Positions 1-64,000 of a stretch of DNA of 64,000 nt are shown piece after piece. The notes below the pieces were generated by a model, which saw only the letters and a list, made by a program, of their open reading frames with translations, made no database searches and was not told the DNA's origin. Numbering within the stretch: the stretch's first letter is position 1; every line of letters starts with the position of its first letter. A program made the translations under genes and the position numbers. The stretch is from Pseudoxanthomonas broegbernensis (GTDB lineage Bacteria > Pseudomonadota > Gammaproteobacteria > Xanthomonadales > Xanthomonadaceae), in assembly GCF_014202435.1 (NCBI RefSeq), contig NZ_JACHGU010000005.1:1-64000 (forward strand), read 5' to 3'.

Positions 1-339
1 CGGGCTGCTTGCGCATGCGCTGGTTCCAGACTGCAAGGAAACAGCGCTCAGCGTAGCGAAAACGGGGAGTGCCGGCACGCAGGAAATGCGCGGAAACGGC
101 TGTACGTCATGCGTGGGATGAGTTTTTCAGGGGCGACTATTTCAATATTTCACAAATAAAATCATGTACATAAATCGGGCGCGCGCCTCCTGGGCGCACT
201 AGATTTTCGCCCCCACGACGGCTCAGTGCGCGATAGCGCATACGAAAATGGCAAGGATAAACCCGACCGTTGCCGAGTCACTTGCCGGGTACACGTTCCT
301 TGGACCTTGGACGCCCAGGTCACTGGCGACGCACACCGG
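1..339. other. no recognisable gene left of the IS element
   Basis: No reading frame here looks like a real protein. A strikingly AT-rich patch (about 130-175), unlike the GC-rich surroundings, could be promoter or foreign DNA. The sequence runs up to the 6-bp target duplication of the IS481 element at 340. Confidence 0.4.
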
Positions 340-345
340 GCTAGC
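340..345. repeat. left target-site duplication GCTAGC
   Basis: Identical to 1376-1381 on the other side of the IS element; CTAG core as expected for IS481-type insertion. Confidence 0.8.
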
Positions 346-1375
346 TGTGATCTCTCAGTAGGTTGTTTATCCGGGGCATCTCTGGAAGATGGGGGTTGCG
401 AAGCCAACCCAGCCCCCCAGGAGCCCCGGATGAACCTGCATAAACATGCCCGTCTTACGCCTCGCGGTCGAGCCCTGCTTGTCGAGCGGGTGATCGATCA
501 CGGCCTGCGGGTCGAGGAAGCCGCCCACGCCGCCGGGGTGAGCATCCGCACGGCGTACAAGTGGCTCCGCCGTTTCCGCGAGGAGGGCCTGGACGGGTTG
601 CATGACCGCTCCTCGCGTCCTCTCCGATCCCCCACGGCAACCCCGCCAGGGGGGGTTGCGCAGGTGATCGCGCTGCGCCGCCAGCGACAGACCTATCGCC
701 AGATCTCGCTGGCCTTGCCCGTCGGGCCGAGCACCATCGCCCGACTGATGCAGCGTGCCGGGCTGCATCGACTGGCGGAGCTCGCGCCGGCGCGCCCGGA
801 CAACCGCTATGAGTACCCGCAGGCGGGCGACCTGCTGCACCTGGACATCAAGAAACTGGGGCGCTTCTGGCGGCCCGGACACCGGGTCACCGGTGATCTC
901 CAACGCGCATCCGACGGCGCCGGATGGGAGTTCGTCCATCTGGCCATCGACGACCACTCCCGGGTCGCCTTCGGCACCATCGAGAACGACGAGCGTGGCT
1001 CCAGCGCCTGTCGCGCATTGCTGCAGACATTGCGCTACTACCGAACCCTCGGCGTCACCTTTACCCGGGTGATGACCGACAACGGGGCCTGCTACAGGAG
1101 CCGGCGGTTCCGCCGACTCCTGCAGCGCCTGGGGCTGCGACACCTGCGCACACGGCCCTATACGCCACGCACCAACGGCAAGGCCGAACGGCTGGTCCAG
1201 ACCGCGTTGCGCGAATGGGCCTACGCCCGTTCCTATGACAACTCCCACCAGCGCCAGCAGGCACTTCCTGACTGGCTGCACCGCTACAACTGGCATCGAC
1301 CGCATGCCAGCCTGGGCTACAAGCCCCCTATCAGCCGACTCCAACTGCCGCTGAACAACCTCATGGGTTTACACA
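346..1375 (+). mobile_element. IS481-family insertion sequence, apparently complete
   Basis: The 1030-bp element starts with TGTG and ends with CACA. The left end (346-375) and the reverse complement of the right end (1346-1375) share an imperfect inverted repeat with the common block AGGTTGTT. It is flanked by the 6-bp direct repeat GCTAGC at 340-345 and 1376-1381. IS481 is known to prefer NCTAGN targets and to make 6-bp duplications, so ends, target and transposase agree. The element contains one transposase gene and no passenger. Confidence 0.88.
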
Positions 1376-1380
1376 GCTAG
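430..1380 (+). CDS. IS481-family DDE transposase
   Basis: A 316-aa transposase that would cut and join the ends of the surrounding IS. The N-terminal 60 residues form a helix-turn-helix (AAHAAGVSIRTAYKWLRRF), followed by a retroviral-type integrase core. Candidate catalytic residues are D near 139 (LHLDIKKLG), D near 217 (VMTDNGACY) and E near 253 (NGKAERLVQT), the last followed by the family's WHRPHASLGYKPP ending. The start at 430 is chosen because AGGAG lies 8 bases upstream and upstream in-frame sequence lies in or beyond the left end. The frame is open to the last base of the IS and stops in the flanking duplication. It looks intact. Confidence 0.92.
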   Translation: MNLHKHARLTPRGRALLVERVIDHGLRVEEAAHAAGVSIRTAYKWLRRFREEGLDGLHDRSSRPLRSPTATPPGGVAQVIALRRQRQTYRQISLALPVGPSTIARLMQRAGLHRLAELAPARPDNRYEYPQAGDLLHLDIKKLGRFWRPGHRVTGDLQRASDGAGWEFVHLAIDDHSRVAFGTIENDERGSSACRALLQTLRYYRTLGVTFTRVMTDNGACYRSRRFRRLLQRLGLRHLRTRPYTPRTNGKAERLVQTALREWAYARSYDNSHQRQQALPDWLHRYNWHRPHASLGYKPPISRLQLPLNNLMGLHS

Positions 1381-1381
1381 C
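1376..1381. repeat. right target-site duplication GCTAGC, carries the tnp stop codon
   Basis: Direct repeat of 340-345. The TAG at 1378-1380 is the stop codon of the transposase, so termination is supplied by the target and not by the element. Confidence 0.8.
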
Positions 1382-1434
1382 TCCGCGACGGCACGGCAGT
1401 ACGAACCGTGGCGTCGCGGCTCGTCCCGGGTGGC

Positions 1435-1971
1435 CTAATCCGCCGGCTCGGGGGCGCCCAGGGCCTTGCTGTAGATTCCGGAGCGGTCGAAGCAGCAGGC
1501 GCGTCGCTTCCCGGACGCGAGCATGTCGCAGGCGTTGGCGATCCGTCGCTCGCGCGTCTCCGCCTTCTTCGCGGACGCGATCCAGTGGATCCAGTCTCGG
1601 CGCGCGACGGGGCTGAGGCTGGACCATTGCGTCCGTGCCGGCGGCGCGGCCGCCAACGCCTTCTTCAGGTCGGGCGGAACCCGGGGCTCCGGCTCCACCG
1701 CTACCGGCGCGACTTCGGCGGCGACCGTGTCGCCCGCGACGACACCGGCCGCCTCCCGCAGCGCACGGCCCACCTTGAGCCAGTGGCTGCCCTGGCCGTC
1801 CGGCTCCAGCGTGGCCTGGAAGGGATGGCCGCCGAGGGTGCCCTCGACGGTGGTCATGCTGCGCGTGGGCAGTTTCGCGCTGGCGTCCTTCGGCAGGACG
1901 AGGAAGGTCCAGGCCGCGCCCTTCGGGCTTGCCGGCCGCAACAGTTTCGCCTTGAAGCGGATGTTCGTCAT
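1435..1971 (-). CDS. DUF1905/YdeI (OmdA)-family protein
   Basis: A 178-aa cytoplasmic protein with two recognisable parts. Residues ~1-85 match DUF1905, a small beta-barrel (FKAKLLRP...WTFLVLPKD...VEGTLGGHPFQATLEPDG). The C-terminal ~70 residues match the YdeI/OmpD-associated helical domain (PPDLKKAL...FSSLSP-like segment, RDWIHWIASAKKAETRERRI). The biochemical role of the family is not established. ATG at 1971 is preferred over an in-frame TTG two codons upstream. It follows the 83-aa gene by 27 bp and is probably the last gene of a three-gene operon. The IS481 insertion lies 60 bp beyond its stop. Confidence 0.85.
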   Translation of the reverse strand: MTNIRFKAKLLRPASPKGAAWTFLVLPKDASAKLPTRSMTTVEGTLGGHPFQATLEPDGQGSHWLKVGRALREAAGVVAGDTVAAEVAPVAVEPEPRVPPDLKKALAAAPPARTQWSSLSPVARRDWIHWIASAKKAETRERRIANACDMLASGKRRACCFDRSGIYSKALGAPEPAD

Positions 1972-1998
1972 GGCCAAAGGCGTCGCGCTCGCGCTTGC

Positions 1999-2250
1999 TC
2001 AGTAATGCAGTCCCAGTTCCACGATGCCGGGGCGGTGGGCTTCGTACAGGCTCTGGAATTCTTCCTCGGACAATTCGTCCGGCGCGTAGACCGCCACCGG
2101 CGGCCAGTCCCGTCCGTCCTGGGGCAGCGGAGTCCGCGGGCCGGCGCGCAGGGATACGCTGCGGCCATTCCAGTCGGTCACCAGCGGGGCGTCGGGCCAC
2201 TGCGCGCGCTCCCAGCCTTGGGAATCGTAGAGCAGGATGATGGTGTTCAT
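1999..2250 (-). CDS. small hypothetical protein, 83 aa
   Basis: I do not recognise this family. The protein (MNTIILLYDSQGW start) is soluble and rich in acidic and aromatic residues, with no signal peptide and no cysteine. Its ATG overlaps the stop codon of the upstream gene (ATGA at 2247-2250), which implies translational coupling, and the DUF1905 gene follows 27 bp downstream. Coupling on both sides argues that it is real despite its size. No function is proposed. Confidence 0.65.
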   Translation of the reverse strand: MNTIILLYDSQGWERAQWPDAPLVTDWNGRSVSLRAGPRTPLPQDGRDWPPVAVYAPDELSEEEFQSLYEAHRPGIVELGLHY

Positions 2251-2771
2251 GGCGGGGACTCCTTCGGTTCCGGGGTATTCGCCTCGCGCTCGCGCAGGGC
2301 GCGCGCCAGCGCCGCATCCGGTTGCAACGGCCGCGCCCAGCGCCGGTAACTGTCCGCCAGCGCCAGGCGGACCTGTGCCAGTTCGCGCGTGCCGGTATCG
2401 AGGCCGTCCATCGCCGGGGACCAGCCTGCCTGCGCGCCGGCGCCGGCCCGGGCACGCACGACGCTGCGGCAGGTCGCCTCGAGCGCGCGCGCCAGGAAGC
2501 AGGCGAACCAGGCATCGCCGGCCTGCCAGCCGGGCTGGGCGAGCAGGCCGCGTACGTAGTCGCGTGGAACGCCGGCATAGCGCTCCACTTCCGCGGCGAA
2601 TGCGGCGGGATGGCGGGAGGCGTAGCGGTCGATGTCGGCCAGGTGTGCGTCGAGCCATTCGTCGCCGGTGGCGTAGTGCGCGGGCAGCGGCGCCGGTGCG
2701 CCCAGCAGCACCGGCGGCATCGCCAGCAAGAGCAACAGGCCCAGGGCGATGCGCGTGACCGGATGCGGCAT
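2247..2771 (-). CDS. hypothetical exported protein
   Basis: A 174-aa protein starting MPHPVTRIALGLLLLLAMPP, a good Sec signal peptide with likely cleavage after LLGAPA. The mature part is helical, with a motif DEWLDAHLADIDRYASRHP and a cysteine-containing helix (WFACFLARALEATCRS). I do not recognise a characterised family. An ATG 15 bases upstream (MRRQP) is an alternative start. It is the first gene of the tightly packed 2771-1435 operon and overlaps the next gene by 4 bp. Confidence 0.7.
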   Translation of the reverse strand: MPHPVTRIALGLLLLLAMPPVLLGAPAPLPAHYATGDEWLDAHLADIDRYASRHPAAFAAEVERYAGVPRDYVRGLLAQPGWQAGDAWFACFLARALEATCRSVVRARAGAGAQAGWSPAMDGLDTGTRELAQVRLALADSYRRWARPLQPDAALARALREREANTPEPKESPP

Positions 2772-2965
2772 TGGCTGGCGGCGCATGCGGCCATTCTGCC
2801 GCAGCCGGGCGCGGCTGTCAGGGCTGGGGCGAAGCGGCCTGGCGACGAGCGGAAGGAAAAGCAGCGTATCCCTGGCCGTTGCGACGCCACGACCCTGGAT
2901 GCCCGCGCGCCTTCGCGACGCGCGGCCATGGCTTCGTGAGCCTTGAGCACCCAGGCCGCGGCGTG

Positions 2966-3445
2966 TCAGTTCCTGCCGCGCCCCTGCGAATGGCCGTACC
3001 CGCGGCGCGAGTCGCGATGGTGGGCGCGGGAGCGGTCGGAATGGCGGTCGTCGTACCCGTAACCGGTGCGATAGTGCGGCGGCGCGGGGGTGTAGTGCCG
3101 CGGCGGCGCGGTGTAGTAGGGGCGCGGCGGATGCACCACGTGGTAGCGCGGCGGCGGCGGGACGTGCACCACCACCGGGCGCGCCACGTAGCGGTAGTAG
3201 ACCGGGCGGCGCCAAGGGTCGTACTCGATCACCACCGGCTGGTAGTAGCCGCGCTCGTAGTAGTAGGGGTGGCCGCTGCGGAAGATCAGGTCGGCCACGT
3301 CCACCAGCACCCGGACCTGCACGTCGGTGGCCTCGGCGCGCAGCGGCACGACGGCGGCCGCCGCCCCGGCGCCCAACGACAACGACAGCAGGGCCGCGAA
3401 CATCCAGGCGGAGCGCATGCGGCGGACGATCGGCTTTGCGGTCAT
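2966..3445 (-). CDS. secreted Tyr/His/Pro/Arg-rich hypothetical protein
   Basis: A 159-aa protein with an N-terminal signal peptide (RRMRSAWMFAALLSLSLGAGAAAA). The mature part starts with a short ordered segment (DVQVRVLVDVADLIFRSGHPYY), then becomes low-complexity: YYRYVARPVVVHVPPPP, PRPYYTAPPRHY, and a His/Arg/Gly-rich tail. This composition is typical of envelope proteins of unknown role in xanthomonads. Metal or surface binding through His/Tyr is only a guess. The start MTAKPIVRRM is preferred because the longer frame adds no signal-like sequence. Confidence 0.7.
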   Translation of the reverse strand: MTAKPIVRRMRSAWMFAALLSLSLGAGAAAAVVPLRAEATDVQVRVLVDVADLIFRSGHPYYYERGYYQPVVIEYDPWRRPVYYRYVARPVVVHVPPPPRYHVVHPPRPYYTAPPRHYTPAPPHYRTGYGYDDRHSDRSRAHHRDSRRGYGHSQGRGRN

Positions 3446-3524
3446 GGCGGGCACTTCCCTCGGGTGTTGGAGTGAAGGTGCCGCGAACACGGTGAACCGT
3501 GCTTTAACCCGGCCGCCCGGAAAC

Positions 3525-3548
3525 CCGCCGCCGCGCGCGCGGCGGCGG
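3525..3548 (-). terminator. perfect 24-bp palindrome, probable terminator of the HAD gene
   Basis: Self-complementary run centred at 3536/3537, just past the stop of the minus-strand HAD gene at 3555. On the minus strand it is followed by GGTTT, a weak T-run. Confidence 0.5.
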
Positions 3549-3554
3549 ATGCGT

Positions 3555-4283
3555 TCAGCCGTCGTTGGCGCCCATCGCGACGATGCGCGCCACCGCCTCG
3601 CCGAGCTGCGCCGGCGATGGCACGGAAAGCACCCGCGGATGGGCTTCGGCCAGGCCGTGCTCGGCCTCGTGCGCCCAGGTCAGCGGATAGGGAACATGCA
3701 CGCCCCACCCGCCCAGGCGCACCACCGGCTCGATGTCCGAGCGCAGCGAGTTGCCGATCATCACGAAGCGCGATGCATCGATGCCGAATTCGGCCAGCAC
3801 CCTGGCATAGGTGGGCGGGTCCTTCTCCGAGACGATCTCGATGCGCGGGAACAGGTCGCCCAGCCCGGAGCGGGCGATCTTGTCCTCCTGGTGGAACAGG
3901 TCGCCCTTGGTGATCAACACCACCGGCCAGCGCGAGGCGATGGCGGCCACCGCCTCGCGGATGCCGTCGATCAGCTCCACCGGATGCTGCAGCGTGGCCC
4001 GGCCGATCTCCACCACGCGCTGCAGGTCGCGCGCGGCGATGCGGCCGTCGGTCAGCTCGATGGCCGCCTCGATCATCGACAGGGTCATGCCCTTGGCGCC
4101 GTAGCCGAACACCTTGAGGTTTCGGCGCTCCACCTCGAGCAGATGGCGCAGGGTACCGGCATCGTGCAGGTCGACGTAGCGGCCGATGATCTCCTCGTAC
4201 TGCTTCTCGGCCGCGCGGTAATAGTCCTCGCTGCGCCAGAGGGTGTCGTCGCCGTCGAAGCCGACCAGGCTGATATCGGGCAT
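3555..4283 (-). CDS. HAD-superfamily hydrolase
   Basis: A 242-aa phosphatase-type protein. Motif I is GFDGDDTLW near residue 10 (nucleophile Asp plus general-acid Asp), motif II is VVLITKGD (Thr/Lys), and motif III/IV is FVMIGNSLRSDI. A helical cap (~20-100) with YYRAAEKQYEEIIGRYVD lies between motifs I and II, as in subclass I HADs. The substrate cannot be told from sequence; phosphoglycolate- or nucleotidase-like activity is possible. ATG at 4283 is chosen over an in-frame GTG four codons upstream. It is a single gene with a palindrome after its stop. Confidence 0.85.
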   Translation of the reverse strand: MPDISLVGFDGDDTLWRSEDYYRAAEKQYEEIIGRYVDLHDAGTLRHLLEVERRNLKVFGYGAKGMTLSMIEAAIELTDGRIAARDLQRVVEIGRATLQHPVELIDGIREAVAAIASRWPVVLITKGDLFHQEDKIARSGLGDLFPRIEIVSEKDPPTYARVLAEFGIDASRFVMIGNSLRSDIEPVVRLGGWGVHVPYPLTWAHEAEHGLAEAHPRVLSVPSPAQLGEAVARIVAMGANDG

Positions 4284-4361
4284 GGGAGTGGCCACCGGTT
4301 TGCGCGGGAGCGCAGGATAACGCGGTGGCGGGTTGCGCGGCGGTGGGGTGTACTGTGGGTC

Positions 4362-4384
4362 GCCGGCTGTATCCGGCTCCTACA
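4362..4384 (-). repeat. GTAG-type REP palindrome
   Basis: On the minus strand it reads GTAGGAGCCGGATACAGCC, the same design as copies at 18481 and 20734: a GTAG head followed by a GCCGG...CCGGC hairpin. These resemble the GTAG (SMAG) elements described in Stenotrophomonas, which are mobilised by RAYT transposases. Confidence 0.7.
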
Positions 4385-4460
4385 ACGAAGAGTGGGACGT
4401 CCCAAAGTCTTCGCGCGCGGGAGGGAGGCGCCGAAGAACGCGGGGCGCCCGCCCGGGTAC

Positions 4461-4500
4461 GCCGCCGTGCGCGGCGGGCAAGCACGCCGCGCACGGTGGC
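4461..4500 (-). terminator. strong hairpin downstream of the EF-hand gene
   Basis: 15-bp arms (4461-4475 and 4486-4500) with one mismatch and a 10-base loop, starting 5 bases past the EF-hand stop codon. There is no clear T-tract. Confidence 0.55.
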
Positions 4501-4504
4501 GCGG

Positions 4505-4861
4505 TCACTCCTGTGCGGCGTCCGCCTGCTGCTTCTGGACGTAGCTGCGGTATTCGTCGCCGGTCAGCTCGCCATCGGCGTCGCTGTCGGCCTCGGCGAA
4601 TACGTTGGCCAGGCCGGCGTGGCGTTGCGCTTCCTGGCGGCTCAGGTTGCCGTTGCCGTCCGCATCCAGGTCCGCCCAGCTCAGGCCCTCGCCGCGGGCG
4701 GCGGACTGATGCGCCTGCTGCTCGGCCGCGCCGGTGGCTGGCGCATGGGTGGACTCGGCCTGCGCCGGCTGCGCGTCGGTCGGCGCAGTCTGCGCCATGG
4801 CCAGCGGCGCGGCGGCCAGGCCGAGGATGAGGAAACCAGGGATGAGGCGCGGGTGGGTCAT
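4505..4861 (-). CDS. exported EF-hand calcium-binding protein
   Basis: A 118-aa protein. Its signal peptide MTHPRLIPGFLILGLAAAPLAMA is followed by an Ala/Gln-rich linker and two EF-hand loops: DLDADGNGNLSRQE and EADSDADGELTGDE. Both keep Asp/Asn at positions 1, 3 and 5 and Glu at 12, so calcium binding is likely. It is presumably periplasmic, and its partner is unknown. The start at 4861 is set by an AGGAG about 8 bases upstream and by the signal peptide; a longer frame exists but lacks an export signal. A strong hairpin follows the stop. Confidence 0.85.
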   Translation of the reverse strand: MTHPRLIPGFLILGLAAAPLAMAQTAPTDAQPAQAESTHAPATGAAEQQAHQSAARGEGLSWADLDADGNGNLSRQEAQRHAGLANVFAEADSDADGELTGDEYRSYVQKQQADAAQE

Positions 4862-5068
4862 GGCATGCTCCTGCGGAAGGGATGGGCGTGGACGCGTGCT
4901 TGCCATCCACGGCCATGAACTTGCCCGGCGGCGCATGAATCGCCCTTGCGGCGCGACCGGCGCCTCGACATGGGGTTAACCACCGCGCGGCGACGAACGT
5001 CTACCGCATCGGTTAGCCAGGCATGAGGAGCCGGTTAGGCGAAGGTTCAACCCACCGGAAACTGCGAC

Positions 5069-5461
5069 CTACGTCGCCTCATCGCCGTCCGCGGCGGCGG
5101 CATCGACGCCCAAGCGGCCGCTGAACAGCCACCATCCCAGCACCGTGCCGCACAGCGATCCGATCACTTCCAGCAGCACGCGCGCGCCCAGGTGGTCGGC
5201 ATCATGGATGCCGGCCAGCGCAAGGCGTGCGTACAGCGGCGATTCGAGCTTGGCCACGCCCAGGTAGAACAGGTTCCAGGTGTCGATGCCGGCGGCCACG
5301 ACCACGGCGATCGCGGCGCCCCAGCCCACCGCCTGGCCGATGGACAGCCCGGCGCGGCGGCACACCCAGGCCCAGCCGGCGTATACCGCCACGCCGATGA
5401 GGAAGGCGATCAGCCCGGCTTCGAGAGCGCCGAGCAGACCGGTGTGCAGGGAGAGGTTCAT
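5069..5461 (-). CDS. hypothetical inner-membrane protein
   Basis: A 130-aa protein with three or four predicted membrane helices: residues ~10-30 (LGALEAGLIAFLIGVAVYAGW), ~45-62 (VGWGAAIAVVVAAG) and ~100-118 (LLEVIGSLCGTVLGWWLF). The C-terminus is acidic. I recognise no family. It lies 49 bp after the CPXCG gene on the same strand and may be the last gene of the D-Ala-D-Ala dipeptidase transcript. Confidence 0.65.
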   Translation of the reverse strand: MNLSLHTGLLGALEAGLIAFLIGVAVYAGWAWVCRRAGLSIGQAVGWGAAIAVVVAAGIDTWNLFYLGVAKLESPLYARLALAGIHDADHLGARVLLEVIGSLCGTVLGWWLFSGRLGVDAAAADGDEAT

Positions 5462-5510
5462 TGAGGAGCGGCATGCGACGGGAACGCACAGTCTAAACGG
5501 CGCCGCCGCT

Positions 5511-5702
5511 TCAGGCCTCGTCCTCGCGCTGGGCGACCACGCGGGCGGGCCCCTCCGGCTGCTCGACGCTCACCGTCATCACCATGGGACGGCAGCACAC
5601 CTGGCAATCCTCGACGTACTGCTGGTCGCCCGCGCCCGCGTCGACCGCCACGTCGATGGGCTCGCCGCAATAGGGACACCGCAGTTCCAGCCAGTCGATC
5701 AT
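5511..5702 (-). CDS. CPXCG-motif cysteine-rich small protein
   Basis: A 63-aa protein with two CxxC knuckles, RCPYCGEP at ~9-15 and DCQVCCRPM at ~32-40. This is the pattern of the Cys_rich_CPXG family, short predicted zinc-binding proteins of unknown function common in gammaproteobacteria. It begins 7 bp after the stop of the upstream VanX-type peptidase, so the two are almost certainly co-transcribed. No role is known; the link to cell-wall peptide metabolism is positional only. Confidence 0.85.
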   Translation of the reverse strand: MIDWLELRCPYCGEPIDVAVDAGAGDQQYVEDCQVCCRPMVMTVSVEQPEGPARVVAQREDEA

Positions 5703-5709
5703 CGCAGCC

Positions 5710-6498
5710 TCAGCGCACGGGGAAATCATGGGCGGTGCCGGGGTCGGGCTCCGGGTGCAGGGTGTAGTGCCACCACTCCTGCGGATAGTTGCGCAGGCCC
5801 TGCGCGGCCATCGCCGCGCGCAGGCGCTGGCGGTGGTCGCGCTGCGCCGGCGCGATCGCCGCCGCGCCGGTGTGGGCCAGCGGGTCGAAGAAGTCGAACG
5901 GCGTGCCCATGTCCAGCGGGGCGCAGCCATCGGCGCCGCAGCGGACCAGGGTCGCGTCCAGGGTGGCGCCGCGGCTGTGCCCGGAGGTCGCGGCGATGTA
6001 GCCGGGCACCAGGGCCGCCTTGTCCACGCGCGGATACCAGCGCGCCTTCAGCGCCGGATCGTCCGGCCCGTCCGCCCAGGCCATGAAGCTGCGCACGGCG
6101 CGCACCGGGCGGTAGCAATCGTAGATGCGCAGACCCAATCCCTGCGCCCGCAGCGCAGCCTGTACCCGCGCCACGGCCTCGGCCGCCGGCCGCAGCAACC
6201 AGCAGCGGCCGCCTTCGTAGCCCGGCACCGGTGCACCGGTGAAGTTGTCGCTGCCCGCATAGCGCAGTTCCACCTGGACGTCCGGCGCCAGCGTGCGCAC
6301 GTCGACCATGCCCGCGGCGGCCGCGTCGCCGGCGGGCGGCGGCATCGGTTCGGCCGCCATCGCCGGCATGCCGGCCAGCGCAAAGGGCGCGAGCGCGAGG
6401 AGGCGAAGACAGACGGCGCGGCGGGCGGATGCCCTGCCCGCACGCGGAAGGGGCGGGGTGGCCCCGGTGCGACGCTCGCCTGGAATCGGCACGTTCAT
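5710..6498 (-). CDS. ddpX: D-alanyl-D-alanine dipeptidase, VanX/DdpX type
   Basis: A 262-aa M15D metallopeptidase predicted to hydrolyse D-Ala-D-Ala to D-alanine. The zinc site is visible as SGHSRGATLDATL (His and Asp ligands) and EWWHYTL (catalytic Glu and third ligand His). YDCYRPVRAV supplies the family's conserved Arg. An N-terminal hydrophobic stretch (ALAPFALAGMPAMAAEP) after an Arg-rich leader suggests export to the periplasm, where released wall peptides occur. It is divergent from the NlpC/P60-epimerase operon across a 161-bp intergenic region, which suggests shared control. Given this neighbourhood, peptide salvage is more likely than glycopeptide resistance. Confidence 0.9.
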   Translation of the reverse strand: MNVPIPGERRTGATPPLPRAGRASARRAVCLRLLALAPFALAGMPAMAAEPMPPPAGDAAAAGMVDVRTLAPDVQVELRYAGSDNFTGAPVPGYEGGRCWLLRPAAEAVARVQAALRAQGLGLRIYDCYRPVRAVRSFMAWADGPDDPALKARWYPRVDKAALVPGYIAATSGHSRGATLDATLVRCGADGCAPLDMGTPFDFFDPLAHTGAAAIAPAQRDHRQRLRAAMAAQGLRNYPQEWWHYTLHPEPDPGTAHDFPVR

Positions 6499-6659
6499 GC
6501 TGCAGGGGCCGGGCCGTGGTGGAACCCAGGGTAATCCCGCCGCCTGGACGATGGGAATCCGGCTTGCGCGCCTGTCGTCCACGGATCCTCCGGGAAGGCG
6601 GCCGTCGCCAGCGTGCCGGAGGCTACACTTGCCGGCGCATGCCGGAATACGGGAACGCG

Positions 6660-8135
6660 ATGCGCTTGAACACCGGCCCCCTCGCCACGCTGCCCGCATG
6701 CGCGGTGGCCGCCCCCCTGCCCGCGCGTACCGGTGCCCGCCGCTGCGCCGTGCTGGCCGCCGCCGTGCTGGCGCTCGCCGCGCCATTGCCGGGCACAGCC
6801 ACGGAAGCCGAAGCGTTGCCGGTGATGGCCAGCGTGGACGCCGACGCGCTGTCTCCCGAACACTGGATCGCGAAGCTGGCCGAACCGGACCGGCCGATCC
6901 TGGACCGCGCCGGCATCCAGGCGCAGAACGCGCGCATGCGTGCGCTGGACCCCTCCATCCACGACCTCGCCACGCTGCCCGACCCGCTGCCGCGCGCATG
7001 GGTGCGCGAGCGGATCGAGGCACTGTCCGTCCTGCCGGCGAACCCGCTGTACGACGGCCACGGCACGCCGCTGCCGCCGCGTTCCCTTCGAATGCTGCGG
7101 CGCGCCCTGGCGCTGGAGGCGATCGCGCCGGAACGGCCGCTGCACTACGGCCTGGTCGTGCGCCGCGCCGACCTGCGCACCTTCCCCACCCGGGCGAGCG
7201 CTTTCTCCTCGCCGCGGGACACCGACATCGACCGCTTCCAGGAGTCGGCGCTGTTCCCCGGCGATGCGGTGGCGGTGCTGCACGAAAGCCGCGACGGCCG
7301 CTGGCTGTTCGTGGCCAGCGAGCGCTACCTGGCGTGGATCGCGGCCGCCGACGTCGCCCTGGGCGGGCGCGACGCCGTCCTCGGCTACGCGCGGCGCACG
7401 CCCTATCGGGTGGCCACCGGCGCGCACGTGCGTACCGCCATCGCCCCCGGCGAACCGCGCGTGTCGGCGCTGCCGCTGGAGATGGGCGTACGCCTGCCGC
7501 TGCGCGCGGACTGGCCGCCGGAGCAGCCGGTCCATGGCCAGCTCCCGGTGGCCGCGCACGTGGTCGAACTGCCGGTACGCGATGCCGAGGGGCGCCTGCA
7601 GGCGATGCCGGCGCTGGTCCCGCGCGCGGCGGACATGGCCGGCGACTACCTGCCGCTGACCCCGGCCCACCTCATCGGCCAGGCGTTCAAGTTCCTCGGC
7701 GAGCGCTACGGCTGGGGCCATGCGCACGGCACCCGCGACTGCAGCGGCTTTGTCTCCGAGGTCTACCGCAGCTTCGGCGTGCTGCTGCCGCGCAACACCG
7801 GCGACCAGGCTGCCAGCCCGGCCCTGGACCGCATCGCGTTCGCGCCGCGGGACGGCCATGCCGCGCGCATGGCCGCCGTGCGCGCGCTGCGGCCCGGCGA
7901 CCTGGTCTACATTCCCGGCCATGTGCTCATGGCCATCGGCCGGCAGGACGGCATGACCTACGTGATCCACGACATCCATGGCGGCCGCTGGCGCGCCGCC
8001 GACGGCACCGTGGCCGAAGGCAGGCTCAACGGCGTGGTGGTCACGCCGCTGGAACCGATGCTGGCCGGCGACGGCCGGCCCTACGTCGACCACATGGTCG
8101 CCATCCAGCGGATCCGGCCGGCGGCCGCACCATGA
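6660..8135 (+). CDS. SH3-containing NlpC/P60 peptidase, probable gamma-D-Glu dipeptide hydrolase
   Basis: A 491-aa protein predicted to cut L-Ala-gamma-D-Glu bonds or gamma-D-Glu-diamino-acid bonds in murein peptides, like YkfC. A signal-like segment (RRCAVLAAAVLALAAPLPG) is followed by SH3-like domains (~130-320) and a C-terminal NlpC/P60 domain with catalytic Cys in GTRDCSGFVSEV, His in IPGHVLMAIG and a third polar residue in HDIHGG. An ATG at 6639 is an alternative start. It is the first gene of a four-gene operon and overlaps the epimerase gene by ATGA. A TACACT box at ~6625 may be a promoter element. Confidence 0.87.
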   Translation: MRLNTGPLATLPACAVAAPLPARTGARRCAVLAAAVLALAAPLPGTATEAEALPVMASVDADALSPEHWIAKLAEPDRPILDRAGIQAQNARMRALDPSIHDLATLPDPLPRAWVRERIEALSVLPANPLYDGHGTPLPPRSLRMLRRALALEAIAPERPLHYGLVVRRADLRTFPTRASAFSSPRDTDIDRFQESALFPGDAVAVLHESRDGRWLFVASERYLAWIAAADVALGGRDAVLGYARRTPYRVATGAHVRTAIAPGEPRVSALPLEMGVRLPLRADWPPEQPVHGQLPVAAHVVELPVRDAEGRLQAMPALVPRAADMAGDYLPLTPAHLIGQAFKFLGERYGWGHAHGTRDCSGFVSEVYRSFGVLLPRNTGDQAASPALDRIAFAPRDGHAARMAAVRALRPGDLVYIPGHVLMAIGRQDGMTYVIHDIHGGRWRAADGTVAEGRLNGVVVTPLEPMLAGDGRPYVDHMVAIQRIRPAAAP

Positions 8136-9229
8136 GAATCGCCGCCATTGAGTTGGGCATGCTGCGCGTGCCGCTGAAGACCCCGTTCCGCACCGCACTG
8201 CGCACGGTGGAAGCCATCGAGGACGTGGTGGTGCTGCTGCGCACCGACGACGGCCGCACCGGCCACGGCAGCGCGCCGGCCACCGCGGCGATCACCGGCG
8301 ACACCCACGCCTCGATCGTCGAGGCCATCGCCGGCCACATCGGCCCGCGCCTGATCGGACGGCCGGTGGACGAACTCAACCGCAACTGCGCGCTGGTGCA
8401 AGGCGCGCTGGCGGGCAACCCCAGCGCCAAGGCGGCGGTGGACATCGCCCTGCACGACGCGTGGGCGCAATTGCACGGCGCGCCGCTGTACCGGCTGCTG
8501 GGCGGCGGCGAGCCGGTCTTGCGCACCGACACCACCCTCGGCCTGGACACCGTCGAGGCGATGGTGGCCCGGGCCGTGGCCGCGGTGGAACAGGGCTACG
8601 ACGCGCTCAAGATAAAGGTCGGCCGCGACACCGGTACCGACCTGGAGCGGGTCCGCGCCATCCACGCCGCCGTCGGCGGCCGCGCGCGCCTGCGCCTGGA
8701 CGCCAACCAGGGTTGGAGCGCGCGCCAGGCGGTGCGCACGATGCGCACGCTGGAGGACGCCGGCATCCTGCCCGAGCTGCTGGAGCAGCCGGTCGCGGCC
8801 GCCGACATCGATGGCCTGGCCCACGTCAGCGCCCACATCCATACCCCGGTGATGGCCGACGAGAGCGTGTTCGGCCCGGCCCAGGCGGTCGAGCTGATCC
8901 GCCGCCGCGCGGCGGACATCGTCAACATCAAGCTGATGAAGGCCGGCGGCATCCACCAGGCCGCGCGCATCGTCGACATCGCCGCGGTCCACGGCGTGCG
9001 CTGCATGATCGGCTGCATGGTCGAATCGGCGATCGGCGCCGGCGCGGCCGCGCACCTGGCCGTGTCGCGCGCCGACACCCTCGTCCAGGCCGACCTGGAC
9101 GGCCCCTCGCTGGCCCGCGCCAACCCGGTGGCCGGCGGCGTGGCGTTCGACGGCCCGCGCATCGTGCTGGCCGACGCACCCGGGCTGGGCATCGAGGCCA
9201 TCGACGGCCTGCAGCCGCTGCCGCGATGA
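8132..9229 (+). CDS. L-Ala-D/L-Glu dipeptide epimerase
   Basis: A 365-aa enolase-superfamily enzyme that interconverts L-Ala-D-Glu and L-Ala-L-Glu, so ordinary peptidases can finish murein dipeptide breakdown. Catalytic residues are visible: KIK at 160-162, metal ligands D190 (RLDANQGW), E219 (LLEQP) and D243 (ADES), and K267 (VNIKLMKAGG). The lid DxD region is less clear. Its ATG overlaps the upstream stop, and its own stop region overlaps a possible start of the next gene. Substrate assignment rests on the family motif set and on the NlpC/P60 and VanX neighbours; other dipeptides are possible (YcjG/YkfB-like family). Confidence 0.92.
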   Translation: MRIAAIELGMLRVPLKTPFRTALRTVEAIEDVVVLLRTDDGRTGHGSAPATAAITGDTHASIVEAIAGHIGPRLIGRPVDELNRNCALVQGALAGNPSAKAAVDIALHDAWAQLHGAPLYRLLGGGEPVLRTDTTLGLDTVEAMVARAVAAVEQGYDALKIKVGRDTGTDLERVRAIHAAVGGRARLRLDANQGWSARQAVRTMRTLEDAGILPELLEQPVAAADIDGLAHVSAHIHTPVMADESVFGPAQAVELIRRRAADIVNIKLMKAGGIHQAARIVDIAAVHGVRCMIGCMVESAIGAGAAAHLAVSRADTLVQADLDGPSLARANPVAGGVAFDGPRIVLADAPGLGIEAIDGLQPLPR

Positions 9230-9333
9230 ACGGGGCAACGGTTGCCAGGGCGTCGGCGCCGCACCAGGATCGGCGCATGCCGCACGGCAGGCCACCGACA
9301 TCCACAGCGACATCCGCTTCATGGGGAAACCGC

Positions 9334-10176
9334 ATGGCGCCCACCGCTCCCGATCACCGGCGTTCCCGCTTCCGCCCCGGCCACGGGCGGGCGTGCGCGG
9401 CCGCGCTGGCGCTGGCGGGCATCGCCGCGGCCGCCCTCCAGGCCGCGCCCATACACGCCCCGCCACACGCGCCCGCACACGGACCGCTGCATGGCGCGCG
9501 CCAGCTCGTGCTGGTGACCACCGAAGGCTGGGACGCCGACCACGGCATGCTGCGCCGCTACCGGCGCGACGCCGACGATGCGGCCTGGCACGAGGCCGGC
9601 GCATCGCGCCCCGTGGCCATCGGCCGGCACGGCAGCGCATGGGGCATCGGCCTGCACGCACCGGGCGATGCGGCGCGGGGCCCGCGCAAGCGCGAAGGCG
9701 ATGGCCGCAGCCCGGCCGGCGCGTTCGCCCTGGACACGGCCTTCGGCTATGCCGATGCGGCCGCCACCGCACTGCCCTATGCGCCGATGCGCCGCGGGCA
9801 CTACTGCATGGACGTGCCGGATTCGCCGCTCTACAACCGCATCGTCGATGCGCGCGACGTCGGCGCGGACGCGGTGGCCGGCTCCACCGAGCCGATGCGC
9901 CTGGACCTGCACCGCGACGGCGACCCGCGCTACCGCCTGGGCATCGTGATCGCGCACAACCCCGGCAACCTGCCCGGCGCGGGCAGTTGCATCTTCGTCC
10001 ACCTGTGGCGCAGCCCGGGCGAGGCCACCGCCGGCTGCACCGCGATGGACGAGGCCGGCATGCGCGAACTGCTGGCCTGGCTCGACCCGCGTGCGCGGCC
10101 GCGCTTCGTGCTGCTGCCGGCGGCCGAGTACCGCCGGCTCGCGCGCGACTGGGCCCTGCCGCAGGGGGCCGGATGA
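9334..10176 (+). CDS. exported YkuD-type L,D-transpeptidase-like protein
   Basis: A 280-aa protein. The start at 9334 gives a twin-arginine-like, then hydrophobic signal (RRSRFRPGHG...AALALAGIAAAALQA). A start at 9226, overlapping the epimerase stop as ATGA, is possible but would bury the signal. The catalytic domain has the YkuD pattern: a conserved His in IAHNPGN, then CIFVHLW, then Cys in TAGCTAMDE. Members form 3-3 crosslinks or attach proteins to peptidoglycan. This short, single-domain type is often found with murein-peptide genes, where its substrate is less certain. It ends in an ATGA overlap with the permease. Confidence 0.82.
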   Translation: MAPTAPDHRRSRFRPGHGRACAAALALAGIAAAALQAAPIHAPPHAPAHGPLHGARQLVLVTTEGWDADHGMLRRYRRDADDAAWHEAGASRPVAIGRHGSAWGIGLHAPGDAARGPRKREGDGRSPAGAFALDTAFGYADAAATALPYAPMRRGHYCMDVPDSPLYNRIVDARDVGADAVAGSTEPMRLDLHRDGDPRYRLGIVIAHNPGNLPGAGSCIFVHLWRSPGEATAGCTAMDEAGMRELLAWLDPRARPRFVLLPAAEYRRLARDWALPQGAG

Positions 10177-11477
10177 GCGCCGCGCGCGACCCCGGCCCAT
10201 CGCCGGGGCTGGTCCGCGCGGTCGGGCGCTGGCAGATCGTCGGCCTGTCCATCAACGACGTGGTCGGCAGCGGCATCTACCTGCTGCCGGCCGCCACCTT
10301 CGTGCTGCTTGGTCCGGCCAGCGTGTGGGCGGTGCTGCTGGCCGGGATGGTGGTGGCGCTGCTGGTGCTGTGCTACGCGCAGGCGGCCAGCTACTTCGAC
10401 CAGCCCGGCGGCAGCTACCTGTACGCGCGCGAGGCCTTCGGCCGGTTCGTGGGCTTCGAGATCGGCTGGATGATCTGGCTCACCCGCATCGCCTCGGCCG
10501 CCTCGCTGAGCAACGGCCTGGCCGATGCGACCAGCCGCTTCTGGCCGGCGGCCGCGGCCGGCGCGGGGCGCACCGGGGTGATCGCCGTCTCGCTGGCCTT
10601 GCTCACCGCGGTCAACGTGATCGGGGTGAAATCGGCGGCGCGCACCGGGGTGGCGCTGGTGATCGGCAAGCTGCTGCCGCTGCTGCTGTTCGTGGCCATC
10701 GGCCTGTTCTACGTGGACTGGTCGTGGGCGCTGGCCGGCGGGCCGCCGGCCGCCGCCGACCTGGGCCGGCTGGGCGAGGCGGCGTTGCTGTTGCTGTTCG
10801 CGTATGCCGGCTTCGAGAACATCCCCGCCGCCGCCGGCGAATACCGCAACCCGCGCCGCGACGTGCCGTTCGCGCTGCTGACCATGATCGCCACGGTGAC
10901 CCTGGTCTACGTGCTGGTGCAGCTCGTCGCCCAGGGCACCCTGCCCGGCCTGGCCGACTCGGCCACGCCGCTGGCCGACGCGGCGGCGCGCTTCGGCGGC
11001 GAAGGGCTGGCGCTGCTGCTGACGGTCGGCGCGACGGTCTCGATCCTGGGCACCAACAGCAACACCATGATGCTGGGGCCGCGCTTCCTGTACGCGCTGG
11101 CCGCCGACGGCTACGGGCCGCGCTTCCTGGCCGCGGTGCACCCGCGCTTCCGCACGCCTGCCGCGGCCATCCTCGTCCAGGGCGCGATCGCGCTGGCGCT
11201 GGCGCTGTGGGGCTCGTTCGTGGAACTGGCGCTGCTGTCGATGGTCACCCGGCTGCTGTCCTACATGGGCACGGCCGCGGCGGTACTGGTGCTGGCGCGC
11301 CGCTACCGCGACCGTCCCGATGCCCTGCGCCTGCCGGGCGGGCCGCTGGTTCCGGTGGCCGCGCTGCTGCTGTCGCTGGGGCTGCTGGCCAGCGCCAGCC
11401 CGGACAACCTGGCGGCGGTCGGCATCGCGCTGCTGGTGGGCGCAGCGATCTACCGGTTCCCGCGTCGCGATTCCTGA
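10173..11477 (+). CDS. APC-family amino-acid/peptide permease
   Basis: A 434-aa inner-membrane transporter with about 12 hydrophobic helices. The N-terminal IVGLSINDVVGSGIYLLPA matches the APC helix-1 unwound motif (GxGI). Further family signs are YAREAFGRFVGFEIGWM and FAYAGFENIPAAAGEYRNPRRDVP (helix 6 to loop). It is the fourth gene in the NlpC/P60-epimerase-YkuD operon and overlaps the preceding gene by 4 bp. It probably imports D-alanine, L-Ala, Glu or small murein products; the true substrate cannot be read from sequence. Convergent with the GH3 gene, with a REP hairpin between them. Confidence 0.88.
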   Translation: MSAARDPGPSPGLVRAVGRWQIVGLSINDVVGSGIYLLPAATFVLLGPASVWAVLLAGMVVALLVLCYAQAASYFDQPGGSYLYAREAFGRFVGFEIGWMIWLTRIASAASLSNGLADATSRFWPAAAAGAGRTGVIAVSLALLTAVNVIGVKSAARTGVALVIGKLLPLLLFVAIGLFYVDWSWALAGGPPAAADLGRLGEAALLLLFAYAGFENIPAAAGEYRNPRRDVPFALLTMIATVTLVYVLVQLVAQGTLPGLADSATPLADAAARFGGEGLALLLTVGATVSILGTNSNTMMLGPRFLYALAADGYGPRFLAAVHPRFRTPAAAILVQGAIALALALWGSFVELALLSMVTRLLSYMGTAAAVLVLARRYRDRPDALRLPGGPLVPVAALLLSLGLLASASPDNLAAVGIALLVGAAIYRFPRRDS

Positions 11478-11512
11478 GCGCCGGCCGCGCGTTCGAACGC
11501 AGCACTGCGCCT

Positions 11513-11537
11513 GTAGGCGCCGGGTACGGCCGGCGCC
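11513..11537 (+). repeat. GTAG-type REP palindrome between convergent genes
   Basis: GTAG head then GCGCCGGGTACGGCCGGCGC hairpin, between the stops of the permease and of the GH3 gene. It could act as a two-way terminator. Confidence 0.65.
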
Positions 11538-11541
11538 AGGG

Positions 11542-13746
11542 TCACGGCAAGGACGCGGCCGGCGGCAGCAGTTCGAAGCTGACCGGCTCCCCCGCCGCCG
11601 CCGAGGGCGCGATCCAGACGTCGAAGCGGCCGGGCTCGGCGCCGAAGCTGCCGTCGGCGCGGGTGAACGCCACCTGCTCGCGGGTCAGCTCGAACACGAC
11701 GTCGCGGCTCTCGCCCGGCGCCAGCGGCAGCTTGACGAAGCCCTTGAGCTCGCGCACCGGGCGCACCCGGCTGCCCACGCGGTCGTGCAGGTACAACTGC
11801 ACCACTTCCTCGGCCGCGCGCGTGCCGGCGTTGCGCACGCTGGCGCGCACGGCCAGGGTGCCGTCCCACGCCAGCGCCGCCGCGTCCACGGTAGTGGCGC
11901 CATACTCGATGCGGCCGTAGCCCAGGCCGTGACCGAACGGGTACAGCGCCGCGTTGGGCTGCTCGCGCCAGCGCGCCTTGAACTCCGACATCTGCGGCGT
12001 CTCCGGCCGGCCGGTGCGTGGATGGTTGTAGAAATACGGCTGCTGCCCGGAATCGTGCGGGAAGCTCACCGGCAGCCGCGCCGACGGGCCGTGGCGGCCG
12101 AACACCACGTCGGCCACCGCATGCCCGGTCTGGCTGCCGAGGAACCAGGTGACCAGGATCGCCTGCGCGTCGCGCACCGCGCCCTCCAGGGCCAGCGCGC
12201 GGCCGTTGCGCAGCAGCACCACCAGCGGAGTGCCGGTGGCGGCGACCGCCTCGGCCAGCGCCTGCTGCACGGCCGGCAGCACGATCTGCGTGCGCGACTG
12301 CGCCTCGCCGCTGTAGCGCTGCGGCTCGCCCACCGCCAGCAGCACCACGTCGGCATCGCGCGCGGCCGCCACGGCGGCATCGACGCCGCCGTCCAGCGGC
12401 GTTTCCAGCGCGCAGCCGTCGACCACGTCCAGCACGGCGCCGGGCGGCAGCGCGGCGCGGATGCCGGCCTCCAGGCCGACGTAGCGCGAGCGGTCGCCGA
12501 ACAGCGTCCAGCAGCCCTCGATGTTGTCCACGTCGCGCGCGAAAGGGCCGACCAGGGCGATGCGCCGGCCGCCCTGCAGCGGCAATGCGTCGCCCTCGTT
12601 CTTCAGCAGCACGATCGAGCGCCGCGCGGCCTCGCGCGCAAGCGCCTCGTGCGCGGGAAGGTGCGAGGCGTCGGCCTCGCGCACCGGGTCCAGCGAGCGG
12701 TAGGGATCGTCGAACAGGCCGAGGGCGGCCTTCACCGACAGCACCCGCCGCACGGCCGCGTCCAGCATCTCCAGCGTCACCTGGCCCGACTCGACCAGGG
12801 CCGGCAGGTGCTCGGCGTAGAAGCCGCTCTGCATGCTCATGTCCATGCCGGCGGTGAAGGCGCGCAAGGTGGCGTCGCGGTCGTCGGCGGCGTAGCCGTG
12901 GGCGACCAGCTCCATGTCGGCGGTGTAGTCGGACACCACCAGGCCGGGGAAGCCCCACTGCTCGCGCAGCACGCCGGTGAGCAGCGCGCGGTTGGCGCTG
13001 GCCGGCACTCCGTTGATGTCGTTGAAGGCGGTCATCACCGCCAGTGCGCCGGCGTCCAAGGCGGCCTTGAACGGCGGCAGGTGCACGTCGCGCAGGGTGC
13101 CTTCGGAAATCTCGACGTAGTTGTAGTCCATGCCGGCGGCCACCGCGCCGTAGGCGGCGAAGTGCTTGGCCGTGGCTAGCAGTGAATCGGGGGCGCGCAG
13201 GTCCTCTCCCTGGAAGCCGCGCACCCGCGCGGCGGCGAACGCGCAGCCCAGGAACGTGTCCTCGCCCGCGCCTTCGGCGCCGCGGCCCCAGCGCTGGTCG
13301 CGGGCGATGTCCACCGCCGGGGCGTAGGTCCAGTGGATGCCGGCAGCGGTGGCCTCCACCGCGGTGGCGCGGGCGGTGCGCCGCGCCAGCTCCGGCTCGA
13401 AGCTGGCCGCCTCGCCCAGCGGGATCGGGAATACCGTGCGCATGCCGTGGATCACGTCGGCGGCCAGCAGCACCGGGATGCCGAGCCGGCTCTCCTCCAC
13501 CGCCACCCGCTGGATCTCGCGCCCCTGCGCCGCGCCGACGCCATTGAACAGCGTGCCCGCGCGACCGGCGCGCACCTGCTCGATCACCTCGTCGGCGTTG
13601 CGCCGGTTGGCCTCCGGGTTCACGTCCGGGGCGAAGGGCCGGACCATGTCGGCGAACACGCTCAACTGGCCGGCCTTCTCCTCCAACGTCATGCGCGCGA
13701 GCAAGGACTCGACTCGGGGGTCGACGGGCATCGCGTCGTTGGGCAT
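11542..13746 (-). CDS. bglX: glycoside hydrolase family 3, beta-glucosidase-like
   Basis: A 734-aa enzyme predicted to release terminal beta-linked glucose or xylose. The (beta/alpha)8 domain occupies ~1-320 with the nucleophile Asp in LVVSDYTADMEL, KHFAAYG, and the WTYAPAVDIARDQRWGRGAEGAGED segment typical of BglX. A second alpha/beta domain contains LKNEGDALPL and VGPFARD, and a C-terminal fibronectin-III-like domain has YLHDRVGSRVRPVRELKGF. Unlike E. coli BglX no signal peptide is visible at MPNDAMPVD, and upstream in-frame sequence does not provide one, so a cytoplasmic location is possible. It is convergent with the permease gene. Confidence 0.88.
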   Translation of the reverse strand: MPNDAMPVDPRVESLLARMTLEEKAGQLSVFADMVRPFAPDVNPEANRRNADEVIEQVRAGRAGTLFNGVGAAQGREIQRVAVEESRLGIPVLLAADVIHGMRTVFPIPLGEAASFEPELARRTARATAVEATAAGIHWTYAPAVDIARDQRWGRGAEGAGEDTFLGCAFAAARVRGFQGEDLRAPDSLLATAKHFAAYGAVAAGMDYNYVEISEGTLRDVHLPPFKAALDAGALAVMTAFNDINGVPASANRALLTGVLREQWGFPGLVVSDYTADMELVAHGYAADDRDATLRAFTAGMDMSMQSGFYAEHLPALVESGQVTLEMLDAAVRRVLSVKAALGLFDDPYRSLDPVREADASHLPAHEALAREAARRSIVLLKNEGDALPLQGGRRIALVGPFARDVDNIEGCWTLFGDRSRYVGLEAGIRAALPPGAVLDVVDGCALETPLDGGVDAAVAAARDADVVLLAVGEPQRYSGEAQSRTQIVLPAVQQALAEAVAATGTPLVVLLRNGRALALEGAVRDAQAILVTWFLGSQTGHAVADVVFGRHGPSARLPVSFPHDSGQQPYFYNHPRTGRPETPQMSEFKARWREQPNAALYPFGHGLGYGRIEYGATTVDAAALAWDGTLAVRASVRNAGTRAAEEVVQLYLHDRVGSRVRPVRELKGFVKLPLAPGESRDVVFELTREQVAFTRADGSFGAEPGRFDVWIAPSAAAGEPVSFELLPPAASLP

Positions 13747-14014
13747 GGTCCGGGAGGCTTGCGGGGGACGATGGCCGATTCTAGCGGAGGGCTTGGAGGG
13801 AAGCCGTTCCACGGTCGCGAAGAAGCCGCCGGAGAAAGGGAGCGACGCATCGAGCGCTCCTGGGCGGGGCCACCCTGCGCGCCGTTTTGCGGGTGCCGGC
13901 GACGCCGGGGCAACGAGGCCCGCGTGGCGGTCATCCGGGCATCGGGCCGGGGCGTCGACCGGAGTGGGTTCCTGCAGGCAGGGATACGGCGCAGGCTCGG
14001 GCGGCACGAAAGAA
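13747..14014. other. intergenic, no gene seen
   Basis: About 270 bases between the start of the GH3 gene and the BON terminator. It presumably holds the GH3 promoter. No frame here has a credible start with protein-like sequence. Confidence 0.5.
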
Positions 14015-14044
14015 GGCGGCGCGGAGCCGAGGCCCCGCGCCGCC
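14015..14044 (-). terminator. hairpin downstream of the BON gene
   Basis: Perfect 10-bp arms (14015-14024, 14035-14044) with a 10-base loop; on the minus strand it is followed by TTCTTTC. It lies about 50 bases past the BON stop. Confidence 0.6.
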
Positions 14045-14095
14045 GTGGCGTCCCGTCGTCACTCCGGGCCGCCAGTGAACCGGTATCGGGTCGCG

Positions 14096-14443
14096 TCAGC
14101 GCGCGGCCACCTTCAGGCGCGAGGCATCCACCCGGGACACGCCGTCGATTTCGGCCGCGATGCGCTTGGCCTCGTCCACCTGGGCCTGCGTGTGGGCGGT
14201 GCCGGTGAGGAACACCACGCCGTTGACCGTGTCCACTTCGATCTTGGTGCCGGACACGTCGTTGTCGGCCAGCAGGCTGGACTTGACCTTGGTGGTGATC
14301 CAGGTGTCGTTGACCGGCTGCGCCGATTCGGCGTCGGCAGCGGGCTTCTTGTGGGGTGTGTCATCGTTGGCCAGCGCGGCGCCCGAGAACAGGAAGGCGG
14401 CCAGGGTGGCGGCGAGGATCGAGGCATTCTTGCGCATGTGCAT
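14096..14443 (-). CDS. periplasmic BON-domain protein
   Basis: A 115-aa protein. The signal peptide MHMRKNASILAATLAAFLFSGAALA is followed by one BON domain (~45-112): VNDTWITTKVKSSLLADNDVSGTKIEVDT, then VVFLTGTAHTQAQVDEAKRIAAEIDGVSRV, with the conserved central Gly. BON domains bind phospholipid, as in OsmY and DolP. OsmY has two copies and this protein one. It is likely stress- or envelope-related. The start at 14443 has GGAG four bases away; 14437 is an alternative. It is divergent from the oxidoreductase. Confidence 0.87.
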   Translation of the reverse strand: MHMRKNASILAATLAAFLFSGAALANDDTPHKKPAADAESAQPVNDTWITTKVKSSLLADNDVSGTKIEVDTVNGVVFLTGTAHTQAQVDEAKRIAAEIDGVSRVDASRLKVAAR

Positions 14444-14624
14444 GGGTCTCCGTTCGGGTGTGGGCGCAGTGTCGGCCGCGGGCCGTACAGCAGCGGTGAA
14501 TTCCGGCGTGAAGGTTGTGCACGATTCAGCCCGATGAGGCGCACGTCACGGCCGCCGCCGACGCACCGAGGTTGCCGGGGCCTCTGCCGGCGCGTGTAAT
14601 GCCCACGTCCTCCGGAGACCGCCC

Positions 14625-15671
14625 ATGCCCGCCCCGCTCGATGTCGCTCTGCTCGGCTACGGCCTGGCCGGCCGCGTGTTCCATGCACCGCTGATCGCGG
14701 CCACGCCGGGCCTGCGCCTGCACACGGTGGTCTCGCGCGACCCGGCCGCTGTCGCCGCCGATCACCCGCATGCGCGGGTGGTGGCCGACCCGGCGCAGGC
14801 GTTCGCCGACCCGGCGATCGGCCTGGTGGTGGTGGCCACGCCCAACCACACCCATTCGCCGCTGGCGCTGGCCGCGCTGGACGCGGGCAAGCACGTGGTG
14901 GTGGACAAGCCGTTCGCGCTGGACGCGGCCGAGGCGGAATCGATGATCGAGGCGGCCGGCCGGGCCGGCCGAGTGCTGTCCGTCTTCCACAACCGCCGCT
15001 GGGACGCGGACTTCCTCGCCCTGCGCGCGCTGGTGGAGACCGGGGGGCTGGGCGATGTGATGGAACTGCACTCGCACTTCGACCGCTTCCGCCCGCAGGT
15101 GCCCGACCGCTGGCGCGACCGCGAGGGACCGGGCAGCGGCCTGTGGTACGACCTGGGTCCGCACCTGGTCGACCAGGCGCTGCAGTTGTTCGGCCCGCCG
15201 CTGGCGGTGTGCGCCGACCTGGGCCGGCAGCGCGATGGCGCCAGCGCGGTGGACTGGTTCCACGTGCGCCTGCGCTACGCGCGCCTGCGCGTACTGCTGC
15301 ATGCCGGCACGCTGGTACCCGGCCACGGCCTGCGCTTCGCCGCGCACGGCACCGGCGGCAGTTGGATCAAGCACGGGCTGGATCCGCAGGAGGAGGCGTT
15401 GCGCGCCGGCCACGCGCCCGGCGGCGCGGACTGGGGCCGCGACCCGCAGCCGGGCGCCTGGCTGCGGGTGGACGCCGATGGCACGGTGCGCGAGGCGGCG
15501 GCCACCGGGCCGCGCGGCGACTACACCGCCTACTACGCGCGGCTGCGCGACGCGCTGGTGGACGGCGCGCCGCCGCCGGTCACCGCGCAGGAAGCGCTTC
15601 TGGCGATGCGGGTGATCGACGCGGGCATCGCCAGCGCGGCGCAGGGGCGCGAGGTCGCCTTCGCCGGCTGA
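14625..15671 (+). CDS. Gfo/Idh/MocA-family NAD(P)-dependent oxidoreductase
   Basis: A 348-aa enzyme, probably sugar- or inositol-oxidising. The N-terminal Rossmann fold (LLGYGLAGRVFHAPLI) replaces the usual GxGxxG with GYGLAGRVFH, as in the YdgJ/YvaA subgroup. VVVATPNHTHSPLALAALDAGKHVVVDKP is the family's EKP-type motif with DKP here. The C-terminal domain contains FHNRRWDADF, GLWYDLGPHLVDQ and YYARLRDAL. YdgJ-like enzymes act on scyllo-inositol or related sugars; the substrate here is not determinable. It is a single gene divergent from the BON protein and convergent with gnd. Confidence 0.88.
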   Translation: MPAPLDVALLGYGLAGRVFHAPLIAATPGLRLHTVVSRDPAAVAADHPHARVVADPAQAFADPAIGLVVVATPNHTHSPLALAALDAGKHVVVDKPFALDAAEAESMIEAAGRAGRVLSVFHNRRWDADFLALRALVETGGLGDVMELHSHFDRFRPQVPDRWRDREGPGSGLWYDLGPHLVDQALQLFGPPLAVCADLGRQRDGASAVDWFHVRLRYARLRVLLHAGTLVPGHGLRFAAHGTGGSWIKHGLDPQEEALRAGHAPGGADWGRDPQPGAWLRVDADGTVREAAATGPRGDYTAYYARLRDALVDGAPPPVTAQEALLAMRVIDAGIASAAQGREVAFAG

Positions 15672-15791
15672 GCGGCCGCGGCGCCGCGACGAAGCCCCGC
15701 CCCGTCCAGGCGGCATCGCGGCGCACGGCCACGCAGAGGCGGTGTACGCGTGCCCGGCGGCGGCGCGCAAGCCCGCGGGCCGCCCGGCCGA

Positions 15792-16697
<906 letters not shown>

Positions 16698-16914
16698 GCC
16701 ACCTCCGTCGCTCTTGGAAAGCCGCCAGCCTCGCACGGACCGGCCGCCCTGCCCACCCGGCCGCCGCCGTCCGGCCCCGCCGGCTTCACGCCGGGGCGCC
16801 GGCGGCGTACCGTCGCATATTCAGGCCCGCGCCCGCCGAACCGCCAGGCAGGCGTCCCGCCCCTTTTCCGGCCATGCGCCACGGCGCGCGTGGCCGGCGG
16901 AAACGGAGTCCCGC

Positions 16915-18396
16915 ATGGTCATCCGCAGCAAAGCCCCCGCCTCCGCACACGCACCCGCCGCGGCCGCCGTCCCGGCGGCGCTGGAAGCGGCCGCCCACGA
17001 TCCGCGGGCCCTGCTGCCGGCCTTCGCCGAGGACATGGCCGCGCTGCCCGGGGAACTGGGCGACCTGGGACGGCGCCTGCAGTCGGCCTGCCAGGGCGAG
17101 GACTGGGCCACCTGTGCGCGGGTGCTGCGCCAGTTCCTGGACAAGTACCTGCGCGGATTCGCCCAAAGCCTGGATGCGCCCAGCGGCGCGGCGGCCGAGT
17201 CCGAGCAACTGCGCGAACTGCTGCGCCAGGCCGTCGGCGTGGCCCTGGCCTCCTTGCTGCAGCCGCTGCCGGCGCTGGCCGACGAGTCCAGCGCCCTGGG
17301 CAGCGAGCTGAAGCAATGGCAGCCGGGCAAGGAGCTGGCGCCGCTGGCCCGGCGCGTGCGCGAGCTGTGCCACCAGGTCGGCGTGCACGCCGGCGACGCG
17401 ACCGAGCAGCAGGCGCTGATGCTGAGCCTGTTCGACCTGCTGCTGGAGAACCTGGCCGAGCTGCTGGAGGACGGCAGTTGGCTGCAAGGCCAAGTGGCGG
17501 TGGTGCGCGAGCTGCTGGCCGGCGACCCGGACCGGCAGACCCTGGAGGCCACCCGCCAGGGCCTGCGCGAGATGGTCTACCAGCAGGGCCTGCTCAAGCA
17601 GGGCATCGTCGACTCCAAGGACGCCATGCGCGGGATGATGGTGACCTTCGTCGAGCGCCTGGACGGCATGTCTGCCAGCGCCGGCCAGTTCCAGAGCCGG
17701 CTGGAGAACCACATGCAGGCGGTGCGCCAGGCGCGCAGCATCACCGAGCTGGGCAAGCGCCTGGACGAGGTCCTGGAAGACACCGTGCGCCTGCAGGAAC
17801 AGGCCCAGCGCGCGCGCGCGCAGATGGCTACCGCGCGCGAGGAGGTGGACGCGGCCGAGGCGCGGGTGCGCGAGCTGGAAGCGCAACTGCGCGACGTCAG
17901 CGAGCTGATCGCCACCGACCCGCTGACCGGCGCGCTGAACCGGCGCGGCTTCGAGGAACTGTACGAGCGCGAGGTGGCCCGCGCCGAACGCGAGGCCCGG
18001 CCGTTGGCCCTGGCGGTGCTGGACCTGGACGCGTTCCGCAAGCTCAACGCCGACCACGGCCATGCCGGCGGCGACGCCGCGCTGCGCCACGTGGTGGAGG
18101 TGATCCGCGAAGGCCTGCGCGCCAGCGATGCGGTCTTCCGCTACGGCGGCGAGGAATTCGTGCTGCTGCTGCCCGGATCGGGCCTGGACGAGGCCACCGC
18201 CACGGTGCACCGCCTGCAGCGCGAACTGGCCGCGCGGCCGCTGCGGCACGAGGGCCGTCGCATCTGCGTGGCCTTCAGCGCGGGGGTGGCGGTGCGCCAG
18301 CTCGGCGAGGAACGCGACCACCTGGTCCGCCGCGCCGACCGGGCGATGTACGAGGCCAAGCACGCCGGCCGCAACCGGGTGGTCGCCGCGCACTGA
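16915..18396 (+). CDS. GGDEF diguanylate cyclase
   Basis: A 493-aa soluble protein predicted to make cyclic di-GMP. Residues ~1-300 are almost entirely helical with no membrane segment and resemble an unassigned sensory region. A coiled coil (~280-330, QEQAQRARAQMATAREEVDAAEARVRELEAQ) leads into the GGDEF domain, which has DPLTGALNRRGF, LDLDAFRKLNADHGHAGGD and an intact active loop YGGEEF near 410. An RASD five residues before that loop is a product-inhibition I-site. The start at 16915 has GGAG upstream. No EAL domain is present. Confidence 0.92.
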   Translation: MVIRSKAPASAHAPAAAAVPAALEAAAHDPRALLPAFAEDMAALPGELGDLGRRLQSACQGEDWATCARVLRQFLDKYLRGFAQSLDAPSGAAAESEQLRELLRQAVGVALASLLQPLPALADESSALGSELKQWQPGKELAPLARRVRELCHQVGVHAGDATEQQALMLSLFDLLLENLAELLEDGSWLQGQVAVVRELLAGDPDRQTLEATRQGLREMVYQQGLLKQGIVDSKDAMRGMMVTFVERLDGMSASAGQFQSRLENHMQAVRQARSITELGKRLDEVLEDTVRLQEQAQRARAQMATAREEVDAAEARVRELEAQLRDVSELIATDPLTGALNRRGFEELYEREVARAEREARPLALAVLDLDAFRKLNADHGHAGGDAALRHVVEVIREGLRASDAVFRYGGEEFVLLLPGSGLDEATATVHRLQRELAARPLRHEGRRICVAFSAGVAVRQLGEERDHLVRRADRAMYEAKHAGRNRVVAAH

Positions 18397-18702
18397 GCAG
18401 CATGGCGGCGGTCCCTGGCTGCCGGGCGTATCGCCGGCTGAACCCGGCGCCCGCAGTGGCCCGGCCGGTGCAGCGCATTTGTAGGAGCCGGCTTCAGCCG
18501 GACCGCCCGCGTCCATCGTCAGGGACCCGCCCCCCCGCCGCGTCCGGCCGTCGGCGCACCATTGCCGGCGCAGGCCAGGAAGGCTAGCGTGGATCGTCGC
18601 AGGGGCCGCCCGACCCTCGCGATGCGATGCGCCCGGCCGCCACGCCGCTGCACCCGGCTGCGGCCATGCGCCTCGCGGTCCCCCTACTTCGAGGACACGC
18701 GC
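18397..18702. other. intergenic with one REP element, no gene seen
   Basis: 306 bases between the diguanylate cyclase and the phasin-like gene. The only structure noted is the REP palindrome at 18481; the rest probably carries the promoter of the phasin-like gene. Confidence 0.5.
18481..18502 (+). repeat. GTAG-type REP palindrome
   Basis: GTAGGAGCCGGCTTCAGCCG: textbook GTAG head plus GCCGGCTTCAGCCGG hairpin, the best-preserved copy in the window. Confidence 0.75.
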
Positions 18703-19251
18703 ATGAACGACCCCGCTGGACTTCCCCTGGCCCTGTACCAGGCCAACCTGGAACTGCAGGCGCGGATCGGCCGCCTGATCCAGGAAAGCAGCCGGCACTG
18801 GCTCGATTTCGGCCAGCGCCTGGCCGGCGGCATGGCCGGGCCCGAGCCCGGCCTCCAGGCGATGCTGCGCTCCCAGGACTGGCAGGCGCTGGCATCGCTG
18901 CCGGCCGAGGCCTTCTGGCGCCAGTTGCAACCGCGCCCCGACGACCACGTGGCCATCGCCCAGATCGCGGTGGCCGCACAGACCGCCTTTTCCCGCGGCC
19001 TGCAGGACGCGGTGCAGGACTGGCAGCGCCGCACCGTCGGCGCCCTGGACGATGCCGGGCTGACCGCCGCGGTGAGCGACCCGGCCTGGGAAGCGCTGTT
19101 CCGCAGTTGGCGGGCGCTGATGCCGCCGCTGCCGGGGCAGGACGCTGGCGGCGCGCCCACGCCCACGCCCGCGCCGCGCAAGCGGCCGGCGGGCAAGCCG
19201 GCCGCTTGCGCGGCCGCGGCGAAGAAAGGGGCCCCCCGGCCGCGCCGCTGA
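18703..19251 (+). CDS. phasin-like protein
   Basis: A 182-aa helical protein. The core (~5-145), with LYQANLELQARIGRLIQESSRHWLDFGQRL and WQALASLPAEAFWRQLQPRPDDHVAIAQIA, has the amphipathic-helix look of phasins, which coat polyhydroxyalkanoate granules. The tail (~150-182) is Pro/Ala/Lys/Arg-rich (PAPRKRPAGKPAA), as in granule proteins that also touch DNA. No PHA synthase gene lies in this window, so the assignment is by composition only. It may be a general helical stress protein. Followed by a perfect 15-bp hairpin. Confidence 0.6.
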   Translation: MNDPAGLPLALYQANLELQARIGRLIQESSRHWLDFGQRLAGGMAGPEPGLQAMLRSQDWQALASLPAEAFWRQLQPRPDDHVAIAQIAVAAQTAFSRGLQDAVQDWQRRTVGALDDAGLTAAVSDPAWEALFRSWRALMPPLPGQDAGGAPTPTPAPRKRPAGKPAACAAAAKKGAPRPRR

Positions 19252-19282
19252 CGGCGCGCCGCTTGGCGGCGGCACCGGGCCC

Positions 19283-19320
19283 GTCGGCACCGCCGCGGTG
19301 ATCGTCGCGGCGGTGCCGAC
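19283..19320. terminator. two-way hairpin terminator between phasin-like gene and ohr
   Basis: Perfect 15-bp arms (19283-19297 and 19306-19320) with an 8-base loop, placed exactly between two convergent stop codons (19251 and 19325). Confidence 0.7.
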
Positions 19321-19324
19321 GCGA

Positions 19325-19753
19325 TCACTCGACGATGCGCGCGACCTCGATGTTGCCGCGGGTGGCATCCGAATACGGGCACACGATGTGCGCCTGCTCG
19401 ACCAGCTCGCGCAGCTTTTCCTGCGGCACACCCGGCGCGGAGATGCGCAGCTCCACCTTCAGCCCGAAGCCGGTCGCATTCGGGCCGATGCCGACCTGGC
19501 CGCCGACCCGCGTATCGGCCGGCAGCGCCACCCCGGCCTTGCCCGCCACCAGCTTGAGCGCCCCCAGGAAGCAGGCCGAATAGCCGGCGGCGAACAACTG
19601 CTCGGGATTGGTGCCGGGACCGCCGGCGCCGCCCAGCTCGGCGGGCACGGACAGGCGCACGTCCAGCACGTTGTCGGAAGACACGGCACGGCCATCGCGG
19701 CCGCCGGTCGCGGTGGCCTGGGCGGTGTAGAGGACCTTTTCGGGGGAAGACAT
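19325..19753 (-). CDS. ohr: organic hydroperoxide reductase Ohr
   Basis: A 142-aa OsmC/Ohr-family peroxidase that reduces organic hydroperoxides using lipoylated proteins. Both catalytic cysteines are present: [12 protein letters not shown] near 60 and [13 protein letters not shown] near 125. The Ohr start signature [21 protein letters not shown] is also present. The usual regulator is the MarR-type OhrR. Here the divergent neighbour 114 bp away is an AraC-type regulator, so either ohrR lies elsewhere or control differs. A hairpin terminator follows. Confidence 0.95.
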
Positions 19754-19867
19754 GGCACAGCTCCTTGGCTGATGGAGGGGATCGAACACAGGCAGGGACA
19801 TACTCTGCCCGTCCGGACGATACTTTGCGTAACAGGGAGTCCCTGAAACCCGACCTGGAGTATCGCC

Positions 19868-20695
19868 ATGACCGACCGCCTGGAAGCCCTGCTGGCCCAT
19901 TCCCCGCTCAGCGCCCGCGCCTTCCATGCCGGCGCGGTATGCGGGATCCGCGACCTGGAGGACGGCGAGGGCGGCTACCTGCACCTGATCCGCAGCGGCA
20001 CGGTCGAGGTGCTGCACGACGGCGCCGCGGTCGCCCGCATCGAGGAACCCAGCCTGCTGCTCTACCCGCTGGCGCAGCCGCACCGCTTCCGCACCGACCC
20101 GCGCCACGGCGCCGACCTGGCCTGCGCCCGGCTGCTGTTCGATGGCGGCGCCGGCCATCCCATCGCCGCCGCCCTGCCCGCCTTCACCTGCCTGCCGCTG
20201 CGCACCCTGCCCGGCGGCGATGGCGTGCTGGCACTGTTGTTCGAGGAAGCGTTCGCGCGCAACTGCGGGCGCCAGGCGATGCTGGACCGGTTGTTCGAGG
20301 TAGTGCTGATCCAGGTGCTGCGGCAACTGATGGAGGATGGGCGGGTCCAGGCCGGGCCGCTGGCCGGGCTGGCCCACCCGCGGCTGCGCCATGCGCTGGC
20401 GGCCATGCATGCCGAACCGGCGCGCGGATGGTCGCTGGAGACCCTGGCCGCGTGCGCGGGCATGTCGCGCAGCGCCTTCGCCAACGCCTTCCGCGACACC
20501 GTCGGCTGCCCCCCCGGCGCCTACCTGCAGCGCTGGCGCCTGGACCTGGCGCGCAAGGCCATGCGCCAGGGCTGGCCGCTGAAACGGGTGGCGATGGAGG
20601 TCGGCTACGGCAGCGAGACCGCGCTGTCGCGCGCGTTCAAGGTGTGCAGCGGGCTTTCGCCGCGGCAATGGCGGCGGATGCAGGAAGCGGGCTGA
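19868..20695 (+). CDS. AraC-family transcriptional regulator
   Basis: A 275-aa regulator. The N-terminal ~160 residues form a cupin-type effector domain ([29 protein letters not shown]). The C-terminal ~100 residues carry the double helix-turn-helix: [41 protein letters not shown], then [34 protein letters not shown]. The start at 19868 follows GGAGTATCGCC. It is divergent from ohr, so it may control that gene, itself or a locus elsewhere. The effector is unknown. Confidence 0.9.
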
Positions 20696-20700
20696 GGACG

Positions 20701-20755
20701 ATAGGAGGTGCCGGTACGCCGGGCATGGCGGGTCGCCGGATGCAACCGGCTCCTA
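20701..20755. repeat. pair of inverted GTAG-type REP palindromes
   Basis: A degenerate copy on the plus strand (ATAG head, 20701-20724) faces a good copy on the minus strand (20734-20755, ending CCGGCTCCTAC). It lies between convergent stop codons of the AraC and deacetylase genes and can fold as a dimer. Confidence 0.6.
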
Positions 20756-20783
20756 CAACCGCGCTCCACCGCGCCGCGATGGA

Positions 20784-21602
20784 TCACGGCGTGGCGGACG
20801 CCTCCCGGTCGCGCACCCAGCGCGCGATGTCGAGGAAGGTGGCGGTCCAGTACACGTCCCGGTGCCGGTCCAGGTAGTCCAGCAGTTCCTCGTGCGCCTG
20901 GGCCGACACGCTCATGTAGTCGCCGCCGATGCCATGGAAGGTGAACGCGGCCACCGTGCCGCTGCGCGCCGCCGCCTCCACCCGGGCGATCAACTGCGCG
21001 CCGGTCACGCCTTCCGGCGCCTCGATCGGCACCGCGTAGCGGTCGAAGTCGGCCATGCTCCGGGCCGCGTGCGCGCCCTGGCTGACCTTCATGCCGGCGA
21101 ACAGCTCGCGCACGCCATCCACGTATTCGCCGTCGCTGGCGCCGCGGTCGCCGCAGGGCGCGGTGAAGGTGCGCTCGGTGCGCCCGTCCAGCACCTGCAG
21201 GAAGGCATTGGCAGCGCGCACCTGGTCCTGCATCTGCGCGGCGGTGGTGGTGCTCAGGTCGCGGTGCGCCTCCACCCAGTCGCGGCCCGGGCGGGAACCA
21301 TCGCACTGGTGGAACAGGGTGTGGTTGCCCAGTTCATGCCCGTGGCCGGCCACCGCGCGCCATTCCTGCGCCCGCCCGGGCAGGTTGCCGCGGCCGGGGG
21401 TCAGGTAGAAGGTGGCCTTGAACCCATGCCGGTCCAGCGCCGGCACCGCATTGTCCAACTGCGAATCCAGCGCATCGTCGTAGGCCAGGCTGACCGCGGC
21501 CTTCGCGGTGCCAGGCCAGGCGAAATCCTGCGCCTGCAGCGTCCACGTGCAGGCCAGCAGCAACAGCAGGCACGGCCCTTGCGGCCGACGGCGAATCCCC
21601 AT
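20784..21602 (-). CDS. exported polysaccharide deacetylase (NodB fold)
   Basis: A 272-aa protein with a signal peptide (RRPQGPCLLLLLACTWTLQAQ), so it acts in the periplasm or outside. The NodB motifs are present: motif 1 VSLAYDDALDSQ (catalytic Asp and metal Asp), motif 2 GHELGNHTLFH (two metal His), and later HGIGG and APCGDRG segments. The family removes N- or O-acetyl groups from chitin-like, peptidoglycan or surface polysaccharides; the substrate is not known. The start at 21602 has GGGAGG upstream. It is a single gene convergent with the AraC regulator. Confidence 0.85.
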   Translation of the reverse strand: MGIRRRPQGPCLLLLLACTWTLQAQDFAWPGTAKAAVSLAYDDALDSQLDNAVPALDRHGFKATFYLTPGRGNLPGRAQEWRAVAGHGHELGNHTLFHQCDGSRPGRDWVEAHRDLSTTTAAQMQDQVRAANAFLQVLDGRTERTFTAPCGDRGASDGEYVDGVRELFAGMKVSQGAHAARSMADFDRYAVPIEAPEGVTGAQLIARVEAAARSGTVAAFTFHGIGGDYMSVSAQAHEELLDYLDRHRDVYWTATFLDIARWVRDREASATP

Positions 21603-21933
21603 GGCACTCCCTCCCGATCACATCGATTGCCTCGCGTGCCGGTCCGTGGCCGGGCACGCGGTCCGGGGCGATGATGGCACGGCCGCGTGCCACGTGCGCG
21701 CCGCGCGGACGCGGGCCCGGCAGCGCATGCGGTCCCACGGGAGCCGGTGCCCGGCCATGGAAACGCGACGCCGCATCCCGACGCATAGGCGCCGGGTACG
21801 GCCGCGGCCGCCCTGCCTGCTCGCCGGCGCCTCGTGGCTCCGCGTGCTGTCGTCGACTGGAGCCGGCGGCGGCAGACGGGCGGCGGCAGACGGGCGGCGG
21901 CCCACCCCATCAATGGACCGCCATTAGCCGCCA
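21603..21933. other. intergenic, no gene seen; degenerate REP and short tandem repeat
   Basis: 331 bases without a convincing frame. It holds a degenerate GTAG-type hairpin (21784-21806) and two tandem copies of GGCGGCAGACGGGC (21868-21895). Confidence 0.45.
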
Positions 21934-22260
21934 TCAATCGGTGATTTTATAGCGGCCCAGTTCGCACAGGTCCTGGGTGTCCTCCAGCACCTCCAGGCCG
22001 GAATCCTCGTCGAACTCGAAGCGCATGTCGTAGCTGCACTGGCTGCGGCCATCGGCGATGGTCACGCTCACTGATTCGCCCGGCCCCAGCACGTCCGAAC
22101 CGAGGACGTCCTCCTCCCACTCATCCACGTCCGCGGGCGAGGCATGGAAATAGACCACGACGGCCCCGGTGCCGTTCTCCAGCGTGAATACCAGGTCTTC
22201 GGCCTGGGCGACCGCGGGCATGGCGACGGCCAGCGCGGCGGCAACGAGCAAGTGCTTCAT
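21934..22260 (-). CDS. exported hypothetical protein
   Basis: A 108-aa protein: the signal peptide MKHLLVAAALAVAMPAVAQA, then an ~88-residue acidic beta-rich domain (LVFTLENGTGAVVVYFHASPADVDEWEEDVLG, with two cysteines near C-terminal SQCSYDMRFEF and DLCELGRYKITD that could form a disulfide). The pattern recurs in small secreted proteins of proteobacteria, but I know of no function. It is the last chromosomal gene before the island's left end. Confidence 0.75.
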   Translation of the reverse strand: MKHLLVAAALAVAMPAVAQAEDLVFTLENGTGAVVVYFHASPADVDEWEEDVLGSDVLGPGESVSVTIADGRSQCSYDMRFEFDEDSGLEVLEDTQDLCELGRYKITD

Positions 22261-22529
22261 GGTTTCCCCGATTGCGGGCGCACCGGTACGGAGGCGCGCG
22301 GTCCGGCCGGGCGGCGCCCGACCGGGTTTCTATCGGCCCCGCCGCGGCACAAGTTGAGCGCGGCGTTCGGAGGGCGGCGTTGGCGGCCCGAAGGGCGGAC
22401 CGGCAGCGAGGGCCTTGGGATTCTCGATGCTAGCTAGAAGGATGCCCTGGGCAGGACCGTTGGGGATCGAACCCCCTGCGGGAATCTTCGCACCGCCGGC
22501 CGCTTGCACGCCGGGCCGGGGGAAGAGTG
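22261..22529. other. chromosomal gap before the island, no gene seen
   Basis: Contains the promoter region of the 108-aa gene and, at ~22455-22475 on the minus strand, a T-arm-like sequence (GGGGGTTCGATCCCC) that has no surrounding cloverleaf. Confidence 0.4.
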
Positions 22530-22550
22530 GAGCGGGTGATGGGAATCGAA
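22530..22550 (-). repeat. left attachment site (attL), holding the original tRNA 3' end
   Basis: 21 bases identical to 35741-35761. On the minus strand it reads through the T-loop and acceptor half of tRNA-Gly and continues CACCCGCTCCA, i.e. with an encoded CCA at 22528-22530. It is the displaced 3' end of the tRNA gene before integration. Confidence 0.85.
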
Positions 22551-22797
22551 TCTAACCCATAACCCGTTGAGTAATAACGATTTTCCTAGCCGTCCATTGC
22601 GAGTTGGACTGCTACTTGGACTTAGTCTAAACCACACGTCGAAAGCCCGGCAATGCACGCGTCCACCACGAACCAGCGACGGCTACCAACAGCCAACGAC
22701 ATAGTTCCGCCGACAGGCGCATCCCGCCCGTGGTCAGCGCGGCACGAGGTCGCACTACTCCAAGTGGCGTCCTTCCCCTCACCGAAGGGCGCGACGA
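22551..22797. other. left end of island, no gene seen
   Basis: About 250 bases between attL and the DUF2384-like remnant. No frame looks like protein. It may carry integrase arm sites for the left end. Confidence 0.4.
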
Positions 22798-22925
22798 TCA
22801 TCCAGCCGCACCGCCGGCGAGCGATTCCAAATAGGCGATGACCGCATCGACCCGGCCTTCCTGGATCAGGGCGTCGGCGGTCTTGTAGCCGAAGGCGCGC
22901 AGCGGCTTCTGAAGCCAACCAGCAC
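22798..22925 (-). pseudogene. remnant of an Xre/MbcA/ParS-type antitoxin (DUF2384)
   Basis: About 40 codons encode AGWLQKPLRAFGYKTADALI followed by an EGRVDAVIAYLESLAGG-type ending. This fits the C-terminal toxin-binding domain of RES-associated antitoxins (pattern WLxxP..a.G..p...L....  V...L). The frame continues upstream into the next gene in another frame, with no start or N-terminal domain of its own, so it looks like a leftover. No RES toxin is nearby. Based on motif reading only. Confidence 0.45.
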
Positions 22926-22930
22926 GCGCG

Positions 22931-23152
22931 TCATTGTTGATGTGCCCAATCGAGGGCCGCCTCCACATCCTGCTCGGTAATTCCCAGCCGCCGCAGCTTT
23001 TCGCGAACGGCATAAGCCTTCTGAGTTGGAACCGGGGTCAGGACGATACGATCACCTTCAATCGTGACCTCGAAGTACTCGGCCTCCCCAAGACTGGGCA
23101 CGACAGCCGTCGGCAAGGTGATCCGGCGCTTTGATGTGAGCTTGACGAGCAT
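22931..23152 (-). CDS. AbrB/MazE-like antitoxin
   Basis: A 73-aa protein with the swapped-hairpin AbrB motif at the N-terminus (LTSKRRITLPTAVVPSLGEAEYFEVTIEGDRIVLTPV). A helical tail follows (AVREKLRRLGITEQDVEAALDWAHQQ) of the kind that wraps a toxin. The start at 23152 has GGAG upstream. The expected toxin gene directly downstream is missing: only the DUF2384-like remnant lies there. It would bind DNA and self-repress if functional. Confidence 0.75.
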   Translation of the reverse strand: MLVKLTSKRRITLPTAVVPSLGEAEYFEVTIEGDRIVLTPVPTQKAYAVREKLRRLGITEQDVEAALDWAHQQ

Positions 23153-23260
23153 GTCCGGTCTCCGGGAGCAGTCGCAGGCATCCTGGCCCTATCTGTACTG
23201 CATCAAGTTGCCAGGCTAGGGCCGCCCGGCTAAGCAGCGCCAGCCTTAGCGAATTTAACT

Positions 23261-23298
23261 CTATTATAGACAATATAAAGTTTTTATGTCTAGAATAG
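23261..23298 (+). promoter_or_regulatory. probable HipB operator overlapping the hipB promoter and first ATG
   Basis: A 12-bp inverted repeat with one mismatch, CTATTATAGACA (23261-23272) and TGTCTAGAATAG (23287-23298), separated by 14 bases of AT-rich DNA containing TATAAAG. HipB-type proteins bind such palindromes over their own promoter. The ATG at 23286 lies inside the right arm, favouring translation from 23304. Confidence 0.6.
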
Positions 23299-23303
23299 AA
23301 AAC

Positions 23304-23666
23304 ATGCCCCGCAAACCACCCATCGTCTTCCCTCAAGAGCAACGCTTACTCTCCGAACTGGGAGAGCGGCTGCGCTTGGCCCGGCTGCGGCGCAAGCTGA
23401 GCAACGCCGTCGTGGCGCAGCGGGCGGGCATCTCGCGAACCACCTTGTATAAGGTGGAAGCCGGCGACCCGGGAGCCACACTGGGCTCCTACGTCCGGGT
23501 ACTGGCAGTGCTCGGCCTGGAGAACGATCTACAAGCGCTTGCCGCCGACGACAAAGTTGGACGGAAGCTCCAAGACTTGGCCCTGGCACCACCGGCGCGG
23601 CGGCCACGCGCCGCCGGCAAGCGCACCGATCCAGCCCCGCCGCCCGACACGAAGCCCTCGTCATGA
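23304..23666 (+). CDS. hipB: HipB-like Xre-family antitoxin
   Basis: A 120-aa DNA-binding antitoxin of the HipBA module. The Xre helix-turn-helix spans ~12-70 (GERLRLARLRRKLSNAVVAQ, then RAGISRTTLYKVEAGDPGATLGSYVRVLAVLGL). The tail is Pro/Ala/Arg-rich and disordered. The start at 23304 (MPRKPP) is preferred to 23286, which falls in the operator arm. It overlaps hipA by ATGA at 23663-23666, the usual coupling for these pairs. It should repress its own operon together with HipA. Confidence 0.87.
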   Translation: MPRKPPIVFPQEQRLLSELGERLRLARLRRKLSNAVVAQRAGISRTTLYKVEAGDPGATLGSYVRVLAVLGLENDLQALAADDKVGRKLQDLALAPPARRPRAAGKRTDPAPPPDTKPSS

Positions 23667-24931
23667 GCCCGCCGGACAACGTACTGGAAGTGTGGCTCGA
23701 CAGCGACCTCGGCCCAGCCTGCCAGGTCGGCACGCTGGCGCATGACCGCGGCCAGATCCGCTTCCACTACGACCGCGACTGGCTTAAAGACCCTCGGGCC
23801 TTCGCGCTCGATCCGGATCTGTCGCTCGACGAATCCCCCTTCTTCCCGAAACCAGAGCTCGGCAACTTCGGCATCTTCCTGGATTCCTCGCCCGATCGTT
23901 GGGGCCAGACCCTGATGAAGCGCCGCGAGGCGCTGCAGGCCAAGGACGAGAACCGGACGCCCCGCACCCTCTATGCCTGGGATTTCCTGATCGGCGTGCA
24001 GGACTTGACGCGCCAGGGGGCGCTGCGCTTTCGCCGGGCAGGTACCGACACCTTCCTTGGCAACGAGAAGATGGCGGCCCCGCCGGTGACCACCCTGCGC
24101 GAACTTGAGGCCGTTGCCTATCAGCTCAGCAGCCGCCGGATCGACGATCTCGACGCGTTGCGAAAATGGCTCGCCGTACTGGTGGCACCCGGCGCATCCC
24201 TCGGCGGCGCACGGCCGAAGGCCAACTTCACGGAAACCGACGGTTCCCTCTGGATCGGCAAGTTCCCTGCACGGGACGACGACAGGGACGTGGGGGCCTG
24301 GGAGTACGTGGCGCATACCCTGGCCCGGAAGGCCGGCGTGGATGTGCCGCCTGCCAAGCTGGTCCGGTTGAACAACGAATTCCACACCTTCTGCGTCCAA
24401 CGCTTCGACCGTGTGCAGGGCACGCGGCGCTTCTATGCCTCGGCCATGACCTTGCTTCGCAAGGAGCACAGCGAAGGCACCAGCTACCTCGAACTGGCGC
24501 AATTCCTGCGCGCCCAAGGCGACGCCGCGCATGCGGATGCCGACCTGGCGCAGTTGTTCCGGCGCATCGCTTTCAACGTGGCCGTCGGCAACCGGGACGA
24601 CCATCTGCGCAACCACGGGTTCGTGCTGGGCGAAACAGGGTGGCGACTGGCCCCCGCCTTCGACGTCAACCCGAACATCGACAAGGCCGAGCACGTCCTG
24701 AACCTTGATGATGCGGACAACCGGCCGAGCCTGGAGACGACTCTCAGCACGGCGGCGTTCTACGGGCTTGGCGACGACCAGGCCCAACAGGTCGTGAAAG
24801 AAGTCGTGGCAGCGGTCGATGGATGGCAAGACGCTGCGCGCAGGGCGGGTATCGCAGGCGCCGACATCAACCTGACGGCGGGAGCCTTCTCGGCCCATGC
24901 GGAGTTTCGTGCGGCTACAGACCACCCCTAA
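23663..24931 (+). CDS. hipA: HipA-family serine/threonine kinase toxin
   Basis: A 422-aa kinase-fold toxin; E. coli HipA phosphorylates glutamyl-tRNA synthetase and induces dormancy. An N-terminal subdomain (GTLAHDRGQIRFHYDRDWL...FGIFLDSSPDRWG) is followed by the Gly-rich loop GASLGGARPKANF (~180). The catalytic loop AVGNRDDHLRNHGFV (~310) and the metal-binding segment LAPAFDVNPN are also present. All expected motifs are present, so it is probably active. Co-translated with hipB. Convergent with the PrlF-like gene, stops 12 bp apart. Confidence 0.92.
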   Translation: MSPPDNVLEVWLDSDLGPACQVGTLAHDRGQIRFHYDRDWLKDPRAFALDPDLSLDESPFFPKPELGNFGIFLDSSPDRWGQTLMKRREALQAKDENRTPRTLYAWDFLIGVQDLTRQGALRFRRAGTDTFLGNEKMAAPPVTTLRELEAVAYQLSSRRIDDLDALRKWLAVLVAPGASLGGARPKANFTETDGSLWIGKFPARDDDRDVGAWEYVAHTLARKAGVDVPPAKLVRLNNEFHTFCVQRFDRVQGTRRFYASAMTLLRKEHSEGTSYLELAQFLRAQGDAAHADADLAQLFRRIAFNVAVGNRDDHLRNHGFVLGETGWRLAPAFDVNPNIDKAEHVLNLDDADNRPSLETTLSTAAFYGLGDDQAQQVVKEVVAAVDGWQDAARRAGIAGADINLTAGAFSAHAEFRAATDHP

Positions 24932-24942
24932 CCCTGCCCGCG

Positions 24943-25263
24943 TCAGAGCGCGACGTCGCCCTCGATCTCCTCGTCTGGATCCACGCCACTGCCGCCATGC
25001 GTCTGCATGGCTTGGATCAACGCTTTCGGAAGCTGCCGGACACGCTTGCCACGCCGGATATCCCGGGCCAGTACACCCAGGAAAGCCTGGATGGCCGGAT
25101 CTTCGTGTTCGCCGCTCACACGACTGATTACGACCCGGTCATCGTCGTGCACATCGAACGCCACGGCATCACCGATCCCCACTCCCAGCACTTGCCGGAC
25201 CGATCGTGGAAGGGTGAGTCGCCCCGTCGCCGTGACGGTGGCCTGTTCATGAATAGTCGGCAT
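24943..25263 (-). CDS. PrlF-like AbrB-fold antitoxin without a visible YhaV
   Basis: A 106-aa protein. The N-terminal AbrB-type hairpin reads QATVTATGRLTLPRSVRQVLGVGIGDAVAFDV, then EDPAIQAFLGVLARDI, and the acidic end contains DPDEEIEGD. The arrangement and the AFLxxLxxDI stretch match PrlF/SohA, antitoxin of the YhaV ribonuclease. YhaV normally follows directly, but here hipA ends 12 bp beyond on the other strand, so the antitoxin is alone. It could protect against a YhaV elsewhere or simply be a remnant. Confidence 0.78.
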   Translation of the reverse strand: MPTIHEQATVTATGRLTLPRSVRQVLGVGIGDAVAFDVHDDDRVVISRVSGEHEDPAIQAFLGVLARDIRRGKRVRQLPKALIQAMQTHGGSGVDPDEEIEGDVAL

Positions 25264-25450
25264 GGTCCGCTCCGCAACATCGTGCAGACCCACACTACAC
25301 CCCCTTGTGAAACCAATCGCCCCGGGGGTCGTGTGGACGACGAGGCATACCACCGGGACGACGAGGAGTTCTGGCGGCTGGCGACACCCCGGGCAGGAGT
25401 ATGTGTTAAAACCTCTGCACTTTTTCATTTTGGCCGAGGTTTCCTATCGC

Positions 25451-26071
25451 ATGTCCGCGTCCCGAGTCTCCCAGCGGGAACGGGTCCTCTCGCTGCTAGC
25501 AAGTCGCGGGATGATGCGTCTGCGCGAGTTCGGTGAGACCGGAATTACGGCCGCAACCGTCTCACGGCTGGAACGGGATGGCGCGATCACGCGGCTAGCC
25601 CGGGGACTGTACCGGCTCGCCGATGAGGAACTCGACCAGCAGTACTCGCTGGCGGAGGTGGCCAAGCTGATCCCGAAGGGTGTCATCTGCCTGACCTCGG
25701 CGCTGGCCTTCCACGGCCTGACTGATCAGCTCCCTGCCCACGTCTGGGTGGCGCTGAGCAAGCAGGACTGGCGCCCTCGTATCACCTACCCACCCGTGCG
25801 GATCGTCCGCTTCCCGCCCGAACTGCTGGCAACCAACGTCGAATATCACGTGATCGGGCAGACCCCTGTCCCAATCTATGGTGTCACCAAGACGATCGTC
25901 GACCTGTTTCGCTACCGTCGTATGCTCGGGACAGCAGTGGTCATCAAAGCGATGCGCGAAACGCTGCGCCAACGCAAGGCCACGCCTGCCGAGATCGCCC
26001 AACTCGCCGAGCAGGCAGGCGCATGGAAAGCCATGGCGCCCTACCTGACGATGTTGGCTTCATATGACTAG
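25451..26071 (+). CDS. AbiEi-family antitoxin without a visible AbiEii
   Basis: A 206-aa protein. The N-terminal winged helix (RERVLSLLASRGMMRLREFGE, then TAATVSRLERDGAITRLARGLYRL) and the C-terminal domain (ICLTSALAFHGLTDQLPAHVWVAL...VYGVTKTIVDLFRYRR-type segment) match AbiEi, the antitoxin and repressor of type IV systems. AbiEii, a nucleotidyltransferase toxin, normally overlaps its 3' end. Here only ~165 noncoding bases and then the convergent herA follow. ATG 25451 is chosen for its fit to the family N-terminus. Confidence 0.85.
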   Translation: MSASRVSQRERVLSLLASRGMMRLREFGETGITAATVSRLERDGAITRLARGLYRLADEELDQQYSLAEVAKLIPKGVICLTSALAFHGLTDQLPAHVWVALSKQDWRPRITYPPVRIVRFPPELLATNVEYHVIGQTPVPIYGVTKTIVDLFRYRRMLGTAVVIKAMRETLRQRKATPAEIAQLAEQAGAWKAMAPYLTMLASYD

Positions 26072-26235
26072 GTTCTGACCACAATCGGCCAGAAGCCGAC
26101 GTACAAAGTTCGCCCAGCCGACATCGGACCTGCCCAGACTGGTGTCAGGCACGTTCCAACACCACTGCCCAATTTGCAGATTAATGCTCACAATGGTCGA
26201 CAATAATTTTTCGGCTGCCGCCCCTTATCGCCTGA

Positions 26236-27903
26236 CTAGCGGCGCAACCACTCGTCGCGGATCTTGTCGATCGCAAGATCCTTCCACTGCTGCTGCCAGA
26301 GATCCCAGTAGGGAATATCAGTCGATGCTGGAGCCACCGTGCAGACCTCGATCTGGACTACAGACGGCAGGGCGATCGACTCTCCGACCAGCAGCGCCTC
26401 GCCCTGCTTGAAAGCCGGCATCTTGTCGATGAGCGTTCCCAGCGAGTCCGGCAGCAACTTGCGGACATAGCCTTGGTCGACCGGATTGGTCAGGCGCATG
26501 GCGATGAAATTATTGCACTGTGAAAAGATCGTCTCGGAGATCTCCGAGGGCCGCTGGCTCGCGAGGAGCAAGGTAATGCCATATTTGCGCCCCTCCTTGG
26601 CGATGCGCTCGATCGACATCTTCGACGCCCGGAACTTCGATAGTTCGCTGTTCGGCACATATTTGTGCGCCTCCTCGTAAACGAGAAGAATGGGTGCATC
26701 GTTGTTGATCTTTTCCTGCGGATCGGCGGCGCAGCGCAGGCGCTTGTAGAAGTAGCCATGCTCGAAGATCAGCCGCGAGATCAGCGAGACCGTGATGCTC
26801 AGAACCTCGAACGGCACGCCGCTGAGATCGATGACGGTGACGTTGTGCTGCTTGCCCGTACTGTAGCCGAGAATGGATCGGAGCGTTTCCTCGAAAGAGA
26901 TTGACTTGGATTTCTCGCCAAGGAAGAAGTCGAGGCGCCGGTCGTTGATCTTGCTCTCGAGACGATTCACAAAGTTGGTCAGCCGCCCATAGAGGCTGCC
27001 CTGCGTGAGCTTCGGCTGCCCGGCCTTCTCCTTGTTGCTCGCAGCATACACCTCGCCGCTGTCGACCATCTCTGTGTTGCGATAGTTGGCGTGGGCCAGA
27101 ACGTCGCGAATGTCGAACGGGAGCGGTGTGTCCAGATGGATTCGGTTCTTGTCGTCATCACTTCCCGTGAAGTGCGCCTTACGGCTCTGGATCACGGCAT
27201 CCTTAAACACGTTGCGCTGATTGTGATCGTTCGTCTCGGTGTCGAGGAAGAACTCCTCCAATTCCTCACCGCTCAGCATCCAGTACGGGAGAACTAGGCT
27301 GGCGCTGTCGATGAAATTCGCCTCCGGAAAGGCCGCACGATATTCTGAATGGATATCGAATATGATCACGTGAGAGTTGTTCAGAGTATAATCGCCCTTC
27401 GCCCCGACCGCCTTCTGAACGATCTTCGCGACGGTGTGCGACTTGCCGGAGCCCGTAGAACCGACCACCGCGATATGCTTGTTGAAGAATCTATTTCCGT
27501 CGACGGGAACCTCGACCTCCTTATTGGTCGCAAGCGTCGAAAAGCAGAAGCGGTCCTTCACGGGCAACGAGCTGCCATAGATTAAGCGGATATCGTCGAT
27601 CGTCGCCGGCTGGACGGTCTTTGGCGGGATCGCCAAGGCGTCGCCGCCGCGCTCAAACTTCTGATCGCGTAGAACGCCGAGCGGGAAAGCCTCGATCACA
27701 TAATCCTGGCTGCCGTCGTCGCGCGCCTGAATCTGGAAATTTTCAATGATGGCGACCAGTACCGCATTCTCATTGTCGGCGATCTTCAAATATGAGCCGA
27801 CACGGAGAGATTCCTCGGCGATCCTGAAATTCTCCAGGTCATCGACAACGATCTTGACCTTGTTAGGAAAGACAGCGACGACTTCGGCTTTTACATCACT
27901 CAT
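26236..27903 (-). CDS. herA: HerA-family DNA-translocating ATPase
   Basis: A 555-aa FtsK/HerA ATPase. A HAS-barrel occupies ~1-100. Walker A is GSTGSGKSHT (148-157), Walker B ILLVYEEAH (405-413), the arginine finger is in IERIAKEGRKYG (431-442), and a sensor-like motif ASQRP follows at ~448. Such proteins form hexamers that load and drive a partner nuclease. It starts 9 bp after the DUF4297-like gene and its ribosome site (AGGGGATAAGT) overlaps that gene's end, so the two are coupled. HerA plus DUF4297 is a reported antiphage pair. Base composition is visibly lower in GC than the island's SbcCD-like genes. Confidence 0.92.
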   Translation of the reverse strand: MSDVKAEVVAVFPNKVKIVVDDLENFRIAEESLRVGSYLKIADNENAVLVAIIENFQIQARDDGSQDYVIEAFPLGVLRDQKFERGGDALAIPPKTVQPATIDDIRLIYGSSLPVKDRFCFSTLATNKEVEVPVDGNRFFNKHIAVVGSTGSGKSHTVAKIVQKAVGAKGDYTLNNSHVIIFDIHSEYRAAFPEANFIDSASLVLPYWMLSGEELEEFFLDTETNDHNQRNVFKDAVIQSRKAHFTGSDDDKNRIHLDTPLPFDIRDVLAHANYRNTEMVDSGEVYAASNKEKAGQPKLTQGSLYGRLTNFVNRLESKINDRRLDFFLGEKSKSISFEETLRSILGYSTGKQHNVTVIDLSGVPFEVLSITVSLISRLIFEHGYFYKRLRCAADPQEKINNDAPILLVYEEAHKYVPNSELSKFRASKMSIERIAKEGRKYGITLLLASQRPSEISETIFSQCNNFIAMRLTNPVDQGYVRKLLPDSLGTLIDKMPAFKQGEALLVGESIALPSVVQIEVCTVAPASTDIPYWDLWQQQWKDLAIDKIRDEWLRR

Positions 27904-27912
27904 ACTTATCCC

Positions 27913-29130
27913 CTAAATGATCTTGTCGATATCTTCGTACTTGGGAATCTGAAATCGGGTATGGCTGATGGCGCCATCACCAAAGTCTTCAACCGGCTCA
28001 CTGCGATAGAATTCATAGATTTCGCGGGAGCGCTGGAACGACAGAAAGGTCTGCCGCGCCTCCGCCAGATCGCAGAATAGCCTCAGGGCCGGACCGGCAC
28101 TGGCGGAAGCCGGTCGGGAGATCGAACCGGCGTCGAACTGGGCACCCTTGAAGTCGTAGCCGTCGACGAAGCGAACGGCTTCGTTGTGCAGCTCCTGCTT
28201 GAGACCGGCAAGTTCGCTATCATCGATGCCGACGAGCAGAACATAGGGAGAGAAGGGCTTCGCATCCCGTTTGGACAGCTTGGAATACTTCCGGGAGATG
28301 GTCTTCAGAAGAGTTTTGACCGCGTTCCGATTGTAAGTGTCGCCAGCCGGATGGATGATGAAAAGCCGGTCTGCCGGAGAGACATTGACGCCTGCTGCGA
28401 AAAATTCGTTGCGTAGCCCGCGATAATATTTGGCCGCGCCGAGCTTAGTGATGAACCACTCATCGAAGAGATACGATGATGTATCTATTCGCTCTATGAA
28501 GGCCGCCTTCGTTGTGACGCGCAGAGCCTCGTCCGGTTCAATCGCCAGTTCTTTGATAACCCGCAGGGCGCTGTTATAGTAAAAATACTCGGCCGCGAAC
28601 GGTGAGCAGCTAAACTGTTTGACAAGTCTCTCTATGATCGCCTGAAACTGGTCCTCGAATTTCGCCGCATTCACGTCGATCGATAGGAGTTTCAAGAAGT
28701 CCTCGAGCTCCGCGTCACTGACTCCCAGCTCTTCATGTTTTTCGACCGTCTTCTCTTTTGATGCGGTGGTGAGAAAATTGGTCTTGAGGAAGCCAATATC
28801 GAACGGGAGCACCAACTTGTCTTGCCCGGACGCAAAATGGCCACTAAGTTGATACTGGATCGCTGGCCGGCCGGCCGTGAGGCCCGCTTTGAAATGCGCG
28901 AGCATGAACATGATGGCGGGCTTGATAACTGAATGATTATACTCGGATTTCTCGTAATACTTGCACTGGACGGCGGTCGTTTCCGTAGCCGTATGGACAT
29001 CGATATCCTCAATGCATTCGATCGCCACCGAGTCATTCGCACCCGTTAGACCCAGGATGCTAAGGATCGAGCGATCGAACTGATAGAAATAGCCAGCAAT
29101 CGTTGAAACTGCGCTCCGATCGGCCACCAT
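27913..29130 (-). CDS. DUF4297-like PD-(D/E)xK nuclease, partner of HerA
   Basis: A 405-aa protein. The N-terminus (STIAGYFYQFDRSILSILGL, acidic cluster E38/E41/D42/D44, then TTAVQCKYYEKSEYN with Q55-C-K57) fits the DUF4297/Cap4-type nuclease domain, whose active site is an acidic pair plus QxK. The rest (~120-405) is helical with no known motif and may contact HerA or sense phage. It sits just before herA and is translationally linked. The family call is by motif and neighbour; a profile search would settle it. The start has AGGGGGT just upstream. Confidence 0.75.
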   Translation of the reverse strand: MVADRSAVSTIAGYFYQFDRSILSILGLTGANDSVAIECIEDIDVHTATETTAVQCKYYEKSEYNHSVIKPAIMFMLAHFKAGLTAGRPAIQYQLSGHFASGQDKLVLPFDIGFLKTNFLTTASKEKTVEKHEELGVSDAELEDFLKLLSIDVNAAKFEDQFQAIIERLVKQFSCSPFAAEYFYYNSALRVIKELAIEPDEALRVTTKAAFIERIDTSSYLFDEWFITKLGAAKYYRGLRNEFFAAGVNVSPADRLFIIHPAGDTYNRNAVKTLLKTISRKYSKLSKRDAKPFSPYVLLVGIDDSELAGLKQELHNEAVRFVDGYDFKGAQFDAGSISRPASASAGPALRLFCDLAEARQTFLSFQRSREIYEFYRSEPVEDFGDGAISHTRFQIPKYEDIDKII

Positions 29131-29251
29131 TACCCCCTGCGGTGATCTGCCGCGCGGACGTCACGTTCGCATTCGTTCGTCATCGAAATCCCCATTTTTC
29201 GGTCGTTCCCGTTTCTCGATGATCGCATACCGGCGATTGATGACTTTATGG

Positions 29252-31873
29252 TCACAACGCGATCCGATTTCCAGCGACATGTCTGAATGCGCGATCGCGG
29301 CAGGTGAGAAGGACGACCTGCATGCGGGTCGCGGCCTCCGACAGAATCTCGATCATGGTGTCGAGACGGGCATCGTCGGAATAGACCAGCGGATCGTCGA
29401 GGATCAGCGACACGGGCTTCCCCTGCTCCAACAGCATATCGGCAAATGCAATCCGCGTTAGGACGGCAAGCTGCTCTTGCGTGCCGCGCGACAGGCTTGC
29501 GCAGCTTTCGTCCACGCCCCCACGGATTACGCTTTCGAGACCGAGATCCTCTGAAAAGGTGAGCTCGCATTGAGGCAGCAGGCGCTCGATATGACGCTTC
29601 GCCCGCGCCGCCACCGGACCGACAAATTTTGCCGACGTCTCGTTACGGGCGGCGTCGAGGGTGCTCCGTAACACCTTCAGCGTTTCCGCTTCATCGGTGA
29701 TGCGCTGAAGAGCAAGACGAGCCGCCTCGACTTCCTCGGAGGCCGCAGCTGTCCGATCGGCGAGGCCAAGCCCGCCCTCGCTCTCGATCGTCCCTTCAAG
29801 GCGCGCGATATCGGTCTCGAGGCGCGTGAGGGTCTCCCCAGCCGTGCGCACCCTCGCATCGATCAATTCTATCTTGCGCGTAATGGTCGCGACGTCGTGC
29901 GCAGAGGCATCGCGGAGTGCGTCTTCAACCTTGACCGAAGCCTCGGCGGCCTGCTCGCGCGCCTTGGCCAGATCTTGGGTGAGCGTCGCCCATTCAACTC
30001 GCCGCTCGATCGCCTCGAGCGCGCTGACGGCGTTGGCGACATCGCTCGCGGCCCTTGCTTCTGCCGTCGCAAGCGGTGCTTCCTCCTGCTCGGCGCGACG
30101 CAGGGCCTCGATGGCGCTGTCCTGGGCCCCTTCGGCGCGAGCTGCGGCGCTATCGGCCGTCTCCATCGCCTTCGTGAGCGCCGCGATATCGAGAAGCTCC
30201 TCCTCCCCTGCAGCCCGTTCCTCGCCGAGCTCGGCGACGAACAGCTTGAGCGCGGCGGATCCAGCGGCGAGCTGAAGGACATCGTCGGCGGGCGTCGCGG
30301 CTTCGATGCGCGCCTCCAAGGCTCGCAGGTCGGCTGCGGCATCCCTGGCGATCTCGTTGCGGGCTCTCGCGGCAGCAAGATCGACGACACCGAGATCGTC
30401 GAGTGCCGTTTTCCGCTTACGAAGCGCAGACGCCAAGACCTCTGCGGCGCTGGCGGCAGACGCCGGCGGCGTGATCTGAAGCTCGGCGGCGCCGAAGCGG
30501 ATTTGGACCTCGCGGTCGAGGGTGCGCGCACCGAGTACCATTGGCTCGCCATCGATCGTGATGCCGTCCGCTGAGCCGGACAACGCAATCCGGGTCGCGC
30601 CGGCGTTCACCACTGCCAGCGCTTCCGCAACGGCGCGGTCATGATCTTCAAGCGACGTCAGCACTTTCGGAGCGATCGCCATGTCGGAAAGCGCTTTCGC
30701 GGTGCTGTATTGTTCCTCGAGCTTCAGGAGGTCGGCATGCCGGCGGCGCGCGGCCTGGACCGCTACACCGCGACGGCTTTGTCGGATCCGCTCTTCGCCT
30801 TCTACCAGGGCCGTTCGCGCGGCCTGGCGGTCCGTGCGCGCGGCATCGAGCCCGGTGCGCGCATCCACCACCTTCTGCTTCGCGGCCGACAATGTGTCGG
30901 CGACCCCGAGACGCCGCTCGCTTGCCTGGGTCAGCGCGGCGTCCGCTTTCGTCCGAGCCTGCGTCGCATCGTCGTGGCGTTGCCGAAGGTCCGCGAGAGC
31001 CTTTACCTTGCCGTTGATCGCTTCCTGCTCGGCACGACGGGTGGTGAGGATCTGGGCCGCCGCTCGCGCGATATCGAGCGATGCAACCAGGTCGCTACGC
31101 GTCTGCGCGTCCGTGTTGTCCGCCATCTCGCGCTGGATAATCTTCAGGCGGGCACGAGCCGCCTCGACATCTGAGAAGCTGCGCTCCAGCGTGACCAATC
31201 GATCCGCGGCTTCGCGCGCCGTGGTCTCGGCGGCCTCGAGCCGCTCACGCGCGTCGGTTTGCCGGCCACGCTTCTGGCCCGTCGGTGTCCAGTAGAGCTC
31301 ATACTGGGCCTCGACGCGATCCCTGACGCGGCGATAGGCAGCGCCGCCCATGATCGACCCGACTTCCGCCTCGAGCGTAGAGGTGACGCTGTCGCGAACG
31401 ATCTGGCCGGGCGCGGTCACAGACAAGGCCTCGGTCTGGGCGACCCAGAGTAAACCGAGTGCGCCATAGGTCGCGACATCGCCGCCCCGGCTCGTGTCGC
31501 GGACCGAACCGAGCAGCGCATTCAAGCGCGCCTCGGCCTCCTCCCCTTGCGCACGGCCCTGAGGCCCCGAGACCTCGACCGATGCGCTGCGCAAGAAATG
31601 CTTGGTCACCGACCACGGCGCGCCATCGACCTCGAAAGCGACCTCGACCTCGGGACCGACCGCATCGCCATGCGGTGCGAAGGATTGGGCAAGCTGATTG
31701 CGCGTGTTGAAGCGGACGAAAAAGGCCGCGCGCAAGGCTTCGAGAAGCGTCGACTTGCCCGTCTCATTGGGCTCGATGACGACATTGAGGCCGTCGGTGA
31801 GACCCTCGATCATGACGGGCGCGCGGAATTTCCGGAAATTCTCCACCGCGATGCGACGAATGACGAGGCTCAT
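29252..31873 (-). CDS. YhaN/SbcC-like SMC-type ATPase
   Basis: An 873-aa protein with the SMC layout. The N-terminal lobe has Walker A EPNETGKSTLLEAL (~34-47). Long coiled coils with an Ala/Glu/Arg-rich pattern span ~190-690 and are interrupted near 430 by a hinge-like beta segment (GITIDGEPMVLGARTLDREVQIRFGAAELQI). The C-terminal lobe has signature SRGTQEQLAVLTR and Walker B SLILDDPLVYSDDARLD. YhaN proteins pair with YhaO/SbcD-like nucleases in DNA-end processing. It overlaps the nuclease gene by ATGA. The Walker B has Asp-Asp where SMC proteins carry Asp-Glu, usual for YhaN. GC is higher than in herA. Confidence 0.88.
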   Translation of the reverse strand: MSLVIRRIAVENFRKFRAPVMIEGLTDGLNVVIEPNETGKSTLLEALRAAFFVRFNTRNQLAQSFAPHGDAVGPEVEVAFEVDGAPWSVTKHFLRSASVEVSGPQGRAQGEEAEARLNALLGSVRDTSRGGDVATYGALGLLWVAQTEALSVTAPGQIVRDSVTSTLEAEVGSIMGGAAYRRVRDRVEAQYELYWTPTGQKRGRQTDARERLEAAETTAREAADRLVTLERSFSDVEAARARLKIIQREMADNTDAQTRSDLVASLDIARAAAQILTTRRAEQEAINGKVKALADLRQRHDDATQARTKADAALTQASERRLGVADTLSAAKQKVVDARTGLDAARTDRQAARTALVEGEERIRQSRRGVAVQAARRRHADLLKLEEQYSTAKALSDMAIAPKVLTSLEDHDRAVAEALAVVNAGATRIALSGSADGITIDGEPMVLGARTLDREVQIRFGAAELQITPPASAASAAEVLASALRKRKTALDDLGVVDLAAARARNEIARDAAADLRALEARIEAATPADDVLQLAAGSAALKLFVAELGEERAAGEEELLDIAALTKAMETADSAAARAEGAQDSAIEALRRAEQEEAPLATAEARAASDVANAVSALEAIERRVEWATLTQDLAKAREQAAEASVKVEDALRDASAHDVATITRKIELIDARVRTAGETLTRLETDIARLEGTIESEGGLGLADRTAAASEEVEAARLALQRITDEAETLKVLRSTLDAARNETSAKFVGPVAARAKRHIERLLPQCELTFSEDLGLESVIRGGVDESCASLSRGTQEQLAVLTRIAFADMLLEQGKPVSLILDDPLVYSDDARLDTMIEILSEAATRMQVVLLTCRDRAFRHVAGNRIAL

Positions 31874-32979
31874 GCCGGCTCCTCTCGGCTATATTCGACG
31901 AAGAGGCGTTCGAGGGCCCGCTTCGCGACCACCGCATCCTCGCCACCACCTTCGATCCTGGTATTGAGCATCGCCGCCGCCGCCCCGAGCATGCCCTCGA
32001 CGGCCAAGTTTGCAATGTCTTCCTCGCTCGGCCGACCCACCAGATCATCCGCGCGCACGTCGAGATAGCGCAGCTGATGCCCGATATCGTGTTCGAGCCG
32101 CGCTAGCATGCCAATCCGATCCCCGAGACTGGTGATACCAGCCAGCGTCAGGTGCAGGAGCGTTGTGGGCGCGTCGATCGCGCCGAGGAGCAATTCGCAC
32201 TCGGCATCGAACGCGGCCTGGTCGCCGACCATCCAATCCCGCAGAAGCCATTGGAATCGGCCCGTGCGGATCGGCGTGACGGACGGCTCCGCACCCGTCG
32301 AAAGCTCGACGACCAGGGCCTGCCCGGGATCATCCCGCTGGAAGCGGTCGACCTCGGGCGTGCCGGCATACCAAGTGCGACCATCGACGCGGAGTGCCCC
32401 ATGCCAGTCGCCGAGCGCCAGATAGTCGAGGTTCGATCGGCGTGCGCGATCTGGCGCGATCTGGTTCTTCGTTTCGCCTTGTGAGCCGAAGTTGCGGATC
32501 GAACCGTGCGCGAGGCCGATTCGCAGCATCGCGCCGGGCGTCTCCATGGCGTCGAAACGGGCGGTGGGATCTTCGAGATTGTGGCGATGCTCAAGCGGCG
32601 CCGGCAGCAGCCAGACGCCGGGGTTCATCTCGACCGGCTCGGGCGTCGACAAGATGACGATGTTATCGCTCGCCCGTTGACGGACGCGATCCCATAATCC
32701 GCCATTGCGCGCGAAATCATGGTTGCCGGGAAGCAGCCACCAGCGACAGCTATGACGGCTCATCCGGGATATAGCCTGCACGATCGTCCGGTCCTCGGGC
32801 CCTTCGGTGTCGAAGATGTCACCGGCAACGACGACGTGCTGTGCCCCATGTTCGGCCGCTGCGCGCCCAAGTGTGTCGATTGCCTCGAACCGCGCCTCGC
32901 TAAGGCCGGCCCGGACTTCGGGCTCGAAGCGCCCATACGGTTTGCCGAGTTGCCAGTCAGCAGAATGGATGAATTTCAA
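31870..32979 (-). CDS. SbcD/YhaO-like metallophosphoesterase nuclease
   Basis: A 369-aa calcineurin-fold phosphoesterase, predicted to be the DNA nuclease subunit for the YhaN-like ATPase. Motifs: HSADWQLGKP (D8, with Gln at 10 where Mre11/SbcD has His), GDIFD (D54), PGNHD (N86-H88), LAHGS (H158) and GDWHG (D191, H193). The C-terminal ~110 residues form a capping and ATPase-docking domain. It is translationally coupled to the ATPase gene downstream. The DWQ variant seems to be normal in one SbcD-like subgroup, but its effect on metal binding is unclear. Confidence 0.88.
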   Translation of the reverse strand: MKFIHSADWQLGKPYGRFEPEVRAGLSEARFEAIDTLGRAAAEHGAQHVVVAGDIFDTEGPEDRTIVQAISRMSRHSCRWWLLPGNHDFARNGGLWDRVRQRASDNIVILSTPEPVEMNPGVWLLPAPLEHRHNLEDPTARFDAMETPGAMLRIGLAHGSIRNFGSQGETKNQIAPDRARRSNLDYLALGDWHGALRVDGRTWYAGTPEVDRFQRDDPGQALVVELSTGAEPSVTPIRTGRFQWLLRDWMVGDQAAFDAECELLLGAIDAPTTLLHLTLAGITSLGDRIGMLARLEHDIGHQLRYLDVRADDLVGRPSEEDIANLAVEGMLGAAAAMLNTRIEGGGEDAVVAKRALERLFVEYSREEPA

Positions 32980-33139
32980 AATACCTCCCCCTGGTCAGGA
33001 ACTCCCGATCCTCGCTATGCGCTAGAAGTTCTCGGCCGCCGCCGGCTCAATCTTAACCGGCAGAACGATGTTCGGCACCCTCAAATATCCGGTCGCCCCT
33101 TCGCTGGTTTTCAACCCCGCTAGCATAGCGATTAACGCG

Positions 33140-33583
33140 TCAGGCGTTCGCGCGGCCCGACCAAGCAAGGGCCGCCTGCAGCACGACGTGGGCTTCCTTT
33201 ATGAGTGTCACGTCGCGCTCCCACTGGCCATCCGGCCCACCGCGGAATTTCTCGCCATGCAGGTAGCTATTTCGCACTCGGCAAACGCCTTGAATAATTA
33301 ACTCGTGCACGTTCATTAAGGGCACGGGTATTTCGGGTGCCCATACAAGGTCGTTCATCAGCCGACGCGGCGGCTCGCCGACCAGGGTCTTAGCGATGCC
33401 ATTGTCGACGACCGCGGCGAAGAATTCTGGCCCGAGATCACGGGCGAACGCATCCCAATCGGCTTCGGCAGTCTTCTTGTTTAGCCGAATCCGGCCGGAT
33501 CGCTTCAAAGCGTATTCGGCATCGCCGAACTGTCTCGCGAAGGCCCTGCGACGACGTAGGGATTGTCCAACGAAATCCTCCAA
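33140..33583 (-). CDS. HEPN-domain protein
   Basis: A 147-aa helical protein whose C-terminal third has IIQGVCRVRNSYLHGEKF. This is the Rx4H HEPN ribonuclease motif (R104, H109) in the VRNxxxHGxK form of Apea-type HEPN proteins. No ATG is available between the upstream stop and the first good codon, so a TTG start at 33583 is assumed. It is 160 bp upstream of the SbcD-like gene on the same strand and may be the first gene of the defence block. HEPN proteins are often RNase effectors in defence and toxin systems, but no partner (MNT or other) is next to it. Confidence 0.65.
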   Translation of the reverse strand: MEDFVGQSLRRRRAFARQFGDAEYALKRSGRIRLNKKTAEADWDAFARDLGPEFFAAVVDNGIAKTLVGEPPRRLMNDLVWAPEIPVPLMNVHELIIQGVCRVRNSYLHGEKFRGGPDGQWERDVTLIKEAHVVLQAALAWSGRANA

Positions 33584-33688
33584 GCCTGATCCGTCATCCG
33601 GCTAAACGTTGTGTGCCGGTATACACTGCAAACGACTTTCTGAATGACCGCCTTGGGTCGGAAGCAGACCACACTCACTATCCAAAGA

Positions 33689-35488
33689 CTAGGCATCTAA
33701 TCTTCGTTCACGAAGGCTAGCACACACGATCTCGCCAACTTCAAGGATTGTGCTCGATGTAACCATCTCTAAGGGCGCTCGTGATCCCAATCGCCCCATT
33801 GACCTGGAAAGCGCCCAATAGACATCCCAAGCATCAGCCTGATCCGCATGGGTCAACACGGTAAGGGTCAACAGATACTTGGTTGGATCTAACTGCCAAT
33901 CAGGAATCCGGCATCCCCGGTCATCCAGGGAAAGCGCAAGCAGTCGTCTGGCCTTGATATCCCCAATGATTTGTTCGCAAGACTTCCTTGCAAGCACGGC
34001 GTACGCCGACAGCGGAAGGTTGTGCGGTGCTTCGTAAGCCTCCAGCCTATCGCAGGCTGATGGCGGCAACCGTAATGCCGAAGAGTCCGAAACAGAAATG
34101 GCGGATCCCTTCACCAAATCTGGGGAACCAGGCGGAACTATGATAACCATCGTGCCGCCCTCCAAGTAAAGGACGCGGGCGACCTGCTCCTTTTCTGCAT
34201 CTCGCGAAGCAACCGCAGGTCCCATTGTCGACGCACTCGTCACAGCGACAGCGCCTTGCTCCATCTGATCCAAACGATCAGCCCAGTCCTGCATCATGCG
34301 CCGACGCTGCTCAATGTACTCGGCATGGTTGTAGGCTGTACCACCACCTTCAGCATCCGCATGCGACAGTTGGGCGTCTATCCAAGCCTTGGGGTAGCCG
34401 TATTCGTTCAACGCGGTGGCAATGGTGGCGCGGATGCCGTGACTAGTCAGACGCCCCTTGAACCCCAATGATTCGAGTGCCTGGTTCAGCGTGTTCTCGC
34501 TGATCGGCTTCTTTACATCGCCGCGTTGCGACAGAAGGTGGCGCTGACCTGGTCGTACGAAACCAAGCAACTGGCGTACAACTTCAAGAGCTTGATTCGA
34601 CAAGGGGACGACGTAGGGCGGCACGTCCTGCGACTGCTTGCCTTGCTTGCGTATCGTCAACTGCAGCTGTTTCACGAGTACCGCAGGAACAACCCAGAGC
34701 CCCCGCTCGAGATCGAACTGATCCGGCGTCGCGGACCGCAATTCGCCCGTGCGTACGCCTGTCAGCAACAGCAGGCGCAGGCCAAGTCGAATCTGCTGGT
34801 CGCCCCGATAGCCTGACAGACCCTGCAGAAGCAGCGGCAATTCCTCCACCCGCAGGAAGGGATTGTGGGCAACTGGCACCCTCGGCAGGGCAACGGCATC
34901 CAGATCCAGCGCGGGATTGCGCTCGAGTCCCGGGAACTTGACCATGGCGAACCGGAAGAGCTGCCGGAGCCAGAGCCGGCACTTCTGGGCAATGGTGAGT
35001 GCACCGCGCGCTTCAATTTTTGCCAGCACGGCGACCAGATCGCTTCGGCTGATGTCGTATATCGACCGCTTCCTGAGCGTTGGCGGGATGTCTTTCCGGA
35101 AGATCCGCTGGATCTGCAGCAAGCTGCCTTGGCGCTTGGGTTTCAGGCTGAGACGACGATGCTCGACCCAAGTGTCGAAGACTGTCTGGAAGACCTGTTC
35201 CTCCGCCATGTGTCGGACGAGTCGTTCGTGCTTACGATACTCCTGGAGATTCACCCCGCGGGCCACCAGAGCCCGAGCAGCCTCCCTACGGGTTCGCGCC
35301 TCCTTGAGGCTGACCTCCGGGTAGGTCCCCAAGGACATGCGCCGCTGCTTGCCCAGCCACCGGTAGCGGAAGTGCCAGTTCTTGCTGCCGTTGGCGGCCA
35401 CGTTGAGCGCCATTCCACGCCCATCCCCAAGGGTATAGGCCTTGCCGGTGGCGCGCGCTTGGCGGACGGCAATGTCCGTGAGCGGCAT
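33689..35488 (-). CDS. int: P4-type tyrosine integrase with a 200-residue C-terminal extension
   Basis: A 599-aa protein. The arm-binding DUF4102 domain (~1-90: LTDIAVRQARATGKAYTLGDG...RMSLGTYPEVSLKEAR) is followed by a core-binding domain (~100-190) and a catalytic domain. Catalytic residues are R246 (GVRTGELR), H350-R353 (SHGIR), H376 (QLSHAD) and nucleophile Y386 or Y391 (TAYNHAEY). P4 integrases end near residue 410; this one continues with a region whose last ~90 residues (RRLLALSLDDRGCRIPDWQL...ADAWDVYWALSR, then LGSRAPLEM) resemble Xre/MbcA/ParS antitoxin domains. It lies next to tRNA-Gly and should catalyse island integration and excision. Confidence 0.93.
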   Translation of the reverse strand: MPLTDIAVRQARATGKAYTLGDGRGMALNVAANGSKNWHFRYRWLGKQRRMSLGTYPEVSLKEARTRREAARALVARGVNLQEYRKHERLVRHMAEEQVFQTVFDTWVEHRRLSLKPKRQGSLLQIQRIFRKDIPPTLRKRSIYDISRSDLVAVLAKIEARGALTIAQKCRLWLRQLFRFAMVKFPGLERNPALDLDAVALPRVPVAHNPFLRVEELPLLLQGLSGYRGDQQIRLGLRLLLLTGVRTGELRSATPDQFDLERGLWVVPAVLVKQLQLTIRKQGKQSQDVPPYVVPLSNQALEVVRQLLGFVRPGQRHLLSQRGDVKKPISENTLNQALESLGFKGRLTSHGIRATIATALNEYGYPKAWIDAQLSHADAEGGGTAYNHAEYIEQRRRMMQDWADRLDQMEQGAVAVTSASTMGPAVASRDAEKEQVARVLYLEGGTMVIIVPPGSPDLVKGSAISVSDSSALRLPPSACDRLEAYEAPHNLPLSAYAVLARKSCEQIIGDIKARRLLALSLDDRGCRIPDWQLDPTKYLLTLTVLTHADQADAWDVYWALSRSMGRLGSRAPLEMVTSSTILEVGEIVCASLRERRLDA

Positions 35489-35655
35489 GACGCTCGCTCC
35501 TGACCCGAGTCGCAAACGAAGATCCTAGCGCTGCCGGCCAGCGACACCCAAGCGAGTCCATCGCTTACGGCCCTTGGAAAAAGGCCCCAAAAGTGGACTA
35601 AAAAGGACTGGCTGTAGGTGGAATTCGGTGGACGTCCCTGGAACGTCACAGCCAC

Positions 35656-35676
35656 GAAAAAGGGGCCTAAGCCCCT
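35656..35676 (-). terminator. intrinsic terminator 3' of tRNA-Gly
   Basis: Read on the minus strand: AGGGGC, loop TTAG, GCCCCT, then a T-run. It lies between the tRNA and the integrase gene, so it should stop tRNA read-through into int. Confidence 0.8.
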
Positions 35677-35695
35677 GATTGGCCAATGATTCGTA

Positions 35696-35735
35696 GCGCT
35701 CCATGGACGTCAGTGGCGCTCCATGGCCTTCAGTG
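35696..35735. repeat. two tandem 20-bp repeats beside attR
   Basis: 35696-35715 and 35716-35735 share GCGCTCCATGG and TCAGTG, differing at two or three positions, and sit directly next to the att core. Position and spacing suggest integrase arm-binding sites. Confidence 0.5.
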
Positions 35736-35740
35736 GATTT

Positions 35741-35761
35741 GAGCGGGTGATGGGAATCGAA
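35741..35761 (-). repeat. right attachment site (attR) within tRNA-Gly
   Basis: 21-bp copy identical to 22530-22550. It forms the 3' end of the present tRNA gene. Beyond the core the island sequence follows directly, so the CCA once encoded here is now at attL. Confidence 0.85.
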
Positions 35762-35812
35762 CCCACGTTAGCAGCTTGGGAAGCTGCAGTTCTACCATTG
35801 AACTACACCCGC
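35742..35812 (-). tRNA. tRNA-Gly(CCC), rebuilt at its 3' end by the island
   Basis: A full cloverleaf folds: acceptor GCGGGTG/CACCCGC, D-arm GTTC...GAAC, anticodon stem GCAGC/GCTGC around loop TTCCCAA (anticodon CCC), variable TAAC, T-arm with TTCGATT, discriminator T, 71 bases. After the discriminator the DNA reads CAA instead of CCA, so this copy must be trimmed and given CCA by tRNA nucleotidyltransferase. It is only 73 bp after the esterase stop; a TAGACT box at ~35823-35828 may be its -10. Confidence 0.93.
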
Positions 35813-35835
35813 ACAGGCATGAAGTCTATGCGGCG

Positions 35836-35882
35836 GCGGTACCGCGGCGCAACGCAGGACGGCCGTCGCGCCGCGGTACCGC
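35836..35882 (-). terminator. long hairpin downstream of the autotransporter gene
   Basis: Perfect 15-bp arms (35836-35850 and 35868-35882) with a 17-base loop between the esterase stop at 35886 and the tRNA. There is no T-tract. Confidence 0.55.
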
Positions 35883-35885
35883 GGC

Positions 35886-37685
35886 TCAGAAGCCGCCGGA
35901 CAGGCTCAGGAACACGCCGTTGTCGCTGCCGCCCTTGCGGCCCACCGTGGTACGGGCGCCGAGGTCGGCGGCCAGCCCGAACAGGCCGAAGCGCGCGCCC
36001 AGCACCAGGGTGCCGTAGTCGCCGTCGATGTCCAGGCCGGGCACCGCGTATTCCAGGTCCGGCAGGGTCTGCAGGCGCGCGCGGGCCTGCGCCGGCGCGT
36101 CCTCGAACTCGTGGTCCCAGGTGGCGCGCGCGTAGGGGACGAAGGCGCCGGCGTCGTAGCTGGCCTGCCAGCCCAGGCTGCCGACCAGCGAGTCCAGCGA
36201 CAGCTCCGGGTAGGCCAGCGCGCTGGAGGACAGGTTGCTCTCGCGCCAGCCGTCCAGCTCCACCTGCTGCCACAGCAGCGCGGCGACCGGCCCGTGGCGC
36301 ACCGCGCCCTCGCCGAACGCGTAGCCGCCGGACACGCCGAAGGCAGTGTTGCGGCCGTCGGTGTCGCCGGCGTGGCGGCGCACCGCCGGGCCCATCGCCA
36401 CCTCGCGGTTCACCTCCACGTCCAGGCGGGTGTAGCTGGCCTGGGCGTTGACCCAGGCGCGCTCGCCGTACCAGCCCACGAAGCCGCCCAGGGTCGACTC
36501 GGTCTGGGTGAAGTCGCCGCGCCCCAGGCCGAAGTCCGCGTCCAGCCGGCCATGCCCGACGAACGTGCCGGCGACCAGGCCCCTGCCGTCGCTCCAGTCG
36601 ATGCCGAACAGGCCGGCCGGGGCGACGCCGTCGTACAGGTCGGCATGGCCGTAGCGCTGGTTGTCCGCGCGCAGGCCGCCCCACCAGCGCAGCCCTTCGG
36701 CCTCGGGGCGGGCGAGGATGTGGCCGGCCACCTGGTCGGCGCGGGAACGGCCGATGACGGTGGCCGAATGCGGCACGACCGACACCAGCCGCGGGCCTTC
36801 CAGCACCGAGACCGCGTAGTCGGCCAGGAACGCATGCACCGCGCCGGTCGGGTGCGCGCCGTCGGCGAACAGGTAGGTGTCGGCCGCGTCCGGGGCCACG
36901 TAGGCGGCCGGGTAGCAGGCAAGGGAGCTTCCGCCCGGCGGCAGGCACGCGGTCTCGGTGACGTTGCGCAGGCCGTAGGCGGCGGGGCTGGCGAGCACCT
37001 CGCGCAGCATGTTGAAGGTGTCCAGCGGGATGACGCGATGCCCGGCCTGGGCCAGCGCGCCGTACATCGCGTCGTTGTAGCCGGACGCCAACTGGGTCAG
37101 CGCGGCCTGCGCCAACGGACCGGCGGCGGCAGCGTCCGGGGTGATGCCCATGTCCGGCATGCTGGGCACCAGCACGTAGCGCGCGCCGGCCGCCTCCAGC
37201 GATCCGACGATCTGGACCACGCCGCCCACCGCGGTGGCCAGGGTCTCCTGCACCGGCGCGCCGGCGCCGGCGATGGCGAAGATGTCGTTGGCGCCGGTCC
37301 ATACCGTGTACAGCACGTCCGGGTCGGCCTTGCCGCCGTTGGCCGCCAGGTAGCGGGCGGCCTGGGACACGGTGGATTCGGCGACGCCATTGGCCACCGC
37401 CACCCGCGAACCGCCCTGCGCATAGTTGTCGCCGCCCTGGTTGTCGGTACGGCCATCGCCGCCGTAGTAGTCGGCCACGTGCTCGGCCCAGACCAGGCCG
37501 GGATTGGTGGTGAACTTGCCGGCGATGGGCTGCAGCGGCGCCGGCAACTGGTCCTTGAAGTGTCCGGCGTCGGTGAGGCTGTCGCCGAAGAAGACCGTGC
37601 CGGCGTACTCGCCGGCCAGCGCCGGAGCGCAGGCCAGGGCCAGGGCGGCGGCGAGCGCCGAGCGGATCGGGCGGGGGAAGGACAT
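35886..37685 (-). CDS. GDSL-type autotransporter esterase (EstA-like)
   Basis: A 599-aa outer-membrane esterase/lipase. The signal peptide is MSFPRPIRSALAAALALACAPALA. The passenger (~25-330) is a GDSL hydrolase: block I VFFGDSLTD with nucleophile Ser, block II GGSRV, block III TGANDI, block V DGAHPT with catalytic Asp and His. The C-terminal ~270 residues form an autotransporter beta-barrel with alternating aromatic strands, ending LSLSGGF with the terminal Phe needed for Bam insertion. Homologues stay anchored and hydrolyse short- to medium-chain esters or lipids. It appears intact. Confidence 0.93.
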   Translation of the reverse strand: MSFPRPIRSALAAALALACAPALAGEYAGTVFFGDSLTDAGHFKDQLPAPLQPIAGKFTTNPGLVWAEHVADYYGGDGRTDNQGGDNYAQGGSRVAVANGVAESTVSQAARYLAANGGKADPDVLYTVWTGANDIFAIAGAGAPVQETLATAVGGVVQIVGSLEAAGARYVLVPSMPDMGITPDAAAAGPLAQAALTQLASGYNDAMYGALAQAGHRVIPLDTFNMLREVLASPAAYGLRNVTETACLPPGGSSLACYPAAYVAPDAADTYLFADGAHPTGAVHAFLADYAVSVLEGPRLVSVVPHSATVIGRSRADQVAGHILARPEAEGLRWWGGLRADNQRYGHADLYDGVAPAGLFGIDWSDGRGLVAGTFVGHGRLDADFGLGRGDFTQTESTLGGFVGWYGERAWVNAQASYTRLDVEVNREVAMGPAVRRHAGDTDGRNTAFGVSGGYAFGEGAVRHGPVAALLWQQVELDGWRESNLSSSALAYPELSLDSLVGSLGWQASYDAGAFVPYARATWDHEFEDAPAQARARLQTLPDLEYAVPGLDIDGDYGTLVLGARFGLFGLAADLGARTTVGRKGGSDNGVFLSLSGGF

Positions 37686-37845
37686 GTGCAACTCCTTGGG
37701 GGTCGGGATTCGGGTGAAGGCGCGCGGCGCCGGAGATGCCGGGAGTTTAGCGGCCGTGGCGTACGGACACGAATGGCCGGCAGGCGCCCGCGGTCCCGCC
37801 CGCGCCGCGCTGCGGCACGCGGCGAACGATGCGACAATCCCGCCC

Positions 37846-38046
37846 ATGCACATCGTCCTCAATGGTGAGCCGCGCACGCTCGCGGCGGGAATCACGCTGG
37901 CGGCGCTGCTGGATGCCGAGGGCCTGGCCGAGCGCCGCGTGGCGGTGGAGGTCAACGGCCTGATCGTCCCGCGCGGCCGCCATGCCGGGCATGCGCTGGC
38001 CGACGGCGACCAGGTGGAAATCGTCCACGCGCTGGGCGGCGGCTGA
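37846..38046 (+). CDS. thiS: sulfur-carrier protein ThiS
   Basis: A 66-aa ubiquitin-fold protein that carries sulfur as a C-terminal thiocarboxylate for the thiazole part of thiamine. The sequence starts MHIVLNGEPRTL, has VAVEVNGLIVPR in the middle and ends HALGGG with the required Gly-Gly. It is followed 66 bp downstream by thiG, its partner. No TPP riboswitch could be made out in the short upstream region. Confidence 0.95.
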   Translation: MHIVLNGEPRTLAAGITLAALLDAEGLAERRVAVEVNGLIVPRGRHAGHALADGDQVEIVHALGGG

Positions 38047-38112
38047 GCGGCACTCCGCACCCACCCGCGCCCTCGCCTGTTCCCCGGCGGCGCATCGCGC
38101 CATAATCGTGCG

Positions 38113-38907
38113 ATGGACACCGCCCCCACGCCCGATCCGCTGGTCATCGCCGGCCGGACCTTCCATTCGCGCCTGCTCACCGGCACCGGCAAGTTCAAGG
38201 ACCTGGACGAGACCCGCCGCGCCACCGAGGCCGCCGGCGCGCAGATCGTCACCGTCGCCATCCGCCGCACCAACATAGGCCAGACTCCTGGCGAGCCGAA
38301 CCTGCTCGACGTGCTGCCGCCGGAGCGCTACACCATCCTGCCCAACACCGCCGGCTGCTATACCGCCGATGAGGCGGTGCGCACCTGCCGCCTGGCGCGC
38401 GAGCTGCTTGACGGCCATACCCTGGTGAAGCTGGAAGTGCTGGGCGACCAGCGCACCCTGTACCCGGACGTGGTGCAGACCCTCAAGGCCGCCGAACTGC
38501 TGGTGGCCGACGGCTTCGACGTGATGGTCTACACCTCCGACGACCCGATCCTGGCCCGCCAGCTCGAGCAGATCGGCTGCTGCGCGGTGATGCCGCTGGC
38601 CGCGCCGATCGGCTCGGGCCTGGGCATCCAGAACCGCTACACCCTGCTGGAGATCGTCGAGAACGCCAAGGTGCCGGTGCTGGTCGACGCCGGCGTGGGC
38701 ACGGCCTCGGATGCGGCCATCGCCATGGAACTGGGCTGCGACGGCGTGCTGATGAACACCGCCATCGCCGGCGCGAGGGACCCGGTGCTGATGGCCGGCG
38801 CGATGAGGAAGGCGGTGCAGGCCGGGCGCGAGGCGTTCCTCGCCGGGCGCGTCCCGCGCAAGCGCTACGCCAGCGCCTCCTCGCCGGTGGACGGCCTGAT
38901 CGGGTGA
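38113..38907 (+). CDS. thiG: thiazole synthase ThiG
   Basis: A 264-aa (beta/alpha)8 enzyme that joins deoxyxylulose-5-phosphate, dehydroglycine and ThiS-thiocarboxylate into thiazole phosphate. Motifs: [43 protein letters not shown], the Schiff-base Lys in LVKLEVLGD, and [26 protein letters not shown] and [11 protein letters not shown] phosphate-binding loops. Length is normal for the family. It is in an operon with thiS; the other thiamine genes are not in this window. Confidence 0.96.
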
Positions 38908-39007
38908 GCCCCGCGGCGGCACCGCCGCGCCGGGGCGTGCTTCCCACAGGCCGCCGCGCGGGCGCCATGGGAGGCGGCCGCCCCTCCGGAAAAATGACGA
39001 GCAGACC

Positions 39008-39748
39008 TTGAACAAGGCCCCTCCAAAACCCTACACGGTCGAACAAGGCCGCCGCGCGATCCGCAGCTTCGTCCTGCGCCAGGGCCGCTTCACCCCGGCC
39101 CAGCAGCGCGCGTTCGAGCAGGCCTGGCCGCGCTTCGGCCTGGACTACGCCGGCGCGGTGCGCGACCTGGACGCCACCTTCGGCCGCGCCGCGCCGAAGG
39201 TGCTGGAGATCGGCTTCGGCAACGGCGAGGCGCTGCGCTTCGCCGCCCGCCAGGACCCGGCGCGCGACCACATCGGCATCGAGGTCCACGCGCCCGGGGT
39301 GGGCCGCCTGCTCAACGCGCTGGCCGCCGACGGCAGCGACCACGTGCGCGTGTACCACCACGACGCGGTCGAGGTGCTGCGCGACGAGATCGCCGACGGC
39401 GCGCTGGACGAGATCCGCATCTACTTCCCCGACCCCTGGCACAAGAAGCGGCACAACAAGCGGCGCCTGGTGCAGCCGGAGTTCGCCGCGTTGCTGGCGC
39501 GCAAGCTGCGCGTGGGCGGGCGCCTGCACCTGGCCACCGACTGGGAGCCGTACGCCGTGCACATGCTCGACGTGCTCGAGGCCACCCCCGGCCTGGCCAA
39601 CCGCGCCGGCCCGCGCGGCCACGTGCCGCGCCCGCCGTGGCGGCCGCAGACCCACTTCGAGCAGCGTGGCCTGAAGCTGGGCCATGGCGTGTGGGACCTG
39701 CTCTACGACCGCACCGGCGCGCCGGCGCTAGACTCGGACCCGGCATGA
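39008..39748 (+). CDS. trmB: tRNA (guanine-N7-)-methyltransferase
   Basis: A 246-aa SAM-dependent enzyme that makes m7G46 in tRNA. The SAM site is [16 protein letters not shown], then [15 protein letters not shown]. The signature [24 protein letters not shown] holds the catalytic Asp and the tRNA-binding basic run. The start is TTG at 39008; no in-frame ATG fits before the conserved N-terminal [14 protein letters not shown]. It may be transcribed with thiS-thiG, 100 bp upstream. Confidence 0.94.
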
Positions 39749-39825
39749 ACACCGCAGCGACCTCCCGCGCCCGCGCCGCCCGCGGCCGCCCCGCCACCGC
39801 CTCGCCCTAAGGACCCCGGCGCGCA

Positions 39826-41688
39826 ATGGACTCCGGCCTGACCCTGACCAACGAGATGCGCCTGGTACTGGGCCTGGTCGGGTTCACGATGGCGATGTTC
39901 CTGTTCGACCGCATCCGCGCCGACCTGATCGCGCTGGTGGTGCTGGTGGTGCTGGGCATCACCGGGCTGGTGGCCCCGGAGGAGATCTTCAGCGGCTTCT
40001 CCAGCAACGCGGTCATGAGCATCATGTCCACGATGATCCTGGGCGCCGGCCTGGACCGCACCGGCGCGCTGAACCGGCTGGCGAGCTGGCTGCTGCGGCG
40101 CGGCCGCGGGATCGAGCAGCGGCTGGTGCTGATGACCAGCGCCATCGCCGGCATCAACTCGGCGTTCATGCAGAACCCCTCGGTGATGGCGCTGTACCTG
40201 CCGGTCGCCGCGCGCCTGTCCTCGCGCACCGGGATGGCGCTGTCGCGGCTGCTGCTGCCCATCACCTCGGCCATCATCATGGGCGCGGCGCTGACCATGG
40301 TCGGCACCTCGCCGCTGATCCTGCTCAACGACCTGCTGGTGTCGGCCAACAACAACCTGCCCTCGGGCATGGCCACCCTGGAGCCGTTGCCGATGTTCGC
40401 CCCGGCGCCGGTGGGCGTGACCCTGCTCATCGCCTCGCTGCTGTACTTCCGCTTCTACGGCAACCGCAAGCTGGCCGAGGCGGAGGCCGAGGGCAAGGGC
40501 TCCGGCGAGAACGTCACCCCGTCCAGCACCGAGGGCTACTTCGCCCGCACCTACGGCATCGACGGCGACGTGTTCGAGCTGACCGTCACCGCCGAGAGCC
40601 CGCTGGTGGGCATGTCGGTGGCCGAGGCCGAGTCGCTGCACGAGGCCCCGCTGCTGCTGGCGCTCAAGTCCGGCAACGACACCCGGCTGGCGCCGCCGGC
40701 CGACATGCGCATCTGGGTGGGCAGCGTGATCGGCGCGATGGGGCCGCGCCAGCAGGTGGCCGACTTCGCCCAGAACCAGTTCCTGCGCATGTCCTCGCGG
40801 CTGCGCAACCTGGGCGACCTGTTCAACCCGGCCCGCGCCGGCATCTCCGAGGCGGTGGTGCCGCCGACCTCTCGCTACATCGGCAAGACCGCGCGCGAAC
40901 TGCGCCTGCGCCACACCTCCGGGATCAGCCTGCTGGCGATCAACCGCGACAAGAAGGTGATCCGCGAGGACGTGCGCGCGGTGGAGCTGCGCGCCGGCGA
41001 CATGCTGGTGTTCCACAGCTTCTGGCAGGACCTGCGGCGCACCGCCGGCAACCGCGACTTCGCCGTGGTCACCGACTACCCCAAGGGCGAGCAGCGCCCG
41101 CACAAGTTCAAGATCGCCATGGCGATCTTCGCGGTCACCATCCTCATCGCGCTGACCGCCAAGCTGCCGGTGGCGCTGACCCTGATGACCGGCGTGGCCG
41201 GCATGCTGCTGACCGGCGTGCTGAAGATGGACGAGGCCTATTCGGCGATCAACTGGAAGACCGTGTTCCTGACCGCCGGCCTGATCCCGCTGGGCTGGGC
41301 GATGGACAGCAGCGGCGCGGCCGCCTGGGTGGCCGGCAACACCCTGGCCAACCTGCCCGACGGCACCCCGGCATGGGCGCTGCAGGTGGTGCTGGCGCTG
41401 CTGACCACCACTTTCTCGCTGGTCATCAGCCACGTCGGCGCGACCATCGTGATGGTGCCCATCGCCATCAGCCTGGCGCTGGCGGTGGGCGGCGACCCCA
41501 CCGCGTTCGCGCTGATCACCGCGCTGTCGGCCTCCAACAACCTGATGACCGGCTCCAACCCGATCATCTCGATGATCACCGGCCCGGCCGGCTACGGCGC
41601 GCGCCAGATGTGGCGCGTCGGCGCCCCGATGTGCCTGCTGTACACGGTGATCGCGGTGACGGTGGTCAACCTGATGTTCTGGAAGTGA
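39826..41688 (+). CDS. SLC13-family permease with internal TrkA-C domains
   Basis: A 620-aa inner-membrane transporter of the divalent anion:Na+ symporter superfamily. Two membrane halves (~10-210 and ~440-620) flank a soluble insert (~230-420) with two TrkA-C-type segments (FELTVTAESPLVGMSVAEAE, then RYIGKTARELRLRHTSGISLLAINR). Each half carries a SNT-like motif: MVGTSPLILLNDLL and SASNNLMTGSNPII. Likely substrates include sulfate, dicarboxylates or other anions; the insert suggests nucleotide or ion gating. Its last 23 bases overlap the convergent Rieske gene. Confidence 0.9.
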   Translation: MDSGLTLTNEMRLVLGLVGFTMAMFLFDRIRADLIALVVLVVLGITGLVAPEEIFSGFSSNAVMSIMSTMILGAGLDRTGALNRLASWLLRRGRGIEQRLVLMTSAIAGINSAFMQNPSVMALYLPVAARLSSRTGMALSRLLLPITSAIIMGAALTMVGTSPLILLNDLLVSANNNLPSGMATLEPLPMFAPAPVGVTLLIASLLYFRFYGNRKLAEAEAEGKGSGENVTPSSTEGYFARTYGIDGDVFELTVTAESPLVGMSVAEAESLHEAPLLLALKSGNDTRLAPPADMRIWVGSVIGAMGPRQQVADFAQNQFLRMSSRLRNLGDLFNPARAGISEAVVPPTSRYIGKTARELRLRHTSGISLLAINRDKKVIREDVRAVELRAGDMLVFHSFWQDLRRTAGNRDFAVVTDYPKGEQRPHKFKIAMAIFAVTILIALTAKLPVALTLMTGVAGMLLTGVLKMDEAYSAINWKTVFLTAGLIPLGWAMDSSGAAAWVAGNTLANLPDGTPAWALQVVLALLTTTFSLVISHVGATIVMVPIAISLALAVGGDPTAFALITALSASNNLMTGSNPIISMITGPAGYGARQMWRVGAPMCLLYTVIAVTVVNLMFWK

Positions 41689-42064
41689 GGCGGGCGGCGG
41701 CCAGCCAGACCTGGCCGTCGCGCACTTCCACGGCCACCGGGCGCAGCGCATCGCCCCGGCACGGGCCGGCCACGCACACGCCCCCGGGCAGGCCGAACGC
41801 GGCGCCGTGCACCGCGCAGACCAGGTGGCCCTCGCGGCTCTTCAGGAACTGTCCCGGCGCCCAGTCCAGGCGCCGCCCGGCGTGCGGGCAGACGTTGATC
41901 CAGGCATGCACCGCGTCGCCGCACCGGTGCAGGATCAGCGATTCCTCGTCCTCGCCCAGCCGCGCCTGGACCTCGGCCAGGCCGCCCTCGGCCAGGGCCG
42001 CAAGATCGATCAACGGCGCCGTGCCCGGCGCCCCCGCCGCAACGCCATCGCTTAACGAACCCAT
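41666..42064 (-). CDS. Rieske [2Fe-2S] protein
   Basis: A 132-aa soluble electron carrier with both Rieske motifs: CPHAGRRLDW (Cys59, His61) and CAVHGAAF (Cys83, His86), the CxH...CxxH cluster ligands. In the first motif LDW replaces the usual LxW. It is a ferredoxin-like stand-alone domain similar to those with nitrite reductase small subunits or aromatic dioxygenases. No oxygenase partner is adjacent, so its acceptor is unknown. The stop lies inside the 3' end of the permease gene. Confidence 0.87.
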   Translation of the reverse strand: MGSLSDGVAAGAPGTAPLIDLAALAEGGLAEVQARLGEDEESLILHRCGDAVHAWINVCPHAGRRLDWAPGQFLKSREGHLVCAVHGAAFGLPGGVCVAGPCRGDALRPVAVEVRDGQVWLAAARLTSRTSG

Positions 42065-42128
42065 CACAACCTCGCCAGGCATCCGGCCGATACTGCCGGC
42101 CTGCGCCATTCTGGCACGCGATCCCTTC

Positions 42129-42413
42129 ATGCGATTCCGCACGTTCCGTTTCGACACCGCCTTCCTCGGCGCCCTGTTCTCGCCGCGCAAGCCGCGCGCG
42201 CCGCTGCTGCGGGTGGCGCTGGGCCTGGTCGGCGTGGCGTTGCTGGCGCTGCTGGTGTTTTTCAGCGTATTCGTCGGCGCGGCGATGATCGCCGCCGGCC
42301 TGGCCTGGAAGCTGCTGCGCGGCCGTGCGCGCCCCGCGACGGGACAGGCCGGGCATGTGATGGACGCCGAATACCGCGTGCTGCGCAAGCCGGTGCTGCC
42401 CTCGCCGCACTGA
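42129..42413 (+). CDS. small membrane protein of unknown function
   Basis: A 94-aa protein with a basic N-terminus (MRFRTFRFDTAFLGALFSPRKPR), one long or two short membrane helices (~28-62, LLRVALGLVGVALLALLVFF and a following GAAMIAAGLAWKLL), then a basic segment and a short tail ending LPSPH. I do not recognise it. It sits 37 bp before the FAH-family gene on the same strand, with which it is probably transcribed. Confidence 0.65.
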   Translation: MRFRTFRFDTAFLGALFSPRKPRAPLLRVALGLVGVALLALLVFFSVFVGAAMIAAGLAWKLLRGRARPATGQAGHVMDAEYRVLRKPVLPSPH

Positions 42414-42450
42414 CGCCGGGCGCGGCTGCGCCCATCCCACGGACCGCCGC

Positions 42451-43155
42451 ATGACCGATGTGATCCCCGTCCCGCCCGTGCCGCGCATCCCCGTGCGCGG
42501 CGGCGGCGGCTTCCCGGTGCGCCGCATCTATTGCGTGGGCCGCAACTTCGCCGAGCATGCCCGCGAGATGGGCGCGGCCGCGCCGGCCTCGAAGGAGGAA
42601 CGCGGCCGCCCGGTGTTCTTCATGAAGCCGGCCGACGCCATCGTCGTGGACGGCCAGGTGCCCTACCCGCCGGCGACCGCCGACCTGCACCACGAGGTGG
42701 AACTGGTGGTCGCGCTGGGCCGCGACGCGCCGGCCGGCGTGCTGCCGGTGGAACGCGCGCAAGCGCTGGTGTTCGGCTACACCGTGGGCCTGGACCTCAC
42801 CCGCCGCGACCTGCAGGCCGCGGCCAAGGCTCGGGGCCTGCCCTGGGACACGGCCAAGGGCTTCGACCATTCCGCGCCGGTGGGCGAACTGGTGCCGGCC
42901 GGCCAGGCCGGCGCGCTGGCGCCGCGCATGCTGGAGCTGCGGGTCAACGGCGAGCGCCGCCAGCGCGCGCCGCTGTCGGACCTGATCTGGGACGTGGCGG
43001 AGATCCTGCACGAGCTTTCCAGGCTCTACGCGCTGCGCGCCGGCGACCTGGTGTTCATGGGCACGCCCGCCGGCGTGGCCGCGCTGCGGCCGGGCGACCG
43101 CTACGAGGCGGTACTGGAAGGCATCGCCACCCTGCATGGCGGCATCGGCCGCTGA
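42451..43155 (+). CDS. fumarylacetoacetate-hydrolase family protein
   Basis: A 234-aa enzyme of the FAH fold. Motifs: IYCVGRNFAEHAREMG near the start, PVFFMKPADAIV, the metal-binding HHEVELVVALGRD (E-x-E), and the closing FMGTPAGVAALRPGD. Members include fumarylpyruvate hydrolase, acylpyruvase and oxaloacetate decarboxylase. The short ~230-aa type with SKEERGRPVFF resembles fumarylpyruvate/acylpyruvate hydrolases. The substrate is uncertain. Confidence 0.9.
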   Translation: MTDVIPVPPVPRIPVRGGGGFPVRRIYCVGRNFAEHAREMGAAAPASKEERGRPVFFMKPADAIVVDGQVPYPPATADLHHEVELVVALGRDAPAGVLPVERAQALVFGYTVGLDLTRRDLQAAAKARGLPWDTAKGFDHSAPVGELVPAGQAGALAPRMLELRVNGERRQRAPLSDLIWDVAEILHELSRLYALRAGDLVFMGTPAGVAALRPGDRYEAVLEGIATLHGGIGR

Positions 43156-43244
43156 CCCGGGCGCCGCCGCCCGGGTTAGGCTAGCGCCCGTGCCCGCCGC
43201 GCGCGGGCACGCCAAGACAGCCATCGACTGGAGAGGAGAGCGAC

Positions 43245-43658
43245 ATGGGCATGATCGGCGAGTTCAAGGAATTCGCGATGCGCGGCAACGTGATCGACCT
43301 GGCCGTGGGCGTGGTGATCGGCGCGGCGTTCGGCAAGATCGTCACCGCGCTGGTGGACAAGGTGATCATGCCGCCGATCGGCCTGCTGATCGGCGGGATC
43401 GACTTCTCCCAGTGGGTATGGACGCTCAAGGCAGCCGGCGTCGACGCCGCCGGCGAGGCGGTGCCGGCGGTGACCATCGGCATCGGCGAGTTCCTCAACA
43501 CCATGATCCAGTTCGTGATCGTGGCCTTCGCCATCTTCCTGCTGGTGAAGGTGGTCAACCGCCTGTCGCGCAAGCACGAGGAGGCCCCGGCGGCGCCCGC
43601 GGAACCGACCGAGGAAGTGCTGCTGCTGCGCGAGATCCGCGACACGCTCAGGCGCTGA
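43245..43658 (+). CDS. mscL: large-conductance mechanosensitive channel
   Basis: A 137-aa pentameric channel that opens under hypo-osmotic shock. It has the N-terminal amphipathic helix ([20 protein letters not shown]), TM1 ([24 protein letters not shown]), a periplasmic loop ([12 protein letters not shown]), TM2 ([20 protein letters not shown]) and a C-terminal helix bundle ([15 protein letters not shown]). The length is standard. GGAGAGGAG lies upstream of the start. Confidence 0.97.
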
Positions 43659-43804
43659 CGCAGGCGCGGTGGCGAGAAGAGCGGGGGCCGCCCTGCGCAG
43701 GGCGCCCGCAGGAACGCCGGGCCGGCGCGCCGATGCGTGACCGCCTGCACGTGAGCGGCAAGGACGCGTTTGCTAGGCTCCATGGTTTCATCGGAGCCCG
43801 CGCC

Positions 43805-45196
43805 ATGCGCAACGCCCTGCTCGCCGCCGCTCTGGCCGCCGCCCTCGCCGCGGCACCGGCGCACGCCGCCGAAACCCGCATCCCCGCCGCCGCGCTGGAA
43901 CAGGCCGCGCAACTGCGCGAGCGCGCGCTGGCCGACGACACCGGCTGGAAGATCGCCGAATCGCTGACCACCGAGATCGGCCCGCGCCTGGCCGGCAGCG
44001 AGGCCGACGCGCGCGCGGTGGCCTGGGCGCAGGCCAAGTTCCGCGAACTGGGCTTCGACCGGGTCTGGACCGAGCCGGTCACCTTCCCCAAGTGGGAGCG
44101 CCGCAGCGAGAGCGCCGCCGTGGTCGGCGCGCATGCGCAGCCGCTGGCGATCACCGCGCTGGGCGGCAGCCCCGGCGGCACGGTCCAGGCGCAGGTGGCG
44201 CGCTTCGCCGACCTGGCCGCGCTGGAGGCCGCGCCCGAGGGTTCGCTGGCCGGCAAGATCGCCTTCGTCGACTTCCAGATGCAGGCCGCGCGCGACGGCA
44301 GCGGCTACCGCGATGGCGGCGCGGTGCGTTCGCGCGGGCCCTCGGCGGCGATCCGCAAGGGCGCCATCGGCTTCCTGATGCGCTCGGCCGGCACCGACAA
44401 CCACCGCGTGCCGCATACCGGCATCACCCGCTACGACGAAGGGCTCGCCCCGGTGCCCGCCGCGGCGCTGAGCATCCCCGACGCCGACCAGCTCGCGCGC
44501 CTGGCCGCGCGCGGACCGGTGACGGTGCGCCTGGCGCTGGACTGCGGCTGGGACGGGCGGTACACCTCGCAGAACGTGATCGGCGAGATCACCGGGCGTA
44601 GCCGGCCGAAGGAAGTGGTGCTGATCGGCGCCCACCTGGATTCCTGGGATCTGGGCACCGGCGCGGTGGACGATGCGGCCGGCATCGGCATCACCCTGGC
44701 CGCCGCGCGCCTGATCGGACGGATGCCGCGGCGCCCGGCGCGCAGCATCCGCGTGGTCGCCTACGCCAACGAGGAACAGGGGCTGCACGGCGGCCGGGCG
44801 TATGCGGCCGAGCACGCGGCCGACATCGCCCTGCACCAGTTGGCGGCCGAGAGCGATTTCGGCGCCGGCCGCATCTACGCCTTCGACACCGGCGCGCCCG
44901 CGCATGCGCGCGCGGCCACCGCGCAGATCGCCCAGGCGCTGGCGCCGCTGGGCATCGAGTACGCGCCCGGCCAGGGCAGCCCCGGCCCGGACATCATCCC
45001 GCTGGCGGCCAAGGGCGCGACCTGGGCCTGGCTGGCGCAGGACGGCAGCGACTACTTCCACCTGCACCACACCGCCGACGACACCCTGGACAAGATCGAC
45101 CCGGCCGCGCTGGCGCAGAACGTGGCCGCCTACGCGGTATTCGCCTACCTGGCGGCCGAGGCCGAGGGCGACTTCGGCAGCTCGGCGAAGGACTGA
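43805..45196 (+). CDS. exported M28-family metallopeptidase
   Basis: A 463-aa carboxypeptidase-Q-like zinc peptidase. The signal peptide is MRNALLAAALAAALAAAPAHA. A PA-type insert (~110-260) precedes the catalytic domain. Zinc ligands and catalytic residues are seen in GAHLDSWDLGTGAVDDAAG (His, Asp, bridging Asp), VAYANEEQGLHGG (Glu pair) and DYFHLHHTADDTLDKID (His). It acts in the periplasm or outside on peptides. Starts further upstream lack the signal peptide. It is a single gene, 146 bp after mscL. Confidence 0.9.
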   Translation: MRNALLAAALAAALAAAPAHAAETRIPAAALEQAAQLRERALADDTGWKIAESLTTEIGPRLAGSEADARAVAWAQAKFRELGFDRVWTEPVTFPKWERRSESAAVVGAHAQPLAITALGGSPGGTVQAQVARFADLAALEAAPEGSLAGKIAFVDFQMQAARDGSGYRDGGAVRSRGPSAAIRKGAIGFLMRSAGTDNHRVPHTGITRYDEGLAPVPAAALSIPDADQLARLAARGPVTVRLALDCGWDGRYTSQNVIGEITGRSRPKEVVLIGAHLDSWDLGTGAVDDAAGIGITLAAARLIGRMPRRPARSIRVVAYANEEQGLHGGRAYAAEHAADIALHQLAAESDFGAGRIYAFDTGAPAHARAATAQIAQALAPLGIEYAPGQGSPGPDIIPLAAKGATWAWLAQDGSDYFHLHHTADDTLDKIDPAALAQNVAAYAVFAYLAAEAEGDFGSSAKD

Positions 45197-45333
45197 GCCG
45201 GCCCGCGCGCCGGCCGGGCGCGCGGTGGCCCCGCACGGCGGCCGTTATGCCGCACGCGCAGAGCAGGTATTCCAGACACCGCGCGCATGGGCGGTTACCC
45301 TCCGCTTTCGTTATGGATGGGGGGACGCCGGGA

Positions 45334-47316
45334 ATGCCGATACACCGCACGCTTGCACTGATCGCCCTGCTGGCCGCCACGCTGCCGCGCGCCAGCGCCG
45401 CCGAGGCCGCGCCGCTGCGCCTGCAGTCGCCCGACGGCAAGGCCGTGGTCGAACTGTCGCTGGACGAAGGCGGCCACGCGCACTACGCGGTGGCCTGGAA
45501 CGGCCAGCCCGTGCTGCTGCCTTCGCCGCTGGGCGTGCAGCTTGGCGAGGACGACCGCATCGAGCGCGGGCTGCGCATCGTCGCCAGCCGCCGCAGCGAA
45601 TCGGATTCCACCTACGCCCTGGTCGCCGGCAAGGCCAGCCGGGTGCGCGACCACTACCGCCAGATGGAGGTGGACCTGGCCGACACGCAGGGCCGCCGCC
45701 TGGGCCTGGTCGTGCGCGCCTACGACGACGGCATCGCCCTGCGCTACCGCCTGCCGCTGCCCGCCCAGGGCGACCTGGTGGTGAAGGAGGAGCTGACCGG
45801 CTTCGTGTTCCCGCGCGACTACGCCTGCTGGGCGCTCAACCTGGGCCGCTTCGGCACCAGCCACGAGGGCGAGTACGATCCGATCGCCGCCTCGCGCCTG
45901 CGTCCGCACCACCTGATCGAACTGCCCCTGGTGTGCGGCACCGGCCAGGGCACGGCGACCCTCGCCATCGCCGAGGCCGACCTGGACCGCTACGCCGGCA
46001 TGTACCTGTCCGGCCGCGGCGACGGCCGCCTGGGCGTGGAAGCCAGGCTCTCGCCGCGGCTGGACACCCCGCAGCTCGCCGTGCGCCTGCCGCGCGGGGA
46101 GGTGGCGCGCGATGGCCACCTCACCCCGTGGCGCGTGCTGATGCTCGGCGACGGCCCGGGCGCGCTGGTCGAGTCCAACCTCATCTCCAGCCTCAACCCG
46201 CCCACGCCGATCGAAGACACCTCGTGGATCCGCCCCGGCAAGACCGCCTGGGACTGGTGGTCCGGCGGCCTGGCACCGGACGTGCCCGAGCCGGGCATGA
46301 ACACCGCCACCATCCGCCGCTACATCGACCACGCCGCCGCGCTGAAGCTGGAGTACATGCTGATCGACGACGGCTGGTACGCGGGCAGCACCGGCAACGG
46401 CCGCTACAACGAAGACGCCGACATCACCCGCCCGATCCCCCAGCTCGACCTGCCCGGCCTGATCGAATACGCGCGCCAGCGCGGCGTCGGCATCTGGGTG
46501 TGGGCGCACTGGAGATCGCTGGAGCCGCGCATGGACGCGGTGTTCGCGCAGTACGCGCGGATGGGCGTCAAGGGCGTCAAGGTCGACTTCATGGACCGCG
46601 ACGACCAGCAGATGGTGGAGTTCTTCCACCGCATGATGCGCAGCTCCGCGCGGCACCGGCTGATGCTCAACCTGCACGGCGCCTACCGCCCCACCGGGCT
46701 CGCCCGCACCTGGCCGCAGTACCTCACCCAGGAAGGCGTGCTGGGCGCGGAGAACAACAAGTGGAGCCGGCGCATCACTCCCACCCACAACCTGGTGCTG
46801 CCGTTCACGCGGATGCTGCTGGGGCCGATGGACTACACCCCCGGCGGCTTCCGCAACGCCACGCCGGAGGCGTTCCAGGTGCACTTCCAGGGCCCCCAGG
46901 TGATGGGCACGCGCGCCCACCAGTTGGCCATGTTCGTGGTCTACGAGAGCCCGCTGCAGATGGTGGCCGACAGCCCGGACGTGTACGTGGACGCAGCCGG
47001 CGCCGACTTCATCGCCGCGGTGCCGGCCACCTGGGACGAAACCCGGGTGCTGGCCGGCGAGATCGGCCGGTACATCGTGGTCGCGCGCCGCGCCGGCGAG
47101 GACTGGTACATCGGCGCGATGACCGACGAGACCGCGCGCACCCTGGAAGTGCCGCTGGATTTCCTGGCGGATGCCGGCCATCGCGCCACCCTGTGGCACG
47201 ACGGCCAGGCGCCCACCGACGTGCGCCGCGAGGAACGGCGCATCGACGCCGGGCACCGCACGCTGAAGCTGGACCTGTCCCCCAGCGGCGGCGCGGCGGT
47301 GCGCCTGACCCGTTGA
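45334..47316 (+). CDS. glycoside hydrolase family 97
   Basis: A 660-aa exported alpha-glycosidase. The signal peptide MPIHRTLALIALLAATLPRASA is followed by a beta-super-sandwich (~30-280), a (beta/alpha)8 catalytic domain (~280-560) and a C-terminal beta domain. Recognisable family segments are WDWWSG, YMLIDDGWY, GVKVDFMDRDDQ, MLNLHGAYRPTG and YTPGGFRNATP. The Asp in KVDFMDRDDQ is at the place of the nucleophile in retaining GH97 enzymes, so either alpha-galactosidase or alpha-glucosidase is possible. An ATG at 45313 is an alternative start. Convergent with the methyltransferase gene. Confidence 0.88.
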   Translation: MPIHRTLALIALLAATLPRASAAEAAPLRLQSPDGKAVVELSLDEGGHAHYAVAWNGQPVLLPSPLGVQLGEDDRIERGLRIVASRRSESDSTYALVAGKASRVRDHYRQMEVDLADTQGRRLGLVVRAYDDGIALRYRLPLPAQGDLVVKEELTGFVFPRDYACWALNLGRFGTSHEGEYDPIAASRLRPHHLIELPLVCGTGQGTATLAIAEADLDRYAGMYLSGRGDGRLGVEARLSPRLDTPQLAVRLPRGEVARDGHLTPWRVLMLGDGPGALVESNLISSLNPPTPIEDTSWIRPGKTAWDWWSGGLAPDVPEPGMNTATIRRYIDHAAALKLEYMLIDDGWYAGSTGNGRYNEDADITRPIPQLDLPGLIEYARQRGVGIWVWAHWRSLEPRMDAVFAQYARMGVKGVKVDFMDRDDQQMVEFFHRMMRSSARHRLMLNLHGAYRPTGLARTWPQYLTQEGVLGAENNKWSRRITPTHNLVLPFTRMLLGPMDYTPGGFRNATPEAFQVHFQGPQVMGTRAHQLAMFVVYESPLQMVADSPDVYVDAAGADFIAAVPATWDETRVLAGEIGRYIVVARRAGEDWYIGAMTDETARTLEVPLDFLADAGHRATLWHDGQAPTDVRREERRIDAGHRTLKLDLSPSGGAAVRLTR

Positions 47317-47428
47317 TCCCGCACCGCGCCCCTTATTAGAAGCCCACTTCAACCGGCGAAAAGGCTCCGGAGCGAGGACATGCCGGGCATGCCACGCAGC
47401 GCTCGCCAACCGCCACGTCTTTGTGCGG

Positions 47429-48376
47429 TCAGCGACGCGACGCGGCCCATTGCGCGAGGAACACGGCGGTGGCCGCGGCCACGTTGAGGCTTTCCACCGC
47501 GCCGCTGCCGGGAATGGACAGGCGCAGGTCGCAGGCCGCGGCCAGGGCCGCGTCCATGCCCGCGCCCTCGGCGCCCATCACGTACACCAGCCGCGGCGGC
47601 AGCGTCGCGGCGAACAGGTCGCCGCCGTCGCGAACCACGGTGGCGGCCAGGGCGAAGCCGGCGCCGCGCAACCGCTCCAGGGCCGCGGCGCCTTCCGGCA
47701 GGCGCACCAGCGGCACCGCCTCGGCGCCACCCTCGGCCACGCGCGCGGCCGCGCCGGACAGCGCCAGCGGCGCGTGCGCGGGCAACAGCACCGCCGCGCC
47801 GAAGTGCGCGGCCGAGCGCAGGATCGCGCCGAAGTTGTGCGGGTTGCCGACGCCGTCCAGCCAGATCGCCGGCGCCGGCGCACCGGCCGGCAACGCATCC
47901 AGCCAAGCGGCCAGCGGCATCGGCTCGGGCCTGAGCACGTCGGCCACCACACCCTCGTGATGGGCGCTGCCCGCCAGCCGGTCCAGGTCGGCCGCCTCCA
48001 CCACGCGGTAGCCCACCCGCTGCTTCACGCACCAGGCCAGCAGCGACTTGAGCGCGCCGATGCGCGTCTCGGCCAGGTAGACCTTGCGGATCGCCCCGGG
48101 ACGGCGCTCGAACACCGCCTGCACCGCATTCAGCCCGTACAGCCGCAACTCCTCGCGCCGCGCCGGTCGCGTCGACGTCGACGTGGCTTCGGCCGGCGCC
48201 TGCCGGTCCGGCCATCGTGGTGGGCGGCCCTCCACCGGCGGCGCGGATGCAGGACGCAGTCCGTCCGCACGCGGGCCGGTGGCGGCCTCCGGCCGCGCAC
48301 GTGCACCCGGCAGGGCATCGCCGCGGGGCGGTCGCGGCCGTGGCGGCCGCGGGCCGCGATCCCACGGGCCGGCCAT
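47429..48376 (-). CDS. SpoU/TrmH-family RNA 2'-O-methyltransferase
   Basis: A 315-aa SPOUT methyltransferase acting on rRNA or tRNA ribose. An N-terminal ~75-residue Arg/Pro-rich tail is probably disordered, and an internal start is possible. A substrate-binding domain follows (LRLYGLNAVQAVFERRPGAIRKVYLAE). The knotted SAM domain has all three motifs: DGVGNPHNFGAILRSA, LVYVMGAEGAGMD and IPGSGAVESLNVAAATAV. It resembles RlmB and TrmH, and the exact target base cannot be told. It starts 1 bp after the AGCS symporter stop. Confidence 0.9.
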   Translation of the reverse strand: MAGPWDRGPRPPRPRPPRGDALPGARARPEAATGPRADGLRPASAPPVEGRPPRWPDRQAPAEATSTSTRPARREELRLYGLNAVQAVFERRPGAIRKVYLAETRIGALKSLLAWCVKQRVGYRVVEAADLDRLAGSAHHEGVVADVLRPEPMPLAAWLDALPAGAPAPAIWLDGVGNPHNFGAILRSAAHFGAAVLLPAHAPLALSGAAARVAEGGAEAVPLVRLPEGAAALERLRGAGFALAATVVRDGGDLFAATLPPRLVYVMGAEGAGMDAALAAACDLRLSIPGSGAVESLNVAAATAVFLAQWAASRR

Positions 48377-48377
48377 C

Positions 48378-49865
48378 TCAGCCCCGTCCCTTCCAGAAGC
48401 CGGCGTTGCGGATGCCCAGCGCGTCCGGGTCGAACACCGGGTCCAGGCCCAGCTTCTTCTGCCGCTCGTAGTCGCGCAGCGCCAGCAGCGCGGGCTTCTG
48501 CACGATCAGGATGGCGACGATGTTCAGCCAGGCCATCAGGCCCACGCCGATGTCGCCCAGGGTCCAGGCCATCTCGGCGGTGCGCACCGCACCGAACACC
48601 ACCATGCCGATGATGCCCAGCCGCAGCAGCAGCACCCGGCGCGGGCGCGCGCGGTGGTTGTTGAGGTAGGTCAGATTGGTCTCGGCCATGTAGTAGTAGG
48701 CCATGATCGTGGTGAAGGCGAAGAAGAACAGCGCCATCGCCACGAAGCCCGCACCCCAGCCCGGCAGCACCGACTCGATGCCGTGCTGGGGGAAGCCCGA
48801 GCCCGGCTCCACGCCCGGCAGCGCATGCTGGAGCATGGTCCCGTCCGGCCCGGCCACGTTGTACATGCCGGTGGCCAGGATCAGGAACGCGGTGGAGGTG
48901 CAGATCAGCATGGTGTCGAAGTAGATCGCGAACGCCTGCACGTAGCCCTGCTTGGCCGGATGCGAGACCTCCGCCGCCGCGGCCGCGTGCGGCCCGGTGC
49001 CCTGGCCGGCCTCGTTGGCGTAGATGCCGCGCTTGACGCCCCACTCCACCGCCAGGCCCAGCATCGCGCCGAAGCCGGCGTGCATGCCGAACGCGCTGGA
49101 GAAGATGATGCGGAACATCTCCGGCACGAAGTCGTAGTTGACCACCATCACCACGATGGCCATCAGGATGTAGCCCACGGCCATGAACGGCACCACCACC
49201 TCGGCGAAGGTGGCGATGCGGCGCACGCCGCCGAAGATGATCACGGCCAGCAGTGCGGATACCGCCAGGCCGATGCCCAGCTTGAACGCGGTCAGCGCCG
49301 GCATCCCCAGCCACTGTCCCTCCAGGCTTCCGCACAACCCGCCGCGGCAGGCGTTGACGATGCTGTCGGCGATGGCGTTCGCCTGCACGCCCGGCATCAG
49401 CAGGCCGGCCGCCACCAGCGTGGCGAAGGCGAAGGCCAGCGCATACCACTTCAGCCCCATTGCCTTCTCGATGTAGTACGCCGGGCCGCCGCGGTAACGG
49501 CCCTCGGCGTCCTTCTCCTTGTAGATCTGGGCCAGGGTGGACTCGATGTACGAGGTGGAGGCGCCGAGGAAGCCCATCACCCACATCCAGAAGATCGCGC
49601 CGGGGCCGCCGTAGTAGATCGCGGTGGCCACGCCGGCGATGTTGCCGATACCGATGCGCCCGGCCATGGACAGCGCCAGCGCCTGGAACGAGGACACGCC
49701 CGCCTCGGACGACTGGCCGCTGAACGTCAGCCGGGTCATCTCGACCAGGCCACGCACCTGCATGAAGCGGGTGCGAAAGCTGAACCACAGGCCGGCGCCC
49801 AGGCACAGCGCGATCAGCGCCTTGCTCCAGATGACGCCGTTCAACCACACGAAAAGGGCTTCCAC
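48378..49865 (-). CDS. AGCS-family sodium:alanine symporter
   Basis: A 495-aa inner-membrane transporter for alanine, glycine or related amino acids with Na+ or H+. Family motifs: FQALALSMAGRIGIGNIAGVATAIYYGGPGA-type core, YKEKDAEGRYRGGPAYYI, and GVKRGIYANEAGQGTGPHAAAAAEVSHPAKQG. About ten to eleven helices. The start is GTG at 49865 with GGAGA upstream; no ATG fits before the conserved first helix. It is followed after 1 bp by the SpoU gene, so the two are one transcript although functionally unrelated. Confidence 0.93.
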   Translation of the reverse strand: MEALFVWLNGVIWSKALIALCLGAGLWFSFRTRFMQVRGLVEMTRLTFSGQSSEAGVSSFQALALSMAGRIGIGNIAGVATAIYYGGPGAIFWMWVMGFLGASTSYIESTLAQIYKEKDAEGRYRGGPAYYIEKAMGLKWYALAFAFATLVAAGLLMPGVQANAIADSIVNACRGGLCGSLEGQWLGMPALTAFKLGIGLAVSALLAVIIFGGVRRIATFAEVVVPFMAVGYILMAIVVMVVNYDFVPEMFRIIFSSAFGMHAGFGAMLGLAVEWGVKRGIYANEAGQGTGPHAAAAAEVSHPAKQGYVQAFAIYFDTMLICTSTAFLILATGMYNVAGPDGTMLQHALPGVEPGSGFPQHGIESVLPGWGAGFVAMALFFFAFTTIMAYYYMAETNLTYLNNHRARPRRVLLLRLGIIGMVVFGAVRTAEMAWTLGDIGVGLMAWLNIVAILIVQKPALLALRDYERQKKLGLDPVFDPDALGIRNAGFWKGRG

Positions 49866-50040
49866 GGGCGCGGATCTCCGGGTGTTGGCGGTGCGGGAAC
49901 GGGAAAGGACGCGGGCGGCACCACGCCGCCCGCATCCCGGAAAGATAACCGCATCCGCAGGGACGCGCAGCGCCGGACCTGCGGCGCGCCGGCCGCCATG
50001 GAGGCCACCCCGGTAGCCGCCTGCGACTGCACGGCCGGTT

Positions 50041-51282
50041 TCAGCCGGCGCCCTCGGCCTCGGCCGCCGGCCGCAGCGGCGGCGCCACGGCACCGGTGCG
50101 CGGACGCACGAACGGCACGCCCGTGGTCAGGAAGGTGCCGGCGCGCCACAGCCACTCCAGCGGCCCGTAGTAGAACCGGCGGAACCACAGGTGGGCGAAC
50201 ACCAGTTGCACGGCGAAGGCGGCCAGGCCCAGCAGCACCGCCTGCACCTGGCTCATGCTGGCGTACAGGCCCAGGCCGTAGCCGTAGAAGACCGGCACGA
50301 ACACCAGCGACTGCCCCACGTACAGGCTCAGGGTCATGCGCCCGGCCGGCGCCAGCGATCCCAGCGCACGCCGTCCGGGGCCGTGGTAGAGCGACAGGAA
50401 GCCGAGCATCAGCACCGCCATCGCCGACAGGTCGAACAGGCTGCCCAGGAGCGCCCAGGCCCGGTCGCGCGGCATGAACATCGCCTCGCTGGCCGGCACC
50501 AGGCCGCCGAGCGGCCCGCGCGCGAAATACAGCGCCACCGCCGCGGCCAGCGCCAGCGCCAGGCCGAGATGGCGCGCGCGCGCGAAGGCCTGCGGCCGGG
50601 CGAAGAAGCCGATCCTGCCCAGCACCATGCCGATCAGCGACAGCCCCATGATCTGGCTCAGGCGGCCGGACCCGGACATGAAGCTCCACTTCTGCGCGTG
50701 CCCCTCGACGACGTTGATGCGCACGGTGTCGAGGAAGCTCCCATCGAGATAGACCCCGGAGATGGCGATGTCCCAGTAGGCCGGCGGGCGGTTGGCCCAT
50801 TCCGCGCCCCACAGGCCGGCGACGATCTGCGCCAGCATCGAGGGCTGCAGTAGGCACAGCACCGCCAGCGCCACCAGCGCGCGGTTGCTGCGCACCCGGT
50901 GGAACGGCACCAGAAACAGGCCCATCAGCGCCAGCACCTCGAGGATGTCGCCGCGGTACCACAGCCCGTGCGCCAGCCCCATCAGCGCCAGCAACAGCAG
51001 CCGCCACACGAAGCGCCCGGTGAAGTCCACGCCGCGCTGCGCGGACCGGTCCATGATGATGAAGAAGCTCACCCCGAAGCACAGCGCCATCAGCGCGAAC
51101 GCCTTGCCGGCGAACAGCAGCCATACCGCGTCGTGCACCGCCCGTTGCAGCGGGTCGGTCGCCGGGTTCACCCAGTACAGCTCGAACAGCTCGGGCATGT
51201 GCACGATGAACAGCCCGAACAGGGCGAAGCCGCGCAGCGCGTCCAGGCCTTCCATCCGCGAGACGTAGTCGATCTTCTTCAT
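50041..51282 (-). CDS. DUF418 membrane protein
   Basis: A 413-aa inner-membrane protein with about ten helices. The start segment MKKIDYVSRMEGLDALRGFALFGLFIVHM is the DUF418/YeiB N-terminal signature (LDxLRGFAxxGI). The C-terminal DUF418 domain holds PAGRMTLSLYVGQSLVFVPVFYG and FAHLWFRRFYYGPLEWLWRAGTF. Function of the family is unknown; related acyltransferase-3 proteins modify surface glycans. It is a single gene; the C-terminal tail is Pro/Ala-rich. Confidence 0.88.
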   Translation of the reverse strand: MKKIDYVSRMEGLDALRGFALFGLFIVHMPELFELYWVNPATDPLQRAVHDAVWLLFAGKAFALMALCFGVSFFIIMDRSAQRGVDFTGRFVWRLLLLALMGLAHGLWYRGDILEVLALMGLFLVPFHRVRSNRALVALAVLCLLQPSMLAQIVAGLWGAEWANRPPAYWDIAISGVYLDGSFLDTVRINVVEGHAQKWSFMSGSGRLSQIMGLSLIGMVLGRIGFFARPQAFARARHLGLALALAAAVALYFARGPLGGLVPASEAMFMPRDRAWALLGSLFDLSAMAVLMLGFLSLYHGPGRRALGSLAPAGRMTLSLYVGQSLVFVPVFYGYGLGLYASMSQVQAVLLGLAAFAVQLVFAHLWFRRFYYGPLEWLWRAGTFLTTGVPFVRPRTGAVAPPLRPAAEAEGAG

Positions 51283-51463
51283 GCGCTCCCCGTGCGCTCC
51301 CCGAAGCGGCCCATGATCCCCCATGCGGGCCGCGGCGGGAACGCGCACCGTCCTGGGGAGATGCGCGGCGCCGTCCCGGAGTCCGCGGCGTGCCGGGAAC
51401 GTCCGGCGGCGGCGCGTGGCGCGGCCGCGGGAAGGCCCTGGCGCGCCCGCGCGCCGCGCCCGC

Positions 51464-54127
51464 TCAGCGCAGGATCGCGCCCGGGTCCTGGGCCGCCTTC
51501 AGCGCCGCGCACAGCCGCACCGACTCGCTGGCCTGGGCCAGGCCGCGGTCGGCCCCGGACAGCGTGGCCAGGCGCGGCTGGAAGAACGCCTCCAGGCGCT
51601 CGGCCGCGGCCACGGAACATCCGCCGGCGGCGCCCAGCATCGGCAGGCGCCCGGCGGCGAACACCCCGGTGCGCGCGACGATGCGGTCGAAGTGGGCGCT
51701 GAACCAGGGCCACAGGCTGCGCTGGATTTGCGGATCGCCCAGGCCGCCCATCAGCAGCCCGGCCATCTCGCCGACCTTGACCCGCTCGCCCAGGGCCAGG
51801 TCGCGGACCCGGCGCAACTGCGCCGGATCGCGGGCCATCGCCAGGCCGGCGATCATCGCGTTGCGCTGCACCGCATCGCCGTTGCGGCCCAGCGCGGCGA
51901 TCAGGCGCGAGACCGCCGGCTCGCCGCGCTCCTGCACCGCCACCGCCAGCACGTTGCCGAGCAGGTCCGGGTCGGCCGCGGAGAAATCCAGCGCGCCGTC
52001 GCGCCCGGCCAGCACCGCCTCGGCCTGGGCAAGCAGCGCCTGGCGCACCTGCGGCAGTTCCAGGCGGATGCCCAGCAGGCCCGCCAGTTCCACGCGCAAC
52101 TCGGCGTCCTCCATGGCCTCGCCGGGCTGGCGGCGGTAGCCCAGCGCCTGCAGCCGCGGCAGGAACGCGGCGCTGGCCGCCTCGCGCAGCGCCGCGCGCT
52201 GGGCGTCGTCGGCGGCCAGGTGGGTCCAGATCCAGTTGAAGCGGTCCAGCAGCGCGGTGGCCACCTCCGGCGAGGGCGAGCGGGCCAGCCCGCGCAAGCC
52301 CTCGATCACGTCGGCGGCATCGGCGTCGCCACGGGCGAAGGCCGCGCCCAGGGCGTCGGCGTAGGTGAGCTGCTCGGCCTCGTCCAGCGACGGTGCCTGC
52401 GCCGCCAGGCGGGCCAGTTGCGCGCGCGGCAGGCTGAAGCGGTAGTAGCCGCTGCCGCCGGCGTTGGGCATCACCCAGGTGTCGGCGGCGGCGCCGGGCA
52501 GCGGGATCTCGCCGCGAGCCTCGTCCACCAGCTCGCACGCGGTACGGGCGCCGCCGGCCGCGCCGTAGCGCACGCACACCGGCACGCCCCAGCGCTGCGC
52601 CGCGCTGCCGGTGGAACCCACCGGCAGGTAGCGCTGCTGCTCCAGCTCCAGGCGCACCTGGCCATCGGCGCCGGCCAGGCGGGCGTGCAGGTAGGGCACG
52701 CCGGGCTGGTCGAGGAAGCTGCGGAAGGCAGCCTTGAAGTCCTCGCCCTTGCCGGCTGCGGCGGCGATGGCGTCGATCAGGTCGAGCGCGGTGGCGTTGC
52801 CGAACTCGTGCTTGCGCAGGTAGTCGCGCATGCCCTGGCGGAACGCGTCCGGGCCGACGAAGGCCTCGAACATCGCCAGCACCGCCGCGCCCTTCTGGTA
52901 GGTGATGCCGTCGAAGGCGGTCTCGATGTCGCCGTTGCCGGTGATCGGCTGGCGGATGCGCCGCGCGCTGACCAGGCTGTCGCCGCCCATGGTCCGCTGC
53001 GCGCTGCCCACGCGGTCCAGCCCGGCCTTGTACTCCGGGCGCAGGGCCATGGTGATCTTCTGCTGCAGCCAGGTGGCGAAGGCCTCGTTGAGCCACAGGT
53101 CGTCCCACCACGCCATGGTGACCACGTCGCCGGTCCACTGGTGCGCCAGCTCGTGCGCGGTGACGTTGAAGGAGCCCTTGACGTTGCGGGCCGGCGAATC
53201 GCCGTCCAGCAGCAGCAGCCAGTCGCGGAAGGTGACGAAGCCGGGGTTCTCCATCGCCCCGGCCGAGAAGTCCGGCGCGGCGACCAGGTCGAGCTTGCCG
53301 AAAGGGTAGCCGTAGTCGAAGTACGCCTCCAGCCATTCGATCATCGCCGGGGCCTGCGCCAGCGCGCGCTGCATCCGCCCGCCCTGCCCCAGGGCGGCCA
53401 CCCCGGCCAACGGCACGGCCTGGCCACGCCAGCGGTTGGGCGCGATGGCCGGGCCATCCACCACGTCCCACGGGCCCACGCCGAAGGCCAGCAGGTAGGT
53501 CGGCAGCGGCAGCGTGGTGGCGAAGCGCACCGTCTTCCAGCCCGGCCCGGCCGCGCGCGTCTCCACCGCGGCGGTGTTGGCGCGGGCCACGTCGTCCTGC
53601 GGCACGGTCAGGCTCAGGTCGAACGGGGTCTTGAAGGCCGGCTCGTCGAAGCCGGGGAAGGCATGGCGCGCGCTGATCGGCTCCATCTGCGTCATCGCGT
53701 ACGCCCGGCCCTGGTGGACGACCTTGTACAGGCCCTGCAACTGCCTGTTCAGCGGCGCCGAGTAATGCAGCTCCAGAATCAGCGTCTGCGCCGGCAGGCG
53801 GCGGCCGAAGTCCACCCGGGCCACGCCGGCCTGCGCGTCGGCCACCCGCCACTGCGCCGGGACGCGCCCGCCGTCGGCCGTGACCGCCGCCACCCGGGAT
53901 ACTTCCAGGTCCTTGCCGTGCAGCCAGACGTGGTCGGAAGGCTGCTCCAGCGCCAGCTCGATGCGGGCCTGGCCCTGGAAGGCGTCCTGGCGCGGGTCGA
54001 CCTTCAGCTCCAGCGCGTAGTGGCGCGGCACGGCCCATCCGGGCAGGCGCCCTCGCGGTACATCGGACGGGACGGCGTGGACGGACACGCTGGTCAGCGC
54101 CAGCAGCAGGCCAAGGACATGGCGCAT
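51464..54127 (-). CDS. exported M1-family aminopeptidase
   Basis: An 887-aa zinc aminopeptidase, likely periplasmic. The signal peptide is MRHVLGLLLALTSVSVHA. The N-terminal beta domain (~25-230) includes MTQMEPISARHAFPGFDEPAFK. The catalytic domain has the exopeptidase motif GAMENPG and the zinc site HELAHQWTGDVVTMAWWDDLWLNEAFATW (HExxH-18-E). The C-terminal ERAP1-like helical domain (~540-887) is complete. It removes N-terminal amino acids from peptides. It is a single gene between the DUF418 and efflux genes. Confidence 0.95.
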   Translation of the reverse strand: MRHVLGLLLALTSVSVHAVPSDVPRGRLPGWAVPRHYALELKVDPRQDAFQGQARIELALEQPSDHVWLHGKDLEVSRVAAVTADGGRVPAQWRVADAQAGVARVDFGRRLPAQTLILELHYSAPLNRQLQGLYKVVHQGRAYAMTQMEPISARHAFPGFDEPAFKTPFDLSLTVPQDDVARANTAAVETRAAGPGWKTVRFATTLPLPTYLLAFGVGPWDVVDGPAIAPNRWRGQAVPLAGVAALGQGGRMQRALAQAPAMIEWLEAYFDYGYPFGKLDLVAAPDFSAGAMENPGFVTFRDWLLLLDGDSPARNVKGSFNVTAHELAHQWTGDVVTMAWWDDLWLNEAFATWLQQKITMALRPEYKAGLDRVGSAQRTMGGDSLVSARRIRQPITGNGDIETAFDGITYQKGAAVLAMFEAFVGPDAFRQGMRDYLRKHEFGNATALDLIDAIAAAAGKGEDFKAAFRSFLDQPGVPYLHARLAGADGQVRLELEQQRYLPVGSTGSAAQRWGVPVCVRYGAAGGARTACELVDEARGEIPLPGAAADTWVMPNAGGSGYYRFSLPRAQLARLAAQAPSLDEAEQLTYADALGAAFARGDADAADVIEGLRGLARSPSPEVATALLDRFNWIWTHLAADDAQRAALREAASAAFLPRLQALGYRRQPGEAMEDAELRVELAGLLGIRLELPQVRQALLAQAEAVLAGRDGALDFSAADPDLLGNVLAVAVQERGEPAVSRLIAALGRNGDAVQRNAMIAGLAMARDPAQLRRVRDLALGERVKVGEMAGLLMGGLGDPQIQRSLWPWFSAHFDRIVARTGVFAAGRLPMLGAAGGCSVAAAERLEAFFQPRLATLSGADRGLAQASESVRLCAALKAAQDPGAILR

Positions 54128-54202
54128 GGCGGTACCTCCGAAGACGTATCGCCGGAGTGGAACACGTCCGCCCGCGAGGCAGACGTGACGGAAGTCATGC
54201 GC

Positions 54203-57200
54203 TCAGTCGTGCCCGCCCACCGCCGGCGTTTCCGCTTCCAGCTTCTCCAATGCCTGGGCCAGCGCCTCGGGCGAGCGCGTGTACGGCGCCAGCAGCGCGT
54301 AGAACGCCGGCACCACGTACAGCGACAACAGGGTGGAAAAGCTCACCCCGAAGATGATCACGATGCCGATGGTCGCCCGGCTGGCCGAGCCCGGCCCGCC
54401 GGCGGCCACCAGCGGCACCGCGCCGACCACGGTGGCCACCGAGGTCATCAGGATCGGCCGCAGCCGCACCCGTGCCGAGCCGGCGATGGCCTGGGCCACG
54501 CTGCGCCCCTGGTCGCGCAACTGGTTGGCGAACTCGACGATGAGAATGCCGTTCTTGGCCGCCAGGCCGATCAGCATCACGATGCCGATCTGGCTGAACA
54601 GGTTGAGCGTGCCGCCGGTGGCCCACAGCCCGATCAGCGCGCCCAGCACCGCCAGCGGCACGGTGAGCATGATCACCAGCGGGTGCAGGAAACTCTCGAA
54701 CTGCGCGGCCAGCACCAGGTACACGATCAGCAGCGCCAGGGCGAAGGTCAGCACCACCGCGCCGCCGGCCTCCTGGTACTCGCGCGACTCGCCCTTCCAG
54801 TCGATCTGGGCGTAGTCCGGCAGTTCCTCGGCCACCACCTGCCGGGTCCAGGCCAGGGCCTGGCCCATCGAATAGCCCGGCGCCAGGCCGGCGCTGATGG
54901 TGATCGCGCGCAGGCGGTTGAAGCGGTTGAACGTGCCCGGCTCGGCCAGCTCGCTCAGGGTCACCAGGTTGGACAGCGGCACCAGCTCGCCGCCGCCGCC
55001 GCGCACGTAGGTGCGCGCCAGGTCGGACGGGTCCATGCGCTTGTCGCGCCCGGCCTGCAGCATCACGTAGTACTCCTCGCCCTCCTGCACGTAGGTGGTG
55101 ACCCGGCGCGAGCCCATCATGGTCTCCAGGGTGCTGCCGATCTCCTGCACCGACACGCCCAGGTCGGCCGCGCGCTCGCGGTCGATGTTCACCCGCATCT
55201 GCGGCCGGGTCTCCTTGTAGTCCGAGTCCGGGTCCTGGATGCCTGGGTTGGATTCCATCCGCTGCAGCACCCGGTCGCGCCACTGCGCCAGTTCGGCGTA
55301 GTCCGGCCCGCCCAGCACCAGTTGGTAGCGCTGGCCGCGGCTGCCGACCAGGCCGCCGGGCACGTTGGCGCGCACGTTCACGCCCGGCAGGGCGGCGAAC
55401 TGCGCGCGCAACTGCGCCACCACCTCGTCGGTGCTCTCCTCGCGCTTGTTCCAGGGCTGCAGGAACACGATCACCTGCCCGGTATGCATCTCCTCGCCGC
55501 CGCCCCAACTGCGCGGCGCGCGCGAGTTGGCACGCTGGATCGGCCCGTCCGCACCGACCCGGTCCAGCACGATCCGCTCGACCTGCTGCATCTGCGCCAC
55601 CGTGTAGTCGAAGCCCGCGCCCTCGGGGCCGTCGACCATCACGAAGAAGCGGCCGCGGTCCTCGGCCGGCGCCAGCTCGCTGGGCACGCGCAGGCCCAGC
55701 ACCGCCACCAGCGCCGCGCACAGCGCCATCGCCGCCAGCAGCAGCGCCGCGATCCGCGTGCCGGGCAGGCCGACCAGGCGCTCCACCTGGCGGCCATAGC
55801 CGGCGCCCAGGCGATCCAGGCTGCGCTGGGTCCAGGCGTTGAGGCCGCGCGGCGCGGCATGCGGGCGCACCAGCTTGGACGACATCATCGGCGTCAGGGT
55901 CAACGCCACGAACGCGGAGATCGCCACCGCCGCGGCCAGCGCCACCGACAGCTCGCGGAACAGCCGCCCGGTGTTGCCCTCCATGAAGCCCACCGGCAGG
56001 AACACCGCCACCAGCACCGCGGTGGTGGCGATCACCGCGAAGGCCACCTGCGCGGTGCCGCGGCGGGCGGCCACCAGCGGCGGCTCGCCCAGGTCGGCGC
56101 GGCGCTGCACGTTCTCCAGCACCACGATGGCGTCGTCGACCACCAGCCCGATGCACAGCACCAGCGCCAGCAGGGTGAGCAGGTTGATCGAGAAGCCGAA
56201 GGCGTACAGGGCGATGAACGCAGCCACCAGGCACACCGGCACCGTCACCGCCGGGATCAGCGCGGCGCGCAGGCTGCCCAGGAACAGCCAGATCACCCCG
56301 AACACCAGGACCATGGCCTCGGCCAGGGTCCAGTACACGCGCTCGATCGAGGCCTCGATGAAGGTGGTGCTGTCGTAGGCCACGAAGATGTCGGTGCCCT
56401 CGGGCAGGCTCTTCTGGATGACTTCCGCCTCCGCGCGCGCGGCGCGGGCCACGTCCAGCGCGTTGGCGGTGGAGGTGCGCACGATGCCCAGGCCCACGTT
56501 GGGCACGCCGTTGCTGCGCAGGTAGGCGCGGCGTTCCTCCGGGCCCAGCTCGACGGCGGCCACGTCGCCCAGCCGCACCACGTAGCCGTCCGCGCCCTTG
56601 CCCAGCGGCAATTGCGCGAACTGCTCCGGCTGGCGGTAGCCGCGCTCCACCCGCAGGGTGAAGTCGCGGTCCTGCGACTCGATGCGCCCGGCCGGCAGCT
56701 CCACGTTCTCGGCGCGCAGCGCGCGCTCCACGTCGGAGGCGGCGATCCCGCGCGCGGCCATCGCGTCGCGGTCCAGCCAGATGCGCATGGCGTAGCGCTG
56801 GCCGCCGCCCAACTGCACCCGGGCCACGCCGTCCAGCGAGGACAGGCGGTCGACCACGTAGCGGTCGGCGTAGTCGGTCAGCTCCATCGTGTCCATCGCG
56901 GTGGAGCGCATGTTGAGCCAGATGATGACGTCGGCGTCGGCCTCGACCTTGGCGATCTCCGGCGGGTCGGCCTCCTCGGGCATGCGGTCCATCACCCGGC
57001 TGACCCGGTCGCGCACGTCGTTGGCCGCGGCCTCGATGTCGCGGGTGAGGTTGAACTCGATGGTCACGTCCGCGCGGCCGTTGCGGCTGGAGGACTGGAT
57101 GGTGCGGATGCCCTCGATGCCGGCCAGTCCGTCTTCCAGGATCTGGGTGATGCGGGTCTCCACCACCGCCGCCGAGGCACCGGGGTAGTTGACCTGCACC

Positions 57201-57337
57201 GAGACGATCGGCGGGTCGATGTTGGGCAGCTCGCGCAAGGTCAGGCGCATGAACGACATCACGCCCAGCACCACCAGCAGCAGGCTCACCACCGCGGCGA
57301 ACACCGGGCGCTTGATCGACAGGTCGGACAGCTTCAT
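54203..57337 (-). CDS. RND-family efflux pump, inner-membrane subunit
   Basis: A 1044-aa AcrB/MexB-type (HAE-1) transporter. It has a first helix KRPVFAAVVSLLLVVLGVMSF, twelve membrane segments in two halves, and large periplasmic loops (PGASAAVVETRITQILEDGL). The proton-relay helix 4 is GLVVDDAIVVLENVQ (Asp-Asp), and GQVIVFLQPW and GPDYAELAQWRDRVLQ lie in the pore region. It forms a trimer working with the adaptor encoded 4 bp upstream. No TolC-type outer-membrane gene is adjacent, so an external one must be used. Substrates may be drugs, bile-like compounds or fatty acids. Confidence 0.93.
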   Translation of the reverse strand: MKLSDLSIKRPVFAAVVSLLLVVLGVMSFMRLTLRELPNIDPPIVSVQVNYPGASAAVVETRITQILEDGLAGIEGIRTIQSSSRNGRADVTIEFNLTRDIEAAANDVRDRVSRVMDRMPEEADPPEIAKVEADADVIIWLNMRSTAMDTMELTDYADRYVVDRLSSLDGVARVQLGGGQRYAMRIWLDRDAMAARGIAASDVERALRAENVELPAGRIESQDRDFTLRVERGYRQPEQFAQLPLGKGADGYVVRLGDVAAVELGPEERRAYLRSNGVPNVGLGIVRTSTANALDVARAARAEAEVIQKSLPEGTDIFVAYDSTTFIEASIERVYWTLAEAMVLVFGVIWLFLGSLRAALIPAVTVPVCLVAAFIALYAFGFSINLLTLLALVLCIGLVVDDAIVVLENVQRRADLGEPPLVAARRGTAQVAFAVIATTAVLVAVFLPVGFMEGNTGRLFRELSVALAAAVAISAFVALTLTPMMSSKLVRPHAAPRGLNAWTQRSLDRLGAGYGRQVERLVGLPGTRIAALLLAAMALCAALVAVLGLRVPSELAPAEDRGRFFVMVDGPEGAGFDYTVAQMQQVERIVLDRVGADGPIQRANSRAPRSWGGGEEMHTGQVIVFLQPWNKREESTDEVVAQLRAQFAALPGVNVRANVPGGLVGSRGQRYQLVLGGPDYAELAQWRDRVLQRMESNPGIQDPDSDYKETRPQMRVNIDRERAADLGVSVQEIGSTLETMMGSRRVTTYVQEGEEYYVMLQAGRDKRMDPSDLARTYVRGGGGELVPLSNLVTLSELAEPGTFNRFNRLRAITISAGLAPGYSMGQALAWTRQVVAEELPDYAQIDWKGESREYQEAGGAVVLTFALALLIVYLVLAAQFESFLHPLVIMLTVPLAVLGALIGLWATGGTLNLFSQIGIVMLIGLAAKNGILIVEFANQLRDQGRSVAQAIAGSARVRLRPILMTSVATVVGAVPLVAAGGPGSASRATIGIVIIFGVSFSTLLSLYVVPAFYALLAPYTRSPEALAQALEKLEAETPAVGGHD

Positions 57338-57341
57338 CGGC

Positions 57342-58448
57342 TCAGTCCCGGGCCGGTGCGCCGGCGTCCGCGTCCTTTTGCGGCGGCGCCTCCGCCGGCG
57401 CGGCCTCGGTCACGCTCACCCCCGGGCGCAGCTTGCCGGTCCCGTCGACCACGACCCGGTCGCCTGCGTGCAGCCCGCGGACCACCTCGGCCAGGCCGTC
57501 GCGGCGCACGCCGGTCTCCACCACCGCGCGCTCGACCTTGCCGTCTTCGCCCACCCGGTACACGAACGACTCCCGGCCCACCTGCACCACGGCGATCTCC
57601 GGCACCACCAGCGCCTCCCGCTGTGGGCGGAACAGGCTCACCTGCAGCAGCATGCCCGGGCGCAGCCGCCGCTCGGGGTTGTCGAAGGCCGCGCGCACGG
57701 TGACGGTGCGGGTGACCGGGTCGATCCGCGCCACCACGGTCTCCACCTCGCCCTCGAAGGCGTGGCCCGGCCAGGCCGCGCCGCTGGCGGCCACCCGGGC
57801 ACCCGGCGCGATCGCCGACAGCGCCGCCTCCGGCACCTGGAAATCGGCGTACACCCGCGAGATGTCGTCCAGCGTGGCGATCACCGCGTTGGGCGTGAGC
57901 AGGGCGCCGGGGCTGACCTGGCGGATGCCGAGCACGCCGGCGAACGGCGCGCGCACGTGGCGGTCGGCGATGTCCGAGCGCATCTGCCGCACCCGCGCGG
58001 CGGCGGCGTCGCGGGTGGCGCGCTGGGCGTCGAGCGTGGACCGCGACACCAGTTGCTGCCCGGCCAGGCCCTGCAGGCGCCGGAGCTGCTGCTCGGCCTC
58101 GTCGGCGGCGGCCTGGGCCTCCACCAGCGCGGCCTGCTGCGCGGCCACCCGCAGGGTCACCAGCGGCTGCCCGGCCTGGACCTGCTGCCCGCTCTGGAAA
58201 TGCACCTGGTCGACGATCTCGCTGACCTTGGCGGTCAAGGTCACCGATTCGCGCGCATGCACCGTGCCCAGCGCGTGCACGGTATCGCTCCAGGCTTGCG
58301 ACCGCACCGTGGCGGTGGTGACCGGGATCGGCGCGGCCGCATGCGGCGGCGATGCATCCCGGCCACAGGCCGCCATCCCCAGGACGCCGACCAGGATCCA
58401 ACCGCCCGCCAGGACTCGTGACGCCATCGACCGCCTCGCTGCCTTCAT
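57342..58448 (-). CDS. RND efflux periplasmic adaptor (membrane-fusion lipoprotein)
   Basis: A 368-aa HlyD-type protein. The N-terminus SRVLAGGWILVGVLGMAACGRD carries a lipobox (LGMAAC), so it is a lipoprotein. A barrel-sandwich hybrid (~55-75 and 175-200: GTVHARESVTLTAKVSEIVD, VRAPFAGVLGIRQVSPGALL) flanks a coiled-coil hairpin (~100-165). A beta-barrel and a membrane-proximal domain (GLHAGDRVVVDGTGKLRPGV) follow. It starts the two-gene efflux operon with the RND gene 4 bp downstream. No TetR regulator is next to it. Confidence 0.93.
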   Translation of the reverse strand: MKAARRSMASRVLAGGWILVGVLGMAACGRDASPPHAAAPIPVTTATVRSQAWSDTVHALGTVHARESVTLTAKVSEIVDQVHFQSGQQVQAGQPLVTLRVAAQQAALVEAQAAADEAEQQLRRLQGLAGQQLVSRSTLDAQRATRDAAAARVRQMRSDIADRHVRAPFAGVLGIRQVSPGALLTPNAVIATLDDISRVYADFQVPEAALSAIAPGARVAASGAAWPGHAFEGEVETVVARIDPVTRTVTVRAAFDNPERRLRPGMLLQVSLFRPQREALVVPEIAVVQVGRESFVYRVGEDGKVERAVVETGVRRDGLAEVVRGLHAGDRVVVDGTGKLRPGVSVTEAAPAEAPPQKDADAGAPARD

Positions 58449-58548
58449 GCACCAATCGTCCAGTGTATCGGGCGATTGTTAACGGTCGCACATGTCTTTT
58501 GGTTGACAGCTCAGTCCGATGCGCGAAAAGGCCGGCGCGGACGCGCGC

Positions 58549-60465
58549 CTACAGCCACGAGGTGCCGGCGCCCCAGTCCAGGTCCAGCGCCTCCAGCACC
58601 CGGGCCACCAGCGCCTCGGACGCGGTGCCGGCCGCGTCCAGGTGGACTTCCGGTCGCTCCGGCGCCTCGTAGGGCGAATCGATCCCGGTGAAGTTGGGGA
58701 TCAGCCCGGCGCGGGCCTTGCGGTACAGGCCCTTGACGTCGCGCCCCTCGGCCACTTCCAGGGGCACGTCGACGAACACCTCGACGAACTCGCCCTCGGC
58801 AAACAGCTCGCGCGCCATGCGCCGCTCGGCCCGGAACGGGGAGATGAAGCTGACCAGCACGATCAGCCCGGCGTCGGCCATCAGCCGCGCCACCTCGGCC
58901 ACGCGGCGGATGTTCTCGACCCGGTCCTCGTCGGTGAAGCCCAGGTCGCGGTTGAGGCCGTGGCGGACGTTGTCGCCGTCCAGGACGAAGGTGTGGTAGC
59001 CCAGCGCGTGCAGGCGCTTGTCCACGAGGTTGGCGATGGTCGACTTGCCGGCGCCGGACAGGCCGGTGAACCACAGCACCTTCGGCGCCTGGCCCTTGAT
59101 CCGGGCGCGCGCGGCCTTGTCCACGTCGATGTGCTGCCAGTGCACGTTGTCGGCGCGGCGCAGGGCGAAGTCCAGGGTGCCGGCGGCAACGGTGTCGTTG
59201 TTCTGGCGGTCGATCAGGATGAAGCCGCCCAGGGCGCGGTTCTCCGCGTAGGGGGCGAAGGCGATGGGCTCTTCCAGGCTGAGGTTGCAGTAGCCCACCT
59301 CGTTGAGCTCCAGGCGCTTGGCCGCCAGGTGCTCCTGGGTGTTCACGTCCACCCGGTACTTGATCTCGCTGATGCTGGCGGCCACGGTGCGCGCGCCGAC
59401 CTTCAGCCAGTACGGCCGGCCCGGCAGCAGCGGCGCGTCGCTCATCCACAGCACGTGGGCGGCGAACTGGTCGGCCACCGGCGGCGGGTCGCCGGCGGCG
59501 GCGATCACGTCGCCGCGGCTGACGTCGATCTCGTCGCCCAGGGTGAGGGTCACCGCCTGGCCGGCGGCGGCGCGCTCGACCGGGCCGTCCGGGCCCAGCA
59601 CCTGGGCGATGGTCGAGCGCCGCGCCGAGGGCAGCACCACGACCTCGTCGCCCGGCCGCGCCTCGCCGGAGGCGATGGTGCCGGCGAAGCCGCGGAAGTC
59701 CGGGTTGGGCCGGTTGACCCACTGCACCTGCAGGCGCAGGCCGGCGGCGGCGTCGCCGTCGTCCACCTCCACCGACTCCAGGTGCTCCAGCAGCGCCGGG
59801 CCGTCGTACCACGGCGTGTTGGCCGAGCGCTGCAGCAGGTTGTCGCCCTCCAGCGCCGACAGCGGGATGATCCGCACGTTGGCGATGCCCAACTGCGCGG
59901 CCAGCGCGCGGTAGCCGTCGGCGATGGCCTCGAACGTCTCCCGGTCGTAGCCCACCAGGTCCATCTTGTTCACCGCCAGGACCACGTTGCGGATGCCCAG
60001 CAGGGAGACGATGTAGCTGTGCCGGCGGGTCTGCGGCAGCAGGCCCTTGCGCGCATCCACCAGGACCACGGCCAGGTCGGCGGTGGAGGCGCCGGTGGCC
60101 ATGTTGCGGGTGTACTGCTCGTGGCCGGGGCAGTCGGCGACGATGAACTTGCGCTTGTCGGTGTCGAAGTAGCGGTAAGCCACGTCGATGGTGATGCCCT
60201 GCTCGCGCTCGGCGGCCAGGCCGTCCATCAGCAGCGCGTAGTCGACGCGCTCGCCCTGGGTGCCGTGGCGGCGGCTGTCGGCCTCCAGCGCGGCGAGCTG
60301 GTCGTCGAACAGGCGCTTGCTCTCGTACAGCAGGCGCCCGATCAGGGTGCTCTTGCCGTCGTCCACGCTGCCGCAGGTGATGAAGCGCAGCAGCGGCTTG
60401 TCCTCGTGCTGGCGCAGGTAGCCGGCGATGTCGGTGACGGGGGTGCCCGCCGCTTCCGTGCCCAT
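58549..60465 (-). CDS. cysNC: bifunctional sulfate adenylyltransferase subunit 1 / APS kinase
   Basis: A 638-aa fusion. The N-terminal CysN GTPase (~1-440) has Walker [11 protein letters not shown], switch DCPGHEQY and NKMD, plus two beta-barrels. The C-terminal APS kinase CysC (~445-638) has Walker [21 protein letters not shown] and [10 protein letters not shown]. Together with CysD it makes APS from sulfate and ATP, then PAPS. The start overlaps the cysD stop by one base (TGATG). The fusion is common in xanthomonads and pseudomonads. It follows cysD in the operon transcribed away from cysJ. Confidence 0.97.
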
Positions 60466-61376
60466 CAGAAATAGCCCTCCAGCTTCTTCTTCTCCATCGA
60501 GGCGGTGGGATCGTGGTCGATCACCCGGCCCTGGCGCTCGGAACTGGTGGCCACCAGCATCTCGGCGATGATCTTCTCCAGGGTGTCGGCCTGCGACTCG
60601 ATCGCCCCGGTCAGCGGGTAGCAGCCCAGAGTGCGGAAGCGCACCTTGCGCAGTTGCGGGACCTCGCCGGGCTTGAGCGGCAGCCGCTCGTCGTCGACCA
60701 GGATCAGGGCGCCGTCGCGCTCGACCACGGGGCGCTCGGCGGCCAGGTACAGCGGCACCACCGGGATCTTCTCGCGGTAGATGTACAGCCACACGTCCAG
60801 CTCGGTCCAGTTGGACAGCGGGAAGGCGCGCACGCTCTCGCCCTTGCGGATGCGGGCGTTGTACAGGTTCCACAGCTCCGGGCGCTGGCGCTTGGGGTCC
60901 CAGCGGTGGTGTTCGTTGCGGAACGAGAACACGCGCTCCTTGGCCCGCGACTTCTCCTCGTCGCGCCGCGCCCCGCCGATGGCCGCGTCGAACCGCCACT
61001 TGTCCAGCGCCTGCTTCAGGCCCTGGGTCTTCATCACGTCGGTGTGCACGGTGGCGCCGTGGCTGATCGGGCCGATGTCCTGGGCGATGCCGTCGGGGTT
61101 GATGTGCACCCGCAGCTCCACCCCGGTCTCGGCGGCGCGGAGGTCGCGGAAGGCGATCATCTCGCGGAACTTCCAGCGCGTGTCCACGTGCAGCAGCGGG
61201 ATCGGCGGCGGCGCCGGGGCGAAGGCCTTGAGCAGCAGGTGCAGCAGCACCGAGCTGTCCTTGCCCACCGAGTACAGCAGCACCGGGTTGCGGAACTCGG
61301 CGGCGACCTCGCGCAGGATGTGGATGCTCTCCGCCTCCAGGCGGTCGAGGTGGGACAGACGGTGGGCCAGGCTCAT
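60465..61376 (-). CDS. cysD: sulfate adenylyltransferase subunit 2
   Basis: A 303-aa PP-loop ATP pyrophosphatase that adenylates sulfate with CysN. The PP-motif is [15 protein letters not shown] near 35. Further family segments are [60 protein letters not shown] and [23 protein letters not shown]. The C-terminal [11 protein letters not shown] matches the family end exactly. It is the first gene of the cysD-cysNC operon. Confidence 0.97.
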
Positions 61377-61512
61377 CGGGTCTTTCGGGAAGGAATCGTG
61401 GCGGGCGGGGGCCGTGGGCCTCCGGCGACGGACGCGCCCAGGGGCCGGAGACGCGCTCCGGACCGGGACCGTTCGGGACGGCGAGTATTCGCGCGGCGGC
61501 CCTGCCGATGAA

Positions 61513-61538
61513 ATAAGCACAGAGCATAAGCGAATAAC
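61513..61538 (+). promoter_or_regulatory. ATAAG repeats in the divergent cysD/cysJ promoter region
   Basis: ATAAG at 61513 and 61526 and ATAAC at 61534 stand in the 243-bp region between divergent cysD and cysJ. CysB binds AT-rich direct or inverted repeats upstream of cys promoters, so this is a candidate site, not a proven one. Confidence 0.35.
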
Positions 61539-61619
61539 CACAAGCCGTTTCAGCCGCGCTTCGCACTTTCCTAACATCGGTGGCCCGTCGATGCCGACCC
61601 CGTGCCAGGCCCGCCCGAA

Positions 61620-63473
61620 ATGACCGCTGCGTCCCCCGCCCTGCCCCCCAGCCCGCTCAACGAGGACCGCAAGGTGCTGCTGGCCCGGCTGGTCGAGGGC
61701 CTGGACGGCCCTTCGCTGTGGTGGCTGTCCGGCTATACCGCCGGCCTGGCCCAGGGCCATGCCGCCCCGCACCTGGCGGTGCTGCCCGGCGGCGCCCCGG
61801 CCGCCGCCGCCGCGCCGCAGGCCAGCCAGCGCCTGACCGTGCTGTACGGCAGCCAGACCGGCAACGCCCGCCGCGAGGCGGAGAAGATCGTCCAGGCCGC
61901 CGAGGCCGCCGGCCTGGCCGTGCGCCTGGCCCGCACCGACACCTACCCCACCCGCGAGCTGGCCGGCGAGCGCCTGCTGTACGTGGTGATCAGCACCCAG
62001 GGCGAGGGCGACCCGCCGGACGACGCCATCGGCTTCACCGAATTCCTGCTGGGCAGGCGCGCGCCGAAGCTGCCGGAGCTGAAGTTCGCCGTGCTCGGCC
62101 TGGGCGACTCCAGCTACGTCGACTTCTGCGGCATCGCCCGCAAGCTGGACGCGCGCCTGGCCGAGCTGGGCGCCCAGCGCCTGGCCGACCTGGGCCAGGC
62201 CGACGTCGACATCGACACCGTGGCCGCGCCCTGGCGCGACAACGCGCTGGCCAAGGCCGGCGAGCTGCTCAAGGCCGCCGCCCCGGCCGCCGCGCACGTG
62301 GCCACGGTCACCCCGCTGCGCCCGGCCGCGGCCTGGACCCACGAGCGCCCGTTCCAGGCCGAGCTGCTGGCCAGCCAGCGCATCACCGGCCGCGAGTTCC
62401 GGGGCACCGGCTTCCAGACCTACGCCACCCTCGACAAGGACGTGCGCCACATCGAGCTGTCGCTGGAAGGCTCCGGCCTGGCCTACGAGCCGGGCGACGC
62501 GCTGGGCATCCATCACCGCAACCCGCCCGCGCTGGTGGAGGCGGTGCTGCAGGCTACCGGGCTGGACGGCGATGCCGCCGCCGCCCTGGACGGCCAGTCG
62601 CTGCCGCTGGCCGAAGCGCTGGCCGCCCGCCGCGAGCTGACCCGCCTGTCGCGCCCGTTTCTGGCCGCGCACGCCGAGCGCTCCGGCGCGGCGGAGCTGC
62701 AGCAATTGCTGGAGCCGGGCAACGCCGGACTGGCCGCGCTGCTGGGCGACCACCAACTGGTCGACGTGCTGCGCCGCTGGCCGGCCTCGTGGGCACCGGA
62801 TGCGCTGCTGGCCGCGCTGCGCCCGCAGACCCATCGCCTGTACTCCATCGCCTCCAGCCGCAAGCGCGTGGGCGAGGAGGTGCACCTGACCGTGGACGTG
62901 CTGGGCTACCAGGCCCACGGCCACGACCACCTCGGCGCCGCCAGCGGCTTCCTGGCCGCCCTGGAGGAAGGCGCGCAGGTGCCGGTCTACATCGAGCCCA
63001 ACGAGCGCTTCCGCGTTCCCGCCGATGCCTCGCGCGACATCATCATGATCGGCCCCGGCACCGGCGTGGCCCCGTTCCGCGCCTTCGTCCAGGAACGCGC
63101 CGAGACCGGCGCCGGCGGCCGCAACTGGCTGTTCTTCGGCGCCCAGCACTTCAACACCGGCTTCCTGTACCAGACCGAGTGGCAGGAGGCGCTGGAGCGC
63201 GGCGAGCTGCACCGCATCGACCTGGCCTTCTCCCGCGACCAGGCGCAGCGCGTCTACGTCCAGCAGCGCCTGCGCGAGCGCGGCCGCGACGTCTACGACT
63301 GGCTGCAGAACGGCGCGCACCTGTACGTGTGCGGCGCCATCGCCATGGGCAAGGACGTGCACGCCGCGCTGCTGGACATCGTGGCCGCGAACAACGGCGG
63401 CGACGCCGAGGCCGCCGCCGAATACCTCACCCGGTTGCAGACCGAAGGCCGCTACGGCCGCGACGTCTACTGA
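61620..63473 (+). CDS. cysJ: sulfite reductase (NADPH) flavoprotein alpha subunit
   Basis: A 617-aa diflavin reductase that passes electrons from NADPH via FAD and FMN to CysI. The FMN-binding flavodoxin domain (~70-215) has [27 protein letters not shown] and [12 protein letters not shown]. The FAD domain (~230-430) has RLYSIASS. The NADPH domain (~460-617) has [19 protein letters not shown] and [17 protein letters not shown], ending YGRDVY. It is divergent from cysD and followed 52 bp later by cysI. The N-terminal ~60 residues are loosely conserved. Confidence 0.95.
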
Positions 63474-63525
63474 CACCGCCGCCCCTTCCGCCCGCGCTCC
63501 CCCTACCGGACTCCCAGCCAACGCC

Positions 63526-64000
63526 ATGAGCCACCCTTCGGTCGAAGACATCAAGATCAACAGCCGCCGCCTGCGCGGCACGATGGAGGCCGGGCTGGAC
63601 GATGCCGTCACCGGCTCGCTGAACTTCGAGGACCAGCGCACCATCAAGTTCCACGGCAGCTACCAGCAGGACGACCGCGACCTGCGCGACGAGCGCCGCC
63701 GGCAGAAGCTGGAGCCCGCGCACCAGTTCATGATCCGCATCCGCGCGCCGGGCGGGGTGTTCACCCCCGAGCAGTGGCTGAAGCTGGACGCCATCGCCAC
63801 CGCCTACGCCAACCACTCGCTGCGCGTGACCACCCGCCAGACCTTCCAGATCCACGGAGTGATCAAGCGCGAGCTGAAGGAGACCATGCAGGCGATCAAC
63901 GCCGCCATGCTGGACACCGTGTCCGCCTGCGGCGACGTCAACCGCAACGTGCTGGGCGCCACCAACCCGCTGCAGTCGCGCCTGCATGCCCAGGTGCACG
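63526..64000 (+). CDS. cysI: sulfite reductase hemoprotein beta subunit, N-terminal part
   Basis: The first 158 codons of CysI, cut by the window edge. The protein reduces sulfite to sulfide on siroheme and a 4Fe-4S cluster. The visible part covers [67 protein letters not shown] and the substrate-binding DVNRNVLG. Cluster-binding cysteines lie beyond the window. It is in an operon with cysJ. Confidence 0.94.

Follow-up and report, generated by a model that had tools for sequence, protein, structure and literature searches.

Genes and boundaries of the locus

The window analyzed here is a 64,000-nucleotide stretch of the Pseudoxanthomonas broegbernensis genome. It carries an integrative island (Table 1) with a GC content of 0.611, compared with 0.725-0.73 in the surrounding DNA. 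In an empty-site comparison with five same-genus genomes, homology ends at 35738-35741; the left flank is not adjacent to the right flank in these genomes, so the left edge of the island is set by the direct repeat alone. Four intact minus-strand genes form two tightly coupled pairs, as the initial annotation had reported with coordinates that agree with the open reading frames: an SbcD-like gene overlaps an ATPase gene by 4 bp, the DUF4297 gene follows after 121 bp, and the HerA gene lies 9 bp further on. The span proposed for the block, 26236-32979, gives the gene limits correctly, but the conserved unit is slightly larger, at about 26086-33107, and in L002 homology extends another 0.6 kb beyond the cassette edge on the SbcD side. 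The GC contents of the two modules are unequal (0.645-0.661 versus 0.534-0.564).

Table 1. Positions of the island, cassette and genes in the window
Feature	Position	Strand	Size or basis
Integrative island	22525..35761		13.2 kb; direct repeats, integrase and tRNA-Gly
Direct repeats	22525-22550 / 35736-35761		26 nt, 92%
Conserved cassette	26086..33107	-	edges from L003, L004 and the HerA-less L176
HerA hexameric ATPase/translocase	26236..27903	-	555 aa
DUF4297 (Cap4-like PD-(D/E)XK) nuclease	27913..29130	-	405 aa
Intergenic stretch upstream of DUF4297	29131..29251	-	121 bp
Rad50/SbcC-like coiled-coil ABC ATPase, A-type	29252..31873	-	873 aa
SbcD/Mre11-like calcineurin-type phosphoesterase, A-type	31870..32979	-	369 aa
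Integrase	33689-35515	-	
tRNA-Gly(ccc)	35741-35812		

Family assignment of the two gene pairs

DUF4297-HerA was reportedly described as an antiphage system by Gao in 2020. By family models, the second gene pair is this published system, as the initial annotation held: both proteins exceed the cut-offs of their NCBIfam equivalogs (DUF4297, NF042945, 491.7 bits versus 300; HerA, NF042944, 900.5 bits versus 850), match the corresponding PADLOC models (DUF4297 model PDLC02187, 5.6e-144; HerA model, 9.7e-272) and match solved homologues (PDB 8xav_G, 3.5e-79, and 8xau_A, 1.7e-207, respectively). Q54, K56 and an acidic cluster are conserved in DUF4297, as are Walker A and B in HerA (30 sequences). 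The two genes share a strand, with the nuclease first and a 9-bp gap, which is the arrangement of the known pair. Judged from the available portion of An et al. 2024 (PMC11291478), both proteins, their gene order and their spacing are the same here, the difference being the phosphoesterase/Rad50-like pair upstream; Rad50, SbcC and Mre11 have no occurrence in the searched text of that paper. Nor did a search of titles and abstract openings return any description of a phosphoesterase/SMC-like pair linked to DUF4297-HerA.

In the upstream pair, the SbcD-like protein passes PF00149 (1.5e-9) and matches an SbcD structure in the PDB over residues 1-90 (3.4e-6), but it falls below the cut-off of the sbcd model TIGR00619 (5e-11; 42.8 bits versus 77.65). 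Its predicted structure, built on an alignment of seven near-identical sequences, had a mean pLDDT of 44 and was unusable. The ATPase matches Rad50 in the PDB (3.6e-9) and passes PF13476 (AAA_23; 36.8 bits versus a cut-off of 27), but it misses the YhaN domain PF13514 (AAA_27; 18 bits versus 22). We therefore rejected an identification of the pair as YhaN, and with it the earlier "YhaN-like" label.

The canonical metal motifs of SbcCD/Mre11-Rad50 are DxH and GHxH. Among 33 A-type sequences, the P. broegbernensis copy included, motif I of the phosphoesterase reads DxQ in 28, this copy among them, and DxH in five, whereas motif V is GDWH in all 33. The ATPases conserve Walker A, the LSxG signature and Walker B (LDD in 33/33), and none of the 33 has a zinc-hook CxxC in its middle region. 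DxQ/GDWH, LDD and the hookless ATPase are, on this alignment evidence, features of the family and not signs of decay. The proposal that all catalytic motifs are intact holds for HerA and DUF4297; the metal motifs of the phosphoesterase are non-canonical, and the ATPase has no CxxC. The pair resembles SbcCD/Mre11-Rad50 in having a phosphoesterase gene that overlaps a Rad50-type gene with ABC ATPase motifs, and it differs in its sub-threshold sbcd score, its metal motifs, its missing hook and the 873-aa length of its ATPase. A second type of pair, YhaO-YhaN (B-type, AAA_27), occurs in HerA neighbourhoods of a similar kind (L007, L012, L013, L088). It likewise combines a phosphoesterase with a large coiled-coil ATPase and has a distant sequence likeness to the A-type; however, its ATPase has about 1140 aa, and its phosphoesterase has the canonical DxH/GHxH in 7/7 sequences.

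Recurrence, loss and exchange of the modules

The cassette recurs with the same four-gene order and 87.5-92% DNA identity in five further loci (L002-L005 and L009), with differing flanks; in L002 and L005 the contig ends within HerA. In the A-type loci with DUF4297-HerA (the P. broegbernensis clade, L068, L077, L079 and L080), the order is phosphoesterase, SMC-like ATPase, nuclease and HerA, with short gaps. Overall, 8 of 24 DUF4297-HerA clusters have a phosphoesterase/SMC-like pair within 10.5 kb, on the same strand in 7 of the 8, as opposed to 0 of 31 AbiEii loci (p=0.0006), which are controls not matched by species. With the P. broegbernensis clade collapsed or removed, the enrichment over AbiEii has p values of 0.01-0.02; counted by collapsed lineage, the pair stands beside 4 of 16. 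The 24 clusters leave out loci with truncated or split DUF4297 or HerA (L002, L011, L018, L066, L143), a weak partial match (L096) and duplicates (L001, L070-L072); with L066 and L143 included as loci that lack a pair, the count is 8/26 (p 0.0009). The neighbourhood frequency thus exceeds that of the controls, as the initial annotation would predict. Kin of the P. broegbernensis locus are over-represented because loci were found by likeness to it, and most of the loci derive from scans of contigs, plasmids and viral sequences because sampled genomes yielded few DUF4297 matches (1 of 385, and 3 of 369 in a second sample, of which one is the source genome itself and one a weak partial match). 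On plasmids, the pair was found at 7/18 DUF4297 records versus 2/60 AbiEii records among the matches listed, and both of those AbiEii records are also HerA loci. The pair was absent from 37 HerA loci on viral contigs; among 50,697 phage records, the DUF4297 protein had no match and the cassette no near DNA match.

Identities of the modules are decoupled between loci. Compared with L077, the P. broegbernensis locus has identities of 76 for SbcD and 68 for the Rad50-like protein versus 24 for the nuclease and 38 for HerA, and L007 and L012 share a HerA identity of 85 with a YhaN identity of 26; these values point to separate joinings of a pair to DUF4297-HerA. The data suggest six or seven such joinings, involving two distinct pair types. 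Once joined, the modules co-diverge (identities of 76/68/69/87 between L077 and L080, and of 77/76/92 between L012 and L064). Lineages that now have a B-type pair retain a 3'-end relic of the A-type SMC-like gene upstream of DUF4297, and the 121-bp stretch at 29131-29251 falls inside DNA homologous to relatives with only such a relic. The candidate relic in L012 scored 35 versus 39 for shuffles (35 versus 42 in its near-copy L063) and was left uncounted. Conversely, L176 is a 91%-identical cassette that keeps both edges and an open pair but has no DUF4297-HerA. We also rejected the idea that the B-type pair is present solely because it comes with Shango: the pair was near 0 of 6 Shango loci (three of them on 5-12.6 kb contigs), and L088 has the pair but no Shango match.

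Each module is also found alone. No pair was seen in the stretch examined at 16 of the 24 clusters (L015 and L092 being short-flanked), and none of 15 genomic A-type contexts has HerA or DUF4297 near the ATPase, although a different contig carries a HerA-like match in 4 of these genomes. A HerA match was absent from 9 of the 13 plasmid A-type contexts opened, and AbiE-type genes adjoin the pair in 3 of the 13. Elsewhere, A- and B-type pairs adjoin RM, AbiE-type, SIR2-HerA or BREX genes; the closest relatives (80%) of the L088 B-type pair, in L187 and L188, follow BREX genes, with no HerA match within 7 kb. Thus, the joining of pairs to DUF4297-HerA has happened repeatedly; a pair can disappear or be exchanged, and pairs occur without HerA or by other defence operons. 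The association is recurrent but facultative, and the pairless clusters, L176 and the 0/15 contexts led us to reject the pair as a fixed part of the system. The composite system first proposed has partial support from the single block in this clade and the enrichment of pairs; it is possible but would be facultative.

Plasmids raise the question of whether the pair is a physical passenger that aids plasmid or island maintenance or transfer and has no defence role. Among 72,556 plasmid records, the A-type query had 116 matches (23 covering at least 80% of the query) and the B-type query 202 (29 at that coverage), and the pair is borne by alphaproteobacterial plasmids. However, pairs also occur in genomes sampled irrespective of plasmids, and several opened plasmid loci have defence genes near the pair, which makes a passenger role very improbable.

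A weightier alternative is that the modules are independent neighbours, the pair being a separate defence or DNA-maintenance module of plasmids and islands, co-located through shared defence cassettes. E. coli carries its own SbcCD. In that host, the DUF4297-HerA operon protects with no added partner, according to the available portion of PMC11291478; this, the unequal GC, L176, the 15/15 HerA-free contexts and the varied defence neighbours all favour independence, which is a real possibility. Enrichment over the AbiEii and Shango controls argues against it, as do the gene order and strand, which are identical where A-type pairs were joined separately, the long co-divergence of the modules and the replacement of one pair type by a distinct one within the same HerA lineage. 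We favour, at a probability of roughly 45%, a mobile cassette of two separable modules in which the phosphoesterase/Rad50-like pair would be an optional accessory to DUF4297-HerA.

Possible roles of the phosphoesterase/Rad50-like pair

SbcCD and Mre11-Rad50 bind or trim DNA ends, and the phosphoesterase/SMC-like complex may do likewise. It is plausible that the two modules act jointly and that the nuclease is fed by the sensing or processing of DNA ends. DUF4297-HerA cuts double-stranded DNA non-specifically, and the end-bound complex would offer it a place to load, or a licence to act, on phage DNA that is linear or broken; the pair would be an optional accessory and not a required subunit. 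The portions available of two papers call the trigger unresolved (PMC11291478, PMC12198126), and one describes DUF4297-HerA expression as induced upon infection (PMC12198126). A linked, separable pair that resembles DNA-end sensors is a direct candidate for the missing input.

The pair might instead be a guard or antidote: when no phage is present, it would block chromosomal ends or process breaks and so restrain the toxic, non-specific DUF4297-HerA or repair its damage, such that loci with the pair tolerate the nuclease better. The available part of PMC11291478 describes constitutive in vitro activity of the complex and toxicity to cells, so regulation is expected, and the pair resembles break-processing proteins. 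However, the 16 of 24 clusters without a pair imply that tolerance does not need it, and pairs are found away from HerA as well; we consider this role improbable. Relatives of the locus provide matched natural variants, with the pair present, lost with a relic left behind, of the other type, or without the HerA module. Should the accessory pair prove important, a more general point would follow, to which the BREX neighbours also point: end-sensing modules would be borrowed by defence systems as accessories.

The archaeal operon mre11-rad50-herA-nurA offers a precedent (PMC12977600, available in part). It likewise unites Mre11-like, Rad50-like and HerA proteins with a HerA-partner nuclease in one cluster; the likeness is in gene content, and here the cluster is bacterial, facultative and located on islands or plasmids, with DUF4297 replacing NurA, which had no match among the profile hits of the HerA-adjacent nuclease. 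It is conceivable, although we think it unlikely, that the locus is a bacterial counterpart of that cluster, assembled about seven times with two distinct pairs, in which the Mre11/Rad50-like pair would be an exchangeable end sensor licensing DUF4297-HerA. The arrangement may also parallel Lamassu, where, in the part of PMC10586767 available, a Rad50-like protein is presumed to control effectors including Cap4-type nucleases (LmuA/LmuB). Both have a Cap4-type nuclease and a Rad50-like ATPase; the locus here adds HerA and a phosphoesterase, and no LmuC was among the matches listed for ten island proteins. LmuA and LmuB are not the best models for the proteins here: the ATPase matches LmuB at 5e-7 (27 bits), and DUF4297 matches LmuA at 1.2e-13 (50 bits) versus 478 bits for the DUF4297 model.

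A mobile two-module cassette on an integrative island

The four genes proposed by the initial annotation to form a composite defence system are present on the minus strand as described, with a 4-bp overlap within the phosphoesterase/ATPase pair, a 121-bp gap between the pairs, and 9 bp between DUF4297 and HerA. The downstream genes were rightly assigned to a known antiphage pair: both pass the curated cut-offs of the NCBIfam equivalogs, their best PADLOC matches are DUF4297 and HerA, and they match solved chains of DUF4297 (8xav, 3.5e-79) and HerA (8xau, 1.7e-207). Upstream lie genes for a calcineurin-type phosphoesterase with an SbcD-like N-terminus and a coiled-coil, Rad50/SbcC-like ATPase. 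Because this ATPase falls below the AAA_27 (YhaN) cut-off, the earlier label "YhaN-like" is loose; we call the window's kind of pair A-type and the YhaO/YhaN kind, to which it bears only a distant likeness, B-type. Among 33 A-type sequences, including the window's, phosphoesterase motif I is DxQ in 28 and DxH in 5, motif V is GDWH and the ATPase Walker B is LDD in all, and none has a CxxC in the middle region of the ATPase.

The block is a real, mobile cassette of two modules, of which the HerA pair belongs to the known system; the addition of the phosphoesterase/ATPase pair makes the whole a new form of it. It resides on a 13.2-kb island with a GC content of 0.611, versus 0.725-0.73 in its surroundings, and homology to the window in five same-genus genomes ends at 35738-35741. 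The modules are themselves unlike in GC (0.534-0.564 for DUF4297/HerA versus 0.645-0.661 for the pair). A DUF4297 scan of genome contigs produced 17 loci, six of them with a DUF4297 about 90% or more identical. Five of these (L002-L005 and L009) have all four genes in unchanged order, the contigs of L002 and L005 stopping within HerA; the contig of the sixth, L011, stops within DUF4297. DNA homology is 87.5-92.0%. In L003, L004, and L009 it stops at about 33.0-33.1 kb on one side and 26.1-26.2 kb on the other, and in L002 it reaches 0.6 kb further, orf147 included. The hosts are an alphaproteobacterial MAG, Erythrobacter, Gluconacetobacter, Komagataeibacter, and Sphingobium. Several other genes and a motif that is a possible operator were seen on the island (table); of the ten island ORFs scanned, none was recognised as an AbiEii or YhaV toxin.

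Features of the island and cassette (window coordinates)
Feature	Position	Strand	Remark
Direct repeats of island	22525-22550 and 35736-35761		13.2-kb integrative island
HTH (HipB-like) and HipA genes	23286-24931	+	4-bp overlap; close to left island edge
PrlF-type antitoxin call	24943-25428	-	overlaps AbiEi-type call
AbiEi-type antitoxin call	25262-26071	+	overlaps PrlF-type call
HerA	26236-27903	-	
DUF4297	27913-29130	-	
GACGTGACGTC-like motif	within 29131-29200		upstream of DUF4297 start; common to L007/L008; possible operator
Rad50/SbcC-like ATPase	29252-31873	-	
SbcD-like phosphoesterase	31870-32979	-	
orf147 (147 aa)	33140-33583	-	between cassette and integrase; no Pfam match; relative in L002 only among the 17 loci (92.5% identical)
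Tyrosine integrase	33689-35515		inside island
tRNA-Gly	35741-35812		second direct repeat at its end

Recurrence and other contexts of the pair

Loci with a DUF4297-type nuclease adjoining HerA were pooled from contig, plasmid, and viral scans and genome searches and clustered at 80% nuclease identity, giving 24 clusters after five loci whose genes are truncated or split (L002, L011, L018, L066, and L143) were dropped. The linkage anticipated by the initial annotation holds in part: an A- or B-type ATPase lies within 10.5 kb in eight clusters, on the same strand as DUF4297-HerA in seven, and the others are pairless, two of them (L015 and L092) with short flanks. The pair was found at none of 31 control AbiEii loci (present in 19 of the 115 alphaproteobacterial genomes; nine on stretches under 15 kb), at none of six Shango loci, and at none of 37 additional HerA loci taken from viral contigs, a large share of them SIR2-HerA. 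Against AbiEii, with controls that are not species-matched, Fisher's p is 0.0006; it is 0.0028 when the AbiEii set is limited to the 22 loci on stretches of at least 15 kb, 0.019 after removal of the window clade's four clusters (4/20), and 0.010 after related clusters were merged manually (4/16). On plasmids, the pair accompanies 7 of 18 DUF4297 records (four counted pairless unopened) versus 2 of 60 AbiEii records, judged by coordinates among the matches listed (60 of 67, 60 of 116, and 60 of 202 records; p = 0.0003, not species-matched). Both positive AbiEii records are HerA loci too.

The pair also occurs elsewhere. An SbcD-like gene adjoins the A-type ATPase in 14 of 15 genomes whose surroundings were fetched; none of the 15 has HerA or DUF4297 in the flanks covered, which extend up to about 8 kb on either side, and four carry a HerA-like match on a different contig. 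Among 13 A-type plasmid contexts opened, of 116 records, DUF4297-HerA is directly downstream in three (L077, L079, and L080), SIR2-HerA is convergent with the pair in one (L078), and neither is present in nine; AbiE-type genes adjoin the pair in three. Of 115 alphaproteobacterial genomes, 5 have a B-type ATPase, and in no case is HerA nearby. On two Methylomonas koyamae plasmids (L187 and L188), YhaO-YhaN pairs that are 80% relatives of the pair at the DUF4297-HerA locus L088 directly follow BREX pglZ-brxL, and a 41% relative in Paraburkholderia is next to a DUF3320 gene; no HerA match lies within 7 kb at these three loci. Given these varied contexts, the pair is a promiscuous neighbour of defence loci and DUF4297-HerA a recurrent, not exclusive, partner.

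Further arrangements were seen around DUF4297-HerA. In L077 and L079, the SbcD-like gene is preceded by AbiEi-AbiEii genes (4915-8004 in both) that share its strand and stop 22 bp short of it; after HerA comes a set of VWA, PP2C, and zinc-finger genes. On a Variovorax plasmid (L069:10856-14236), AbiE-type genes directly precede DUF4297-HerA; the neighbourhood lacks a phosphoesterase/SMC pair, and the B-type ATPase is represented only by an 88-aa fragment 9 kb off. Four Rhodobacterales loci (L012, L063, L064, and L065) have a one-strand array of Shango-type SngA, SngB, and SngC, DUF4297-HerA, and YhaO-YhaN; in L064 and L065 the DUF4297 gene overlaps the helicase gene. L007 homologues of the array genes match Shango models.

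A possible role for the pair

According to PMC11291478, DUF4297-HerA forms a ~1 MDa complex that cleaves dsDNA without preferring phage DNA and acts by abortive infection, being toxic and in need of regulation; its trigger is given there as unknown, and as unclear in PMC12198126. Two further papers describe an archaeal operon common to herA-nurA and mre11-rad50 (PMC12977600) and, in Lamassu, a Rad50-like protein joined to effectors, Cap4 nucleases among them (PMC10586767). Our analysis establishes how the cassette is built, that it is mobile, that the association recurs, and that the modules are separable. From the published precedents we infer a possible contact between the modules, with an effect on defence: the pair would sense or process DNA ends, and this would load or license the nuclease on linear phage DNA. 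Independent co-residence of the pair and DUF4297-HerA is nearly as likely. Of the composite system first proposed, a recurrent accessory association is supported, and a dedicated four-gene system is not.

Separate joinings, relics, and loss

Judged by sequence identity, the two modules are decoupled between several loci. The window and L077 share 76% (SbcD) and 68% (ATPase) identity but 24% (nuclease) and 38% (HerA), whereas L007 shares only 26% with L012 and 31% with L013 in the B-type ATPase, versus 70% and 62% in the nuclease and 85% and 86% in HerA. Within one joining, identities co-vary (window-L009, 93/93/92/92%; L077-L080, 76/68/69/87%; L012-L064, 77/76/92%). The HerA tree, with contig-edge rows left out, requires at least four changes for pair presence and six by type; the A-type ATPase tree, a quick tree with long branches, requires four. 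Seven joinings are likely: the window, L077, L007, and L012 clades, L068, L013, and L088. L068 could instead be an old shared arrangement, because, relative to the window, the divergence of its nuclease (35%) and HerA (57%) does not clearly disagree with that of its ATPase (25%).

In L006, L007, L008, and L010, 85% DNA homology extends across the intergenic region and covers the final 42-54 bp of the window ATPase gene. The 13 aa encoded by this relic align at a distance of 123 bp from DUF4297 (123-125 bp at intact loci) and score 53 versus shuffled maxima of 37-45 (L006 nearest, at 45). L013 has a decayed ATPase relic of ~110 bp (blastn 4e-6, score 61 versus 41). A B-type pair is now present in L007, L008, L010, and L013; L006 ends at the contig edge. 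On the simplest reading of these relics, the DUF4297-HerA of these lineages derives from a locus in which an A-type ATPase gene stood immediately upstream and was later lost.

The modules also separate in the other direction. In a metagenomic contig (L176/L178), 91.3% identity to the window begins at 33107 and continues to 29248, where the ATPase gene ends; within a few bases there follows a 46-bp match (87%) to the opposite edge of the cassette (26131-26086). The contig carries the same cassette minus DUF4297-HerA, both pair genes being open, and reflects either loss of DUF4297-HerA or a pre-insertion state. At two other loci DUF4297 is open and HerA is broken: its frame is in two pieces in L008 (11224-12879), and an IS66 element interrupts it in L066 (14216-18944).
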